Part shown: piece by piece, positions 1 to 64,000 of the stretch
Numbering within the stretch: position 1 is the first letter of the stretch
Layout: the number at the start of each line of letters is the position of its first letter
DNA from: Guyanagaster necrorhizus
Lineage: Eukaryota; Basidiomycota; Agaricomycetes; Agaricales; Physalacriaceae
DNA length: 64,000 nucleotides
Assembly (NCBI RefSeq): GCF_019112545.1
Contig: NW_025064912.1
Span: 269,049 to 333,048, forward strand
Direction: 5' to 3'
Position numbers and translations under genes: made by a program
Notes under the pieces: generated by a model
Seen by the model: only the letters and a program-made list of their open reading frames with translations
Database searches by the model: none
Told to the model about the DNA's origin: nothing

Positions 1-3000
1 GAGGTTGGTGATGAGTCGTGGGATGAGCTGAACAGCGCATTGTCCTCAGATGTTGACTGGAGTGATGTGAACTCCTTTGTTGACAAGCAATCGGATGCCA
101 CATCTGGCATGCTGACCTTGGAGGATGTATCTGCTTCTGAAGAGTCAGTCGCAGCTGTTACCAACACTGTAAACTCACCCGATGTTCAAATTCATACTGA
201 ACTCTATGACTCTGGCTGTACATGCCATATTTCCCCTTACCACGATGATTTCAACTCGTTCCAGTCTGTCCCGCCCAAGGCATTCCGTGCTGCGAACACT
301 CAAAAATTTTCTGCAGCTGGAAAGGGTGTGATGAGCATTGATGTGCCAAATGGTGCAAATGCGAGCAATCTGCAACTCACCAAGATCATATACTCTCCCG
401 AAGTTGGCTATACACTCATTTCAGTTGGCCGACTTGACGATCTTGGTTTCGAGTTGACTTTCAGTGGCGGAAAATGCACCATCCATGCACTAGATGGAAA
501 GGTCGTTGGGGTTGTCCCAAAAGATGATGGTGGCCTATATCGGGTTTGTCATGAGGGAGATTTGGCTGGGACAGCTGAGGAGATGCTTACTCTAGACCAA
601 TTGCACTCCTGCATGGGCCACATTTCACCTGAAGTTGCTCGCCGTCTGGTTGAAAAAGGCTTCGTGACCAGAGTAAAGCTCGACAAGTCATCTGGAGAAC
701 CATGGTTCTGTGAGTCATGTGTCTATGCTAAAGCTACATGAAAGCCAGTGTCTAAGGCTCAAGGGGGAGAACGTGCAACCGATATTGGAGGTGAAATTCA
801 CTCTGATTTATGGGGACCTGCACCTGTAGAATCCCTGCGTAAACACCATTACTTCATCTCTTTCATTGATGACAGCACTTGTTGGGCTTACCTTGAGTTC
901 TTACGCCAGAAGAGTGAAGCTTTCACAGCATACAAAGCCTATGAAGCTCACATCCACACTCAGCATGACTGCCCTGTAAAAATCCTCCATTCAGACCGTG
1001 GAGGTGAATACTTCGACAAAGCATTTGTCTTGCATCTGAAAAATGCTGGCACGGCAACGAAGATGACTGTGCATGATATGCCACAGCACAATGGGGTGGC
1101 TGAAAGGTATAATCACACAGTTATCGAAAAAGTCAGGGCTATGCTGCATTCAAGTGGCTTACCTCGCTTCCTATGGGCTGAGGCTGTTCACCATGCTGTC
1201 TGGGTCCTCAACAGAACATCGACAAAGGCTCTAGATGGAATGACTCCTTATGAAGCTGTCACAGGGAAGAAGCCAGATCTAAAAGGGTTGTGGGAATGGG
1301 GAGAGAAATGCTGGGTACACCTTGAGACTAAGGCTATGAAGCTGGGTGGCTGTGTATATAAAGGTCAGTGGATTGGATTCAATGAAACAAGCAATGGATC
1401 CCATATCTACTGGACAGAGAGCAAGACAGTGTCCATTGAGCAAAATGTCTATTTCGACACAACTCGTATTGCCACTGACGATCTTGAAGGGGAGGAAGAC
1501 ATTGAGCTACACAAGATTCTGTCAATGCCAAAAACTCAGCCCAATCCACCTACTGCAAAGCCATCACAGGTGTCACCTACCCCCAAAGTCCAGCCTACAG
1601 TCCAACCCATAGTTGAAGAAACCTGTTCCGGATGCATTCGAAAGCCTAGCCAGCAGGTGCTGGACCTCATCTCCAGCAAAGGCAGTGTATTGGCACACCC
1701 AAGCGATCCTGTGGTACCTGTTGGTGTTCAGTTACCAGTTGCCAATGAAAACAATGAACCTCTTGAGTTTGAGGGAGAAGGAGAGGCAGATTGGTTGATG
1801 ATACTCGAGGATGCTGACTTCCTTGAGGAGTATGCCATGGCCATTTCAACAGCTGATGCAGAAGCCTTAGAGCCATGCAGTCTAGCTGAAGCAAAGCATC
1901 AGCCTGATTGGCCTTTGTGGGAAGGTGCAATACAGGAAGAGCTTGCAACATTGAAGACTGCAGAGACTTGGAAAATTGTTGAAAAACCAGTTAGAGCAAA
2001 TGTCATGGGCTCGAAGTGGGTCTTTTGAATCAAGAAGGATGCTGAGAGAGGCATAGTCAAGTTCAAGGCTCACTTGGTAGCACAAGGGTTCTCACAAGTA
2101 TCTGGCATCGACTACTTTGACACTTATGCTCCTGTTGCAAAGCTTGCATCTATCTGTTCAATCCTTGCTATGGCTGTGGCACTCGACCTAGAGCTCCATC
2201 AAGTCGATATCAAGGGCGCATACTTGAATGGAAAGCTCACCAATGGAGAAATCATTTACATGCATCAACCTTCTGGCTATCCTGAGCCTGGCTCCCATCC
2301 TGGTCAAGTCTGCCATCTCATAAAGACTCTATATGGTTTGAAGCAGAGTGGTCGTTGCTGGTATCAATGTCTCGTTGAGATTTTAGTGGTGCAGCTGGGA
2401 TTCAAGCAGTGCGACATTGATCAAGCCATGTTTTACAAGCAGGAGGGCCAAAACTTGACTATCATTGCTGTCCATGTTGATGACTGCACTATCGCAGCAT
2501 CATCATTGCATCTAGTGTGAGAGATAAAGGAAGGTATGGCAAAATATGTGGAAGTCATGGATTTGGGGGAGCTGCACTGGATTCTCGGCATTGAGATCAT
2601 GTGTGACTGTGAGTCACACTCCATTTCTCTTTTCCAATGCTCATACATCGATGCCATTGTTCGTCACTATGGCTTTGAAGACCTCAAACCAGTCTCTACA
2701 CCAATAGATATTAATCTCCATTTGTCTTCCTTTCCTGCACCAGCCTCCACTCGAGAAATTGCAGCCATGAGAGATGTCCCTTACAGAGAGTCTGTTGGCT
2801 CCTTGATCTGGGTTATGCTTGGGACATGCCCTGATATTGCATTTGCCATGACAACAGTCTCGAAATATTCAATGGCTGCTGCAGAGGCTCATTGGAAGGC
2901 TGTAAAGCACATCTTTCACTATCTGAAGGGCATGAGAGATTACCAGCTGATGTTTGGGGGAAACGGAAAGGTTTTGCATGGTTATGTGGATGCTGATGGG

Positions 3001-3438
3001 AGCATGGCAGAGGATAGGCATGCCATTACTGGGTACGCTTTCATACTGAATGGTGGAGCTGTTTCGTAGTCGTCTAAAAAGCAGGAGATCGTCTCGTTTT
3101 CAACCACCGAGTCTGAATATGTGGCTGCAACTCATGCATCAAAGGAGGCACTCTGGCTTTGCAGTCTGCTCTCTCAGGTTTTCTCACCAATTACTGAGGC
3201 TACAACTTTATTCTCAGACAATCAGTCTGCTATTGTGCTCTCAAAAGATCATCAGTATCATACCTGAACCAAGCATATCGATATTCGCTTCCACTTCATT
3301 CGCTGAGTCATCAGTGAAGGCTCCCTTCATCTTGTTTACTGTCCTACTGAGGACATAGTTGCTGATGCTCTCACCAAGCCTTTATCTTCAGCCAAGGTGA
3401 AGCACTTTGCTACTGAGCTTGGACTTCGCTCTGCTTGA
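1..3438 (+). pseudogene. copia no. 1 Gag-Pol polyprotein with six in-frame stops
   Basis: A single reading frame is coherent from base 1 to the natural stop at 3436-3438. Visible domains are a GAG-pre-integrase His/Cys region (LHSCMGH ... CESC, about 600-720), an integrase core (SDLWGP, HSDRGGEY and NGVAERYN hold the D-D-E residues, about 800-1130), a copia-type reverse transcriptase (QVDIKGAYLNG, LYGLKQSG, VHVDDC, about 2040-2520) and RNase H (YVDADG, TTESEY, about 2980-3200). Stops are at 739, 2026, 2518, 3067, 3265 and 3304. Five are TGA where family conservation favours arginine (CGA). The sixth is TAG where tryptophan is expected. No frameshift was found, so decay is by transition and not by indel. 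Function is lost. Confidence 0.9.
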
Positions 3439-3445
3439 GGGAGAG

Positions 3446-3656
3446 TGTTGGATTAGCAAGCAGGAGCTCTGTCGTATCCTGCCAGCCAAGCTCAATACCT
3501 CTTTATGTCGGGATGGACTATATATATTGAATACAGTCTGTCAAGCACTCTCACTGTGTTTCTGCTTATCGCTATGCTGTGTGAGGGTGAGTATCTACTT
3601 ATATTACTTTGTTTATGTCACTGATTGGTATTCTATAGTCTACGTTATAGCTAACA
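3446..3656 (+). repeat. 3' LTR of copia no. 1
   Basis: The 211-bp segment begins TGTTGG directly after a purine tract that follows the pol stop, and ends CTAACA. A TATA-like run (TATATATA) lies near 3518-3526. The right edge is inferred from the terminal CTAACA only, because the partner LTR is not in the window. Confidence 0.6.
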
Positions 3657-3699
3657 GCATACTCTATTAGGTGCTACAAATGCGCGTCACTTTCTTAGA

Positions 3700-3801
3700 C
3701 TCTGATCCTAAAGAGGAATTACTATTTTGGTTCATGTACTTCTTGTTTCTTGTTTTATTCTTGTACTGCTGCCATCATGACGCCATCTCAAAGGTAATAT
3801 G
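3700..3801 (-). repeat. repeat copy C, left piece
   Basis: This 100-bp stretch is the reverse complement of the distal end of repeat copy A (about 31331-31430). It continues on the far side of the copia insertion at 8662. Compared with copy A it shows five differences, all of which give A or T here where A has G or C. This is the same bias seen in the adjacent 5' LTR. Confidence 0.85.
3797..3801. repeat. target-site duplication ATATG, left
   Basis: ATATG stands immediately before the 5' LTR and is repeated at 8662-8666 immediately after the 3' LTR. Repeat copy A contains a single ATATG at the equivalent, uninterrupted site (near 31330). Confidence 0.93.
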
Positions 3802-3948
3802 TGTTGAAGTAGCACACCCTCTATGTCGCTCTTATCTTACATAATCATAGCTACCAATACTGAAGATCAAAAGTCAACACTTACCAGCTTTTGATCTTTG
3901 ACTTCAGACCTGGCTTTCCCTGCTGTGCTACACAACCTGCTCTCAACA
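3802..3948 (+). repeat. 5' LTR of copia no. 2
   Basis: 147 bp, TGTTGAAG...CTCAACA. By eye it differs from the 3' LTR at 13 positions, all transitions. At 12 of them this copy has T or A where the 3' LTR has C or G, and eight of those destroy a CpG. Confidence 0.95.
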
Positions 3949-3960
3949 GGTTATGGGCCC
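3949..3960 (+). other. primer-binding site, initiator tRNA-Met half-molecule type
   Basis: GGTTATGGGCCC follows the 5' LTR without a gap. It is complementary to the anticodon stem-loop side of eukaryotic initiator tRNA-Met (GGGCCCATAACC), the internal site used by Drosophila copia, and not to a tRNA 3' end. The match is 12 bases. The next bases (TG) depart from the copia consensus. Confidence 0.85.
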
Positions 3961-4137
3961 TGTGCCTTACTAAGCCAAGCAAATTTTTTGTTTCCTCTTG
4001 TGAACCATTCACTAGACATTGAAGTCTTGCTTACTTTCCTAAGGGACATTACTATCCATTTGGAAGTCATATCCACCCATCACAGGCCTCCACACACTCT
4101 CTAACCCCAATGGTCTCCTTTTTTTTCTCACACCACA

Positions 4138-7100
4138 ATGAACAACTCAGATGTTGTCGACACCACCAAATGTGGCTTTCCCAACCTCCACGCTGGCAAC
4201 TGAAACCACTTTGCACCTTCGTTTGAGGCCTACATGTGTATCAAGAGGCTATTTGGCCACTTTGATGGCACCAAGGAGCCACCAGAGTAAGCCAACCCCA
4301 GTGAACCCACAAAGCTTGAAAAGAAGGAGACAAAAGCTTACCTTCAAGCTCATTCATCTGCAGCAGGATATCTCTGGCTTTGCATTGATGAATCACAGCA
4401 TGCTCACATCAGTCTCCTCATGGGTAAGCCCACAGCTATATGGTCAAAACTGAAAGACATTCACCAACAGCAAAAACTGGGCATTCATTTCAATGCCTAT
4501 GATGTCTTATTCAGCATTCAGAAGGATGATGAAGAGTCTCTCTCTACTCTCGTTGGATGTGTCTCACAAGCTATACAAGACATCAAAGCACTCTGGCCTG
4601 AAAAGTTCACCATCAATCAACTTGATGAAGAGCTTCAATCCATGACTCTCATCTGTGCCCTCCCATCCAATTACAACAATTTTGTGTTATCAGTCCTTCT
4701 CCTTCATTCTCTCAGTCTCAACAAACTCATTGCTGCCTTCCACACTGAAGAGATGCAGTGCCACTCTCATGACACCACTTCAGCAACATCATTCAAAGTG
4801 AGCACTGTCAGAGTCCAAGCCACTCATGTGGCATCATCTGATATCATCTGCAGCTGGTGCACCAACTCTGGACATACCGATGAGAAGTGTTTCAGCAAAA
4901 AGAAAGCCAAGGAGCAAGCTATACAGCATGTCCAGGAACATCAGAATACAAAATTGGGCAAGAAGGCAGGAGAAGCAAAGACAGAGAAGTCAAACATCAC
5001 AGAAGAGACTGCCAGCCAAGCAAGTATTGATCTCTTGTCCCCAGCATCATCTAACTGGAATATGGACACAGGCACTTTATCTCATATGAGCCATCATTGA
5101 GACTGGTTTCATGTCTGGACATCACATGTGGTTCCAATTTGGTTAGCAGACAATTCAATCATCTATTCAGTGGGCATGGGGACAGTTGTGTTTGAGCCTA
5201 AAGAGAAGAATAGAGAGGTCTGTGAGGCTGTTGAGTTCCAGGATGTACTGCATGTACCTGATCTTCAAAATAACTTGCTTTCACCCTTCCATCTTACATG
5301 TCATAAGAGATATGAGATCAACATAGCTGGATCATCTGTCCAGTTCTTTCAAGACAAAGCACTTTGTTTCTCAGCTACTGTCAACAATAACAATATTGGA
5401 TATCTTAATGGCATCACTTGCACTACAAGATCAGTAACCTCAAGTACTGTGAGCACCTGTCTACTTGATCTGACTCTATGGCATTGACGAACCTGTCACA
5501 GAAGCATAAACATTGTCTGGGACATGTACAAGAATCAGCTTGTCTTAAATATGAAGATGAACAATATGCAATCCAATCCTGACCCAATTTGCAAACCCTA
5601 TCTTATGGACAAGCACAGGTGATATAATATTCCTTGAGAACCCTCACTCCTTCCAACATGCCCTCTCACAATTGTATTCTCTGATCTTAAGAGATCTATA
5701 CCAGTTGCTACATCAGAAGGCTATTGCTACTGGATCACTTTTATATATAGTGCTCTGTATTTTTGGGCTGTTGCCTTGTTAAAGCACAAGAGTGATGCTC
5801 TGGCTGAATTTAAACACTACAAAGCCTATGCTGAAAATTTTCATAGTCTGAAAATCTTAGAGGAGCAAGACAATGGTGGAGGAGAGTATATGGATCATGA
5901 ATTTAATCAGTTATGCATAGAAGAAGGGATATCAAGGTGCCATACTGAGCCTGATGAGCCTTATCAAAATGGAATTGCAGAGCATGCAAATCATGATATT
6001 GCTGAAGGGGCTATTACTATGCTCTATGAAGCTTGTCTTTCTCCCTCCTTCTAGGGACTAGCAGTGCTTGCATTTGTATATGTGCACAACCAGTGCTCTA
6101 CAGCACCACTTCCTAAAACAATACTATACACTGTCTGGCACAAGAAGAAACCTGACATCTCTAACTTGCATGTCTTTGGCTGCTTAGCTTATATCCATGT
6201 CAAAAAGAACAAGTGACAAGGTCTTCAGCCATGCACCACCAAATGCATATTTGTTGGATATCCATCAGGTACAAAGGCATGGAAGTGCTGGAACCCTGTA
6301 ACTAAGAAGTTCATCATATCAAGCCATGTCATTTTTGATAAGCAGGTGTTTCCAGAAAATACAAAAACTCTTATCAACCCTTTCAGTGACCTATTTTCTT
6401 CACTCTCAAATCTGTCAGATTCTCCTATGCTGCCTGATCAAGGGGGAGACCTTAACAACAATGATTTTCCACCTCCAGAAAATTCTCCAGCACCAAATCC
6501 CTTACCTCCTTTAAGTCCATCACCTCTAGTATCACTCCTTCCCTATGATGTTATAACTCCTCCTGGCTCATCATTCAATGGATCTCTCTCAGACCTAACT
6601 CCATCACCATCACTACCACCTCCAACAGACCTAGGCAAACATGAATACAGAATACATGATAATAGCTTATATGATCCCAGCCCTGGTTATAGTCATGGAA
6701 TGTGCTGAAATATTAACAATGATGATCATGTGAGAGATACAGAGGATCAAGCACACACAGCCTTTATGGAAGACAAAACTATTCTTGAAGGCATAGCTTT
6801 CTCCAGCCAGACAATAGAGCATTTGACAATGGAGGAAGGACTGGAAGTTGCATTTGAAAGCATGACAGAAGCAGCTTACAAGGCATCTACACATGATGAT
6901 GAACCTAAATCCTTCTGTGAAGCTATGAAACATTCTCCAGAGGAAGCTGCAAGTTGGTATGAAGCTGCTATGCAAGAGATACAGGCACTTGTTGAAAATG
7001 GTGTCTTTGAATTGGTGAAATGCCCTCCAAATCAAAAGGCAGTTGGGAGTTGCTGGATATTCAAAGTGAAATGCAATGCTGATGGATCAATTGAGTGCTA

Positions 7101-8493
7101 TAAAGCAAGGCTTGTTGCAAAGGGATACTCACAATGACCTGGCTTTGATTACACTGAAACCTTCTCTCCAATGCCAAAATGGGCTGCTCTACAAGCTGTC
7201 CTGGCACTTGGTGCCCTTGAGGATTTAGAGCTATGGAGTGTCGATATCTCATCAGCATTTCTCAATGGTGAGCTGACAGAAGAGGTGTATATGGAGCAGC
7301 CAGAAGGTTTTGAGGAGAAAGGAAAAGAATGGGTCTGGCACCTCTTCAAGTCTCTATATGGACTAAAGCAAGCTGGAAGAGAATGGCACAAAAAGCTACA
7401 TGCAACATTGATCAATGCCATGGGTTTTGAATGGGTAAAATGCAAACATAGTGTCTGGATTTACAAGAGGGACAGTGAACATATCATCATTCCAGTCTTT
7501 GTTGATGATATGACCATTGCCACAAAGACACCAGATGGCATTGCAAAGGTCATCAATGATCTCAAGAAGCACTTCAAGCTTCAAGACTTGGGTCCAATGT
7601 CTTACCTCCTTGGTGTCGAGATCAAGCATGACCGAGCCAACCAAACACACACTCTCTCCCAGTGCCAATACATCTTAGACATTCTGCAATGTGCAGGAAT
7701 GGCCGACTGCAACCCTGTTCTGACACCTTTGGATCCAAACATAAAACTTACAGCAGATCAGTCTCCCAAAACACCAGAGGAATATGAGACAATGCAGACA
7801 ATCCCATATCTGAACATGCTCAGCTCTGTGGCCTACCTCTCTATTGCTACCAGGCCCGATGTTGCCTATCCTGTGAGCATACTCTCACGATTCAGCAAAA
7901 ACCCTGGCACAGCCCACTGGGAAGCTCTCAAACAGCTTTTACACTATCTGAAGGGCACAGTTGACTATCGCATTGTCTACTCTCCCAACTCTGAGTCAGA
8001 TTCACCAGTCTTTGACTTCAAGACTTATTGTGATGCAGATCATGGGGGTGACAAAGATAGTGGGTGTTCCACAAGCGGCTTCATTGTCAAAATGGGTACT
8101 GGAGCCATTAGCTGGATGAGTCATCTTCAGGCATTTGTGACACTCTCAACAACAGAGGCAGAATACATTTCGGCTGTATCTGCCAGTCAGGAAATCCTCT
8201 GGCTTCACAACTTGTTCACAGAGTTTGGCTATACTACATTCACCAATGCCTCAGTCCTCTATATCGACAACGAGTCTGCTCTGTCGGTTGCTCGAAACCC
8301 TGAACATCATGGCCGGGTTAAACACCTTGACCTTCGATTCTACTGGCTGCGCGATGAAGTTGAGAAGGGGCACATCCATGTGGTCCACTTATGAACCAAC
8401 AATATGCCAGCCGATGCCTTGACAAAGGGATTGGGAAGAAAGAAGCTCAGGCACATGATTACCTTACTCGGACTTGTCTCAATACCTCCGTAG
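4138..8493 (+). pseudogene. copia no. 2 Gag-Pol polyprotein with eleven in-frame stops
   Basis: One frame runs from ATG 4138 to the natural TAG at 8491-8493 with no frameshift. Domains in order are a UBN2-type Gag (about 4200-4750), a CCHC knuckle (CSWCTNSGHTDEKC near 4850), a protease remnant (NMDTG near 5060), integrase (DNGGGEYMDHEF and QNGIAEHAN near 5870-5990), reverse transcriptase (VDISSAFLNGE, LYGLKQAGREW, VFVDDMT at 7240-7520) and RNase H (DADHGG, TTEAEY, DNESALS to 8290). Stops are at 4201, 4288, 5098, 5485, 5620, 5635, 6052, 6214, 6706, 7135 and 8392. Each fits one C:G to T:A transition: mostly CGA to TGA, plus CAA to TAA and TGG to TGA or TAG. The last 1.2 kb is almost uninterrupted. 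Confidence 0.92.
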
Positions 8494-8504
8494 ACATGTT
8501 CGGT

Positions 8505-8514
8505 CGAAGGGGAG
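8505..8514 (+). other. polypurine tract of copia no. 2
   Basis: GAAGGGGAG directly abuts the 3' LTR start at 8515, the expected place and composition for plus-strand priming. Confidence 0.8.
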
Positions 8515-8661
8515 TGTTAAAGTAGCACGCCCTCCATGTCGCTCTTATCTTACATAATCGTAGCTACCAATACTGGAGATCGAAAGTCAACGCTTACCAG
8601 CTTTTGACCTTCGACTCCAGACCTGGCTTTCCCCGCTGCGCTACGCAACCTGCTCTCAACA
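8515..8661 (+). repeat. 3' LTR of copia no. 2
   Basis: 147 bp, TGTTAAAG...CTCAACA, the same length as the 5' LTR with 134 of 147 positions identical by eye. It keeps the CpG sites that are mutated in the 5' copy. Confidence 0.95.
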
Positions 8662-8666
8662 ATATG
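8662..8666. repeat. target-site duplication ATATG, right
   Basis: This is the partner of 3797-3801. Removing the element and one ATATG copy recreates the sequence seen in repeat copy A. Confidence 0.93.
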
Positions 8667-9813
8667 ATGCGTGTTTCTTCGACCGCGAACTCGGTAACTG
8701 CGCCCTAATTCGAACAAGCTCGCGATATCTTTCAGCATGAACACGATGCACACACTCGACGATGGTATCAACCGGTCCAACGAGTCGACGAGCTTGCTGC
8801 CTGCTCTTTGAAGGGTTGTACTTTATACCGACGAAAGGAGGTCCTTTTTGGGAGCAGGCCCAGAATTTCAACAACCGTAGCAGGAAACGGAAGTTCAGAT
8901 CTCCATCATGTGGACCGGACTTGAAGTGATCCGGCTACGCGTCTACGGGGCACATTGAAGACTTTATCGCAGTTTTGTCGGATGCTCACTCCATGTTCCG
9001 AAGGGATGGTGTATAACGGTGAGAATCTTCCCTTCATGTTCGTTCTCGGTCCTAAATACAAGCAGGGTCTCAGCGCGATTCCTCGACGATGACAAGACCA
9101 ATCGCTCTGTATCAGCAGATGAAGTTCTAGGCACATCACATACTCCCTCGAACGCAGTACTGGGATATATGTCAAGAGCAGACTGAAGGCATGGTGACCG
9201 ATGCCGGTCAACCGACCAGAAATAAGAGATCAGGAAGTTGAAGCAGTAATGGGTATGGCGGTTTCGTTTTTGCGGTAGTGTTTGTTTTTCATATTTGGAT
9301 AATTGGCAGGACAGACGAATTGTTCCCTACTTCATTAACCGGTTTGTTGGCGAGGATCATGGCCGGAAACTTTTGCGAAAGCCTGTTATGATGCATACGA
9401 GTCGCTCGAGGGTCACTGACTTGATCGTGTCGATGATGCTACCGGTGAGTATTTCTCGTTTATCTACAACTGCCTCTGATCCAAAACTGCGGCTAGGTTG
9501 TATGATTCCACCTGGTTTCCAAACTGACCACGGAGTTACTAATCGAAATCTTCAAAGCATAAAACGCACGTTCTGCAAAGTTTCATCATCGACTACATTT
9601 TTCGTCATCACCTTGCTCCCTTCGTCCTCGCACCAATCCCTTCCCTCTTTTTGTTAACTACCAGTAGATCCGCCAACGCTGGAAGTGGGCTCTTTGGTAC
9701 GGGAATCGCAGGACGCTGTTCAATCCACGGCCGTTCATCGGGTGGATTGGGCTCAGGGGTAGACATCCGAAGGTTGGATGTAGGTGGTTGGCCGGTGGTT
9801 ACGACAACCATTG
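8662..9813 (-). repeat. repeat copy C, right piece
   Basis: Nearly identical to the reverse complement of copy A (30182 to about 31333), with about one difference in the first 200 bp. Homology stops at 9813. The next base begins HET-like coding sequence, so this copy truncates a HET gene. It carries degenerate versions of the small gene annotated in copy B, with an extra base in the exon that reads RRIVPYFINRFVGED. Confidence 0.85.
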
Positions 9814-10565
9814 ATCTACAGTAATTGGGTGGTATCGTGGTGGGTCGCAGAGCGACGGCCTGGGTCGATTTCCCATGCTTGGACGAACGAGGCAATGTGT
9901 GGACGAACGCGAATGGCCCGTACCCATCCCGAAAGACGCCCATATCAACGTTATCTGCATTGAGATGCTAGATCTAGGAGTGGAGCACGCGTGGCAAGAC
10001 TTCCTCTGTTTGGGGCAGAAAGGAGGCAGGAAGGAGGATCTGCGCGCGGAAGAATGGAAGCTGGACGTGCCTATAATCGAGGAGATGTATTCTTGATCGA
10101 GCTGGGGATGCCTTTGGGTGTCAGAGCAGGTGACCCGGAGAGTGAATGGTGTTGGTTTCGACGAGCGTAGATGTTGCAGGAGGGTAGTTGGAATAACATC
10201 ATTGCTGGGGATATACCGCAGTAATTAAGACGAGGAGATCCAGATGAGATTTCGCGGGCAGATAAAGTCAGTGGAAAACATGCCGTCTGGCGGCTTTGAT
10301 TTTTTGGTTCGCTGGCGGAGATGCAGGGACGGGAAGGAGAACATTGAAAATCAGGGCCACACACTAGTACCTGATACCCGAGGACACATACGCGCTGCTT
10401 AGGAGCCACCCATCGTTCTGGTTCCTGGAAGGTACCTTAGGGCGATCATGGGTCGTCGGTCGAACATTGGCAGAGTAAAGGTTCGAGAAAGTGTCAGTTA
10501 TCCAAATGGCTGATGTCGATGAAGTGAAAAGCTTGCAGAACCTGGCTATCCCCTCAGTCTCTCGG
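9814..10565 (+). pseudogene. HET-domain protein pseudogene (fragment)
   Basis: Translated pieces match the intact HET protein at 60177-61938 in order but in different frames. They are SNWVVSWWVAE then ISHAW (about 9822-9880), EWPVPIPKDA...LDVPII (9905-10080), WCWFRRA-stop-MLQE (10150-10185), LAEMQGRE (about 10310), and SWVVGRTLAE...VDEVKSLQNL (10440-10545). A tryptophan codon has become TAG in the WFRRAWTLQE motif. Several frameshifts and an internal deletion are present, and the 5' part is missing at the repeat C junction. It cannot encode a working protein. Orientation is opposite to the intact gene. Confidence 0.85.
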
Positions 10566-11650
10566 ACCATCCTCGTTTGACCTATTCGCAAATTTAACTG
10601 TTAGTTTCTCCTCGCGGCGCGACAATGAGATGACTCTTTTGATTGGATTGTTTGATACTGATTTCGAAACGACCCCGCGTCCACAAGACAAAATTCGGAG
10701 GCAAAAGTTTAGCCGCCGGCTTCTTGCTCCTGTCGCTCAGGAGCCCGCCGGCAACATCAAGAGGAGACTCTGCTCTTGCTTGACCTCATTTTCCTTGAGC
10801 GGGTATAAGCTCTTCGTAAAGATCTTCCATAAAGATCACTGCCAAGACAACCACAAGGTAAAATTTCAATCAGTGTGGATTATATTACGTTTTCATGCAT
10901 ATGTAGTCCCAAGACTTCATATTTTTTCGGCTTTTGAACGACCGTCGACTGCCGACTCGGACCCAATCGCCAATGGGGTGTTTTCATGGAACCTCCTGAC
11001 CAGAAGTCTAGGAGGGATATTTTTTTTTTGCTAAGAACATCGCCCCCAAATGTGCGCCATAATTGATCGTCCTACAAGCTCTTCACTCTTGCACGGTAAT
11101 ACCTAGAAAAACTAGAGTCTTTAACTTTGAAGGTGACAGGTCTTCCCCGGCGACTTACTAGGACTGACGAGACAACATTTCATAGCACGAAAAAAAGCCA
11201 CCGCTTATCTGGCACACGAAGTCGAAGCTCCACGGCACCCTCAATGTGATCACGTTCAATTGTAAGTCGAAATGTAACATTGCTTCTTTGTTTCAGTGAT
11301 CCGGCCATTCAATGATAGCGGGTATTGTTCGAAGTGGCATCTACCAAATTGGCAAAAAGCTTCGAACAGAGCCAACGAGTATGCTTTGAACGAGGAAACC
11401 TATATAATGGGTGGGTTCGGTTGGACTGTATCCCCACCTCCCACATTGTGGACCGCTCTTTTGAACGCGAAACGCGATGTTGTCTACGGGGATTGACCTA
11501 GCCGCTGCCCTAATGTGAGCAAATTTGACTTAATCTGTGATGGCATTTTCATGAACGGCGTGCTATTGTAGGTCAGTCCAGCAGATATCTCCTAGCGACT
11601 GGGGATACGTGTCGAAAGTGTAAGCTAGGTGCATTGTGATTTCTCTGTAG
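10566..11650. other. no recognisable gene
   Basis: Only short open frames are present (for example 10630-11034) and no family motif is visible. The stretch may hold the undetermined 5' exon or exons and the promoter of the downstream zinc-finger-like gene. A TATATAATGG string lies near 11400. Confidence 0.5.
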
Positions 11651-13162
11651 TACTTGACGCGTCTTCCAGGTGCTTGCAGGCACTTCTACAGTCGGGAAGT
11701 CCCAATGGGTTCCCTTCGAGCTCTTCCCAGGAACAGGCTTCGGCTGATGAGGCTTCGGATTTTGGCCTGAGCTTATCCACGTATCCATTAGAGGAAACTG
11801 TGATATCCAGTATTCCATCGACGTCTTCAGCATCAGATGCGGCAAGCATCCGTTCCTCGTTCACTGCGTCTCTTGCCGATGCTTCTGCCACCGACTGCCG
11901 TCCTTCTTTTGATCCTGCAAACATGATGCGACCCTCTGTCTCTCTTTTATTGTCGTCTATCGTGTCAAAAGATCCAGACTCTCCACCCGCCGACTCTGTT
12001 CCCACTCCAGCGAGCCCAACTGCTTCTACGGCCGCTACAGACATTTCCTCTGACAACACTGTCCAGAGTCCGGCACCCTCTACCCCTCCACAGGTACATG
12101 TGGATATACTGTCGCGTTCGACCTCAGATTTCTCGGTTCCAACTGTGTCAACACAGAGCTATTATCGGGAGCATACCTATATCTCGCCTCCTCCAGCAGA
12201 GCCTCTTATGTACGTCTGGACTATCTGTATATGCATTTTACTTGTTCTAATCATGTTTTACACCCGTCAGCAATCAATGCTCTCAAGTATCTCAGTCCAC
12301 CAACGTGCTAGCTCAGCCCCCTTTTAGGTCTTCGTCCAGTAATGAAATGGTGACCAGCATCCGTCAGCCTCCCAAGCAAACGTTCGTACCTTCTGTTCAT
12401 AGTATGTCCCATTGTACCTGACTTTTCCTCCAGTTTAAGATATATACCCTATGCCGTCGCGGACCGTCCTCCCAGTTTGGCTACCAAAATACTGACCAGC
12501 TCGAGCTTGTATGTGGCTTCCTTTATCAATAATATTTTCCGTCCTTACAATATCTACAGTTCCTTCGCCGATCAGACATTCTCTCCCAAGCCCTACGTCC
12601 CATCGAAATGTCCAGCAACCTCAACAAGCAACTCCGAAAGACAGAAGTACGTCTCTCCCCGCTGTCCATCCAAATTCCTCGTCTTGATTTCCCCAGCCAC
12701 TCAAAAGTCTGTTGTCGGAAAAGCAAATACGAACAGCTAGTCGTCAAGTACGGCATCAGCGACCACGACCTCTACTACGGCTGGAAAATCGATTACGTGA
12801 CCTGCCACCTAACCGGATGCAACCAAGCACTCATCAAGAACACCCGCGCCGAAGTCACCAAACACGTTAAAACGTTCCACCTCTGCGCCGAGGGTCCCCA
12901 GTTCGTAGTGCGGGATTGCTGCCCGATCGTTTCCGACTCCGAGCGCTTCATCAAAGTCGACGCGGTCTACGGGCATTTCCAGACGGAAAGGCATTCGTCT
13001 ATGCATAACTCGTATCAATACTCGTGTGGTCATTGTGGGGCGATGACGGCAAAGCCTGAGTATCTTGATAACCACTATTTGGAGTGTAGGGCTTTGCGAG
13101 ACCGTGTTCTGTCGCTCAGATCTGCGTCGCAACAGGTGGCTTTCTATCCGAATATCTTCTGA
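11651..13162 (+). CDS. zinc-finger-like protein, five exons seen, 5' end unresolved
   Basis: Exons 11651-12209, 12271-12381, 12434-12508, 12560-12646 and 12697-13162 join with consistent phase through four GT-AG introns of 50-61 bp. The first visible exon follows an AG at 11650 and has no start codon of its own, so at least one upstream exon is missing from this model. The N-terminal part is rich in Ser, Thr, Ala and Pro and probably disordered. The last exon holds a C2H2-like unit (CHLTGC ... HVKTFH) and a second Cys/His cluster (CGHC ... H ... C). This suggests nucleic-acid binding, but the spacing is not that of a classical finger, so the role is inferred. No inactivating change was seen in the joined exons. 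Confidence 0.6.
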
Positions 13163-13739
13163 TCTCTTGCGCTCCTTCATCTCAATCGTTCCCTCACCAT
13201 ATCTCATTGTGCATTTCATTTTACATGTTAATATCTGTATCCCTATCATCACCCTCACATCTTATACCTTGGACCATCTTCGTCATCCTTAGCATTACCA
13301 TCCCCATCTTATACCTTGCATTCTCAGTTCTACCGTATCATAGGAATCATAGATCTAATCCATCTCGGCGGCTTTCAATTTCAACACCACGTGCTGGGCG
13401 ACGCGGGGAACTCAAGCTTAGGATCGAAATGAAGCCCGCGCTCTTGATGACCGAAATGACCGTGTGAATGATGATACCCTCTGACGCACTTCAAGTTCCA
13501 GATTAAGAGAACTTCGGACCAACATTGAACATTTGTGATAGAACTGATGGTTATGCGTATTTCGGCAAGGAATGCTTTAAGCAATTTGCACCACACTTAC
13601 ATTAAAACGTCAATCGTGATACTTTCATAATACTCATATTTCTGTTCTGGTTCTGCACGCCATTTCACATATGGCCTCTCACAGGCTTAGGTATGTATCT
13701 GAAGCCAGGAGTATCAATCAGCCATCAACTCGCAGTTCA
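13163..13739. other. intergenic, nothing recognised
   Basis: A T/C-rich tract (about 13160-13350) directly follows the zinc-finger-like gene and is compatible with its 3' UTR. No coding signal or repeat was recognised. Confidence 0.5.
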
Positions 13740-14080
13740 GGGTGAGATGACGTATGGCTCTTCAAAGTAGCTCATCTCTTCTTCAGTCAGAGTGAATCCC
13801 GTAATGATATTCTCATTCAACCTCCGAACCGACGATGTTCCAACAATCAGGCTTGTGGCATCCACGCCAGAGCTACCTGAGCCATGGTTTTCCATGTCTC
13901 TTTGCGATTTCCTCAGCACGACCGATAATCGTCTTGTCGTCCTCCGACAATTTGTTTTCAAGACCTGTTGCCTTGGAGGCATTGGATCATTGCAGGTCGC
14001 GTCGGAGCGCCCGCTGAGATGGGTGTCCAATGCTGTTGAATGTAGAGTACGCGTGCATCTCACGTTCCTGATAAAGGTCA
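13740..14080 (-). pseudogene. aldo/keto reductase, C-terminal relic
   Basis: Read on the minus strand, fragments of the aldo/keto reductase C-terminus appear in order: EREMHAYSTFNSIGH, then KLSEDDKTIIGRAEEIAKRHG, then VGTSSVRRLNENI followed by LTEEEMSYFEEPYV. These correspond to the cofactor-binding end of NADPH-dependent aldo/keto reductases. The pieces lie in different frames and are separated by a stop, and the catalytic N-terminal barrel is absent. It is a dead remnant. The family assignment rests on these motifs read by eye. Confidence 0.65.
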
Positions 14081-14479
14081 AGTCAGGTTAAAACGGAGAA
14101 CAGACGTATAAATTTAACCTCTTAGCGATATAAAAAGGAAATATTCATCCTGCATATTATTTACAAACTTTGTCCAGCCGTTACGTGCAGTGACTTCGTT
14201 GAGCACCTCATGGAACTAGCGCCGATATCTACACAGCGAGGAGTGTCAATCAATATGACCCATTCATTAATTGTGGCCGATCCAAACATGATTACATACG
14301 TCCCATAGCCGAATGAAAGCGTGTGTGCAAGTTCTACAAAAATGAATTCAAGTACAGTCTCCCATGAGACCGAGAGACCGTGTAGAGCATGGCGCTGCAT
14401 GCGTAATTTTGTGACTTTTCTAGCAGAGGAAGGAGAGAATCCATCATGGATTATCCCAACACGGGTGATCTTTGGGCGC

Positions 14480-15728
14480 TCAAGGCCTTCCGAAGATGAG
14501 CTTCGGAACGCCGCCTGCAGAGGCGCTTCTATCCACTTCGATACCAATCAACTGAACTTTGTGTCCAAGCCAATCTATCCTTCTCACACCGCCTTCCCAG
14601 CCACCGCCCATCCTCAGGCATCGCCTCTCATAAGCTCTGGTGACGCTGCGCTGCGCAGGAGAACCATTGCCTAACGCGTCCCACTCCCCATGGGTCACCC
14701 GGATAGACAACGTTCTATATAGCGTCTGAAGTAAATCGAGGTTTGAGATTGGCTGCGCCTCACTGGACATCGTGGGAGCGCTACCGATGTAAAATTTTCC
14801 CACCTTTGACGAGGGAGAGACAACGACGGGCCAGGGGAATTTATCGCACGTCATCAGCAGCTTCCTAAAAATCGGTGGATCGGTGGCGGGTTGTGCCAGA
14901 GTATGAGCGGGGACTGCCGTCCGCGTGTTGCGATCCACAACAGAATGTGAGCAAGGCGCGAACATCACGTCATAAGATATCGGAGCATTATGGAAGCGGC
15001 TCGAGGCAAGGAGCGGATGCATGTGAAGAGATATCGTACACATCGGATTCAGGAAAGAGACATGAGGCTGGGGGTCTGTCGCAATACAATTAGTCAAGCA
15101 AACAATAATTTGTAAGCATAACATACGGTGGGCCTCAGGCTTGAATCCTGCGTCCCATGTGTGATTATGTTTAAGCACCGGACGCCGTGGAGGCGGGTTG
15201 ACACTGGTGGAACTGGACGCCCGCGAAGGAATAGGGCGACCGTGACCATGAGAAGACGCTGCTTGGATGGAGGTTGTCGAGGTTGTACGAGACTCGCTAC
15301 TAGCACGAGCTGGAGGTGGTGTGTAAACGGGATATTGTATATCTACATGTGCGAAGCGGTTAGTTCTGCTACCCGATGCGAGACGAGAAAAGCAGCCTAC
15401 AGGGGTCATATTTGTAGCTCGAGCTTCGATGGAATGTAGTCTGAGGAGGTAGGTGCTGCTGTTGCTGCGAATATGAGCGCGGAGGCATTGTTACAGGCGC
15501 ATCCGTGCTATATCGCAAAGGAGAGGGCCTAGTCGTCTTTGATGATTCGTAACTGTTGTTGTGCTTCATAGCCCCGCCTGCGAATGGTGGAATGCTGGGA
15601 GGAGAGACAAAGATATAGCTTGTGGGGTCGGATTGAGAGCGATGATGGGTTTTCGACTGTCGAGAAGACGGGGAAGATTTCTGGTTCGACTGACCAACAC
15701 CGAATAGACCGCGAAGAATATATGCCAT
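14480..15728 (-). CDS. DUF6699-domain protein, 379 aa, three exons
   Basis: Exons 15728-15401, 15342-15127 and 15075-14480 (minus strand) join through introns of 57-58 and 51 bp with exact phase and give 379 residues. The first 180 residues are low-complexity, rich in Ser, Pro and Gln with a short QQQQ run. The C-terminal 190 residues have the pattern of the basidiomycete DUF6699 family: HPLL, then SYDV, a run ending CDKFPWPVVV, NLDLLQTLY, REWDAL-like HGEWDAL, and RRIDWLG near the end. The molecular function of DUF6699 is unknown. Motif order and length fit a complete protein and no defect was seen. The second intron is in frame without a stop, so retention would also be readable. Confidence 0.78.
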
Positions 15729-16868
15729 GTTCGCTGGTGAAAAGAATTCGAGGCTCAGAAGGATTAATGGATGTGTGCTTAAATGATGGCGTCCTGTCCT
15801 TATATATGAATTACTGCTACTAGCGCAGGTAGACCGCCGGTTCGATATCCGAACCCCAGAATTGAAGGCGCATGGCAATGAAGTAACTAAAAACGCCTTC
15901 CCAACTCTTCGAAGGGATCGAAGGTCGAGCCACGACGCGTAGATGGCAGGGAGCGTGGTAGATTGGGAAAACGGAGGGACGCCAATATTGGCAACAGTAA
16001 GGATATGTGTCCGTAATCTCCGGCCAGCCAAACGAGGATACCCGTAAATGAATGACTTAGGGTAAGTAGAGAACTTGATTGGCTTTTTAGAAGGTATCTG
16101 TTAGGTACACCGCGATGCGTCTGATTCGAACAAGCAGCGCATTGCCCACACGTGTGTTTGGACATTGAGGATCGGCCAGGTAATCGCAGCCTCGAGGATA
16201 AGTCGCAGCAGTATTTTTGCCCTGTGATAAGTTACTGAAAGGCGGGACGATAGTCAATTTTTGTTGCATACATACGTAGGGCAGAAATCACACCTTCTCT
16301 GTATAGCTAACGCTGTTAGCGCTGATAGTAAATTGTCTCCCTGAGGCAAATCTTTCGTCATGTAAGGGGTCTGAGGTAGATATTCAGAAACGGAAAACGT
16401 ATTAGCCAAAGCGGATCACTACGATGGACAGGGACTTGAAGAACGAGACATTGCGCAGAGAAGCCTCTCGATTAACGACCCTAAGTGATCCTCATTAGTC
16501 TGGAATCCGACCAGCAACCATTAACTTCCGAATAAAATGACTTGCAGGATTTTCTAGAAATGACAGGTTGCCTTCCATAGACGAGCCTGTAGCAGCAGAC
16601 CACAACGTTGCACCTGCAAAGTAAATTGGAGAACAAGCAGGTCATTGATGCATGTAATTCTGAAATTGGGAAAATGACTTCGGATGACACCCAAGATAAG
16701 ATCTAGAACATACATATCTAGAAGTACAGCAAGTGTGTCCGGCACACATCGCTAAGTACAGTGTTTCACCTCAGTGAAACACTCCGTGCAATCGATATTA
16801 CTGATCCCGCAGCGACTCAATGCCAGAAGACGCGGCCGCAATAATCTATTATACGGTCGTGGCCAACA
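15729..16868. other. intergenic between divergent ends, nothing recognised
   Basis: This stretch contains the upstream region of the DUF6699 gene and the 3' flank of the GH30 gene. Short frames only. A TTCGAA-containing stretch near 16125 resembles a tRNA B box but has no matching stem. Confidence 0.5.
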
Positions 16869-19278
16869 TTAACAATCAGTACTATTTGTGAAAGTCGTAT
16901 TGGTCATCCACTGCGAACGGACACTGCGCCTCGAGGTTGAAGACGCCGCAAACCACCAAAGGGTGGTAACGCCAACCGGGAATGTATACGTAGCCTGACC
17001 GATGTTATCTGAGTAACCAGTTCGCCAAGTAAAATCAGACCTACCTACCTGCATCCCTCTAAACTCTATAGAGGCCGTAACCGCAACGGGGTTCCAAGAA
17101 GACGAAGCGCTGTCATCCCCTAGGTTCGAACGTTGCATTAATAAGGTCAGGGGATCCTCGATCACCCGAAAGACACGTACAGTTCAACACGACCAGCGAA
17201 TATCGAACCCAATCGCTTGCAGACTGCCTGCCGGTTGCATATGCGCCAACACGCAAAGCCCAGCCGTCACTACCGCTGACAGTGACGCCGATTCTCTGGC
17301 CAAATGGACCACCCACATCTTTCGGTATGATTGCCTTCGAGGCCTGAGCCATGGAATAGTACTCTTGGTTGAAAGAATAAGAGCCGTCGTTATTGATAGT
17401 GACGACGCCCCGACAGCCAGCTGAGCAGCTGTTAGCACCCGGAAGCTTCGGGTTTCCGCTACCATCAAGGGCGAAATTCCACATTAGGCCCTAGGAGAAC
17501 GTTGAAGTCTTCTTTGTTTAAAGAATTGAATAAGTCTCACAGTCTTGGACCAATGTTCTAAACTTCCTATCCAGCTAGGTGGCCACATGAGCGAAAGGCA
17601 CATATACGTCAACGAAGAACTCACAGATTATCCATGTACCACTGTTAGGTCTACGTCAGAACGCGAACATAACAGATGGGATATTTGGTTATCTCCTACC
17701 TTAATATCCTGCCACCAATCACTGCCGAGCGTTCCAGAGCATTCCGTGAAGTAGATTTCCTAAATAAAACCATCAGAAAGTCATCCGGGGAGATAGACTG
17801 AAAAAGGTTTACCTTATCTGGGTATGCAGAGTGGAAGGATTCCTGAAGGCCAACGCTTCCTTCGTAACAATGAAACGACGCCCCCGCAAAGGAGTCTCGA
17901 GCTGCTTGCATCTATGCTTGTCTGTCAGGACCGGCGCATCTTGCAACATTAAGCCCTGTACGTACAACCTCCACGGGGTATGTCGCAGCGTTGTTCCAGT
18001 TGTGCTATAAGACGGATTGTGAGTAACATGTAATACCAGCGGAGCAAACCCTGACCTCGTATGCAATAACCTTGACACTCGAGAAACCGTTGTTATCAAG
18101 AAGAGTCCGTAAGGTTCTCCCAATCTGAGCTTCCGTTGCGGCAGGCATCGAGCATGATGGATAACTATTAGTGCTGTATTGCGGTTCATTCTAGGGTTTC
18201 TGTCAGTTGACATGGTCAGGGTCAGATAAGGACAAAATGAACTTGAATTGAGATTGCGTAAATCGGTACGCCTTTACCTGAGAAACCTTGGACGGCCTTC
18301 AACAGATATGTGGGATCTATTGCAATGGAAGGTCAAGGACCGTGCATCACTGTGGTCGAAACGACGTACAGACGCTGATGTAGCCATCAATCAGTGAGCC
18401 TCCGTTCATCGATCCTGTCGTCTTCATCCATGCGGGCTTTTCATTTATGCATAAGAGGGCGCATTATGATGGGGAGACATATGCACACTGACAGGCGACC
18501 AAGGAACCAGATGAACCTTTGCAAAAGTGCATACGTAAGCGCCGAGTCATCAACAATAATGACCTTCAAGCTTACCATTAAGCGACTATTCACTGATAGT
18601 ATATCGCGCAGAATAGCGAATAAATACCATGGGGCATTGTTTACATAGAAGTTGCTCAAAATGTTATCGCTGTTTGAGTCGTCGTAACTGTAGACTGGAG
18701 AAACGGTCAGAGTGCAATCACAAGGTCTCGCAGATATGGCGGACCCGAAGCAGAAAAATCGGTTGCGCCAAGTGCAACTCGGATATAACTGAGACCAGCG
18801 GCATTAGCGCCATCGGTCATGTCGAACGACTGACGCAGAAGATTCCAGTAGTTATTCGAATTTTTCCCCTAAAAATAGTCAACGCGTATCCAACGTCAGA
18901 CGAAGAAATGAACCTTTAAGTCATTCAGAAGATTAGCTGAAGCATCCGCTGAGTTAGACGTCAGACCAGAATGAATTCAGATAGAGAGGGAACCACAAAC
19001 TAAGGGTCGCGCCAAACCCAAGAATTGTCTGGTAAACAGTGCTGTCCGAGACGGTGATATGTGCACTCTGAGAAGCACCTGTGGCTGCGAAGTTGACGGC
19101 GGCTGAGAGTGGTTTCCGCGTAAGCAGACTACGACGATCCCAGGTTGTCTCCCACTACAGACAACAACATGAACAAGATAAGTGAGGACTACATTCTGGA
19201 TATACGCACGATGTCCCATATCTGCTGGGTAAAGGCGCATCGTGCAAACGCGAGGGCGAATATTGGAAAAATAAGCAT
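16869..19278 (-). CDS. GH30 glycoside hydrolase (endo-beta-1,6-glucanase type), 518 aa, 17 exons
   Basis: Seventeen exons join with exact phase: 19278-19210, 19154-19001, 18948-18914, 18868-18745, 18694-18576, 18516-18493, 18436-18370, 18316-18243, 18190-18056, 18004-17966, 17911-17813, 17759-17700, 17641-17625, 17574-17541, 17490-17181, 17119-17049 and 16994-16869. The start gives a signal peptide (MLIFPIFALAFARCAF), so secretion is expected. GH30 landmarks are GFGATL, GLSYIRVALGATDFS, the acid/base Glu in NEP (E224), the nucleophile in YFTECSG (E319), and the C-terminal beta domain (GLMWNFALDG, YTFPVGVTTLWW). The family hydrolyses beta-1,6-glucan, and a role in cell-wall remodelling or attack on other fungi is inferred. 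All introns are GT-AG and no stop or frameshift is seen, so it appears functional. Exons of 17-39 bp make automated prediction error-prone. Confidence 0.9.
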
Positions 19279-19322
19279 AGGAGGAAGGTAGAAGTCTGAG
19301 CTGGCCCATGGAGAACCTAAGC

Positions 19323-19329
19323 TTATATA
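19323..19329 (-). promoter_or_regulatory. TATA box of the GH30 gene
   Basis: TATATAA on the minus strand lies about 45 bp upstream of the GH30 start codon, which allows a short leader. The position is plausible but inferred. Confidence 0.5.
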
Positions 19330-20508
19330 CCGTATTGACGGTGGCTACCAGCTGTCATAGAAGGAAGAAGCTGCCCTCAAGAACTCGTCAGTAACCAGGT
19401 TTCCTATGCGATAGACCGGTTACTCCATAGACGTAGAAGTCGTAGAACTGGCTGCAGCACATGTACATTAATCATTGAGGGTCGGTTGGAGGAAATCGAC
19501 AACGAAATTTGAATGAATTAGCCTGTAGAGCAAGTCAGATCAGCCTTAAACTCCTGAACGTGATCTGACCTACGTCCGGTCCAATACGCGTCCTTCGTGT
19601 TTCCCTTGACTTGGGACGTGATGCTGATGTATTTCGGGCGGTGACCATTAGGATCATGTCGGTATACTTGCAGCCAATTGACTAGGGCGACGTGTGAGCC
19701 GAAGAACAGGATCCAAGAGAGAACGCACCGTATGCGGACAAAAGAAAACGATTATTGTGCTATATACGCGACTTATCGGCTTTCTTCATCACATGTGCGA
19801 GATGGCCCAATCACGCCCACAGACTGTAGCATCGATTCAACTGCAGTGGAGAACAGCTCTTGTGGGTCAGCAAAACGACTGCAGGCATGTCAGTCCGAGG
19901 ACATATCATAAGGAAGGACGTTTCAGCAGGCCCTCCAATTGCCAAGCAACACCTTTCAAAGTCATGTTCACATCTATAGGATGAATCATGAGTAGATAGA
20001 TCCCTAGATGAGTTCAATGATACAAAACTGAAAAAGCCGTGACTGAAAAATCAAGTGAAACGAAAAAGACGGTTGCGTGGCAGATAAGCGTGTATCAAGA
20101 AGGCATATAGCACGATAAGGTATACATTTTCACGTTCATTGTAAGAATAATTACTATACTGTGCAAAGCGTCAAAACGTACTCATGAAATAGGAATCAAG
20201 ACGCGCACCTCGATCAACTTTCTGACACTGCCCAGCAACATAATTATAAAATCCAGAAGCGCACGTCTCTACGTATAAATGTAGAGGAGAGAGAAATTGC
20301 GAGTGGTACCGTGGTCGTCGTAAGAAAAATAAATGTTTGTTGTGCCATGTTTATCAACAAGGCTGACGGGAATCGGTCTGCTTCAGGATCGTCAAACTCT
20401 AACCCTCAGTTCTGAACGTTCAATGACCAGATTTGAAGTCAACCTGAATGCTCTCGTCTACAGAAAGAAGGATTTCAGCACAAGTATTGGTCCTTTAAAA
20501 TGGAAGCG
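19330..20508. other. intergenic, nothing recognised
   Basis: Only short, non-conserved open frames (for example 19678-19911). Composition is normal for the window and CpG is present, unlike the stretch that follows. Confidence 0.5.
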
Positions 20509-21834
20509 CATGTATGGGGAACAGATTGACATACATACATACCTTAGCATGTACTTGCTGTTGAGGTGATCAAACTGCCTGGTACTAGCAACTTGAATTT
20601 TCATTAGGTTGGTCATGCCAGTAACAGTCCTTTTTTTTTTTTTCATCTGAACAGAAAATTCATCAGATCCATAAAATGTGAAGATCCCTCAGAGCTAGCT
20701 CACCAGTCAGAAAGAGGTTTTTGTCTCCCACACTGTCTCAGCATTACTTAGTTTTAACATTGATGAGAAAAAACTGGCCCTACCTTCAAAATTAGAGTGT
20801 ATACAGAATGCCTTCATGTGATACAACTAGCACATGAGTTGATTTTCCTTCAATTAAAACAGTGGTCAAAGGAATTCTGAAGTCTCATTTTGAGTAATGA
20901 GTCAATGACATGCCTGCCATCAGTGATAATCTGAGCTAAGGGGCTGCCATGGACAACCACCACAAAGAATAATAGCTTACAGTATATATATACTGCTGAA
21001 AATTGTTCTCAGACCATTTGTCATCATCATATGAACCTCAAACAGAATCAGCAGCAGAGGTTGTTGGAATCTGTGAGAGAATTCAAGCAATCTGGCATTC
21101 CAGCATGCTGAGTGAGGAAAGAATCTGAGGTAAATTGAAGGAATCAGATAGAAAGTACTAGAAAAGATGTAGTCTAGTGTAAATATGAGAAGTCAATGGG
21201 GAAACTCATCAGGAGTTTGTAACCCAAAGACTAAAGGTCTTGCAAGCATGTACTTTGGATACAGTCCAGATCTCAACAGAGGTGCAGCTATCTGCCAGCA
21301 CAAGTAATTTTGATTTTAGTAATGCTGCAGTGATCTTCACATTTTTTGTCTTTTGCTGCTACTAATGACTTCTGGTATCCTGAACTGGAAAATATGGCTG
21401 GAAGTTGCTCATGTTGTGCCAGTTCTTGATGCTGCTAACCAAGCACCAGATATCATACAAGATGCCACAATGGCAGCAGGGCTTGGTGATGATATAGAAG
21501 CAAATGCCAATGATGACATGGAAGGAGCTCTGGAAGGTAGGTTGTTGTTTCCTCAATGCTGTCTTTCTCTCATATGTACCACCATTTCAGCCATTGGCAT
21601 GAGGGGTCCCTTCCACACTGTCCTCCAAAATGTGCATATTTTCAGGTTATTTAGTGTCATAAGCATTATTTACCAGTCCCTCAGGCTACCCTACATACTG
21701 AAGAACTCTACTTGTATCAAAGCAACTCTGCAGGGATAATTTTTGGAATTGAGGTGCTGGTGGTTCAGAGGGAGACATATTGGACTCAGAGGAGAGGTAT
21801 ATTTCATCATATAGAGTAAGGACAGTGGTGGTTC
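20509..21834. other. CpG-free block, probable decayed transposon
   Basis: Between the CpG at 20507-20508 and the one at 21835-21836 there is not a single CpG in 1326 bp, while both flanks have them at ordinary frequency. TpG and CpA are common. The best open frame (21353-21739) shows no family motif I recognise. The composition matches the mutated copia interior at 4.2-7.6 kb, so I infer an old element erased by C-to-T mutation, but no LTR, terminal repeat or protein homology was found. Confidence 0.55.
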
Positions 21835-22129
21835 CGAGTCAAGTCAATAGGTACGAAAATGTCAAAGTCTAAGGTAAGCAGTGAAACATATATAAATAGG
21901 ATATGATATTAAAGCCGTGAAAACCGAATCTCAACACTAATACCATCAAAAGAAACTCTGATTCTTGCCCCTCTACAGTGAGCTAGAGGATCTAGCTTTG
22001 CATAGTCTGGCTACGCTGTGTTAGACTTGGCAATTTTTGTGGGTGCTTTGCGGTAAACCGGAGAAAATAGAACTATCTCGTCTTGATAACAATTCCGTAA
22101 AGTCACTGGGTTCATCTTGCTAGTTCCGG

Positions 22130-22400
22130 GGAAAGGTGGCGATAGTCGCTGATGTGATGTGAGTAGCAAGCGCATGTACATTGCCTCGTACCGGCCTTGG
22201 ATTTCAGAGAGCTTGGAATCTCCGGCGTGCCGGGCACTTTAGACCGCACCCAGCCACTGAACCCACTTCCCCTTGCCAAAACGTTGTATCCCTTGACATC
22301 ACGATGCACTCTCGACTAGAAATGGGTTTTGATCCGTTTGATGCAGACTCGTTCTGCGGTTTCGATAGCTTGTGAGTAACCGATTTGCCCCCTGGATTGC
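22130..22400 (-). pseudogene. possible protein-kinase catalytic-loop relic
   Basis: The minus strand reads AIETAERVCIKRIK, then a stop, then VHRDVKGYNVL, which resembles kinase subdomain VIb (HRDxKxxN). No other kinase subdomain can be followed on either side and the frame is broken. The call is weak and chance similarity is possible. Confidence 0.3.
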
Positions 22401-23205
22401 CGGTCTGATGTTGTCTAGCTTTACCGCTCAGATGTGGGGTTTCCTTGTGCCCCCATTCGACTCCAGCCAATAAATGCACAAAGAAAGTCTTGGAAGCACA
22501 GAATTAATCATTCAGGATGTCTTCTGCGATGCCAGGGCCTCATCTCCCGTAAACCTAGAAATACCCTTTGACGAACTTATTGATCTCGACATCGATTCAT
22601 CTGGTCCCGGTGCTGTTATCTATAAGGTGATGAAGGACGGCTCATCAGCTCATTTTGTGGCGCAGGGATGTCTTCTTGGTCTCGGGACATCATCAAGGAT
22701 CGCGCGCACCATTGGATGTTCGGTTCCGATAGCCCTTCTCTGAAGGATCGATAACCATAAGGCTGATTATCATGCACATGTGAAGCCACTAGAAAGGTTA
22801 GGGAATTCATTTATCACTGGCGATGGTATTGCTATTTTGAACTCGAAGCTTAGCGCATCCATCTTGAAGCCGGAATGCTCAAGTAGCTGCTGTCCATTTT
22901 GAATTTGTAACCTCTAGAGAATCAAGGTTTTTAATCTCTTTATTCAACCTACATTCACTCTCTCCAGAGTCCGTGACGACCAATGGAAAGACTCTGGTAA
23001 TCAGGGTCTGAGTTCAGACGCCACACGGCTGATATCTTTATGTTCCGCAGGAAGCAGGTGGCACTCTTTTTTAACGAGCAATTCCATTTTAAGCTCCGGG
23101 ACAGGTGGTATGTAAGTTTGAGTTCGGACCCGCGATCGCATTCAGTTTCTCCAGACATAAGACAGGAAGAATGGTTTTTTCACCCTCGGAACGAACGAAC
23201 TCTTC
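22401..23205. other. upstream region of the first hydrolase gene
   Basis: One 89-codon frame (22474-22743) has no recognised motif. No repeat or promoter element could be defined with confidence. Confidence 0.4.
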
Positions 23206-24450
23206 ATGTCCTGGCTTGTATCTGCGAGCATTTGCCTTTCATTGACTTTTCTTCGTAAGTGTTCTCACCCTATATATCCGGGAAATTTGATCCAACTACG
23301 CATGCGATGTAGCCTTCTACGTCCTGAAGAGATTCATTTGCTCTTTTGTCAATCGCGAGCATTCGAAGGATTGGAAAGATGTATGCCAAGTAGCCGTCTT
23401 CCGTTTCGCCGGAGATTGCTTCACTTTCGGACGTATGAAATGCAAGTCGACGCAGGAGAATTACATGCAGTGGACGAGGTTAACGGCAATGCCCTATACT
23501 GTCGATGCAGTGCCTGGTATAGACGATACTAAGATCTTATGGATTGGCCCAAAGCGCCTGAAAAATGTTCTATTCTATTGCCATGGTGAGTGTCCCTTCA
23601 CATGCTATTATCGATTATAGCCACTCACACTGTACAAGGCGGCGGCTACATGATAAGCGCCCTTCATGCACAAATGACCTTCTACCGCTACCTCCAACTT
23701 GAACTTGAAAGGCGCGGTGTTCATGTGGGCGTAGCAATGATAACATACAGTAAGCTTCCCATCCACGATTGGTCCCGTGTCTTGCTTTAACAACGAGACG
23801 CAGAATTGCTGCCGGAGCATCAGTTCCCTACTCAATTACGCCAAGCTAGAGGTGCCCTCGACTTTCTCATACAGGCGGGCGTGCATCCTCGCAACATTAT
23901 GCTTGTCGGAGAATCGGCCGGAGCTAATCTTGTCATGCAAACACTGTCCCATATTCTCCACCATCTTCCGTCGGTACAGCCCCTTCAACTTCCCACCAGC
24001 CAGATTTTCCGAGGCGCGTTGCTCATATCTCCCTGGGTGTCAATGAAGGCCGACTCTATTTCACCATGGCCGCTGCTGCACGCCAAGTTCAAATACGACA
24101 TCCTTTCCTCTCGTATTGTACGCCTCATATGCACTGAGGTGGTGAGAGATATTCCAGAAATCGATATCAAGTTCGTAGATCCTGTTGAGGCACCCAAAAC
24201 TTGGTTCGACGGTTTAGATAATCTGGTTGAGAGGATTCTCATAACTTACGGCGCATTCGAAGGGTTTGCCCCGGGTATCCAACTTCTATATGAGAAGTAT
24301 CTAAAGCCGTATCACGAGGACGTGATAACTTTACAGCAGAGGGATGGCGTTCATGGTGACCCGATCTTGAAGTTCATTTGGAAACAAGAGGACCTGGGAG
24401 ATATGGTACCGGTGATCGTAGACTGGGTCGCGGAATTATTTATGAACTAA
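23206..24450 (+). CDS. alpha/beta hydrolase fold-3 protein, 359 aa, four exons
   Basis: Exons 23206-23254, 23313-23585, 23639-23749 and 23804-24450 join with exact phase through introns of 53-58 bp. The N-terminus (MSWLVSASICLSLTFLPF) is one hydrophobic segment, likely a membrane anchor. The oxyanion motif HGGGY (107-111) is split by intron 2, and the nucleophile motif is GESAG with Ser182. A likely catalytic His is H328 in the C-terminal region. The family (steryl acetyl hydrolase and esterase-like) cleaves carboxyl esters. The natural substrate cannot be told from sequence. It shares length, exon phases and intron positions with the gene at 28148-29366, so the two arose by duplication. No defect was seen. 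Confidence 0.87.
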
Positions 24451-24650
24451 CAACACGCAAGGGCAATGGCGTTATATCGTCTGTAGGATCATATCTGTAC
24501 TTTTTAGTTTTATCGAAGCGGTAGTCCATACTGTATGTTGTACCATGTGAAATGTGGAAGATCCCAACAGGTCCATTCCATGATGGCTCGGTTGCATCAG
24601 CTTGTACCCCAGAAAAAAGAGAGGGTAAAAAAAAGCTTCATCTCTGATCG

Positions 24651-26160
24651 TCAGATCTCGGTTCCCAGCTCCGGTTCAAAGTGGACAACCCAGGAATAGC
24701 CATAAAACTCAACGGCTAAGCCTTCTTCCTCGAGTTCCGCAAGCGTCTTCAGCATTTCCGATGGTCTCGAAGAAGATGGCGCACAAAGCGTCAAGGACCT
24801 CATCCGAGCTCCATCACCACGATCCCGTAACAAGCCCCATCTCGACCGGACCATTCTCAAAAAAGCCTCCCGATAAAAAGAAACTTTGAACGACCGCTCA
24901 AGGACCCTCTGTGAGCCCAGGGAGCAACTGTCGACCCGTAGTGTTAAATCATTAACGTGCGGAGCAAGACACGTTACGCCATCAAATAGAAGAGTGTCAT
25001 ATACGTCTGTGGCTCCAACCACGTCAACTTGGAGGAATGCCATAGTCGATGTAGTCGCACAGATCTCCAGGATTGATGACAGGGACGAATGTTGGAGTGG
25101 CGAAATCTCAAGTAGGAGGGATCCAGCGGACAGTGGCTCTGGGATGAAAGTTTCGATATCCAAGTCCAGCTCAGTTGGCGTCATGGCATTTACCTTCGTC
25201 CCTTCAGTCCTGAGATGCCGCAACGCTAGAAGACGTATATACCTCAGCCATGGCACGTCAGTGTACAGAGACAGTCAGCAGAGTCGGGCATGTCACATTA
25301 GTCCGTCGGCTGGAACTTGATGAAAGACTAACGGACGTCTCACCCAAAGCTCTGCTTCTACAGCCTCTGGAAGATCCTTGAAGAGCGAGGTATATTCATC
25401 CACAAGATAAAGACCTCCAGAAAACCTCCTCAACTGCAAACGGATAGGAGATATTCCGATTGCGTCGAGACGGACATCGTTCAAAAGTGGCATAGAGGGG
25501 AACTGCCTTCCAACCAGGAAGGCAAAAGGACATCTCAAGCATACGCAACCGACTATAATGGGAAGCAAGGCACCAAAGGATGACGGTGACATCATCGGAA
25601 GAGCTGACGCTGCAAGATAATTGGGTTTGCTTTGACCGCTCGAGATACGTTTGAAGTAGCTCCGTGGGGAAAGGACCGTATCGTCGATGTATATATATAC
25701 TCGTCCAGAGTGTGGACATTGACAGAGCAACATTGCGCCATGTACATCAAGCATGGCTTACAACCCATGGGCATCCAGGTCATCAACAGAGAGCCCGGTT
25801 GCTGCAAAGTTAAAAGATCTCGGCCAGTATCTCATCAGGGAGAGTCCATATTGGAGCCACCACACATTTCTAGTGCTCTAACTGACCCTCCTTCTGCTCT
25901 CGCACTCGACGGAGATTGGAGAGCAATGAACGCAAGCGACGAATGTGTTGATTGAGAACGGCGATATCTTCCTCCATGTCGAGAATATTAATATGAACGC
26001 ATTGTCGTCCCGTGGAAGATAGCGAGACACGATGGAGGTCGATACTTGAGGCTCTCAGTCGGTGCGGTTGGTCTGGGGTTCGAAAATGCCGCAGGTTAGA
26101 CATGCTAACAACATAGGAAGAAACAGTTAACTGTAAAGCATCCAGTAAATAGCCAGACAT
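24651..26160 (-). pseudogene. F-box-like protein pseudogene (distal copy)
   Basis: Minus strand. An N-terminal helical segment (DMEEDIAVLNQHIRRLRSLL, near 25970) precedes an F-box-like core reading PIWTLPDEILAEIF, then CPWVVSHA, then TWRNVALSMSTLW. Stops interrupt it at several points: before the F-box, right after AEIF, a TGATGA pair, and inside the core. The C-terminal part (25256-24651, about 200 codons) is still open and carries LDLDIETFIPEPL and RWGLLRDRGDGARMRSLTL-type LRR-less tail sequence. F-box-like proteins of this group are adaptors for SCF ubiquitin ligases and are greatly expanded in Agaricomycetes. This copy is inactivated. Confidence 0.7.
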
Positions 26161-26239
26161 GAGCAGAATAAAAGGCTTTCCTTACCGTTAAGCTGGAATT
26201 TGACCCAAAAGAGAACGGACCGGCCCGGAAACTGCCAAA

Positions 26240-27923
26240 ACGACCCCCCCGCATACTGAAACAGAAAGCAAATGTCATACTTATTGCCATCCAGTTTGAT
26301 ATAGTGTAAAACCGATAATCATTCTCTTCTCGGTCTCGTTCCCTTCGCCGAGCCGGGCGAAATCGCGTAACCCAGGAATATCCATGACCAAACCTTCCTG
26401 CTGCAGTTCTGCAAGCCTCTCCAAGGTTTCTGTCGGCCTCGATGCATCCTGAATCGAACACGATCCCGCGGCAGGCCACACCTCTTCTGAACCAAGGAAT
26501 CTCCATGGAAAGAAGCACGAAAACGACCAGTCAACACCTCCCCCATCCACCTCAAAGAAGGAAGTACCATCTTGGGAGTGCTAAATCATCGATATTCGGA
26601 GCAAGGTACGTTACGCTACCAAAAGCCAAAGCATCCCATACGCGTCTGGGTCCAGCCACGTCAACTCGAAGAGACAGTGTTGTCACATGTTCCTAATATC
26701 GACGGATAAGGATGAATAGGGAGAGGCGGGATCTCAAGCAGGAGAGTTTCCAGCGGACACTGTGACTCTCGGAGAAAAACATCAACATCCGAGCCCACGT
26801 CATAAAAGATGACCTGAACTTTATCCTTCTTCCCTTCAATCCTTCAATGTTGCAATCTCGGAAGACGGATAAACTTCAAGCCCGTCATGTTCGCGTACAA
26901 CCACAGTCGAGAGAGTCGAGTATGCCATAACAGTCCACAGGCTGGAACTGGAGGGGAAAAAATAGGCTCTGTCGGACACCACATCCAAAGCTCAAGCTCG
27001 ACAAGCTCCAAAAGCATCTTTGAAGAGCAAGATATAGTCTTCAATGTGAAAAATTTCTCCCGCAAACCTCGTCAGTTGCCTCAGTGTCAGGCCGATATGA
27101 TCCCTTCGAGATAGACGTCACCCAAGACGTTTGCATAAAGAAATGCTTTGATAGGACAAGCAAGAGCCTGACCGATGACGTCTATAACTACCTCCGGATC
27201 CAGGTCTTAAGATAACCCCTACTGTGTTCTCGCCCTGAACCGATAGACGGTGTACAGTCAGCTTAGGAAGGTTTGCCACCAACCCGGAAAGAACCTTCAA
27301 TCCGGGAAGGCAGAGGTTCAACTCTAGAGAATGCAATCGAAAGTGGTAGGAAGCAAGGCATTCGAGGATGTCATCGATATTGTTAGGAGAATGATGCTGA
27401 CAGATAATGGAATCTCCTTTGAACGAGCGAGATACGTTTGGAGCAGCTGCGTGGCGAAAGGATCGTGTCGACCTCTCGTCGTATCATCGATGTATACCCG
27501 CGACCAAGTTGCCGCCGTCGATAGAGCAACGTTTCGCCAAAGACGGCACACATGGTTCAGAACCCACGGCATGCCATGACGGGTGTCCAGACCATCACTA
27601 TTGTCATCGTCTGCTGCGAGAGTGATGATTTCGGCGATTATCTCCGCAGGCAGAGACCATATTGGCGACATGGCTGAACCTTCGATGTTCCAGCTGAGAT
27701 TCCTTCCTCTTCCGTTCTCGATGGAGGTTGGCAAGACATGCACGCAAACAGCAGATTTGCTGATCAAGGGACCGTAATGTCTTTCTCCAAATCGATGAAT
27801 GTCCGTTTGATGATCAGCAGACGACGGTGCCACAGGTTGATTGGGCATGATGTTAAGGGTCGCATGATCACTCTTCTGATTGGAGAGGTCGAGAAAGCCG
27901 CATGTTGGGCAGGCAGATAGCAT
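26240..27923 (-). pseudogene. F-box-like protein, probably broken (proximal copy)
   Basis: Minus strand. The open N-terminus (27923 to about 27390) begins with a CPTCGF motif and includes a well preserved F-box: PIWSLPAEIIAEIITLA, then MPWVLNHVCRLWRNVALST, then WSRVYIDDT. After ARSKEIPLSVSI the conserved sequence continues in another frame (DDILECLASYHFRLHSLELN), so there is at least one frameshift, and later pieces (KLTVHRLSV, LVELELWMW, and a WGLPRDRVRF-like tail) are scattered over frames. It is a tandem relative of the copy at 24651-26160, in the same orientation. An unrecognised intron could rescue part of it, but not all the shifts. Confidence 0.65.
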
Positions 27924-28147
27924 TGCTTTGAACCAAATGATTAACTGTAATATGAGACATTGAAAAATTTGCGAACTATTGACATAACCAGAACCCTACC
28001 AGACAGCCGAAAGTTCAGATTGCAGATGTTGAGGACGTCGAGTCACTGGCACTGAGGTATAAGGATAAGAAACAAAGGAAGAATTTTTGTTTTCCTCTTT
28101 TATTCTTGCCATCGGCACTCTCCGGATAGCCACAATTCCGCCGAGTC

Positions 28148-29366
28148 TCAAGGCGCGGCACTGAAGGTAGAAGCAAACCATTCTACGATCCTCTTCTCGC
28201 CCGGATCCTTCTTCCAAGCAAAATCCAGGATGGGCTCAATATGTAGCCGATTCTCCTGCTCCAGAAACTCGATGTTCTCATGCACCGGGAGGAGATACTT
28301 CTCGTGCAGCTTCTTGATCCCTTGCAAAATACATTCCAACTCGCCACACGAGATCAAGACCCTCCCCACGAGCCCATCCAATCCCGCGAACCAATTCTCA
28401 GGTCCTTCGAGGGGATCCAAAAACGCGATCTCGGAATCGGGAACATCTTTGACGATGGTTTCGCACGCAGGGCGACCTATCTTCGCAGAGATGACATCAT
28501 ATTTGTACCGAACTCTCATTGCACCCAGGTCGCATTGTGAGTCGCTCTTCATTGACACCCAAGGGGATATGAGACATAGCCCACGGAACCGCGCATTGTG
28601 TGGGAGGCCGAAAGGCGGTTCGACGGAGGGGTGACGATGAAGAATGTGCGATAGCAATGACAGCGTGAGATTGCCTCCAGCGGAATCCCCGGACATAACG
28701 ATATTCTCGGGGAGTACACCGGCTGCTAGAAGGAACTGTAGGGCTTCTCGGGCTTCCCGGAGTGGAATAGGAAACGGATTCTCCGGCAACAGCTCTGCAT
28801 ATGAACGCCGTCAGAAATGATCCAGAATCCTCTCAGACGAACGGATCTTACTATAAGCCAAAATCACTACCCCAACAAAGATGCCGCGCTTCTCGAGCTC
28901 TAATTGCAAGTGTCTACAAAAAGCCATATGGGTACCGGTACAGCCAACTTGGTACGCCCCGCCTAAAATCCAACGTCAGCGCCACTTCGACGCGGCAACA
29001 AGTGAACAAGATGCACACCGTGGCAGTAGAACAAAACCTTATCCAAACGCCTGGGTCCAATCCACAACAAGTTCGCGCCATCAGGAAGTTCATCTACCAC
29101 TGGAGTCATATTAACTGACTTAATCCATTTCATATACGCGTCGATAGAGGACGGCGTCTTGAAGCCATGGTCGACTAGATATCGAACCGCTGCACCAAAG
29201 CATACTCTCTTCCACTCCCGTGAACGTTCAGCATTGAAGAACGAAGCACATAGTCGCTTTAGAACGTAAAGCCCTGTCAGACAATGCATCAGTAAAGATA
29301 ATTAAACAGTAATAGCTACTCACACAAAAAGACCATCGCAACCGTCTTTGGAATCCTCGTTATCAT
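28148..29366 (-). CDS. alpha/beta hydrolase fold-3 protein, 351 aa, four exons
   Basis: Minus-strand exons 29366-29324, 29273-29019, 28962-28852 and 28794-28148 join in phase through introns of 50-57 bp. The N-terminus (MITRIPKTVAMVFLWLYVL) is a likely membrane anchor. The oxyanion motif HGGAY (99-103) is interrupted by intron 2 exactly as in the 23206 gene, and the nucleophile motif is GDSAG (Ser174). Conserved SPWVSMKSDS and RLHIEPILDF blocks complete the fold. The last exon is 647 bp in both genes. An ester hydrolase role is family knowledge and the substrate is unknown. A piece of its second exon recurs at about 53485-53640 and a broken full copy at 50741-52800. Confidence 0.88.
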
Positions 29367-29747
29367 GGTGGTGACAGAGAAAGGGCTTGGTCCCATTTAA
29401 TTTTTCAACGTGGGACCTTATCATCGGCACAGCTTAAGGTTCATGATGCCGATGTAATGGTCAGCCCGCTGAGGTGATTGATCGTTCCAGTCCGCTGCTT
29501 TGGGCTCAGGCGCCGACGGACGACAAAATCACTCGAAACGGGAGCAGTTGGTGGAGATATAGGATTCGGATACACCCAACGTCGATAGGTCAATCGCAGT
29601 AGCAACACGCAGTCGCTCCTGAAAAAATACGTTTTCAGCTTGAGAAGGAGCAATACAAGGATAAACTTACAAAACTGCACTAGTATAATTGATTCCACAT
29701 CCTCATCAGGAACGACGATTCGCTTTGAACCGCACGGCCACATATCG

Positions 29748-31430
29748 AAGTGGATGAGAATGAAACAAAATTTTATCGGACCTTGATTCACTAGGCCACG
29801 GATACGAACCAAGAGAACATGCCTGTCCACAAGAGATAAATTCTTGACCGATGGGAAAGCGAATGTAGAGCAAGAGTGTGTAAGCTTGATCGAAACAAAA
29901 CAGCTCAGGCAAGAGAAATAAACAGACGACGGAGATACTTACTAATGGCCCAGATCAAGGCAAATCTGAATCTTGGACCAACAACCGCCCACACTCTCAA
30001 TGTCCTCGGAGCCGCGATCCTTGAACCTGAAACGTTGCGCAGGTGTAGGTCTAAAAATTGCGTCGTGACGGTCCATGAGCCCGAAATGCCGGATCCTTGA
30101 TAAACAAGAGTCAGCAAACCGTGCCTGGGAAAAATTAATTGCATACCTCCACGAGCATGCCCACAGCCACTAGCCAAGGTACAATGATTGTCGTAACCAC
30201 CGGCCAACCACCTACATCCAACCTTCGGATGTCTACCCCTGAGCCCAATCCACCCGATGAACGGCCGTGGATTGAACAGCGTCCTGCGATTCCCGTACCA
30301 AAAAGCCCACTTCCAGCGTTAGCGGATCTACTAGTAGTTAACAAAAAGAGGGAAGGGATTGGTGCGAGGACGAAGGGAGCAAGGGGATGACGAAAAATGT
30401 AGTCGATGATGAAACTTTGCAGAACGTGCGTTTTATGCTTTGAAGATTTCGATTAGTAACTCCGTGGTCAGTTTGGAAACCAGGTGGAATCATACAACCT
30501 AGCCGCAGTTTTGGATCAGAGGCAGTTGTAGATAAACGAGAAATACTCACCGGTAGCATCATCGACACGATCAAGTCAGTGACCCTCGAGCGACTCGTAT
30601 GCATCATAACAGGCTTTCGCAAAAGTTTCCGGCCATGATCCTCGCCAACAAACCGGTTAATGAAGTAGGGAACAATTCGTCTGTCCTGCCAATTATCCAA
30701 ATATGAAAAACAAACACTACCGCAAAAACGAAACCGCCATACCCATTACTGCTTCAACTTCCTGATCTCTTATTTCTGGTCGGTTGACCGGCATCGGTCA
30801 CCATGCCTTCAGTCTGCTCTTGACATATATCCCAGTACTGCGTTCGAGGGAGTATGTGATGTGCCTAGAACTTCATCTGCTGATACAGAACGATTGGTCT
30901 TGTCATCATCGAGGAATCGCGCTGAGACCCTGCTTGTATTTAGGACCGAGAACGAACATGAAGGGAAGATTCTCACCGTTATACACCATCCCTTCGGAAC
31001 ATGGAGTGAGCATCCGACAAAACTGCGATAAAGTCTTCAATGTGCCCCGTAGACGCGTAGCCGGATCACTTCAAGTCCGGTCCACATGATGGAGATCTGA
31101 ACTTCCGTTTCCTGCTACGGTTGTTGAAATTCTGGGCCTGCTCCCAAAAAGGACCTCCTTTCGTCGGTATAAAGTACAACCCTTCAAAGAGCAGGCAGCA
31201 AGCTCGTCGACTCGTTGGACCGGTTGATACCATCGTCGAGTGTGTGCATCGTGTTCATGCTGAAAGATATCGCGAGCTTGTTCGAATTAGGGCGCAGTTA
31301 CCGAGCTCGCGGTCGAAGAAACACGCATCATATTACCTTCGAGACGGCGTCATGATGGCAGCAGTACAAGAATAAAACAAGAAACAAGAAGTACGTGAAC
31401 CAAAATGGTAATTCCCCTTTAGGATCAGAG
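29748..31430. repeat. dispersed repeat, copy A
   Basis: 29748-31090 matches copy B (55006-56316) in the same orientation, and 30182-31430 matches copy C (3700-9813) inverted. The repeat is not transposon-like at its ends and holds gene fragments. One minus-strand piece reads as a membrane segment (VVTTIIVPWLVAVGMLVE) ending at a good GTATGC donor, and another as the small gene seen whole in copy B, here broken by one extra base and a TAA. The site corresponding to the copia insertion in C is uninterrupted here. It is probably a segmental duplication of a gene-family locus. Confidence 0.8.
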
Positions 31431-32445
31431 CCACGAGACCAGACGATGCAAGCTTCGGTGCTAGCCGTCCTGGTTCTGTCGAGTCCCCCGCCAGTTGATG
31501 GCATCCTCATCATGTTTTTCTCTTCCACCAGAACATGAATCGCTGGGTAAAACCGATATATTGTGCACTTTGCTGTTTAGTCGCTTTTTCAGCCTATCTT
31601 TACTTCCTCGTCTTCAAGTTCGACCTGTGCGAAGACAGCAACGGGCTATGATTTATCAAAATGGATGGCGGAGTGAAAGAAATAAGTAATCTGGCTGTAC
31701 GCCGGAGGAAAAAAATATCCCATTAACAAGGATTATAGGCTGCGCATTACAGGCTGGAATGAGAGAAGGCAAATTCTCGAAGCCCTCGGATCTTTGACAG
31801 TTTTTTTGTCCATATTTATTTACTCTGTGAGCTACTTGGGATACCTTGTATAGCCGCTGTTCACTGTCCAGTGTTAAAGACTTTTTCCCCCGAAAATTTA
31901 TTGCGTTACACGACCGTTAAGGGCAGCGTTGGTTCCACCACTTTACTTACCTGTAGATCAGCAGGTACTCCGCCGAAGATATTGATTCGCTACATTTCCA
32001 TGACTCGGATCTTGGAACCATATCGCGCCACGGATCCCTTTATAAGGTTCATCATTGACAGTTTGAAACGCCCATCTGAGCTACGTATTTGTCGTGGAAA
32101 ATTTGTAGCTCCTTCGCTTCACCGAAAGATGCAAACCAGCTCAATCAGTTATTTACGCAAATGACAATTTTAAATGAAATACCCGGCTTGTTTCTGGGAA
32201 TACAGTCCATTCAGATAACTAAGTAGCCTAAGGATACAAAAGAACGTAACACGCTAGGCAATACTGGTGTACATTTCACATAACAAGGCAACAAGTCAAA
32301 GAGCAATGCAGAAAAAGCGATAATAACGGTATACAGTAACAGTGTGAGAGCGATAGCGAGGGCATAGCAAATAAATATGGAAAGGGAATACACAGCAAGA
32401 AAACATTTTTTTACAAAAAAAAACTGCGGATAATGATTCAGTTCA
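31431..32445. other. intergenic, nothing recognised
   Basis: AT-richer sequence with short frames only. No repeat partner was noticed. Confidence 0.5.
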
Positions 32446-33402
32446 TCAATACGGCCCATAACGATGATAGTATGAGGAGAAGAGTCTTGGATGCATTACG
32501 GGGGCTGTGAGGGGGGCGGTTGAGTGGTGATCACGGCGATCGATGTTGATGGGAGGGAGACGGTAGTCTTCGGGGATGACGAGGAAGCATTCCGGAGGGG
32601 GAGAGGATGAGGCAGCACGATCCACGGCTGGAGCAGGTGCTTCTGGGATGGGTGCAGGCAGAAGCCTCGGTGCTAGGATCGGCGTCGCAGGCGTAGACAT
32701 CGCAGAGGTAGGTGTGGCTAGATCAGCAGCAGGTGTAGACGTGGCCGGAGTGCTTGGAGGCGAGGGGGGGGCTTGTTTCTCGGTACGGTGCACCAAGGAC
32801 TGATACAAAGTGTATTGCGTGTAGGTCAATGGCACATCGCCATAGAAGGCGATGAAATCGGCGGTAGTGTGAATCTCCGGGGTGGGCGAAGACGAAGAAG
32901 CAGGGGTGGTAGATACTTTCTTGCTCTTCCGTTTCCTCTTGCGAGGGTTGCGCTTGTGACCGGTCTCATGTCGATGTCGCGTCAGGGTCGCGTCGCTGGG
33001 AGCTGCGAACCCACAAGTTCCACAGTGGAGTGTTTCTCCAGTACTAGGTACATAGACGATCAGTCAGTCATAACGCTTTGATGCTGATAATGACAGAGGA
33101 CACACTGGGCGCTACGAATATGGCTCATGACATTCGACTTCTGCACACTGCTGGTCCCGCACCGGCAAAAGTAAGACCTTGTGGATTGTGGCTTAGTGGC
33201 CGTATTCCAGGTTTTGTCACTGAAAGTTACTTACTTCGACAGCCTTTCCGTCTCGGATGCATGTTTGGCTAGCCTATGCCTTTCAAGATCATGTTGTCTA
33301 CTCAGATCGCCCTCGCACTCGCAGCATTGGTGAGATTGACCATCCTTGTTGAGAGTAGTCAGGTCCGTTGTCCGAAACAAAGCGCTGAGCACTTACAGGC
33401 AT
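32446..33402 (-). CDS. C2H2 zinc-finger protein, 261 aa, four exons
   Basis: Minus-strand exons 33402-33397, 33344-33235, 33177-33106 and 33043-32446 join exactly through introns of 52, 57 and 62 bp. The first exon encodes only Met-Pro, a common micro-exon arrangement. Three fingers are visible: CCECEGDLSRQHDLERHRLAKH, split here as CCEC and ERHRLAKH; CRCGTSSVQKSNVMSHIRSAH; and CGTCGFAAPSDATLTRHRHETGH, read as CGTC with RHRHETGH. A TGE-type linker stands between fingers 2 and 3. A basic cluster (KRNPRKRKRKSKK) follows, probably a nuclear localisation signal, then a Pro, Ala and Thr-rich tail. A DNA-binding regulator is inferred and no target can be proposed. No defect was seen. Confidence 0.82.
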
Positions 33403-36314
33403 GGAGGCAATCGTGGTATGGGAGTAAGGAAGGAAAGGTAAATGGGTAGGAGTCAAAGGCGAAGAAGCCTTTATTCAAGAAGGGGGACGGCTGTGGCGGA
33501 ACTCGAATTTGTCAAGGCCCATGTTCAAAATCGGAATTGGATTTTAAAAAAGAACGAGCATCATCGAGACCGTTAGCACGCAAAAGCCAGTGGTTGACGT
33601 GAAGGGGGAACTGAAATAACGTCAAACCATGCACAAGGGCTCTGACGGTTGCAAGGCTATCACAAACCTTGATTAACAGCGCAAGGTACTCGATTTTGAA
33701 CGAGCTCCGAGACCTTAGAAAAGAGGCGTCGACTCAGAGTAAAGGGTGTCAACGGCTATCACCATCGAGCGCCTCAGATATGTGGTCTATGAAGCCTGAG
33801 CATCGCTCGTCCTCCTACCAGGAACATAGCCTGACGAACCAAACTGAGCTACGATTTCTCGGGTGCAATATCCAATCCGCCAATTCGAGCGGACAATGCT
33901 AAACTCTAAGAAATGAAACGCTCTCAAATTCGGCTTGTTTGTTCCTCGAGAAAGGATTCACCAGCCTCCTGTTGTACCTTGACCCAGTATGAGCTCAGGT
34001 TAACCTCCGCTGGGGGTACATCAAATGATCTTTGGATTCGTCTCCGCTTCCAGAAATACGATGCGATCAAGATCAAGTGGCATCCAGGTTCGTGCTCATG
34101 TCATCGATAGGTGTAATTTAAGGCCGAGGCTTCGGCGGTGAAGAAGGCGGCTTCGATTCAGGGAGACGACTGGCAAACGCTGGGTAGGCAGATCACCGAA
34201 TCTTCAGCAACAAAACCTTCGACTGCAAAGGGCACGAGATGGACAGTGGAAATTATCAGGGGATTTCCGTATATCATGGAGCAGGCAGATCACTACCTTG
34301 CTTTGAACGGCCAAACTAAGCCTTAAGGACTGTGACCAGATACGCTATCTTCGACCGCAGTCGATTAAAAAAACCCATTAGGACGTAGCCACACGGGTCC
34401 CTGTCATGTGAGAGCGTGTTAACAGCTGTTAACAGCCATAAAGTCAAATCAGTCTGAGAATCAGTGGGAAAAAAATGAGTGCCGTTAGGCGCTGCAGGGC
34501 TACGGGCGGCGACCTTCGGGATCATAGCAGGAACAAATAACGCGTTATTTGATGTCCTGTCTGTTGCCAAATTGGATGGCACTGCCACCCCGTTCAATCT
34601 TTCGAAGGCTCTCTTTCCAATCGTCAAGATTGCATTGGTTTATTATGCTGAAAAATGCCTTCAAATTTTCGGCCATTTTCTTTCTTAATAACCTGTTACT
34701 CTGCCCGAACTGTGTGGTTCTGAAGCACTGATTCGGACTTTTTGCGGGCCGCGCCAAGGTCAGCGACATGGCGGCGCGACTAGCGTTACGCGTTACTTAT
34801 AAACTTTTAATGCGCATGTGTGTTATTATGCTGTCAAAACATTATCGAAATCAAGTTGATGATGGTTAGGAGTCCAACTCTTCAAACTGGTCCAGGACCC
34901 AGAAACAACTGGAACTGCGGCGCCTCTTGAAGGGAAATTCGTAGCCTTGTCATAGCCGGGCCCCCTGATATCCAGACACGTCTGAGCGGACGTTATACCC
35001 ACAGGCCCAACCTCCTTTCCTACAAAATAATTCAACAGCGAGCTGCACATGATACGACGGTATTTTCTTTGGTTTCCGAAATAATTTTATCATCAGTGGC
35101 GTATCAGCTATCTTAGATTGATATTACGCCAGCATTAAGCCAACGAGGAGCAACGAAAGTAAGTGAATGCTCACTTTCTACCAGCGTTTCAATTATATAT
35201 ATTGTCGATAACGCTAAGCACCACCTCGCTTCCAAAAAATTATATTCAGCCAGTATATTCCCGGCCGCAGATATTTGGTGAGGTAACACGTTGGCAACAC
35301 GCGGTTCTTGTCTTTTCCTTATCAAATGTGTAACCAACGAATTGGTTCAGTTCTGACACGTTGTTCTGGAAATGGTGTGTCAGTCAGAGTTCGATCTGGC
35401 GCCGCGGGGTCAATCTGGGTAGCTTGAACAGTTCACAGAAGCTCCCGAGTGTCTGCGCGTCACATCTATGGGCCTCGCCGCGTGAACTCTAACGTTTTCG
35501 TATAAAAATTTCCCGTGATCGGTCCGAGTCACCGAAACTCGAATTCCGTCCGACGGGAGTCAAGCTTCAAGAATCTCAGCTCAAGACATGACTTGTCTGT
35601 GTCGTTACTGGGATGGCGATATGACAGCATATATGTGCAAGACAACTGCCTTGTTCAGGGAGTGTTAAAGACATTGGACTATTTTCCTTTTTTCCCCATA
35701 TAATATTATATTTGAACAAGATATTTCACTCGTGTTCGTTTTTAAAGGTGTAGAACAATAGATCACGCCACAGGCAGTGCGATGAAGTGGAAAATGGCTG
35801 GTCCGATCCACTGGTATAACATTTCCACTGAGGTTATAATAGCCCGGGAACTCGTTCCATGGTGTGGCCTTGCGGCCTTCTCTCAAGGCGGGCAGGTGTT
35901 TGTCAAAGTCCAAATGCGACACAGCCCATGCGTTGAGCCCTGGCCGAACTAGAATTCCGTCACCGCGTCACCCCTTCCCATATTGGGTCCCATGCATCTT
36001 TTATTTTCGCGAACGAACGCCCATTTTCTTCACGCTCTATCCCTTTCGTCTTTGGGCTAGAATTTCTCTTTAGCGGCATGAACGTGTGTATTTTCCTTAA
36101 CGTTCTCTTGGTCGTCACGACGGCAATTTACTTCCACGACTAACCTTCGTTCCCTGGTCAGGGTAAACACTACACTCAGGAAGGTTGCTCTGGCTCGTCC
36201 AATCGCACAATTAAACAAGAGGACTATGAGTAGGTACCAATCGCCACGATTTCTTGATCTACGTTGAAGCCTTTCTTTCGATCAGTGCCCAAATTTATCA
36301 ACGACTAGCCCAAC
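33403..36314. other. long intergenic stretch, nothing recognised
   Basis: 2.9 kb with only short unconserved frames. A perfect 16-bp palindrome (GTTAACAGCTGTTAAC, 34418-34433) is present but isolated. No transposon ends or RNA genes were recognised. Confidence 0.5.
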
Positions 36315-37277
36315 ATGACCCAAATTTGCGTCCGGATCTCTTGTGGTCCAGTTGGAGGTAAGCTTTGCTTTATGGCCACTTCATTCATTGGATACATCCC
36401 AACACTCCCTGGAAGCCCTCACGAGACCGACCATCGATACAACCGCCCAGCGGACTCTACTGCCTCAAGATCAACGGCCATCGCTCCCCATGGGCACATC
36501 TCCCACCAGCACAATCGAAATGAGACCCCCAGCCCTGGCGGTGACCAGCCATGGCGCAAAAAAACTTCCCCGCCCACTGCCGCCTACAGCACCAACCAGG
36601 ATGGTCAGGGTGTGGGCTACGCCACCATAAACTACAGTGCAACCATGTCGACATCTGGGTCTCTTCCGCGTCCAGCAGTTATGCCACCCCGCCCAAGGAT
36701 GCTCTTCGCCTCGACAACCACCATTAGCCTCTTCACTCAGTCACAGTCGCCTCAGAGTCGTTTAAACGCACGCCCAAGTGACGAAGCCATGCCTTTTACC
36801 TCTGGCCTTCCTCATGTCATCGATGGACCCAGCAACTATCAGTTGAGCCCCATTGACCCTCAGCGGCAATTCCCCCACCATCACGATCCCGAGATTTATA
36901 AGGCGTCAACGCCTGCTGGGCCAGTCCGTTCGACTCGCCAAGAGCGCCGCTCCGCACCCTACAGAGACCACGAAGGGCCAATCGCCAGCAGCAGCTCTCA
37001 CAGTTTCGCCATCGACGCAGCTCGTCCCGGCCATCCAGGATCGCATACATCCCCGCCTACTCAGAGGAGCGCCCATTCCACTACCCTCTCTGGCGTCCTA
37101 CAGACGCCCATCGAATTCGACGTACGCTTTCATCAGGCCAACTGTCCTTCCTGGAGGATCGGCAGCACTAACTATCCTCACCCCAAGGGGGACGTTGAAC
37201 CCCTGACCCAAAGGCATCGCAAACCCGCTGGAGGAAAGAAGGGAAAGCGCAAAGCGGGGGAGGGTAGCAGCAGCTGA
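36315..37277 (+). CDS. hypothetical Ser/Pro/His-rich protein, 320 codons
   Basis: A single open frame of 320 codons starts MTQICVRISCG and ends with a basic tail (KPAGGKKGKRKAGEG). It is rich in Ser, Pro, Thr, His and Arg with no domain I recognise and is probably disordered throughout. A GTAAGC donor-like site at about 36360 could mean the true first exon is shorter. The length is notable for this window, but overlapping frames are also open and composition alone could explain it. The downstream sequence has a T-rich tract but no further exon I can support. Confidence 0.4.
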   Translation: MTQICVRISCGPVGGKLCFMATSFIGYIPTLPGSPHETDHRYNRPADSTASRSTAIAPHGHISHQHNRNETPSPGGDQPWRKKTSPPTAAYSTNQDGQGVGYATINYSATMSTSGSLPRPAVMPPRPRMLFASTTTISLFTQSQSPQSRLNARPSDEAMPFTSGLPHVIDGPSNYQLSPIDPQRQFPHHHDPEIYKASTPAGPVRSTRQERRSAPYRDHEGPIASSSSHSFAIDAARPGHPGSHTSPPTQRSAHSTTLSGVLQTPIEFDVRFHQANCPSWRIGSTNYPHPKGDVEPLTQRHRKPAGGKKGKRKAGEGSSS

Positions 37278-38013
37278 TTCGGGTTCACGCCCACCGACAG
37301 CTCCAGGGGTCGCCAGATCCAACGACAATGCCGCTGGTAGTTCCCATGCTTAACGATCCGCAGCCTCTTGCGGCGTTTGGGTCGCTGGCGCAATCTCATG
37401 AGACATTGACCAGCGCAAAGGCAACTTTTTTATCGGTATGCTGCGTTCCCAATACTACAGCGGCTCTCATCTTCGTCGCGGACTAAGTATTTCAGCTTTC
37501 ACTTTTTTTTAGCTTTTCTCACGCTCTGACGCTATAAAATTCTCCTTCTCCCTTGCTTTCCTCGTTGCTGTCCTTGAGCCTGCTTTCCCAGTTCAATTCA
37601 ATATCGTGCTATCTTTGCGTCTTCGTTTCTACTAAAAACGCTCAGTACCTGATTGTATTCCTATCCCGCAGATTAGTATCGTCGAGTCAAGTCCTGTATG
37701 ATCTTTCACATTGCATATTTTTTCTACTCTGGATTCTAAAGGAACCGGATTCGTTACGAAATCTTGTGGTTGACGGATAAGATCCTTTCAAAAGATGAGC
37801 AGATAAATTAAACCCGACCAACCAATCGTTAGCACCATGAACGTGGATGGTTCTCACCGGCAATTTTTTTAATTGTCAAGTATAGAAATGGAAGAACGGA
37901 TCCGAAGTACGATAAAGAACGAAATGGCGTTGCGTAATTAGTATTGACTTTGCCATGCTCCAGATAATACTGGATTTCAATTAGGATTCCGGAAATCCGG
38001 ATGCGACTACCAA
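37278..38013. other. intergenic, nothing recognised
   Basis: T/C-rich sequence around 37490-37660 and short frames only. Confidence 0.5.
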
Positions 38014-38468
38014 GATCCCACTCCAAAATAGGTGGAGAAGCCGTGTCACCATCCGGACAAAGTCTGTGATGAAAAAAGTGCTATGTCGTGTTTCATCCGG
38101 ACAAAATCAGCCAAATTTCGCACTGGCTCGTGGGCTTCTTTTTTTGTCCGGACGTCAGCGCACAAGTCAAGACGATGCCGTGTCATGGTCATAGTCTGGA
38201 CTTCATAGATGCGACTTGGTGCCCAAACTCGGTGACAACGCTGGTTAGCCTTCCTCATGGTGACCCAGCAGTTGACCGCAACTTTTCCACCCATTTTAGA
38301 TCAAAACAGGCGGAGATGCCGTGGCAGTCATCCGAATAAATCCTAGGAGATTTGGAAGCCGGGTGTTATCCGGACAAAACCGATACATTTTTCAGTTTCA
38401 TGTCCGGAATTTTTTTCGCCAAATTTTGGGCTTCGTGACATGGCCTCCCCACCTATTTGGGGGGGACC
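38014..38468. repeat. MITE-like inverted-repeat element, 455 bp
   Basis: 38014-38049 and the reverse complement of 38435-38468 align over about 35 bp, including the shared core AAATAGGTGG and a terminal GTGTCAC or ATGTCAC. Inside, TCCGGACAAA occurs three times direct (38052, 38096, 38369) and once inverted (38143-38152). There is also a second diverged direct copy of the left end near 38304-38336. No protein is encoded. Terminal inverted repeats plus internal short repeats suggest a non-autonomous DNA transposon. A target duplication was not identified. Confidence 0.5.
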
Positions 38469-39558
38469 CTGGTCGGTTGAGTAAATTTGTATCCCCATTT
38501 CGGATTGGCCTGTCACTCAGCACTCCATTTTTGTCAATTGTAGATATCGAGAATCCCATTTCCTTTAGTAAATAGGTCTTCACACGATACATCTACATTG
38601 TGACCATTGTGACAGCTGTAGTAGTAATCAATTTTACATAGTTTACAGTCAAAGTGAATAGTATAAACACTCTGTGCGTAAACTACTTTCCACGCCGACT
38701 TCATTTACCAAATTCCAGCTTAGCTCGTCACCCCGTTCTCCTCAACTTGAACGGTCGCGCCAGCCTGGCGGTGTTCGGCGCCAATAAATTGTGGTCTAGG
38801 AGCGATCCTCGGCAGCCACGAGTCTGAGATGCCCCATCCCTGACGATCTGTTAAATTTGGCTTCATCCGGGACAACCGGACCACGCTCCCAACGTCTATC
38901 GGATGCTCAAATTTCCATAAGACATAATTTCCCCACTGGAATCCATTCAACTGGTGTTCATTGTTCAGTACTGACCATCGCTCTTGTAGGACTAGGCAGT
39001 CTAATCCGACCCCCTTACTTTGTGATTATTTACATAAAATGCCGCTCACAGCTGTCCGCAGCTACAACGACCCTGAGAAGTACCGATGGGTGGTCCGTCT
39101 CACAGGCACGAACTGACAGTAAGCGCCCTGAGCAACCGCCAGTACCAATTGACCGGGGCAGCATGTTTTCCGTGTGTCTAGATTCCCGCCACCATCAGAG
39201 ATGCGACATCGGACCTCGTTGGACCCAAAAAACCGGCTACGTCCTTTGTCGGACAGGGAATCAGTGGTGATTGCTATCAATCGGGACATATTTGCGGAAA
39301 AGATAATCTCCCGGGCAGCGAAAAGGAGGGCGGGCTGGGTGAAGTATTATGTGGGTCAGATACGCTCCGATCACAGGCGAGTCCATCATGATGTTTGACA
39401 TAAACAAAACGAGGGGCCTGGTACCGAGTCTCACAACCGCTACTTTTCTGTTTGCCTATCGCTACTATCACTGCGCCTTTATCCAAAAGGGGAACTGAAC
39501 GCCTCGTTTGCTAATACGTATATTCGCGGTGGATAAGACCCATTCACATCGTCACTAC
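38469..39558. other. intergenic, nothing recognised
   Basis: Short frames only. The last five bases (ACTAC) are the left target duplication of the gypsy element. Confidence 0.5.
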
Positions 39559-39976
39559 TGTTAGGCCCAAGCGTCACGTGCAGTTAATCACGTGATAAAC
39601 GATTGCACCTCGCACTTCGGGTGATCAATCGAGTCCACGAGTCTGACTACCTGCGGTGTGTCACAAGGCTGTAGGAAGCAGCTCGAGAGTAGAATGGTAT
39701 GAATAAACTTTAGCTCGAGGCTGGGGTGTACCAGCGAGAGCTACCGGTCTTAAATACTGTACAGGTAATGCTAATAATACAACTACTTATTGTGTCGGTC
39801 TGTGTCCATGGTGCCCGTTGTCCTTGGGCATCGTTGTTGTACATAAAAGGGTCATTGTGTGTTAGCGAGCATTCCGGTATCTAGGCGGTTCGGTTGTGCT
39901 TACTAAGCCCTTCTCACGGTTTCGTGCTAAGCGTAAATAGGAGTAAAAAGGAAAGAAAAAAGGGAAAATCGTAACA
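39559..39976 (-). repeat. 3' LTR of the gypsy element
   Basis: 418 bp. In sense orientation it begins TGTTACGATTTTCCC and ends GGCCTAACA. It is identical by eye to the 5' LTR except for one missing G in a purine run near its sense start. Confidence 0.95.
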
Positions 39977-39990
39977 TTACCCCCTCGTTT
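39977..39990 (-). other. polypurine tract of the gypsy element
   Basis: The sense strand reads AAACGAGGGGGTAA directly before the 3' LTR, the expected position for plus-strand priming. Confidence 0.65.
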
Positions 39991-40010
39991 AAGACCATCG
40001 TCCCGATGGT

Positions 40011-43000
40011 TTAATTAAGGGAAAGCTCATAATCATGTATGGCTGTGTCCGCGTTCATGTATTTTTCGTTAACCCACTGGTTAGATTCTGGGCCGTAACC
40101 CTTCCAGCTGACGAGGTAATCGACCGTTGTCGTCATACCGCCTCCCTTTGCTTTGACGCGCCGGAGTTTGTGATCCAGGACTTGGTCGATTTCGAAGTGT
40201 TCTTCGTCGTCAATTAAGTCTGGTGGTGGGGGAGGTGGTCGTTCCTGGTTAGGAAATGCTGGTGCTATGTACGGGTTTAATAGGGTTTCGTTGAAGACGT
40301 CGTGAATTTTCCAGGTAGCTGGTAAGCGTAATTTATATGCGCTTGGTCCGACGGCTTTGATGACTGTGAACGGTCCCGTTCGTTTGTCATCAAGTTTCTT
40401 TTTTGGTCGTGGTAGGTGGAGGTTTGTCGTGTCCAACCATACTTTGTCGTTTGGTTGATATACGCGACCCGGCCGTCGGTGTTTGTCGTAGCTTCTTTTC
40501 ATTGATGCTGCGGCCTTTTCCAGCGCTGTTTTTGTCTCATTATGAATCTTTTCCATGTCGGCTGCGAAGTTTGATGAAGCGGGTGTTGTGGTTCGGACGC
40601 GAGTGGTATGTGTGACGTGTGGGTGATATCCGTGGTTCACGAAGAATGGCGTTTTCCCCGTAGCGGAATGTATCCGGTTGTTATGTTGAAAGGCTGCCAG
40701 TGCAAGCCATTCCGTCCAGTCATCCTGTCGATAGTTGATGAAGAGTCGTAGATACTTTTCGATCTCTTGATTTACGCGTTCTGTTTGCCCATCTGTTTGG
40801 GGGTGATAGGTGGTAGACGCGTTTTGTTTGATGTTTAGGATGCGGTATAAGTCGGTTATGAACTTTGAGACGAATTGAGGCCCCCTATCTGAGATGATAA
40901 CTTGGGGCATCCCATGCTTGGCATACACTTCGTCTCGGAGGATTTTGGCCCACCCTTCGGAGTTTAATTCCGTGGAGCATGGGATTGGGATAATTGCCTT
41001 GGAGAATCGATCCACGATTACAAGTATTGCGTCATACCCATTGCATTCGGGTAGTCCAGTGATCATGTCGACCGAAATGTGTGTCCAAGGGGCCGATGGT
41101 ACTTCGTTAGGATGTAACGGTGCTGCTCGAGCTTGTGTGGACGACTTCCCTCATTGACAGGCTTCGCAGGCCTTTACGTATGCTGTTATATCGTTTCCTA
41201 GTTTCGGCCACCAGTACTCTCGGAGTACGAGCTCCTTGGTCTTGGCGATACCCGGGTGTCCTGCTGTTATGTGGTCATGGCAGGTGGCGATAATTTCGCC
41301 GTGTAGTTGATGGTCCCAGGGAACGTAGATGCGTCCGTCATAATGGATTAATCCATCCCTTTTTGTCATTCCCCGCTCATGGTTTAGTGAGGGAGCCACC
41401 CTTTGGTCCCATTTGTGACTGTCTCGTGTCGCGCTTTTGATCCGTTCATGGATCTCCTCTTCTGTCGGCATTATCATGGCTCGGAAATGTTCCGGCCTTA
41501 GCAGTGTTACTCCCATGTTGTCCGCTCCCCCTTGATCATGGTCTGCTCGTCGGCTCAGTAAGTCGGCTTTCTTGTTGGCTGTTCCTGCCTTATGATGCAG
41601 GGTGTACTGATATTGACTGAGCTCAGTTACCCAATGTGCTTGTCGTCGATTGAGTTTCTGTGGCTGTCGGAAGTAACGTAGGTTCTGGTGATCTGTCCAG
41701 ACTTCGAACGTTTCTTCGGCGCCAATAAGGTAGTGTCGCCACTCTTCAAGGGCGAGCATAATAGCAAGCAATTCCTTGTCGTAGATTTCGTAGTTTCGTT
41801 CTGTTGTGGTTAAAGCCTTGGAGAGGAACGCGACGGGCCGCCACTTCCCGTCCTGTTCTTGGGAGAGGACGGCTCCTATTGCTCCCTCACTGGAGTCAGC
41901 TTCCACTCGGAACTTCCCTTCTTGGGTGGGAATGGCTAATATCACGTCTTCCGCCAGTCGTCGTTTAAGGTTATGGAAGGCGGTCTGCTGAGAGTCCCCA
42001 TTGCCAGGGAGCATTGCCCGTTAGCTGTGTCATTGGGCGGACGATTTTGCTATAGTCGCGGATGAATCGTCGATAAAAGTTCGTGAATCCAAGGAATGAT
42101 TGTAACTCCTTTTTCTTGGTGGGTTCCGGCCATTCGGCGACCCCTGCTACTTTTATCGGGTCCATTCAGATGCTTCCTTCGCTGATGATTACACCAAGGT
42201 ACTCCGTTTCCAACACCTCGAACTCGCACTTTTCTGCTTTAAGGAATAGTTTATGTTTCCTCATCAGGGCCAGTACCTCTCGTACTAGTTCTCGGTGTTC
42301 CGCCTTCGTTTTTGACATAATTAGAATGTCATCGAGGTAAATTGTTACCTTTCTGGTGGAGATGAGGTTTTTAAAGATGTCGTTCATCATCCATTGAAAG
42401 GTGGCGGGGGAGTTCGTGAGTCCGAAGAACATTACTGTTGGCTCGAACAGTCCCCGATTGGTGCGGAAGGCGGCCTTCCATTCGTCCCCCTCCTTGATCC
42501 GGACGTTATTATATCCCCATCGTACATCGAGTTTGGTATAATATTTGGCGCCCCGAAGCTTGTCCATTAGTTCTGAGATTAGGGGTAATGGATAACGGTT
42601 TTTAATGGTCATCTCATTAAGCTTCCGATAGTCTTGGACGGGCCGGAGCTTTCCATCCTTCTTTTTGACAAAGAAGAAGGGAGAGGCCATGGGAGATTTC
42701 GAGGGGCGGATCCTTCCGGTGGATAGGTTCTCTTCCAGGAATTTGTCTAGTTCCTGCTGCTCCTGGTAACCGAGGGGATAGGTTTTACAGTCCAAGTTGG
42801 CGTTGGCATTAGGGATTAGCTCGATAGCATGGTCCCAGGGCTTTGGGGGAGGTAACTCGTCGAAACTCTCCTTCTCAAAGAGATCCCTATAGTCTCGTGC
42901 CCACTCGGGTACCATTTCCTCAAACGTCTTCTCGTCCCTTCCTTGATTTGCTTTGGCGGCCATATCATTGGCATGGTGAATGGCTCGTATGTGGATCTCC

Positions 43001-43898
43001 TTCTGGAGGTCCACTGCAAGTATCGTTTCCCCATCCTCCATCTCCTCATCCCACCGGTCCTCCGGATCTTCGTCTGGTAATTCGAACGGGATCTTCCTGC
43101 ATCTGCACCTGGCGAAGGTGATCCGACCGGTTTTCCAATTGATCAGTGGGTTGTGGCGGATCAGCCAGTCGTGACCGAGGAAGAGTTCTTTGGTGCCTAG
43201 GTCGGTTACTGCCAAGTCGATCCGTTCGGAGTGGTCTCCAATGGTCAACCTGAGTTCGACGAATTCTGTGATAGAACCGGCCTGGTTCTTTGTTCCGTCG
43301 GCATTATAGACTGGTATTGGTGTGGCTGTCGCCCTTGTGGGTAGATGGTGTTGTTCGACGAAGGCTCGATTAATCGAGCTCCCTGTGCAACCACTGTCGA
43401 TTAGGGCGGTCACTTGATGTATGGCGCGGGAAGTCAGCACCTCAATCTGTCCTTTCGTGGTTAGATCTCGTCCAGGGGTCTTTGCCCGTAAGATGTATTT
43501 TTTGGGCCCCCGGAGTTCGTCCAACCATTCAAGGGCCCGATTGCGTTCGGATTTTCTGATCCCTTCGATCAGATCGTCTACCACTTCTTCGGCCCTAGTC
43601 CGATGGATCCAGTTTCGAAGTACGGCTATCGCCGTGGCTTCGTCCTTGGCATCCCTGATGGCCCTCCATGTCCATTCCGTATCGAATGGTTTGAGCCATG
43701 TGGTAGGACTCTCTGTCCTTGTTCAGCCTATAGGCGTTTGAGTTCCTTTTTGCGATTCATTGGTGTGTTTGGTGAATGACTGGGGTATATTCGAATGCGT
43801 AGTAGGCGACATGGATGTAACTACAGGAGCACTATCAGTCCGACTAGCGGCTGTCACTGACACACCATTAGGTCCTTTGGCCAGCCCAGTGGAATCGC
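40011..43898 (-). pseudogene. gypsy Pol (protease, RT, RNase H, integrase, chromodomain), broken
   Basis: Minus strand. Protease shows ALIDSGCTGS (about 43390), reverse transcriptase YLDDILIMS (about 42320), RNase H the block VEADSSEGAIGAVL (about 41900), the integrase zinc region HDHITAGHPGI ... CEACQ (to 41151), the integrase core SDRGPQF and QTERVNQE (about 40750-40890), and a C-terminal chromodomain (YLVSWKGYGPESNQW, about 40060). TGA stops occur at 43723-43725, 42166-42168 and 41151-41153, each where arginine (CGA) would restore the family pattern. A one-base loss near 42010 shifts the frame between PWQWG and DSQQTAF. The rest of pol is well conserved. The chromodomain is known to direct integration to heterochromatin. 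Confidence 0.92.
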
Positions 43899-46800
43899 TC
43901 ACTGGCTGGCCCCGTCTTTTACTTCCTCAATCTTGGTCTCCTTCCCAAGGTCCTCTTCTTCCTTTTGGAGCTCGGCGATCTGTGCCCGTATGTCTTCTCG
44001 GGTTCTTTTCTTCTTCGGGCAGTCCTTTGCCATGTGCCCCTTCTGCCCGCAATTGAAACACTTTCCTTCCTTCTTTAGGCGATCGATGTCCATTGGCTTC
44101 CCGGTCCCGGTGTAAGTCGTGCCGGTTCCGGTTTTCTGTGCGCTATATGTCGAGGTGGTGGCGGACGAGGGGCCCGGGGATTTTCCGGCAGTTTGCCCCG
44201 ACTTGTTCGGGGTTGGCGGGGCTGGCTTCTTGGAATATTCCTGCAGCGTCGTCGCCTCCGCTTTCTGCCTTTGTCGCTCCTTGTACATCTCAACGATCCT
44301 TTCCTTCCATTCATCGTAGCCGACGGGCATCAGCATCTTGACACCCATCGCTGAGATCATTGTGAGGTACGAGGAGGGGACCCCTCGTTTGAGCGCCTCT
44401 ACCATCCTTCCGTCGTTCGCGGTATCCTCTCTGATGCCGGCGAGTTTCGCGAGGCGTTCTAGCTCGTCGAAGTAGTCCGTCGCCGCCTTATCTCCCATTT
44501 TGTATTCCTTGATCTTCTGTTTGTGAACTTCTTGTACTGCAGGATCAATGAATTTGTCGTTTAGCATCCGCTTGAATACCGGCCATGAGGGATATCGGTA
44601 ATGCTCCCTGGTGGCGGATCGGAAGTTCGGGGAGATAAGAATCCACCATGTTTTGGCCTTGTCTTCCAAGTATGAGGTAGCAAACGCGACCTTGTTCATG
44701 TCGGTGCCGATGTAACCAATGTAGACCTCGAAGTATTGCTCGCAGTCTACCAGGAAGCGGTCGATGTCGTCTGAAGCCCCCTTGAAGGGGCGGGGCTTTC
44801 GGAGAAGATCGGGGTGGCACTGCAGGACTTGGGCATTATGAGGTAGCGCCCCCATCGGGTTGGGCCATTCGTCGAATGGTGGCTGTTTCCATTCTCTTGG
44901 TGGTCCTGGAAATGAGTGAAGCGACTGGTCGTCAGCGACCGGGCTCTCTTTTGGGGCTTCGACGCGAACAATGACCCCATCCCGCACTGTAAATCCGAGG
45001 CGAACCGCTTCGGGGTCATCTCGGATGGGTTCTTTTCCGCTTGACTCCGCCTGGTCCGGGGGTGGCTGTCCCCCAAGGAGTCGGCTTCCTTTGCCGACCC
45101 AGGGATTTTGCGTTTCGGCGAGGTGCCAAGCCGGCCGTGTTCGGGTTCGGACGAGCCGTGAAGCCGTGCTTCGGATTGATGGACTATCATCAGTCCGAGC
45201 TCGGATCGAGGGGGCCGTGTATATGGCTCGTTTCGGCACGACGGGTGGGGTTCGTGGTAGTGGTTGAATGTTGGTCTGTGGTTGAAATGGGGGCATCGGC
45301 CCGAGCGGGTCCTCGGGATGCCGGCGCCCATATTCCTTCCAGGCGTATTCCGTCGCGGCATACTGTAAAATCCTTTTCTTTTCCATTGAATCTGCGTACC
45401 GATATTCAAGTCCGAGGGAGGTAGCCAACCAACGGGCGTCTCCCCATAAAAAGAGCATCCCTTGCTCGTACAACTCCTTGTATTCTCCCTGTCTGCTCCT
45501 TTCAATTTCTTCCCTTAATGCTTCTTCATCTGGTCGTTGTCCTGCGTATGTCATGAAATGTTGAGGATTAAAGGGGCCTTCCTCGCCGTCCTCGCTGTCC
45601 TCGCTGTCCCCGCTGTCCTCGCTGTCCCCCTCGAGGAGGGAGGCGGCGAGCTGGTCGGAGGTGAGAGGTTTGAGTCGTAGCGTTGCTGGGGAGCCCCCCG
45701 GTGTGACTGGGTCCTGCTTCTCCTTCGGCGATGGGGCGGACTGGTACAGGTGGGACTCCATAGTACCTTGTTCCTCCTGCCGTTCTCGCTCTCTCCAATT
45801 CCTCGCTATAGAGGCCGAAGTTTCAGTAGAACTCTGGAAGGAGGAACTGGTGGGCGACCCGACTTCCCAGGAATCGTCGGAGGGCGAGGTCGGAGACGTG
45901 GGCGTTGTCAGGTACCCGGAGCCCGTAGGCATCGAGTATGGAGTCGACGTCGGACGCGATGGTGTCTGTTCGGCTGGGGTATTGTAAGTCGGGAGGGGGA
46001 GGTCCTCCTCCCCTCCTGATTGCTTCGCTTCTTGTGACTGGGCTTCCTGGCCCTGTCCAGGGGTCGTCGTCGGAGCCTGGCTCTCTGAAAGGGGACTCGG
46101 TCCCTGGGGACCGGAGTCCGTACTGTGCGGGGGAAGCGGAGCCCATCCTTTCTGCCTCTTCTCGTCGTCTCTGGGCTCGTCCTTGTCAGTCATACTCGGC
46201 TTCCTCATACTCCTGCTGAGCTTGTGCCCGTGCATACTCAGCGAGCTCTTCTCGAGCTCGCTCCTCTTCTGCTCTACGCTGCTGGGCCTGCTGCTGCTGT
46301 CATAGTGCGTCGTTGTAGTCAAATGGGACGGTGAGGTCCCAATCTGGGAATACCCTTCAGATAATCCTGTCCCTCGCGATTCTCCCCCTTGCGCTGGCAG
46401 TGCCAATCTCTGGCTCACTACCGACATGGAGGTGTCGGATCGGATCCCCGGCCGCTGTGATGGCAATCTCAACGTTGGCGTAGTCAGGGTGTATGTTTCT
46501 TCCGTGGGGGTTCTCAACCCCCAGCCTGCTAATGGACGCACTGGAGCCGGAGTTTGGCTCGGTAGGTTCGTAGAGGGAGTCCCGGGGCGAGTGGGGGGTA
46601 GTCCTGATTCTCGAAGCCACCCGAGAGGCATCACGGGAGTCCCGAGCATGGTCTCCAATCCCTGGGGTGCGAGAGGCGGTGGAAGGGCCATCGGGGGCTG
46701 GAGGGAGGTCGTGGGGGATCTCCTGGGTGACCTGGGGGACCGTCGTGGTCCATGGGTTTCGGAACCCTGTGAGGTTATGGTCCCGGTTTCTACTGTCAGG

Positions 46801-46928
46801 TCGTCGAGGAGGGTATCGGTGTCCTTCTTCTTCTTGAGGGCTCCCCGTATCCTGGCGGCTATGCCCGGCTTCTGATACGGGAAACTCCTCCGGCTGGAAG
46901 GTCGTTCTGGCGGAGGGGGGGATGTCAT
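43899..46928 (-). CDS. gypsy Gag, 1009 codons
   Basis: An uninterrupted frame of 1009 codons. The C-terminal 400 residues are a typical retrotransposon Gag: a capsid-like region around DRFLVDCEQYFEVYIGYI ... TWWILISPN, and one CCHC knuckle (CFNCGQKGHMAKDC, near residue 957). The first 580 residues are an unusual Pro, Ser and Thr-rich extension with short acidic repeats (GDSEDSGDSEDSEDGEE). Pol begins in another frame just downstream, so translation would need frameshifting or reinitiation. Gag is intact although pol is broken, so particle formation is conceivable but unproven. The true start could be internal. Confidence 0.88.
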   Translation of the reverse strand: MTSPPPPERPSSRRSFPYQKPGIAARIRGALKKKKDTDTLLDDLTVETGTITSQGSETHGPRRSPRSPRRSPTTSLQPPMALPPPLAPQGLETMLGTPVMPLGWLRESGLPPTRPGTPSTNLPSQTPAPVRPLAGWGLRTPTEETYTLTTPTLRLPSQRPGIRSDTSMSVVSQRLALPAQGGESRGTGLSEGYSQIGTSPSHLTTTTHYDSSSRPSSVEQKRSELEKSSLSMHGHKLSRSMRKPSMTDKDEPRDDEKRQKGWAPLPPHSTDSGPQGPSPLSESQAPTTTPGQGQEAQSQEAKQSGGEEDLPLPTYNTPAEQTPSRPTSTPYSMPTGSGYLTTPTSPTSPSDDSWEVGSPTSSSFQSSTETSASIARNWRERERQEEQGTMESHLYQSAPSPKEKQDPVTPGGSPATLRLKPLTSDQLAASLLEGDSEDSGDSEDSEDGEEGPFNPQHFMTYAGQRPDEEALREEIERSRQGEYKELYEQGMLFLWGDARWLATSLGLEYRYADSMEKKRILQYAATEYAWKEYGRRHPEDPLGPMPPFQPQTNIQPLPRTPPVVPKRAIYTAPSIRARTDDSPSIRSTASRLVRTRTRPAWHLAETQNPWVGKGSRLLGGQPPPDQAESSGKEPIRDDPEAVRLGFTVRDGVIVRVEAPKESPVADDQSLHSFPGPPREWKQPPFDEWPNPMGALPHNAQVLQCHPDLLRKPRPFKGASDDIDRFLVDCEQYFEVYIGYIGTDMNKVAFATSYLEDKAKTWWILISPNFRSATREHYRYPSWPVFKRMLNDKFIDPAVQEVHKQKIKEYKMGDKAATDYFDELERLAKLAGIREDTANDGRMVEALKRGVPSSYLTMISAMGVKMLMPVGYDEWKERIVEMYKERQRQKAEATTLQEYSKKPAPPTPNKSGQTAGKSPGPSSATTSTYSAQKTGTGTTYTGTGKPMDIDRLKKEGKCFNCGQKGHMAKDCPKKKRTREDIRAQIAELQKEEEDLGKETKIEEVKDGASQ

Positions 46929-47145
46929 GGAAAGGGAGATCCGGGGTTACGTTTTGGAGGATATGCTGAATTTGTTGAAATGCTTGGTAGTGCCTGACAA
47001 TCCAAGCGGTAATTGATTGTCGCCCTCGGCAACAAGTGATGATGGCAAGAAGGCTGAGTAGCGTTCCAATGATGGAAGCTATAAGGTCAAAGAAGTCGTG
47101 ATTGAGGTCGCAGGTTGTAACTGGAGTCATTCGGTTTCTCAGCAC
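46357..47145 (-). CDS. extra 5' ORF of the gypsy element with a membrane segment, 262 codons
   Basis: It starts 28 bases after the primer-binding site, upstream of and overlapping gag by about 570 bp in a different frame. Residues about 18-43 form a hydrophobic segment (FFDLIASIIGTLLSLLAIITCC), and the rest is hydrophilic and Pro, Ser and Arg-rich. No family is recognised. It may be a genuine extra gene, the real N-terminus of Gag reached by frameshift, or an accident of GC-rich overlapping frames. The membrane segment lies in the non-overlapping part, which favours real coding. Confidence 0.5.
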   Translation of the reverse strand: MLRNRMTPVTTCDLNHDFFDLIASIIGTLLSLLAIITCCRGRQSITAWIVRHYQAFQQIQHILQNVTPDLPFHDIPPSARTTFQPEEFPVSEAGHSRQDTGSPQEEEGHRYPPRRPDSRNRDHNLTGFRNPWTTTVPQVTQEIPHDLPPAPDGPSTASRTPGIGDHARDSRDASRVASRIRTTPHSPRDSLYEPTEPNSGSSASISRLGVENPHGRNIHPDYANVEIAITAAGDPIRHLHVGSEPEIGTASARGRIARDRII

Positions 47146-47172
47146 AATTGGGCTTGAGAAAGGGAAGGAGGA

Positions 47173-47185
47173 AGCCTCGAGCTAA
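47173..47185 (-). other. primer-binding site, self-priming (Tf1-like) type
   Basis: One base after the 5' LTR the sense strand reads TTAGCTCGAGGCT. It does not begin with TGG as tRNA-3'-end sites do. Its 13-base complement AGCCTCGAGCTAA occurs in the LTR (47350-47338), at the place where transcription is expected to start. This is the arrangement of the Tf1/sushi group, in which the 5' end of the transcript folds back as primer. Confidence 0.7.
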
Positions 47186-47186
47186 T

Positions 47187-47605
47187 TGTTAGGCCCAAGC
47201 GTCACGTGCAGTTAATCACGTGATAAACGATTGCACCTCGCACTTCGGGTGATCAATCGAGTCCACGAGTCTGACTACCTGCGGTGTGTCACAAGGCTGT
47301 AGGAAGCAGCTCGAGAGTAGAATGGTATGAATAAACTTTAGCTCGAGGCTGGGGTGTACCAGCGAGAGCTACCGGTCTTAAATACTGTACAGGTAATGCT
47401 AATAATACAACTACTTATTGTGTCGGTCTGTGTCCATGGTGCCCGTTGTCCTTGGGCATCGTTGTTGTACATAAAAGGGTCATTGTGTGTTAGCGAGCAT
47501 TCCGGTATCTAGGCGGTTCGGTTGTGCTTACTAAGCCCTTCTCACGGTTTCGTGCTAAGCGTAAATAGGAGTAAAAAGGAAAGAAAAAAGGGGAAAATCG
47601 TAACA
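47187..47605 (-). repeat. 5' LTR of the gypsy element
   Basis: 419 bp, one base longer than the 3' LTR. It contains the promoter and the predicted transcript start, and is followed by the target duplication ACTAC at 47606-47610. Confidence 0.95.
47378..47384 (-). promoter_or_regulatory. LTR TATA box of the gypsy element
   Basis: Sense TATTTAA lies 28-34 bases upstream of the A at 47350, where the transcript would start if its first 13 bases are the self-primer. The same box is present in the other LTR (39750-39756). Confidence 0.6.
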
Positions 47606-48604
47606 ACTACTACATAAACCCAATGCTGAATGCTTGAGAGTGAAGCTGAATTACAAATGGCATCATGAATGCGCAACAGTTTGATAAACCAGCGAAGATC
47701 TTACTTGTTATGTGAACCATGGCAGTGTTACTCCCGGTCATCAACTTGATAGCCATGTCCCTCCATTTCGACGATTTGTCTCCGGGCCACTCTGTAACGC
47801 AGGTAGCTTCCTGGTCATACGAGTCGGTTGCCGCCCATTCTGGGATCTTCAAGAAATCACCATTGTCGAACTCATACATGGCGAGATACTTGAAGGTGGA
47901 CTTTCCGACAGCTTCTCCACGGCCCATCGCGATCCATGACAGCTGAATTCGAGTGGCCCAAGACAATACCAGAATGGCGCAACAGATATTCGCGACCGAC
48001 GGGCAGTCGACCATATAACCTCTGGAAACCTGAGCCACTTCAGAATTTCTTTCAAGAGCTTCTTCCACCGAACGACGAACCTCACCGACATGATGGTTTC
48101 ACCTTTTTGACTCGTTATCAATGTGAGCCCGGCATTGTGATTTATGAACCGAATCTTTCCCACCTCATACGCTCGATTTTGTTCGCTCGTTTTTCCCATC
48201 GCTCATGACCATTTCAGAATAATATCCATTGTCCGGCATGCACCATTCATAATCAAGATGTTCTCATTCGTCTATTCAGTATCGACGGCGACGTCACAGC
48301 GGACGAACACTATGAAGCCATCCGAAGACTCTTATATCGGTAATGGCAACAATTCGGGACACCTACAACTACGCCGAACGTGTGTCCGTAGCGTCGGAAC
48401 AGTCACTCAACCTATCAAGTCCGTTCGCCTCAGACGACACGACAAATCAAGGGAAAGAATGCGGGATGTCGACTGCAGCCTGGGATTAGATAACAGTTCG
48501 ATTAGGGAAGTCGAATGAAAATACCCACAAAAGGTCTCTGATCAGAACGATCCGGCGTGCGGAGGTCGTACCATGCGGTGTAATAACGATGATGATCAAG
48601 AGAG
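47606..48604. other. flank of the gypsy insertion, possible gene relic
   Basis: A minus-strand frame at 47610-48068 contains KYLAMYEFDNGDFLKIPEW followed by CVTEWPGD, which looks protein-like but matches no family I can name. No start, splice pattern or second exon could be established. Confidence 0.3.
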
Positions 48605-48700
48605 ATCTAAATCTCAGAATCTTGGACCAACAGACACCTATAAACATCGGATCCGCGATCAGCTGTGCGCACGGCACAGGTCTAAAATTGCCTCCCGGCC
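48605..48700 (+). repeat. diverged fragment of the A/B repeat (copy D)
   Basis: AATCTTGGACCAACA, then CCGCGATC, then AGGTCTAAAAATTG-like blocks occur in the same order and spacing as at about 29965-30060 in copy A and 55215-55300 in copy B, with many substitutions. It is too short to define ends. Confidence 0.5.
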
Positions 48701-50740
48701 CCATGCGCCTGATTGTCGGAACTTAACAATAAGCCGAACTTGGGAAATCGTCCAGGGTCCATGCTCGTCCAAAGCTGACCCATGCTACGGCTATCTCGTG
48801 CGGCGACCTACGAGATTCGGATATTCGTCGCGTTGAGCATGATTCATCCAAGAGCGTACGTTAACGAACCCAGGTTCTATGAGCCAAAATGAAACCGCTG
48901 GAGCTAGTCATAAGCCAGCAAAGGAGGGTCCGTCACAGGAGAGGAGACAGCCGACAAGGCCGCACGTTCTGCGATCCTGGTCTAACGTGGATCGGCGCCA
49001 GGAGAATGCGGAAATACATTGTTGAATTGGCTTCAGTAGGTCGTTCGTTCTCCGTATTGTTGGGCTCCATTGCTGACGTTTTTGTAGACTGTCGACTGTG
49101 GAAGCTTGAAGGCATAGGTCATAGATGGAGACCACGAAAGAGGAACAGCTCATCTGTCGTCTGCTCCATCATTCAATGGTGGGACAGTTCCCTCGGCGTC
49201 GGGCTTCTTCGTTACTCGATGTTCAATATGGAAATTCTGACGGATTGTTTTCCTTGGCCCAAAGAAATCGAGACGGCCGGGGACCGGAAAAGAAAATAAG
49301 ACCTCCATTCCGTGCTGAAAAATCGATGAAATTTCTTGGACCGCATCGTGATACCATTCTGCAGGTCGAGCACGGCCCTACCTGCTCTCTTGGTCAGAGA
49401 TACGAAAGAAAGGCGGTCCATCGCTGTTAGAGAAGGGCTCACCATCAGCTGCTCCATTGCCTTGATACCATCTCTCCCCACCACCCCTCCCCCCCCTCCC
49501 CCCACATATTCCGCTGCCGTGCTCGACGCCATTCCATCCCGTCTTTTTACCAAGGTGTCCTCTCTGGACATTAGTCCGTGACAGCAGGTCCGGCTGAAAT
49601 ACAGTTCTCCAAATCTCGGGGGCCTTGAAGCCTCTGGCTGACCTCCATTTCGTGGGTGCTCTGAACGTCGAGACTACAAGCCCGCCGGTGAAATGCAAGT
49701 AAAATAGGGCTAAATCCTTGATGCGAACTCCTGAGCTTCGTAGCATTATCGTCGTATTTGAGGACCGAGTCGTCTTGTACGGCGCATCGGCTACGCCATG
49801 TCGATTATATTGATTACACACGGAGTCGGCAGCGAGCTCACCTGAACACGGTTCTCAGGCATTGCCTCTGCCGGTGAGAAAAAGAGGTATTGCAGTCATC
49901 GTCGTCGTGGAAGGAAAAGAGTGTTAAGCACAGCGTCGAGCCCAGCCCAATATGGAAGCTACCTTTCTCCCATTTCCTTCCTTTCACGACGACAGCGCCT
50001 CAACTGGAGACTCAGCCTACAGACGACGAGTAACACGATCCAGTAAAGAGCAATTATCTGGATCCTGGGACTCTTTCTCGCGGAATACTCGACAGGGCTG
50101 CAGACATGCTCATATTTCGTACAAAAGGACCATCGCTTTACAGTTACTGTTCGGCAGACTGGACAGGATAGAGACATACTTGGAAAGCTCAGTGTCACGG
50201 TGGATGATTCGTTAGCCGATATCGAGGAGACAGTTGACCCGAATCCGAAAGATAAATGGTCACCCCAAATTCTTCCATTCGCTCTCACTGATAGCGCGAA
50301 TGTTTTCCTCATGCCTTCGTAGAGTTTGACAGGGATTACAGCGCTGGGGAAATCCCGACTCGATTACTAGGTATCAGCTCTACGTAAGTTTGTTTTTGGA
50401 TCTCGTTCATGTAAAATCTGATCTTGCATTTTGCCAGGACTGCATGTATCTCTTCTGATAGTCAACATGGCATTCCTCAATGTATTGACCCCCAATATAT
50501 CGCTACCTACATTCAGCTACGACGAAGATTCTGAATCCACTCTTTCTTCATCGTCAGAAGAAGCCAAGGACCCCAACTGGATCTCGACAGGCGATATGTT
50601 CTCCTGTCTAAGAGAACAAGAGCCCAGATTCCTCGTTAAAACCCACCATGATAGAGGAGATTGGTGCTGTAATGGCCTTGCCTAGCTGCGTCAGTTGCTG
50701 ACAATACGTTATTCCTTCTGACCGATGCCTTGAACTTTAG
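48701..50740. other. intergenic, nothing firmly recognised
   Basis: Short frames, and a pyrimidine tract (49475-49503) that is nearly pure C and T. A frame at 50470-50685 starts MAFLNVLTPNISLPTFSYDE but has no recognised motif. Confidence 0.45.
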
Positions 50741-52800
50741 CTCTTTACGTATTGAAACGGCTCTGCTATTCGTTATTCAATGCCGAATGCTCTCGAGACT
50801 AGAAGAGAGTGTACATCTGCGCTTCAGTTCGACATCTTATGGATCATGCCCCCCCCTTCTTGACGTTTATATGAAATGGACAAAGTTGGTCGATTTGGTC
50901 CTGATGGTGGATGAACTGCTCAACGGTGCAAAGCTGTTGTGGGTTGGACTGAAATGTCTGGGTAAGATTATCTTCCACTGTCATGGTCTAAATCTCAGTT
51001 CTAGATTCCCTGGAAGTTGGTCGCTGAACATGGAATCAGGCGGCGCGTACAATTCTGGCACCCCTGATGCCCTAATGGCATTTTGTCGACACCTGCAATT
51101 AGAGCTTGAGAAGCATAACATCTCTGTCGAGATAGAGACCTCGGCTTATAGTGAGTTCCGTTCGTTTGAGTTGATTCTGACAGCGTTTGTATGTAGAGCT
51201 TTGACCCGAGAATCCATCTCCCATAGAGTTCCGGGATGCCAGGGATGCCATCGAGTTCCTTCTATCGGCCGGTGCAGACGCAGAGAATAGCGTTCTGAGG
51301 ACTCCTCGGGCATAACTACAAGCTCGCTTGCCTGAGGAAGCATGAACCGCTATCAGAGATTACCCATTAGTAGCAAAGACCACGCAAGATCGTAATCGAA
51401 ATGTGCGATTTCAGGGAATCAAGAATCAGCGACGGATCCGACAGGTCCAAGGAACGATCGGCCGTGATAAGGACGCCGATAATACTACAGAGAACAAGGC
51501 CAAGACACATACTCTGGTGTCCCATACGAAAGGGAGTAATCAAAAAAGCTCGTATGGCTATCGTAGGGGCCCAATTGAAAGCAATTTATCCCATTGTTAC
51601 CAGGGTTGAAGAGAAGTCAGCATTCGTTCGGATATCTAGATATCGAAACTAGTACCTTCCCTTCCAAGGCAAGATGTAAATCGTATCTATCGCTATACTT
51701 TTTAAGGAATCAGTTGCACAGTGAGTATACCATTGGAGAGCACACATTCGGTGTGTGTAACAGGGACGACGATGTGGAGGGATGACCACAACTGCGTCCT
51801 CACGTAGGTCAGGAGCAGCGACGACTGCTTCTATGGCATGACTGCGTTATGGTCCTCAGGGAGAGAATAAACGAAGATTTCTTGTAGCGTCTCCGTGTGG
51901 AGAGCGAGCGGAACGGCGAGACGAGAGCCTTGTGGGAAAATAGAAAGCCTTCTTTTTTGGTGCGAGAAGACAAGACCACTTGACGTTGAGCTTGGAGGCG
52001 TTCCAATTGTATATCCACATCCTGGAATTCTGTGTCGATATTAGAGATTTTGGAATCGAAAAAATGAACTGTAACAGTTCGTTGTTGTCCGCATTAGTGG
52101 GGTAGTGGTAACCTGGCCCGCCGGGGGTTCGATTCCCCTTCAATGCGCTTCTCGCGGATGATAATTTTTATTGTAGATTATCTCGGTTCTTCCTAACGTC
52201 TATGTTTACTTTACTACTGAATAGTCTTTTACCGGTTAGCTGTGCAGATTTTGCACCCTAACCGATACATTACTGGTGTAACTAAATTTGCCCACAACCT
52301 GACTTCAAGTTTGTCCGCATTACGCCTATATTGAATCATTTGGATCCGTGGGAAACATCATGTTGGGCGGCAGCTTCGCTACTTTTTCCGTGGACTATGC
52401 CTCATATCCCCTTGGGTGTACATGCAGAATAGCTCCTCTGAGTGTGACTGGGCTCTCATGAAGGCTCGATACAAATACGACGTGGTCTCTGCCAAGACTA
52501 GTCATCTCGCTGCCGGAATGGTCGTCAAGGAAATCCCGCGATTCCGAGATCACGTTCTTGGACCTCCTGGAAAGGACTTGTTGGAAGGATCTTTATTACA
52601 TGCGGCGAGCTGGAGTGTATTGTGCAGGGGATCAAGACGCTGCATGAGAAACATTCAGTACCAAGTTCATAGGAACGTCGAGTTCTTTGAGCAGGAGGTG
52701 CGCCTGCGTAGTGAACCCATTGTGGATTTTTCTTTGGGAGACGAATCAGGGGAAAGAGAGCGTCGAGTGGTTTGTGCCAAAAAATATAACGGCTAGTACG
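50741..52800 (+). pseudogene. alpha/beta hydrolase pseudogene, split by about 1 kb
   Basis: The N-terminal half (50741-51300) parallels the two intact hydrolases: LYVLKRLCYSLFNAE, a TAG at 50800-50802 in place of a Trp codon, YMKWTKLVDLV, FHCHG, an intron, GGAYNSG, and LAxHLQLELEK-like RHLQLELEKHN. After a TGA and a degenerate GDSSG-like motif homology stops near 51310. It resumes at about 52390 (FRGLCLISPWV), then RYKYDVVSAKT and NVEFFEQEVRL to about 52800, with frameshifts. The 1-kb interruption holds a tRNA-like sequence and no hydrolase sequence, so it is an insertion or a rearrangement. The gene is dead. Confidence 0.8.
52091..52147 (+). other. tRNA-Gly-like sequence lacking an anticodon arm
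   Basis: The 5' end GCATTAGTGGGGTAGTGGTA is a glycine-tRNA-like acceptor and D arm with an A box, and GGTTCGATTCC (52126-52136) is a perfect B box within a T arm. AATGC closes the acceptor stem with one mismatch. Only about 11 bases separate the D arm from the T arm, so the anticodon stem-loop is essentially deleted. TTTTT at 52165-52169 could terminate RNA polymerase III. It is a tRNA pseudogene or a short tRNA-derived element, not a working tRNA. Confidence 0.6.
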
Positions 52801-53484
52801 GGTCTCGGTTGAGAGAAACGTTACCCCAGCTGAATGCGCCGGTGCTCGTCGTAATGGCCGAAGGAAAAAGAAATCTACAACCTTCACCCGCCATTAGCTG
52901 GGCTCGTGTCGATATCGTCAAGATGGTCCATCCTTTCGGCGACGTGAGAAGCAGCACTTTCATGAAGCGAGATGTGTCGGTCCTATGATGAGAGACAAAG
53001 TCTTTATCTATGTTCTAAATACACTCGAGCAACCGGGTAAAGGAAGGGATTCATATGTGCATACGCCTAGCATGATAGCAAGCCAAGAAAGGCAACGACA
53101 ATGACGACAAGGGTATCACGACAAGAGCAGGATAGATAGACGATTGCAAAAAGAAAACGATGGTCATGACGATAGAAGGGGAGTTTCTCCCATTATTGGC
53201 CTACTTCAGTGCGGCGCGATGTTCTGGGGGATGCTGGAAGGAGGGTGAGGCAAGTGATCATAGCGGCTGGCGTTATGTGCAATGGTGGTAGGCAGCACAT
53301 TCTCAGGAATTGATAGGTGCTGGGGGCCCGGGTGGTAGGTCTACCTCCTTTTATCCTGGTCTTTTCGACCACCTCCCTCCGAGGTACTGCTGATGGCAAA
53401 GATTCGACCGCTCTTCGTGCTGTTTCTGAGACGATGAGGATAGGGAATAATAGGTCAGTGTCGGGGTCAAGTCGTAGCGGGTAC
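52801..53484. other. intergenic, nothing recognised
   Basis: No coding or repeat signal was noticed beyond short frames. Confidence 0.45.
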
Positions 53485-53640
53485 GCTTGGGTCGAATCCG
53501 CAACAAGTTCGCGCCATCAGGAAGTTCATCTACCACTGGAATCATATTAACTGACTTAATCCATTTCACATACGCGTTGATAGAGTACGGCGTCTTGAAG
53601 TCATGATCGACTACATATCTTGGAGTACATGAGTCCTGGT
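53485..53640 (-). pseudogene. alpha/beta hydrolase exon-2 fragment
   Basis: The minus strand reads VVDHDFKTPYSINAYVKWIK, then NMIPVVDELPDGANLL, matching exon 2 of the 28148-29366 gene almost residue for residue. Nothing of the other exons is present. Its end lies beside the kinase fragment that follows on the plus strand. Confidence 0.85.
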
Positions 53641-53687
53641 GCGTCTTTTTGTTCATATATGCGCCCATCCTGACTAACTTTTACCAG

Positions 53688-54547
53688 AATGTATAGGGAA
53701 AGTGTTTGGTTACACGCCCGACAGAAGATACTCTACTCGGACAAATGATATTCGGTCTCTCGGTATCGTTCTCACAACGATGGTCACTAGGTGTGGTGGT
53801 GACGACAGACTATTCCTCTAATTCATATCTTCAGGACGGAGATCACCTAAGACGCTTCTTGCTAGGTATATCTGCAGGCGCCTGACCATCCTCAAGAAGA
53901 TCTTCCGTCTGGAACCTCGCAGTCGTATTTCCTTGGCTGATCTTCAACGTGAAATTGCCGAACTCGAGACATTCTTCGCCGATGAACCTCCTTCCGATCG
54001 CTCGATCTCATCGCTAGGCTCCATCCTGCCGAGCGAGATTGGTGCAATGCGTATCGATGACACTGATGTTCTTCTAGTCGCCCGCAGTACAATAGAAGCA
54101 GGTGTCACGGGTGACGACTCTCTTGCGCTCGATCTTCGGGCAATCCATCTTGTCGGTGTCGACAGGCGTCTCAGCGCTCCAGCCGTCATGAACTCTCAAT
54201 TCGTAGGCGATGACAGTGGCATAATGTCCGTACTGCCATCATTGCAAGCTATCCATTCCGTGATGTTTTCCAGATCGATTGCTTCGTCGGTGGACAGTGA
54301 TGGACCTATAGCACCAGAGACTCACCCAGTTCATGTCGATGTCAGTGAGGTGCCGCACATGGAGGAAGGCGAAGGTATTGGCGAAGTGGACATAGCATTG
54401 GTGGTCAAGGATGACGAGAATGATATTCAACCGACTGATTTCGCTGACGGCGCTGGTTCGCAGAACAAACGGGGGTTCTTCCGGCGGTTTGTTCAGAAAT
54501 TGGTTGCGTCTTGGGATACGTTGTCGAGGATTTTTGCTTTGGTTTGA
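53688..54547 (+). pseudogene. protein kinase C-lobe fragment with acidic tail
   Basis: Two exons (53688-53790 and 53866-54547) join in phase. The first reads ECIGK-like start, GYTPDRRYSTRTNDI, then SLGIVLTTMVT, and the second RLTILKKIFRLEPRSRISL then LQREIAELETFF, which are kinase subdomains VIII-IX and XI in the style of fungal Ran1-like Ser/Thr kinases. The tryptophan expected in the DxWSLG motif is Arg, and the segment between subdomains IX and XI is missing. The catalytic N-lobe is absent: the exon begins at a splice acceptor whose upstream sequence is a hydrolase fragment. The 170-residue tail is open, acidic and without recognised domain. It cannot be an active kinase as it stands. Confidence 0.6.
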
Positions 54548-55005
54548 GTTATATGCAGCGTCCTATGCCGTGCAATCGTACAGAATCTCCTTAATACGAA
54601 GGAGATGACACTGACAGACGAAACACTTGGTCAACGGAAGCGGCCACCAAATATTCTGTATTTTCAACTATACTAGCTTTCACTCATTGCAAACCGGAGC
54701 CCTATTTCTTGCCCTCTACACCGAAGTTGCCGCAGTCCTCTTTGCCAGGCAGGTTTTGGAAGCAGTGGCAGTGGCAGTAGTGGAAGTGGGGGTGGCAGTG
54801 GGAGCAGCAATAGTGCTGGTAGTAGGTGCTACCGAACCCGGGCTGCAAATAATGACCTCAGTTTAATTTTAATATCCCATGCGAGGAAATCACCGCATAC
54901 AGGCACTAAGAGTAATAAGCATTCAGGACAGTGCACATCGATCCGGCCACACAAGTCGTCGCACCAGCTGCCGTAAATCTCAGCGGAAAGATGTCCAAGT
55001 GGATG
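54548..55005. other. low-complexity tract
   Basis: 54755-54835 is a degenerate repeat of GGCAGTGGCAGT-like units. On the minus strand it would encode a Thr, Ala, Pro and Ser-rich run. No gene could be assembled around it. Confidence 0.45.
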
Positions 55006-56316
55006 AGAGTGAAACAAAATTTTATCGGACCTTCATTCACTAGGCCACGGATACGAACCAAGAGAACATGCCTATCCACAAGAGAGAAATTCTTGAGCGA
55101 TGGGAAGGCGAATATAGAGCAAGAATGTGTAAGCTTGATCGAAACAAAACAGCTCAGACAAGAGAAATAAACAGACGACGGAGATACTTACTAATGGCCC
55201 AGATCAAGGCAAATCTGAATCTTGGACCAACAACCGCCTACAATCTCAATATCCTCGGAGCCGCGATCCTTGAACCTGAAGCGTTGCGCACGTATTGCGT
55301 CGTGACGATCCATGCGTCTGGTCGCCGGATCCTTGATAAACAGTCAGCAAACCGTGCCCGGGAAAATTTGATTCCATACCTCCACGAGCATGCCCACGGC
55401 CACTAGCCAAGATACAATCATTGTCGTAACCACCGGCCAACCACCTACATCCAATCTTCAGATGTCTACCCCTGAGCCCAATCCACCCGATGAACGGCCG
55501 TGGATTGAACAGCGTCCTGCTATTCCCGTACCAAAGAGCCCACTTCCAACGTTAGCGGATCTACTGGTAGTTAACAGAAAGAGGGAAGGGATTGGTGCGA
55601 GGACGAAGGGAGCAAGGTGATGACGAAAAATGCAGCCGATGATGAAACTTTGCCGAACGTGCGTTTTTTGTTTTGAAGATTTCGTTGAGTAACTCCGTGG
55701 TCAGTTTGGCAACCAGGTGGAATCATACAACCTAGCCGCAGTGTTGGATCGGAAGAAGTTGTAGATAAACGAGCAATACTCACCGGTAGCATCATCGACA
55801 CGACCAAGTCAGTGTCCCCGGGCGACTGGTATACATCATGACACGCCTTCGCAAGTTTCCGGCGATCATCCTCGCCAACAAACCGGTTAATGAAGTAGGG
55901 AACAATTCGTCTGTCCTGCCAAATATCCAAATATGAAAAACAAACACTACCGCAAAAACGAAACCACTATACCCATTACTGCTTCAACTTCCTGATCTCT
56001 TATTGCTGGTAGGTTGACCGGCATCGGTCACCATGCCTTCAGTCTGCTCTTCACAAATATCCCAGTATTGCATTTGAGGGAGTACGTGGATGCCTAGAGC
56101 TTCATCTGCTGATAGAGAGCGCTTGGTCTTGTCATCGTTGAGGGCGCGATCCTGGTTGTATTTAGGACCACGAACGAGCATGAAAGGAAGACTCTCACCG
56201 GTATACACCATTCCTTCGGAGCATGGAGCGAGAGCATCCGACAGAGCTGCGATAGTCTTCAATGTGCGCCTCATAGACACGTAGCCGGATCATTCCAAGT
56301 CCAGTCCACATGATTG
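55006..56316. repeat. dispersed repeat, copy B
   Basis: Same orientation as copy A and similar along its length, with scattered substitutions and small indels. Copy B keeps the small minus-strand gene open. Homology to A ends at about 56316, and the spermidine synthase relic begins at the same place. Confidence 0.8.
55561..56024 (-). CDS. hypothetical small protein of repeat B, 102 aa, three exons
   Basis: Exons 56024-55980, 55915-55784 and 55692-55561 (minus) join in phase. The first two introns have clean GTAATG and GTGAGT donors. The protein starts MPVNLPAIRDQEVEA and continues RRIVPYFINRFVGEDD and CHDVYQSPGDTDLVVSMMLP. No known domain. In copies A and C the second exon has an extra base and the third a stop, so B is the only open version. 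The acceptor of exon 3 is the least certain choice. It could be a real gene or the tail of a larger broken one. Confidence 0.35.
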
Positions 56317-57087
56317 CTTGTTCACATTCGCAGCTACAAGTGCTTCACGACCAAACTTGGGTTGTACGTTCTTGCCCTCGGACAGAAAGACGCTAACAAA
56401 CATAGGGAGGACGAACGCAGACGTATGGACAGCATTGTTGTAATACCTCGTATCGCTGAGCTTACGCAGGGGCTTGCTCAAGTCACGATCAGGTTCCTTG
56501 GAACAGACTATGAAGCCTCTCTGACCAGAAGGGTAGGTGGGGATGGTCGTGTAGCCGTACTGGGAGACAGGAAAAATCTCGAGTGTCATTGATATAAGCT
56601 GGGAGATGAGTGGAAGGTGCAACAAGACATGTTCCTTGAGTGGAGATGTCATCACCGGGAGCAAGGGCGTCGTGGAGAAGCTGGAAGTAGGGCTTTTGGA
56701 AGAGAGACTGCAGGACCAACAGGATCCGAAGAGTCGGTGATAATGGCGTCATAGCGACCTTTATGCTCAGCCAGGAACTTGAAACCGTCTCCAATGAAAC
56801 AGTCACATTCGCAGACGAAAGAAGAGAGGACACATGGGGAAGATACTGCTTGGATGCTCGGATTACAGCCTAGGAAACATTGAGCATGTTGACATTAACA
56901 AAACGGCGTGCAAATATCTCATCGATATCGCAGAGAACGACCTCCGTACCGAGTCGTGCTTTAACACTTCTCGAACGACACCACCATCGCTACCGAACCA
57001 GCCATCTGGTAAAAAAACAATGAATACCTTTATTGGGGAGACTGAAGGAATTATGCCTTGGATAGAGGGATGAGTGAGCGGGGCCAT
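56290..57087 (-). pseudogene. spermidine synthase pseudogene
   Basis: Minus strand. The start MAPLTHPSIQ leads through an intron to DGWF, and then directly to DGGVVREVLKHDSV, so about 90 residues between these two conserved blocks are deleted. Further blocks are [66 protein letters not shown], and RYYNNAVHT. They lie in several frames because of single-base losses. A 48-bp intron inside the CDIDE-AV block begins AT where GT is expected. The enzyme transfers aminopropyl groups to putrescine. This copy cannot work, so the functional gene must be elsewhere. Confidence 0.85.
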
Positions 57088-60000
57088 GGTAGTTGCAATT
57101 GAAGATGTGACGGGACAGCTTTCAAAATCAAAGTTTGAATTTCTGCCTCTCATGCCAATCACGTCATCGATATCGGTGTCAATGACGACATAGACGTTTT
57201 CGACCTTTCTGCGGTTCATTGGAGAAGGCTTCCAGCAGCAGAGAGCTGAGGTCGTCAAGAACATTTCCTGTGAACCACGAGGAGTGATATCGGAACGAAA
57301 ATTCGGTGTTCGACGGTCAAATCGATGTTGAGCGCTACAGCAAACGCCATGAATAACATGAATAGAAAGCGACCAAAAGTGTTGATCCAAAGATCAGATG
57401 CTCATAACGACATAAATTTTGATATGGTCCACCGGAGTCTCGGGACTGAACGTCTAGGAGCCATAAGCTCGAAGCCACCCAGAGAAACAATAATACGCAA
57501 AATTAACCAGACCGAAGAACCGGAACTTCGGCTCCTCGGCTCAGTGCCCACCACAGAAGAATAGCGTCCCTCAATCACCACCTGGCACCCCATAACTGCC
57601 CCAGTACGGAGTCATCCGAAGACTGGTTCGTCAATGCAGGACGTTTAATAGACTTCGATCTCCCCAGACTGAGTAGCCTTGGGCCAAAATTGCACCCCAT
57701 ATGAAATAGCCACAAAGCTCAAATGAGATAGCTCTTGTCTACATCGATGAGCAGAAACGTCAGTGAGCAGACTTTCAGCTTAAACAGATGGCTTACCCTG
57801 GTTCTAATCGCGACTCCCACCCCTTGTACATCACCGCGATGGATAACACACGACGTTGAAGCATAAAGCAACGCGATCACTTGTTGAGACGAAAGATGGA
57901 ACGATTTGTATATCTTGACCAAAAATAATCGAGCATTGGATTGGCGGCATATATTTGTCTACTCGCGAGGGAGGAGTAAGGCTTTGGCTGAAGTAACCAA
58001 GCCGAGGAATTTGTTATCGCAGGAAGGGGTCTGCCATATCGGATTCAGTAAGCGAGAATAAAAATTAGTAACAAGCCTGATTGATGACATTCACGGACCA
58101 GGGCTCGAGTTCAACGCAGCAGAGACTGAAAGAATAGTCAGCTCCATGTGTAAGGGGAGACGAAGGCTGAGCATACGATTGATCCAAGATTACCTCCTCC
58201 ACCATGAGTGTTCCCGATCACCTCGGATGTGTTATTATTACAAAGTAGTGAACATACTTAAAATGCTCACCGTGGCCCGTTCCTGCAATGAAATAGGTGG
58301 CCGATCGTTCTTTCAGCATAGAACACTCGCAACTGAATTCTAAAACGTCCGTCTTCTCTTGAATTCCACGTCCTGATCTGTAAGTCATGACACGGCCTAC
58401 TAAACCAGATCCACGAAAAGCCCACAGCCAGCAGACTCCTCGCAAACAAACGGGCTGACGTGGGCACCAAACTGAAAGGCGATAACCACACAACATACGT
58501 GTGAAGAGAACCGCCTCCACAGATTGTCGCCATTACAGTGGAGTGCCATCCACAAAACGGAGAGAAATATTTTGAGCCCTGACAGAAGCAAGGCTGAGAA
58601 GTCGGGTGATTCGGTCCAGCTGCCGGTTTCTTTCCGTGCTAGTCCTGCCATTAAAGACATACATGGGTGATACGCAAACCAAGACAGGGCTCGACGATGG
58701 AACGTTGAGTGTTCACAAGAAACAGGAAAGGATCCGATCGAGCATCAGGCAAATAGAACACGACCAAAATTGTTCGTAACAATGAAGCGTTGATTGTAAA
58801 TTCCAGGGGTGTTAGTTCGCAGAAGCGAACGAGGTCGCCTTCCTTGCACTAGGCAGTATTAGCTTGAGATAGGACATCTGTGGAAAACATGTGAGCTCGT
58901 TACCACAGAGAAAAGGTGATACACACGATTAACCGGCCCAAAGAAGTCGGAACTTCGGCTCCTGGGCATACCGCGCACCACACAAGAAATCATCCCCCGA
59001 CGCGACATCGGCCATGTCATAAAACTCCCCGATACAGTCATAGGAATCTGTATATGTCCATCTTCTCGCTATCCTTGGGTGCTCCTCTCAGAAATATCAC
59101 CATGGGTCGAGGAAGTCGCGAAGGACGAGCGGAGGGGTCATTTCAACGTTGAAGTCGTCTTCCAAGACAAGCAGAAACGTCAGAGATAAGAAATACACCT
59201 TCAGGATAGGACGACTCGCTTCTCCCAACGAAAGTTATCTCGTCCAATCAGCTGAGCTACGACCCGTAAGCGTAGTTTCGTCCTCTTCCCATACTGATGA
59301 GCCGGTGCTACACAGGAAGAAAGGGAGAAAACACTCACAAAGCCAACAGAAAAACACTTGGGCAATAGCGCCTCCCTTCGACGTCGGTGTAAACTAGATA
59401 CTAAATCGCCACGAAAGACAGTCCTTGTGTGCCGCTGCCACCGCCAAGAGCTTCATGAAATCGAGAGCGAAGAACACAGTCGTTCGACGCAAAATCGAAG
59501 GCGCAAGCTCTCGTGTCCAGCTCGTCCAAATTGTAGGGCAACAGGATGAGTCTTCTCCCCAGACTGGATAGCTAAGAAATCGTCAAGGTCAGGTCGGACA
59601 GAAATCATCAAAAATATGGCTACATACCTTTCTACACACGTCCATCCTCATATACTGCGGTGCACCATCTGAGTTGGCCACTTTACCGAAATGCTAGCGC
59701 TCATCTACTGAGTAAGTAAATTGCCCTCAATCCCGTGAGCAGTCGTTGTGCGTATCCGAGAAAGTCTTGAAAGCAAACACGCTTGAGCTCAAGAGACGCG
59801 AAAAACGCGAAATGCTGTACGTACTGAGAGATGGATATTGTCGGTACCAAGACTAGAAATTACATTTGAAAAAGCCACCATGACGAGCGAAAAGAATCAG
59901 GGGGAAGCCTGATGCAGAGCAAATGACTGTTCGAGAGGCGTTTTAAATAAAGCGACGGTATAGACACGAAGCAGCTTGATAAGAGGGAAAGGAGAAGAGT

Positions 60001-60176
60001 GAACTTCAACCATGGGTGGCAGAAGGACACTAGCTTCGGCAATATCCGACTCGGGCCGATGTGCCTACCAGTACCCTTTCTGCCTTTTCTGAACTTCATG
60101 GCACCGTTCTACGCTGGCTTTTCCCTCGAACAGCTCTAAATTATATCTATAGAGGAATTGTCATGATATGTGCACA
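57088..60176. other. gene-poor stretch with an internal duplication
   Basis: 57500-57560 and 58930-58990 share TTAACC..CC.AAGAA..CGGAACTTCGGCTCCT..GG in the same orientation, and 57745-57770 and 59165-59190 share GAGCAGAAACGTCAG-like sequence. This suggests two diverged copies of one 650-bp unit about 1.43 kb apart. No complete open frame survives in either. The remainder holds short frames only. Confidence 0.5.
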
Positions 60177-61938
60177 TCAAACAAGAAAGATATTGATCTC
60201 TATAGCGACACCTAAGTGATACAACCTCTTCACTTCCTCCGGGTCAGGAATCTCGAACACCGACATCTTCTGGAACATATTTTCAGAAACTCTTCGCCCG
60301 ACTACCCAGTTTTGAGCGTGGACAGGCTTGAGACCATCAATAGTAGGACTGCCGAGTAGTGTATATAGACCTTCCGGTATAGAGTATTGGTGCTCGGCGG
60401 TGACTTTGAATGTGTGTTTTACCCCGGTATTATCTTCGACGACCAACTCTCCCATTCGGCGCTTCCCCGCCAGTGAACCTTGGGCCAATCGCCTCACATA
60501 ACCTGATTCAATGCAGGGTCCCTCATACCAGTCGGCATTTATCTCCTCTTTCCTCTCAACCCGCCCTAGCCACGTAAGACAAGGCGACGGCAGCACCTCA
60601 GTCATGACCTGTCTCCACGATGGTCGCCAATATTTGCTTCCATTCCCTGGATTAGGATAGCCGAAGAACAAGTCCGCCCGACGCCGCTCCCACAGCACAC
60701 CCACCAGCGCTGTCCACGCGTCCTCAAGGGACTGGGTCTCACTGTATGCCGGTATCACCTGCAAATACAAAAGGTACACCAAACCTGAAATTTTATCGAC
60801 GGGATTCGTCGAAATGCGCTTCTGCATCTCGGCTAACACGTCAAACACATTTCCCTCGCTCTCCATGTCACGCAACGAAGACATCTCCTTCTCAAACCTT
60901 GCTCGCATCTCCTCTTCCAAGGCCTTGTCGTCGCCTGTATCCCCACCAATAATCGGATTCCTGTTGATCTCCTGCAACGTCCATGCGCGCCTAAACCAGC
61001 ACCGATCACTCTCCAAATCGCCCCCCTTCAAGCGAAAAGGCCGTCCCAGCCCGCTAAAATAGCACACTACCTGATTGGCCCACCGATATACATATCCAAT
61101 AGTGGGTACATCCACTTTCCACTCCTCCATGCGCAGATCCTCCCTCTGCCCGCCTGCCTGCCTCAAGCATAAAACGTCCAACCACACGTACTCCGCACCC
61201 AGATTCAGCATTTCGATCCGGATAAGGTCGAGATTCGCGTCCTTCGGGATGGGCACAGGCCATTCATAGCCATTAATGGGCGTCATCACATCCGCACGAC
61301 CCTCTTCTTCTACCCACGCATGCGATATCCCCCACGGCCATTGGTGTGCGACTGACCATGATACCACCCTGTTGCTGTAAAGATCCCAGACACGCCGGGC
61401 AGGTACATGATAGGATACAATCTTGTTGTTCACAAGTACGTCTCTCCGCATACCCCCGTCCCGTGCCTCGCGTGTGCGTAGCTCGTCGCTGATGTTCGAC
61501 AGGTCGAAGTACCAAAATCGGCGGAGACGGGCGTAGGCAGTTCCAAAGTCGTAGCCCCGGGCAATGTAGGTTTCAAGAAGAGAGGATATGGAAGGTTCTT
61601 CGTATGATGTGCCGAGGATAGTCATGAGCTTCTCCAAAAGTCCAGTAACGCCAAGTCTTGCGCAGGGAGTGTCGGCGAGAGAGGATGGTATAACAGGTCT
61701 TCTACCGGCGTAAGACCGTTGTTTCGGCACTGGAATGGACGATTCTGCTTGACGAGTCTCGGTAAAGGCAGAGATGGCAACCTCTGGGAGACTCTTATAC
61801 ATGACATCTACCTGTTTTGTAAGCAAAATGTTAGCGATTTTCTATCTGTTCATGTTTTCACAGGCTTACTTGTTCATTCCATCTGAATTCATGAATAGTA
61901 TCATCATAATAACGACGGTCCCATTCCGTCCCATCCAT
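60177..61938 (-). CDS. HET-domain protein, 567 aa, two exons
   Basis: Exons 61938-61870 and 61811-60177 (minus) join through a 58-bp GT-AG intron. The first exon gives MDGTEWDRRYYDDTIHEF. HET landmarks are GISHAW (about residue 190), VWLDVLCLRQ, VYRWANQVVCYFSG and WFRRAWTLQEI, followed by a C-terminal half of unknown fold. HET domains act in heterokaryon incompatibility and related non-self responses. In Agaricomycetes many family members exist and most are uncharacterised, so a role in incompatibility is inferred. No stop or frameshift is present. A degraded, truncated relative lies at 9814-10565. Confidence 0.87.
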
Positions 61939-64000
61939 TCCAAGTTTTCGTCCTCATGTTTGAATGAGAATATGAAAAATGATAATAATGCAACCACGCA
62001 TACCCACTATTGCGACTCCTCGAGTTGGTGTGGTATCAAAGCCGTCGTCGCCGTACGCAGGGGATTTGAGGCGCCCCGTCCACGTGGCAGTAAACAAAAA
62101 CAGATGCTGATAGCCCTGTCAACCATAAGCAATGATTCGCACCCTTTACGAGAAGAATAGAAAGACCAGTAGCAACGGGTTCATCAAAGAACAAGCGCGC
62201 AACATTCATGGGCTTCTCGGTGTGTCTCCCATCACAACCACCGCTCGGTTCAAACACTCTATCACCCCTGGTCCGGAAAATGCATAACGAGTATATTCAC
62301 TCTATACCAGATCAAATGTAGTCTTCCTGCGAGCCCAAGTGCTGAGTATCTGTTGGAGGATAATCAGCTTAACAGGATTTATAAGAGGAAATCCTATCAT
62401 CACCAGCCACTGCAACAGGATCCTGCGAGTATAAAAATCTAGCAAGAAGTGCATAGATAGACGATTCCGTAATTGATACTTGCGACGGGTCCCGTCCAAT
62501 GGACAAAATCACAACTCACGATTCGAGCCTAGCGAGACAGTGATGGACATTATGAGTGTATGTAAGGTCCTTCACGTGACAGATATGCGATGACTGTCCA
62601 GATCGTCGGCACGAGAAAAGATGAAGATGGTAGTGAGAGAAAGAAGTCTGCGCCATGGCCATTTCGGTTATATTCACTAAGTACTGCTCCCCGCTACCTA
62701 CGACCACTTCGTCGCAACGTATACCACCATTAATGGCTCGATGACGGTTTAGGAGGACGTTTGAGGCCCTAGCAGAGAGATAGCATTCACGGTAGCATTC
62801 ATAGCCGTTTGTGGTCGATTTCGTGAGTGTTTCAACCCCATCGTGTAGCAGGTCATACCTTAGGGTCTTCATCAGAAGGAAGACACCTATCGATATGTGC
62901 TTACGGGAAGCTGGATCTGTTTTACTTGTAGAGCGAGTATATTTTCACCACAAGTGAGGCGTCGTAATGTTATGAGTGTAATTCTCCTGTTAACGTCTCT
63001 GCTTGTCATCTAGAATTCCTCTCTTTGTGTTCTCCTCTTCTCTGTCGTGCAGAGGCGACTACAGCAAGGCTGCCGGAGACGAACGGAACCCATAGAAGGA
63101 TGATGGATGTCTATACACTCAGTCATTTCTGACTGAGTTGTGAGGATTGAACGACCGACAAATAGTCCACGGTTGGTGGTTTTTATGTGCCATAGGCAGA
63201 GCCGAAAAGGTCCCGGTTTTCAAAGGGGTTAATCGTACGTCCTACTTACCGTTCATTCTCTCGGGTCTTCAGCTTATTGCCTTCTTACAGGTACCGTCGA
63301 ATTCCTTCAGTCCATTGCACCGATAAATGGACCATCTATGGTGCCCGCCCTTGACCTGCTGCAATTCCCATATTATATGCTGGCTTCGCCTTCTCTTCTA
63401 AGGGCTGTATCAACAAGGTTTCCGCGCAAGATATTCACCCAGCCTCGTCTCTATTACGTGACTCTTCTTTATCTCAAGCCTTTTCCCATCAGCACCGTCG
63501 GGCCTCTACTTTGCCCTTGTGTGTGACCGTCTTCGCATTTGATGTACAAGGCCAAGATCTTGAACGTCGGTCCCGATTTTCTACACTGGCTTTGACGTCG
63601 ACCAGCACACTTTCCAATGTCAATACCCACCGTTGGCGACTGTCACTTGTTGTTATGGAACATATCCTCGCCCCTGGTATACCACTATCGATCCTGCTCA
63701 TGCGCATATATCAAGACGAACCTCCGCATGGGCAAGACGTCCTGCTATTTCATCTTTCGGTGTCTCGCAAAAATAGCAATATCATGAAGTCTCTCAGCCA
63801 TCGATGACCGGCTCAGCACGAAGGACCTTTGCTTTGACTTTGCCTGGTGGTATTTCCGTAGCATCAAGCGAATGTTGAAAGACGATTTTTTCTCCTCGAG
63901 ATGTCATGTAGTACGTACTGTTCGGCGAATATTTCTCTGTCGTTCTAATTTTCTTTGTCCATATAGATCTCTACTACCAAATATCTCCCGCTTCCATCTA
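61939..64000. other. right end of window, nothing firmly recognised
   Basis: Short frames only (the longest is 118 codons at 62516-62872, minus). Exon-like pieces with plausible splice sites occur near 63240-63480 but no protein family can be named. Confidence 0.45.

What the first reader, a model, noticed from the sequence alone, without database searches (positions are those of the whole stretch)
3802..8661. 5' LTR mutated far more than 3' LTR of the same element
The LTRs were identical at insertion. By eye they differ at 13 of 147 sites, all transitions, and at 12 the 5' LTR has T or A against C or G. CpG is almost absent from about 4.2 to 7.6 kb and returns toward the 3' end. Mutation has therefore struck one side of a single element, with a boundary inside pol. 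Ordinary LTR dating would misread this age.
Basis: seen in the sequence. Interest (0 to 1): 0.75.

Follow-up and report, generated by a model that had tools for sequence, protein, structure and literature searches.

The report
Retrotransposon hypermutated except at its edge
In what is probably a mushroom-group fungus, a jumping gene was peppered with C-to-T mutations everywhere except the few hundred bases that touch ordinary DNA, so the twin repeats at its two ends, identical when it inserted, now look very different in age.

Summary
Confirmed. The 147-bp LTRs (3802-3948, 8515-8661; TSD ATATG) differ at 13 sites, all transitions, 12 with T/A in the 5' LTR; C/G is the majority state in other copies at 11 of the 12. 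The element lies 102 bp from another Copia insertion, so its 5' LTR is interior to a 10-kb island and its 3' LTR is at the edge. The 102-bp host spacer between them lost 3 of 4 CpGs relative to an empty-site duplicate in the window; the outer host flanks lost 0 of 89. In 13 family copies with both ends resolved, LTR asymmetry follows flank CpG content, in both polarities (6 agree, 0 oppose, 7 ties). Ten clean LTR pairs show 103 transitions and 0 transversions (all 13 pairs 150:14), against 54:40 in a CpG-normal duplicate. Best reading: CpG-preferring cytosine hypermutation confined to a silenced domain that spares roughly the outer 0.4-0.7 kb next to ordinary DNA. Sidedness comes from the neighbourhood, not from being 5' or 3'. 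It is a variant of known basidiomycete RIP-like hypermutation; methylation was not measured, and homology-triggered RIP is not excluded.

The parts
3802..3948 (+). 5' LTR, hypermutated (1 CpG)
8515..8661 (+). 3' LTR, spared (9 CpG)
3797..3801 (.). target-site duplication ATATG, left copy
8662..8666 (.). target-site duplication ATATG, right copy
3949..8514 (+). Copia internal region: gag-like frame 4420-5100, RVT_2 frame 7171-8394, otherwise broken by stops
8262..8661 (.). spared edge of the element: 21 of 23 CpG sites known from other copies are kept
   Evidence: 13/15 plus 8/8
3700..3801 (.). host spacer between the two Copia elements; 5 of 5 differences from the duplicate are T/A here, 3 of 4 CpG lost
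1..3699 (+). right part of neighbouring Copia insertion A (C33:267774-272747, TSD CTCTG; its first 1,275 bp are masked); last 253 bp (3447-3699) are a repeated LTR
8662..9813 (.). right host flank, CpG-normal, no CpG lost relative to the duplicate
30182..31700 (-). inverted duplicate of the host sequence without either insertion (empty site)

Best explanation
A Copia LTR retrotransposon inserted once (TSD ATATG) 102 bp from another Copia element, giving an island of about 10 kb in ordinary host DNA. The island became a silenced, probably CpG-methylated domain. Inside it cytosines mutate to T at a greatly raised rate: CpG far more than CpC or CpA, and these more than CpT. The domain does not reach the outer 0.4-0.7 kb where the island meets ordinary DNA. 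The 5' LTR lies in the interior and was hit; the 3' LTR lies at the edge and was not. Shown: single insertion, direction, context, edge-sparing, and dependence on neighbours in sister copies. Inferred: that the domain is 5mC heterochromatin kept by the DNMT1-like and DNMT5-like enzymes of this genome, and that deamination of 5mC, perhaps enzyme-assisted, is the mutating step.
For: TSD and LTR differences; direction by 25 other LTRs; spacer lost 3 of 4 CpG, outer flanks 0 of 89 (Fisher p 3.1e-5); LTR CpG follows flank CpG at 31 ends (rho 0.70) and within 13 elements (rho 0.85, p 2.7e-4; 6 agree, 0 oppose, 7 ties); exact sign-flip 64/8192, the lowest value the set allows; retention falls inward from CpG-normal edges (0.69 to 0.25, 11 ends) and is 0.02-0.07 at all distances from CpG-poor edges (20 ends); 103:0 transitions to transversions in ten clean LTR pairs against 54:40; non-CpG changes 20 v 1 on the CpG-poor side in the four strongly asymmetric elements; DNMT5-like, two DNMT1-like loci.
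Against: No methylation data. Two ends with CpG-normal flanks are nevertheless mutated (L057 5', flank 0.71, LTR 1 CpG; L042 3', flank 0.56, LTR 1 CpG). L015, an LTR without adjoining element, keeps 7 CpG though its left 500 bp have o/e 0.27. The CpG-poor flank of L044 is not a recognisable repeat. Elevated non-CpG mutation is more than simple CpG methylation predicts. A second family could not be tested.
Confidence: 0.7

Rival explanations
1. Homology-triggered RIP: duplicated DNA is recognised, probably before meiosis, and mutated, with mutation tapering where homology between copies ends.
For: Repeats are the target, the spectrum is nearly pure C-to-T, six LTRs without adjoining element (147 bp, perfect TSD) keep 7-8 CpG each (these loci were drawn by identity to a CpG-rich LTR, so they lean towards intact ones), as a length threshold would predict.
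Against: Element ends next to CpG-poor neighbours show no rise (0.03 retained in the LTR at 20 ends), although homology ends there too. The right host flank, a 99% duplicate over 1,152 bp, lost no CpG; a CpG-normal Gypsy element with at least 39 relatives is unhit (o/e 0.94). Both may be too young to have met the process. RID was not identified, but one methyltransferase fragment (L062) is unassigned.
Confidence: 0.15
2. Ordinary slow loss of methylated CpG over a long time, with no special mutator.
For: CpG is the main target (64 of 103 changes in 20 of 147 columns). Such decay is the usual account of CpG signatures in fungi (PMC4352252, PMC13297926; passages).
Against: No transversion among 103 changes while CpG-normal host duplicates show 54:40; own element against the 18 copies has 0.0-1.2 transversions per 100 sites in any segment while CpG is nearly gone; non-CpG cytosines mutate on the same side (20 v 1).
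Confidence: 0.12
3. Chimera: the 3' end came later from a younger copy by gene conversion or recombination.
For: Only the 3' end is intact; other intact 3' ends exist.
Against: Perfect TSD; transversion distances to other copies do not drop at the 3' end; the 3' LTR has a base seen in none of 25 other LTRs; the host spacer, outside the element, shows the same mutation; the relation to flanks recurs in both polarities.
Confidence: 0.02
4. Assembly or sequencing error.
For: No reads could be inspected.
Against: The directional, context-specific pattern recurs in independent copies on different contigs.
Confidence: 0.01

Closest known systems
CpG-biased RIP-like hypermutation of transposons in Basidiomycota (PMC4352252, PMC4014442, PMC6980582; passages seen)
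   Same: C-to-T changes with CpG bias in transposons of fungi with Masc2/DNMT1-type enzymes.
   Different: Here the changes are shown to follow domain edges and neighbours within single insertions, with age-matched LTR pairs as control; CpC and CpA are also hit.
RIP of Ascomycota (RID/DIM-2), with leakage into neighbouring DNA
   Same: Nearly pure C-to-T hypermutation of repeats; short DNA between repeats is hit.
   Different: CpG, not CpA, is preferred; a 99% host duplicate is unhit; no RID identified.
MIP (Ascobolus) and CpG methylation of transposons (PMC13297926, PMC4165359; passages)
   Same: CpG preference, size threshold, coextensive with the repeated domain; deamination may follow.
   Different: MIP methylates without mutating; methylation was not measured here.
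Escaped LTRs and overestimated LTR ages in RIP-bearing Mycosphaerella graminicola (PMC4522978; passages)
   Same: One element with mutated interior and identical LTRs; the authors warn that RIP inflates LTR ages.
   Different: There both LTRs escaped and no cause was given in the passages seen; here one LTR escapes, depending on what lies outside it.

Membership tests
Copia-type LTR retrotransposon | Two direct LTRs with 5-bp target-site duplication | tested here: met
Copia-type LTR retrotransposon | Copia reverse transcriptase (RVT_2) and Copia gag | tested here: met
   RVT_2 145.5 bits (cut-off 31.6); gag 26.8 bits, just under its cut-off of 27
RIP (repeat-induced point mutation, ascomycete type) | Excess of C-to-T over transversions in repeats | tested here: met
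   103:0 in ten clean LTR pairs, 150:14 in all 13, control 54:40
RIP (repeat-induced point mutation, ascomycete type) | CpA preference | tested here: not met
   CpG leads by far; outside CpG, CC 21, CA 14, CT 4
RIP (repeat-induced point mutation, ascomycete type) | Duplication is what triggers mutation | tested here: inconclusive
   99% host duplicate and a multi-copy Gypsy element unhit, but both may be too young
RIP (repeat-induced point mutation, ascomycete type) | RID/Masc1 methyltransferase present | tested here: inconclusive
   PF00145: 6 exon-level hits in 5 loci; DNMT5-like, two DNMT1-like, DNMT2-like, one unassigned
Basidiomycete CpG-biased RIP-like hypermutation | CpG-biased C-to-T in transposons | tested here: met
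Basidiomycete CpG-biased RIP-like hypermutation | Host is a basidiomycete | tested here: inconclusive
   DNMT5-like plus two DNMT1-like loci, HET and DUF6699 proteins point to it; species not determined
5mC-linked mutation of a silenced domain | 5mC present over the mutated zone and absent over the spared edge | not testable with these tools
   no methylation data

The most novel reading that the evidence does not exclude
This fungus has a cytosine mutator that reads chromatin domains rather than sequence duplication: it works through DNMT1/DNMT5-type machinery without RID, hits CpG first and CpC/CpA next, and leaves in each old transposon a fossil of where the silenced domain ended, to within a few hundred bases, so that the two ends of one insertion can differ about 25-fold in accumulated mutation (49 v 2 changes in the four most asymmetric elements).
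Probability: 0.33. Interest if true: 0.7.

Novelty: new variant of a known kind. Interest (0 to 1): 0.52.

Why it matters
LTR pairs are the standard clock for retrotransposons. Here the clock depends on the neighbourhood: the pair shows 13 changes, of which 1 (site 5) is clearly on the spared side and site 15 is open, so a date from the pair is about 6.5 times the one implied by a single change on the spared LTR (arithmetic). The LTR pair also becomes a built-in, age-matched test of how silenced domains raise the mutation rate, and CpG retention maps the domain edge without methylation data.

Tried and rejected
A 5'-specific process (transcription, strand, LTR role): rejected, since L041 and L058 show the mirror polarity. 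Chimera or gene conversion: rejected on TSD, transversion distances and spacer. Family-wide low CpG of the interior as the whole cause: partly true, since each of the 18 fetched copies is depleted inside (even L053, o/e down to 0.31), but the LTR pairs show change after insertion. The class 'non-CpG' was inflated by CpGs lost on opposite strands in the two LTRs; redone. LTR loci of minus-strand hits were read in the wrong orientation; one search replaces it. Pairs L043, L050 and L051 were dropped from the clean set because their alignments hold gap columns or doubtful ends; with them the ratio is 150:14, 11 of the 14 transversions in L051. Two small controls, 137 bp (7:3) and the right flank against its duplicate (7:1), were computed and agree only loosely with the larger ones. 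One search's private-change counts were not used, because they count only sites where all other copies agree. Rfam and tRNA scans of the window gave nothing. A repeat of the test in the Copia A family failed for want of sequence. Papers: ten searches were answered, of which I saw listings, and passages of eight papers; none of these passages describes neighbour-dependent LTR asymmetry. PMC8016269 and PMC12543289 were seen but carry no weight here. Horns 2012 is not held. No protein-homology search, structure prediction or viral/genome collection scan was made.
Full report
The element. Window 3802-8661 holds a Copia LTR retrotransposon with 147-bp LTRs and a perfect 5-bp target-site duplication, ATATG. 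A 407-codon open frame at 7171-8394 matches RVT_2 (145.5 bits) and a 226-codon frame at 4420-5100 matches Copia gag just under the cut-off; the rest of the coding part has no open frame of 150 codons. The window is G000:C33:269049-333048 of a 53.3-Mb assembly in 109 contigs. HET and DUF6699 proteins, a DNMT5-like exon (its one PDB match is 7r76, E 1.7e-78; the entry calls it Rad8, and that it is Cryptococcus DNMT5 is recalled) and two DNMT1-like loci suggest a fungus, probably a basidiomycete of the Agaricomycotina; the species was not determined.

The observation. The LTRs differ at 13 of 147 sites, all transitions; 12 have T/A in the 5' LTR. Among 25 other LTRs, C/G is the majority at 11 of these 12 sites; site 15 is open, and site 5 is a private change of the 3' LTR. 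CpG o/e along the element, 5' to 3', is 0.17, 0.11, 0.07, 0.04, 0, 0, 0.03, 0.25, 0.56, 1.1. Of CpG sites seen in at least two other copies, the 5' LTR keeps 1 of 8 and the 3' LTR 8 of 8; the step lies between element positions 4160-4460 (2 of 12) and 4460-4713 (13 of 15).

The neighbourhood. The host sequence has an inverted duplicate at 30182-31700 without the insertions. Against it one sees two Copia insertions in a row: A, 4,974 bp, TSD CTCTG (C33:267774-272747; its first 1,275 bp are masked), then 102 bp, then this element. So the 5' LTR is inside an island of about 10 kb and the 3' LTR at its margin. The 102-bp spacer differs from the duplicate at 5 sites, all T/A here against C/G there, and lost 3 of 4 CpGs. 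The flank left of A (273 bp) and right of this element (1,152 bp) lost 0 of the duplicate's 89 CpGs (Fisher p 3.1e-5). These flanks do differ from the duplicate, at 11 and 8 sites; at 10 of the 11 and 6 of the 8 the duplicate has T, so those changes do not point to mutation of the flanks here.

Sister copies. One search lists 26 long internal matches including this one; 18 others were fetched and 7 were not. All 18 are CpG-depleted inside; their ends differ. L041 and L058 keep CpG at the 5' end and lost it at the 3' end; this element and L044 are the reverse; L046 and L053 keep both ends; several lost all. At 31 resolved ends, LTR CpG o/e tracks the CpG o/e of the 500 bp outside (rho 0.70, p 1.2e-5). 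In 13 elements with both ends resolved (11 with identical TSDs, L044 with one mismatch, L043 without), the difference between LTRs tracks the difference between flanks (rho 0.85, p 2.7e-4; 6 agree, 0 oppose, 7 ties). An exact sign-flip test on retention over 700 bp gives 64/8192, the lowest value that this set allows. Exceptions at single ends are L057 5' and L042 3'. Retention falls from 0.69 in the LTR to 0.25 at 1.3-2.4 kb inward from CpG-normal edges (11 ends, these two included) and is 0.02-0.07 at every distance from CpG-poor edges (20 ends). The CpG-poor neighbour of L041 is a repeat, that of L058 partly, that of L044 has no other match; they stay CpG-poor (o/e 0-0.18) for the 3-4 kb further read.

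The spectrum. Ten clean LTR pairs have 103 transitions and no transversion; all 13 pairs have 150 and 14, of which 11 transversions are in L051, whose LTR alignment is doubtful. Host duplicates of normal CpG content give 54:40 over 1,249 bp, and 41:29, 46:25 and 50:27 over 896 bp each. Fisher p for 103:0 against 54:40 is 5.5e-16. Of the 103 changes, 64 lie in the 20 columns that were ever CpG and 39 outside (CC 21, CA 14, CT 4). In the four strongly asymmetric elements, picked for that, 49 changes are on the CpG-poor side and 2 on the other; outside CpG columns 20 and 1. So the mutated side did not only lose CpG; other cytosines there mutate faster too.

Interpretation. The pattern needs a process that changes C to T, prefers CpG, acts through a domain, and stops a few hundred bases inside the outer edge of that domain. 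A silenced, CpG-methylated domain with spontaneous or enzyme-aided deamination fits. The genome has candidate enzymes: six exon-level PF00145 hits in five loci, DNMT5-like, DNMT1-like (two), DNMT2-like and one unassigned. [quoted passage not shown] Duplication alone does not seem to be the trigger: a 99% host duplicate and a CpG-normal Gypsy element with at least 39 relatives are unhit, although both may be too young. Homology-triggered RIP therefore stays a rival.

What is known. CpG-biased hypermutation of basidiomycete transposons has been described and tied to Masc2-like enzymes (PMC4352252), and reported in Rhizoctonia (PMC4014442) and Tricholoma (PMC6980582, which cites an earlier report of no RIP in Agaricomycotina). 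Overestimation of LTR age through RIP, and one element whose LTRs escaped, are in PMC4522978. I saw passages of these papers only. The neighbour rule for LTR asymmetry did not turn up in the searches named in Tried and rejected. The finding is thus a well-controlled new variant of a known kind.

Noticed in passing
window 39559-47486: A Gypsy element with repeats identical over the 300 bp reported, CpG o/e 0.94 and long open frames (gag, RT, RNase H, integrase, chromodomain); at least 39 relatives at 82-98% (40 of 1379 candidates scored). It looks recent and unmutated.
   Followed up: partly
L002, L003, L005, L007, L008, L009: Six LTRs without adjoining element and with perfect TSDs keep 7-8 CpG each: short lone LTRs seem to escape mutation. 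L002 and L003 share TSD and flank values, so may be one duplicated site.
   Followed up: partly
L015 (G000:C30:410556-410702): A lone LTR with 7 CpG although the 500 bp on its left have CpG o/e 0.27; an exception to the neighbour rule.
   Followed up: no
Copia A family: G000:C2:1663359-1668461, C13:587658-592763, C13:766011-771115: In these three likely pairs the 5' copy matches the 253-bp LTR whole, while the 3' copy matches in pieces spread over about 335 bp, as if it held an internal duplication; two LTRs of one element should be alike.
   Followed up: no
window 8661-9813, 29047-31430, 53483-56232; also C33:339328, C3:1495952, C13:1353212: A low-copy host repeat, inverted and direct copies at 90-99% within 50 kb, CpG-normal.
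   Followed up: partly
L062 (G000:C4:2211595-2211828): A cytosine-5 methyltransferase fragment; one piece of it matched no solved structure and it is not clearly DNMT1, DNMT2 or DNMT5.
   Followed up: partly
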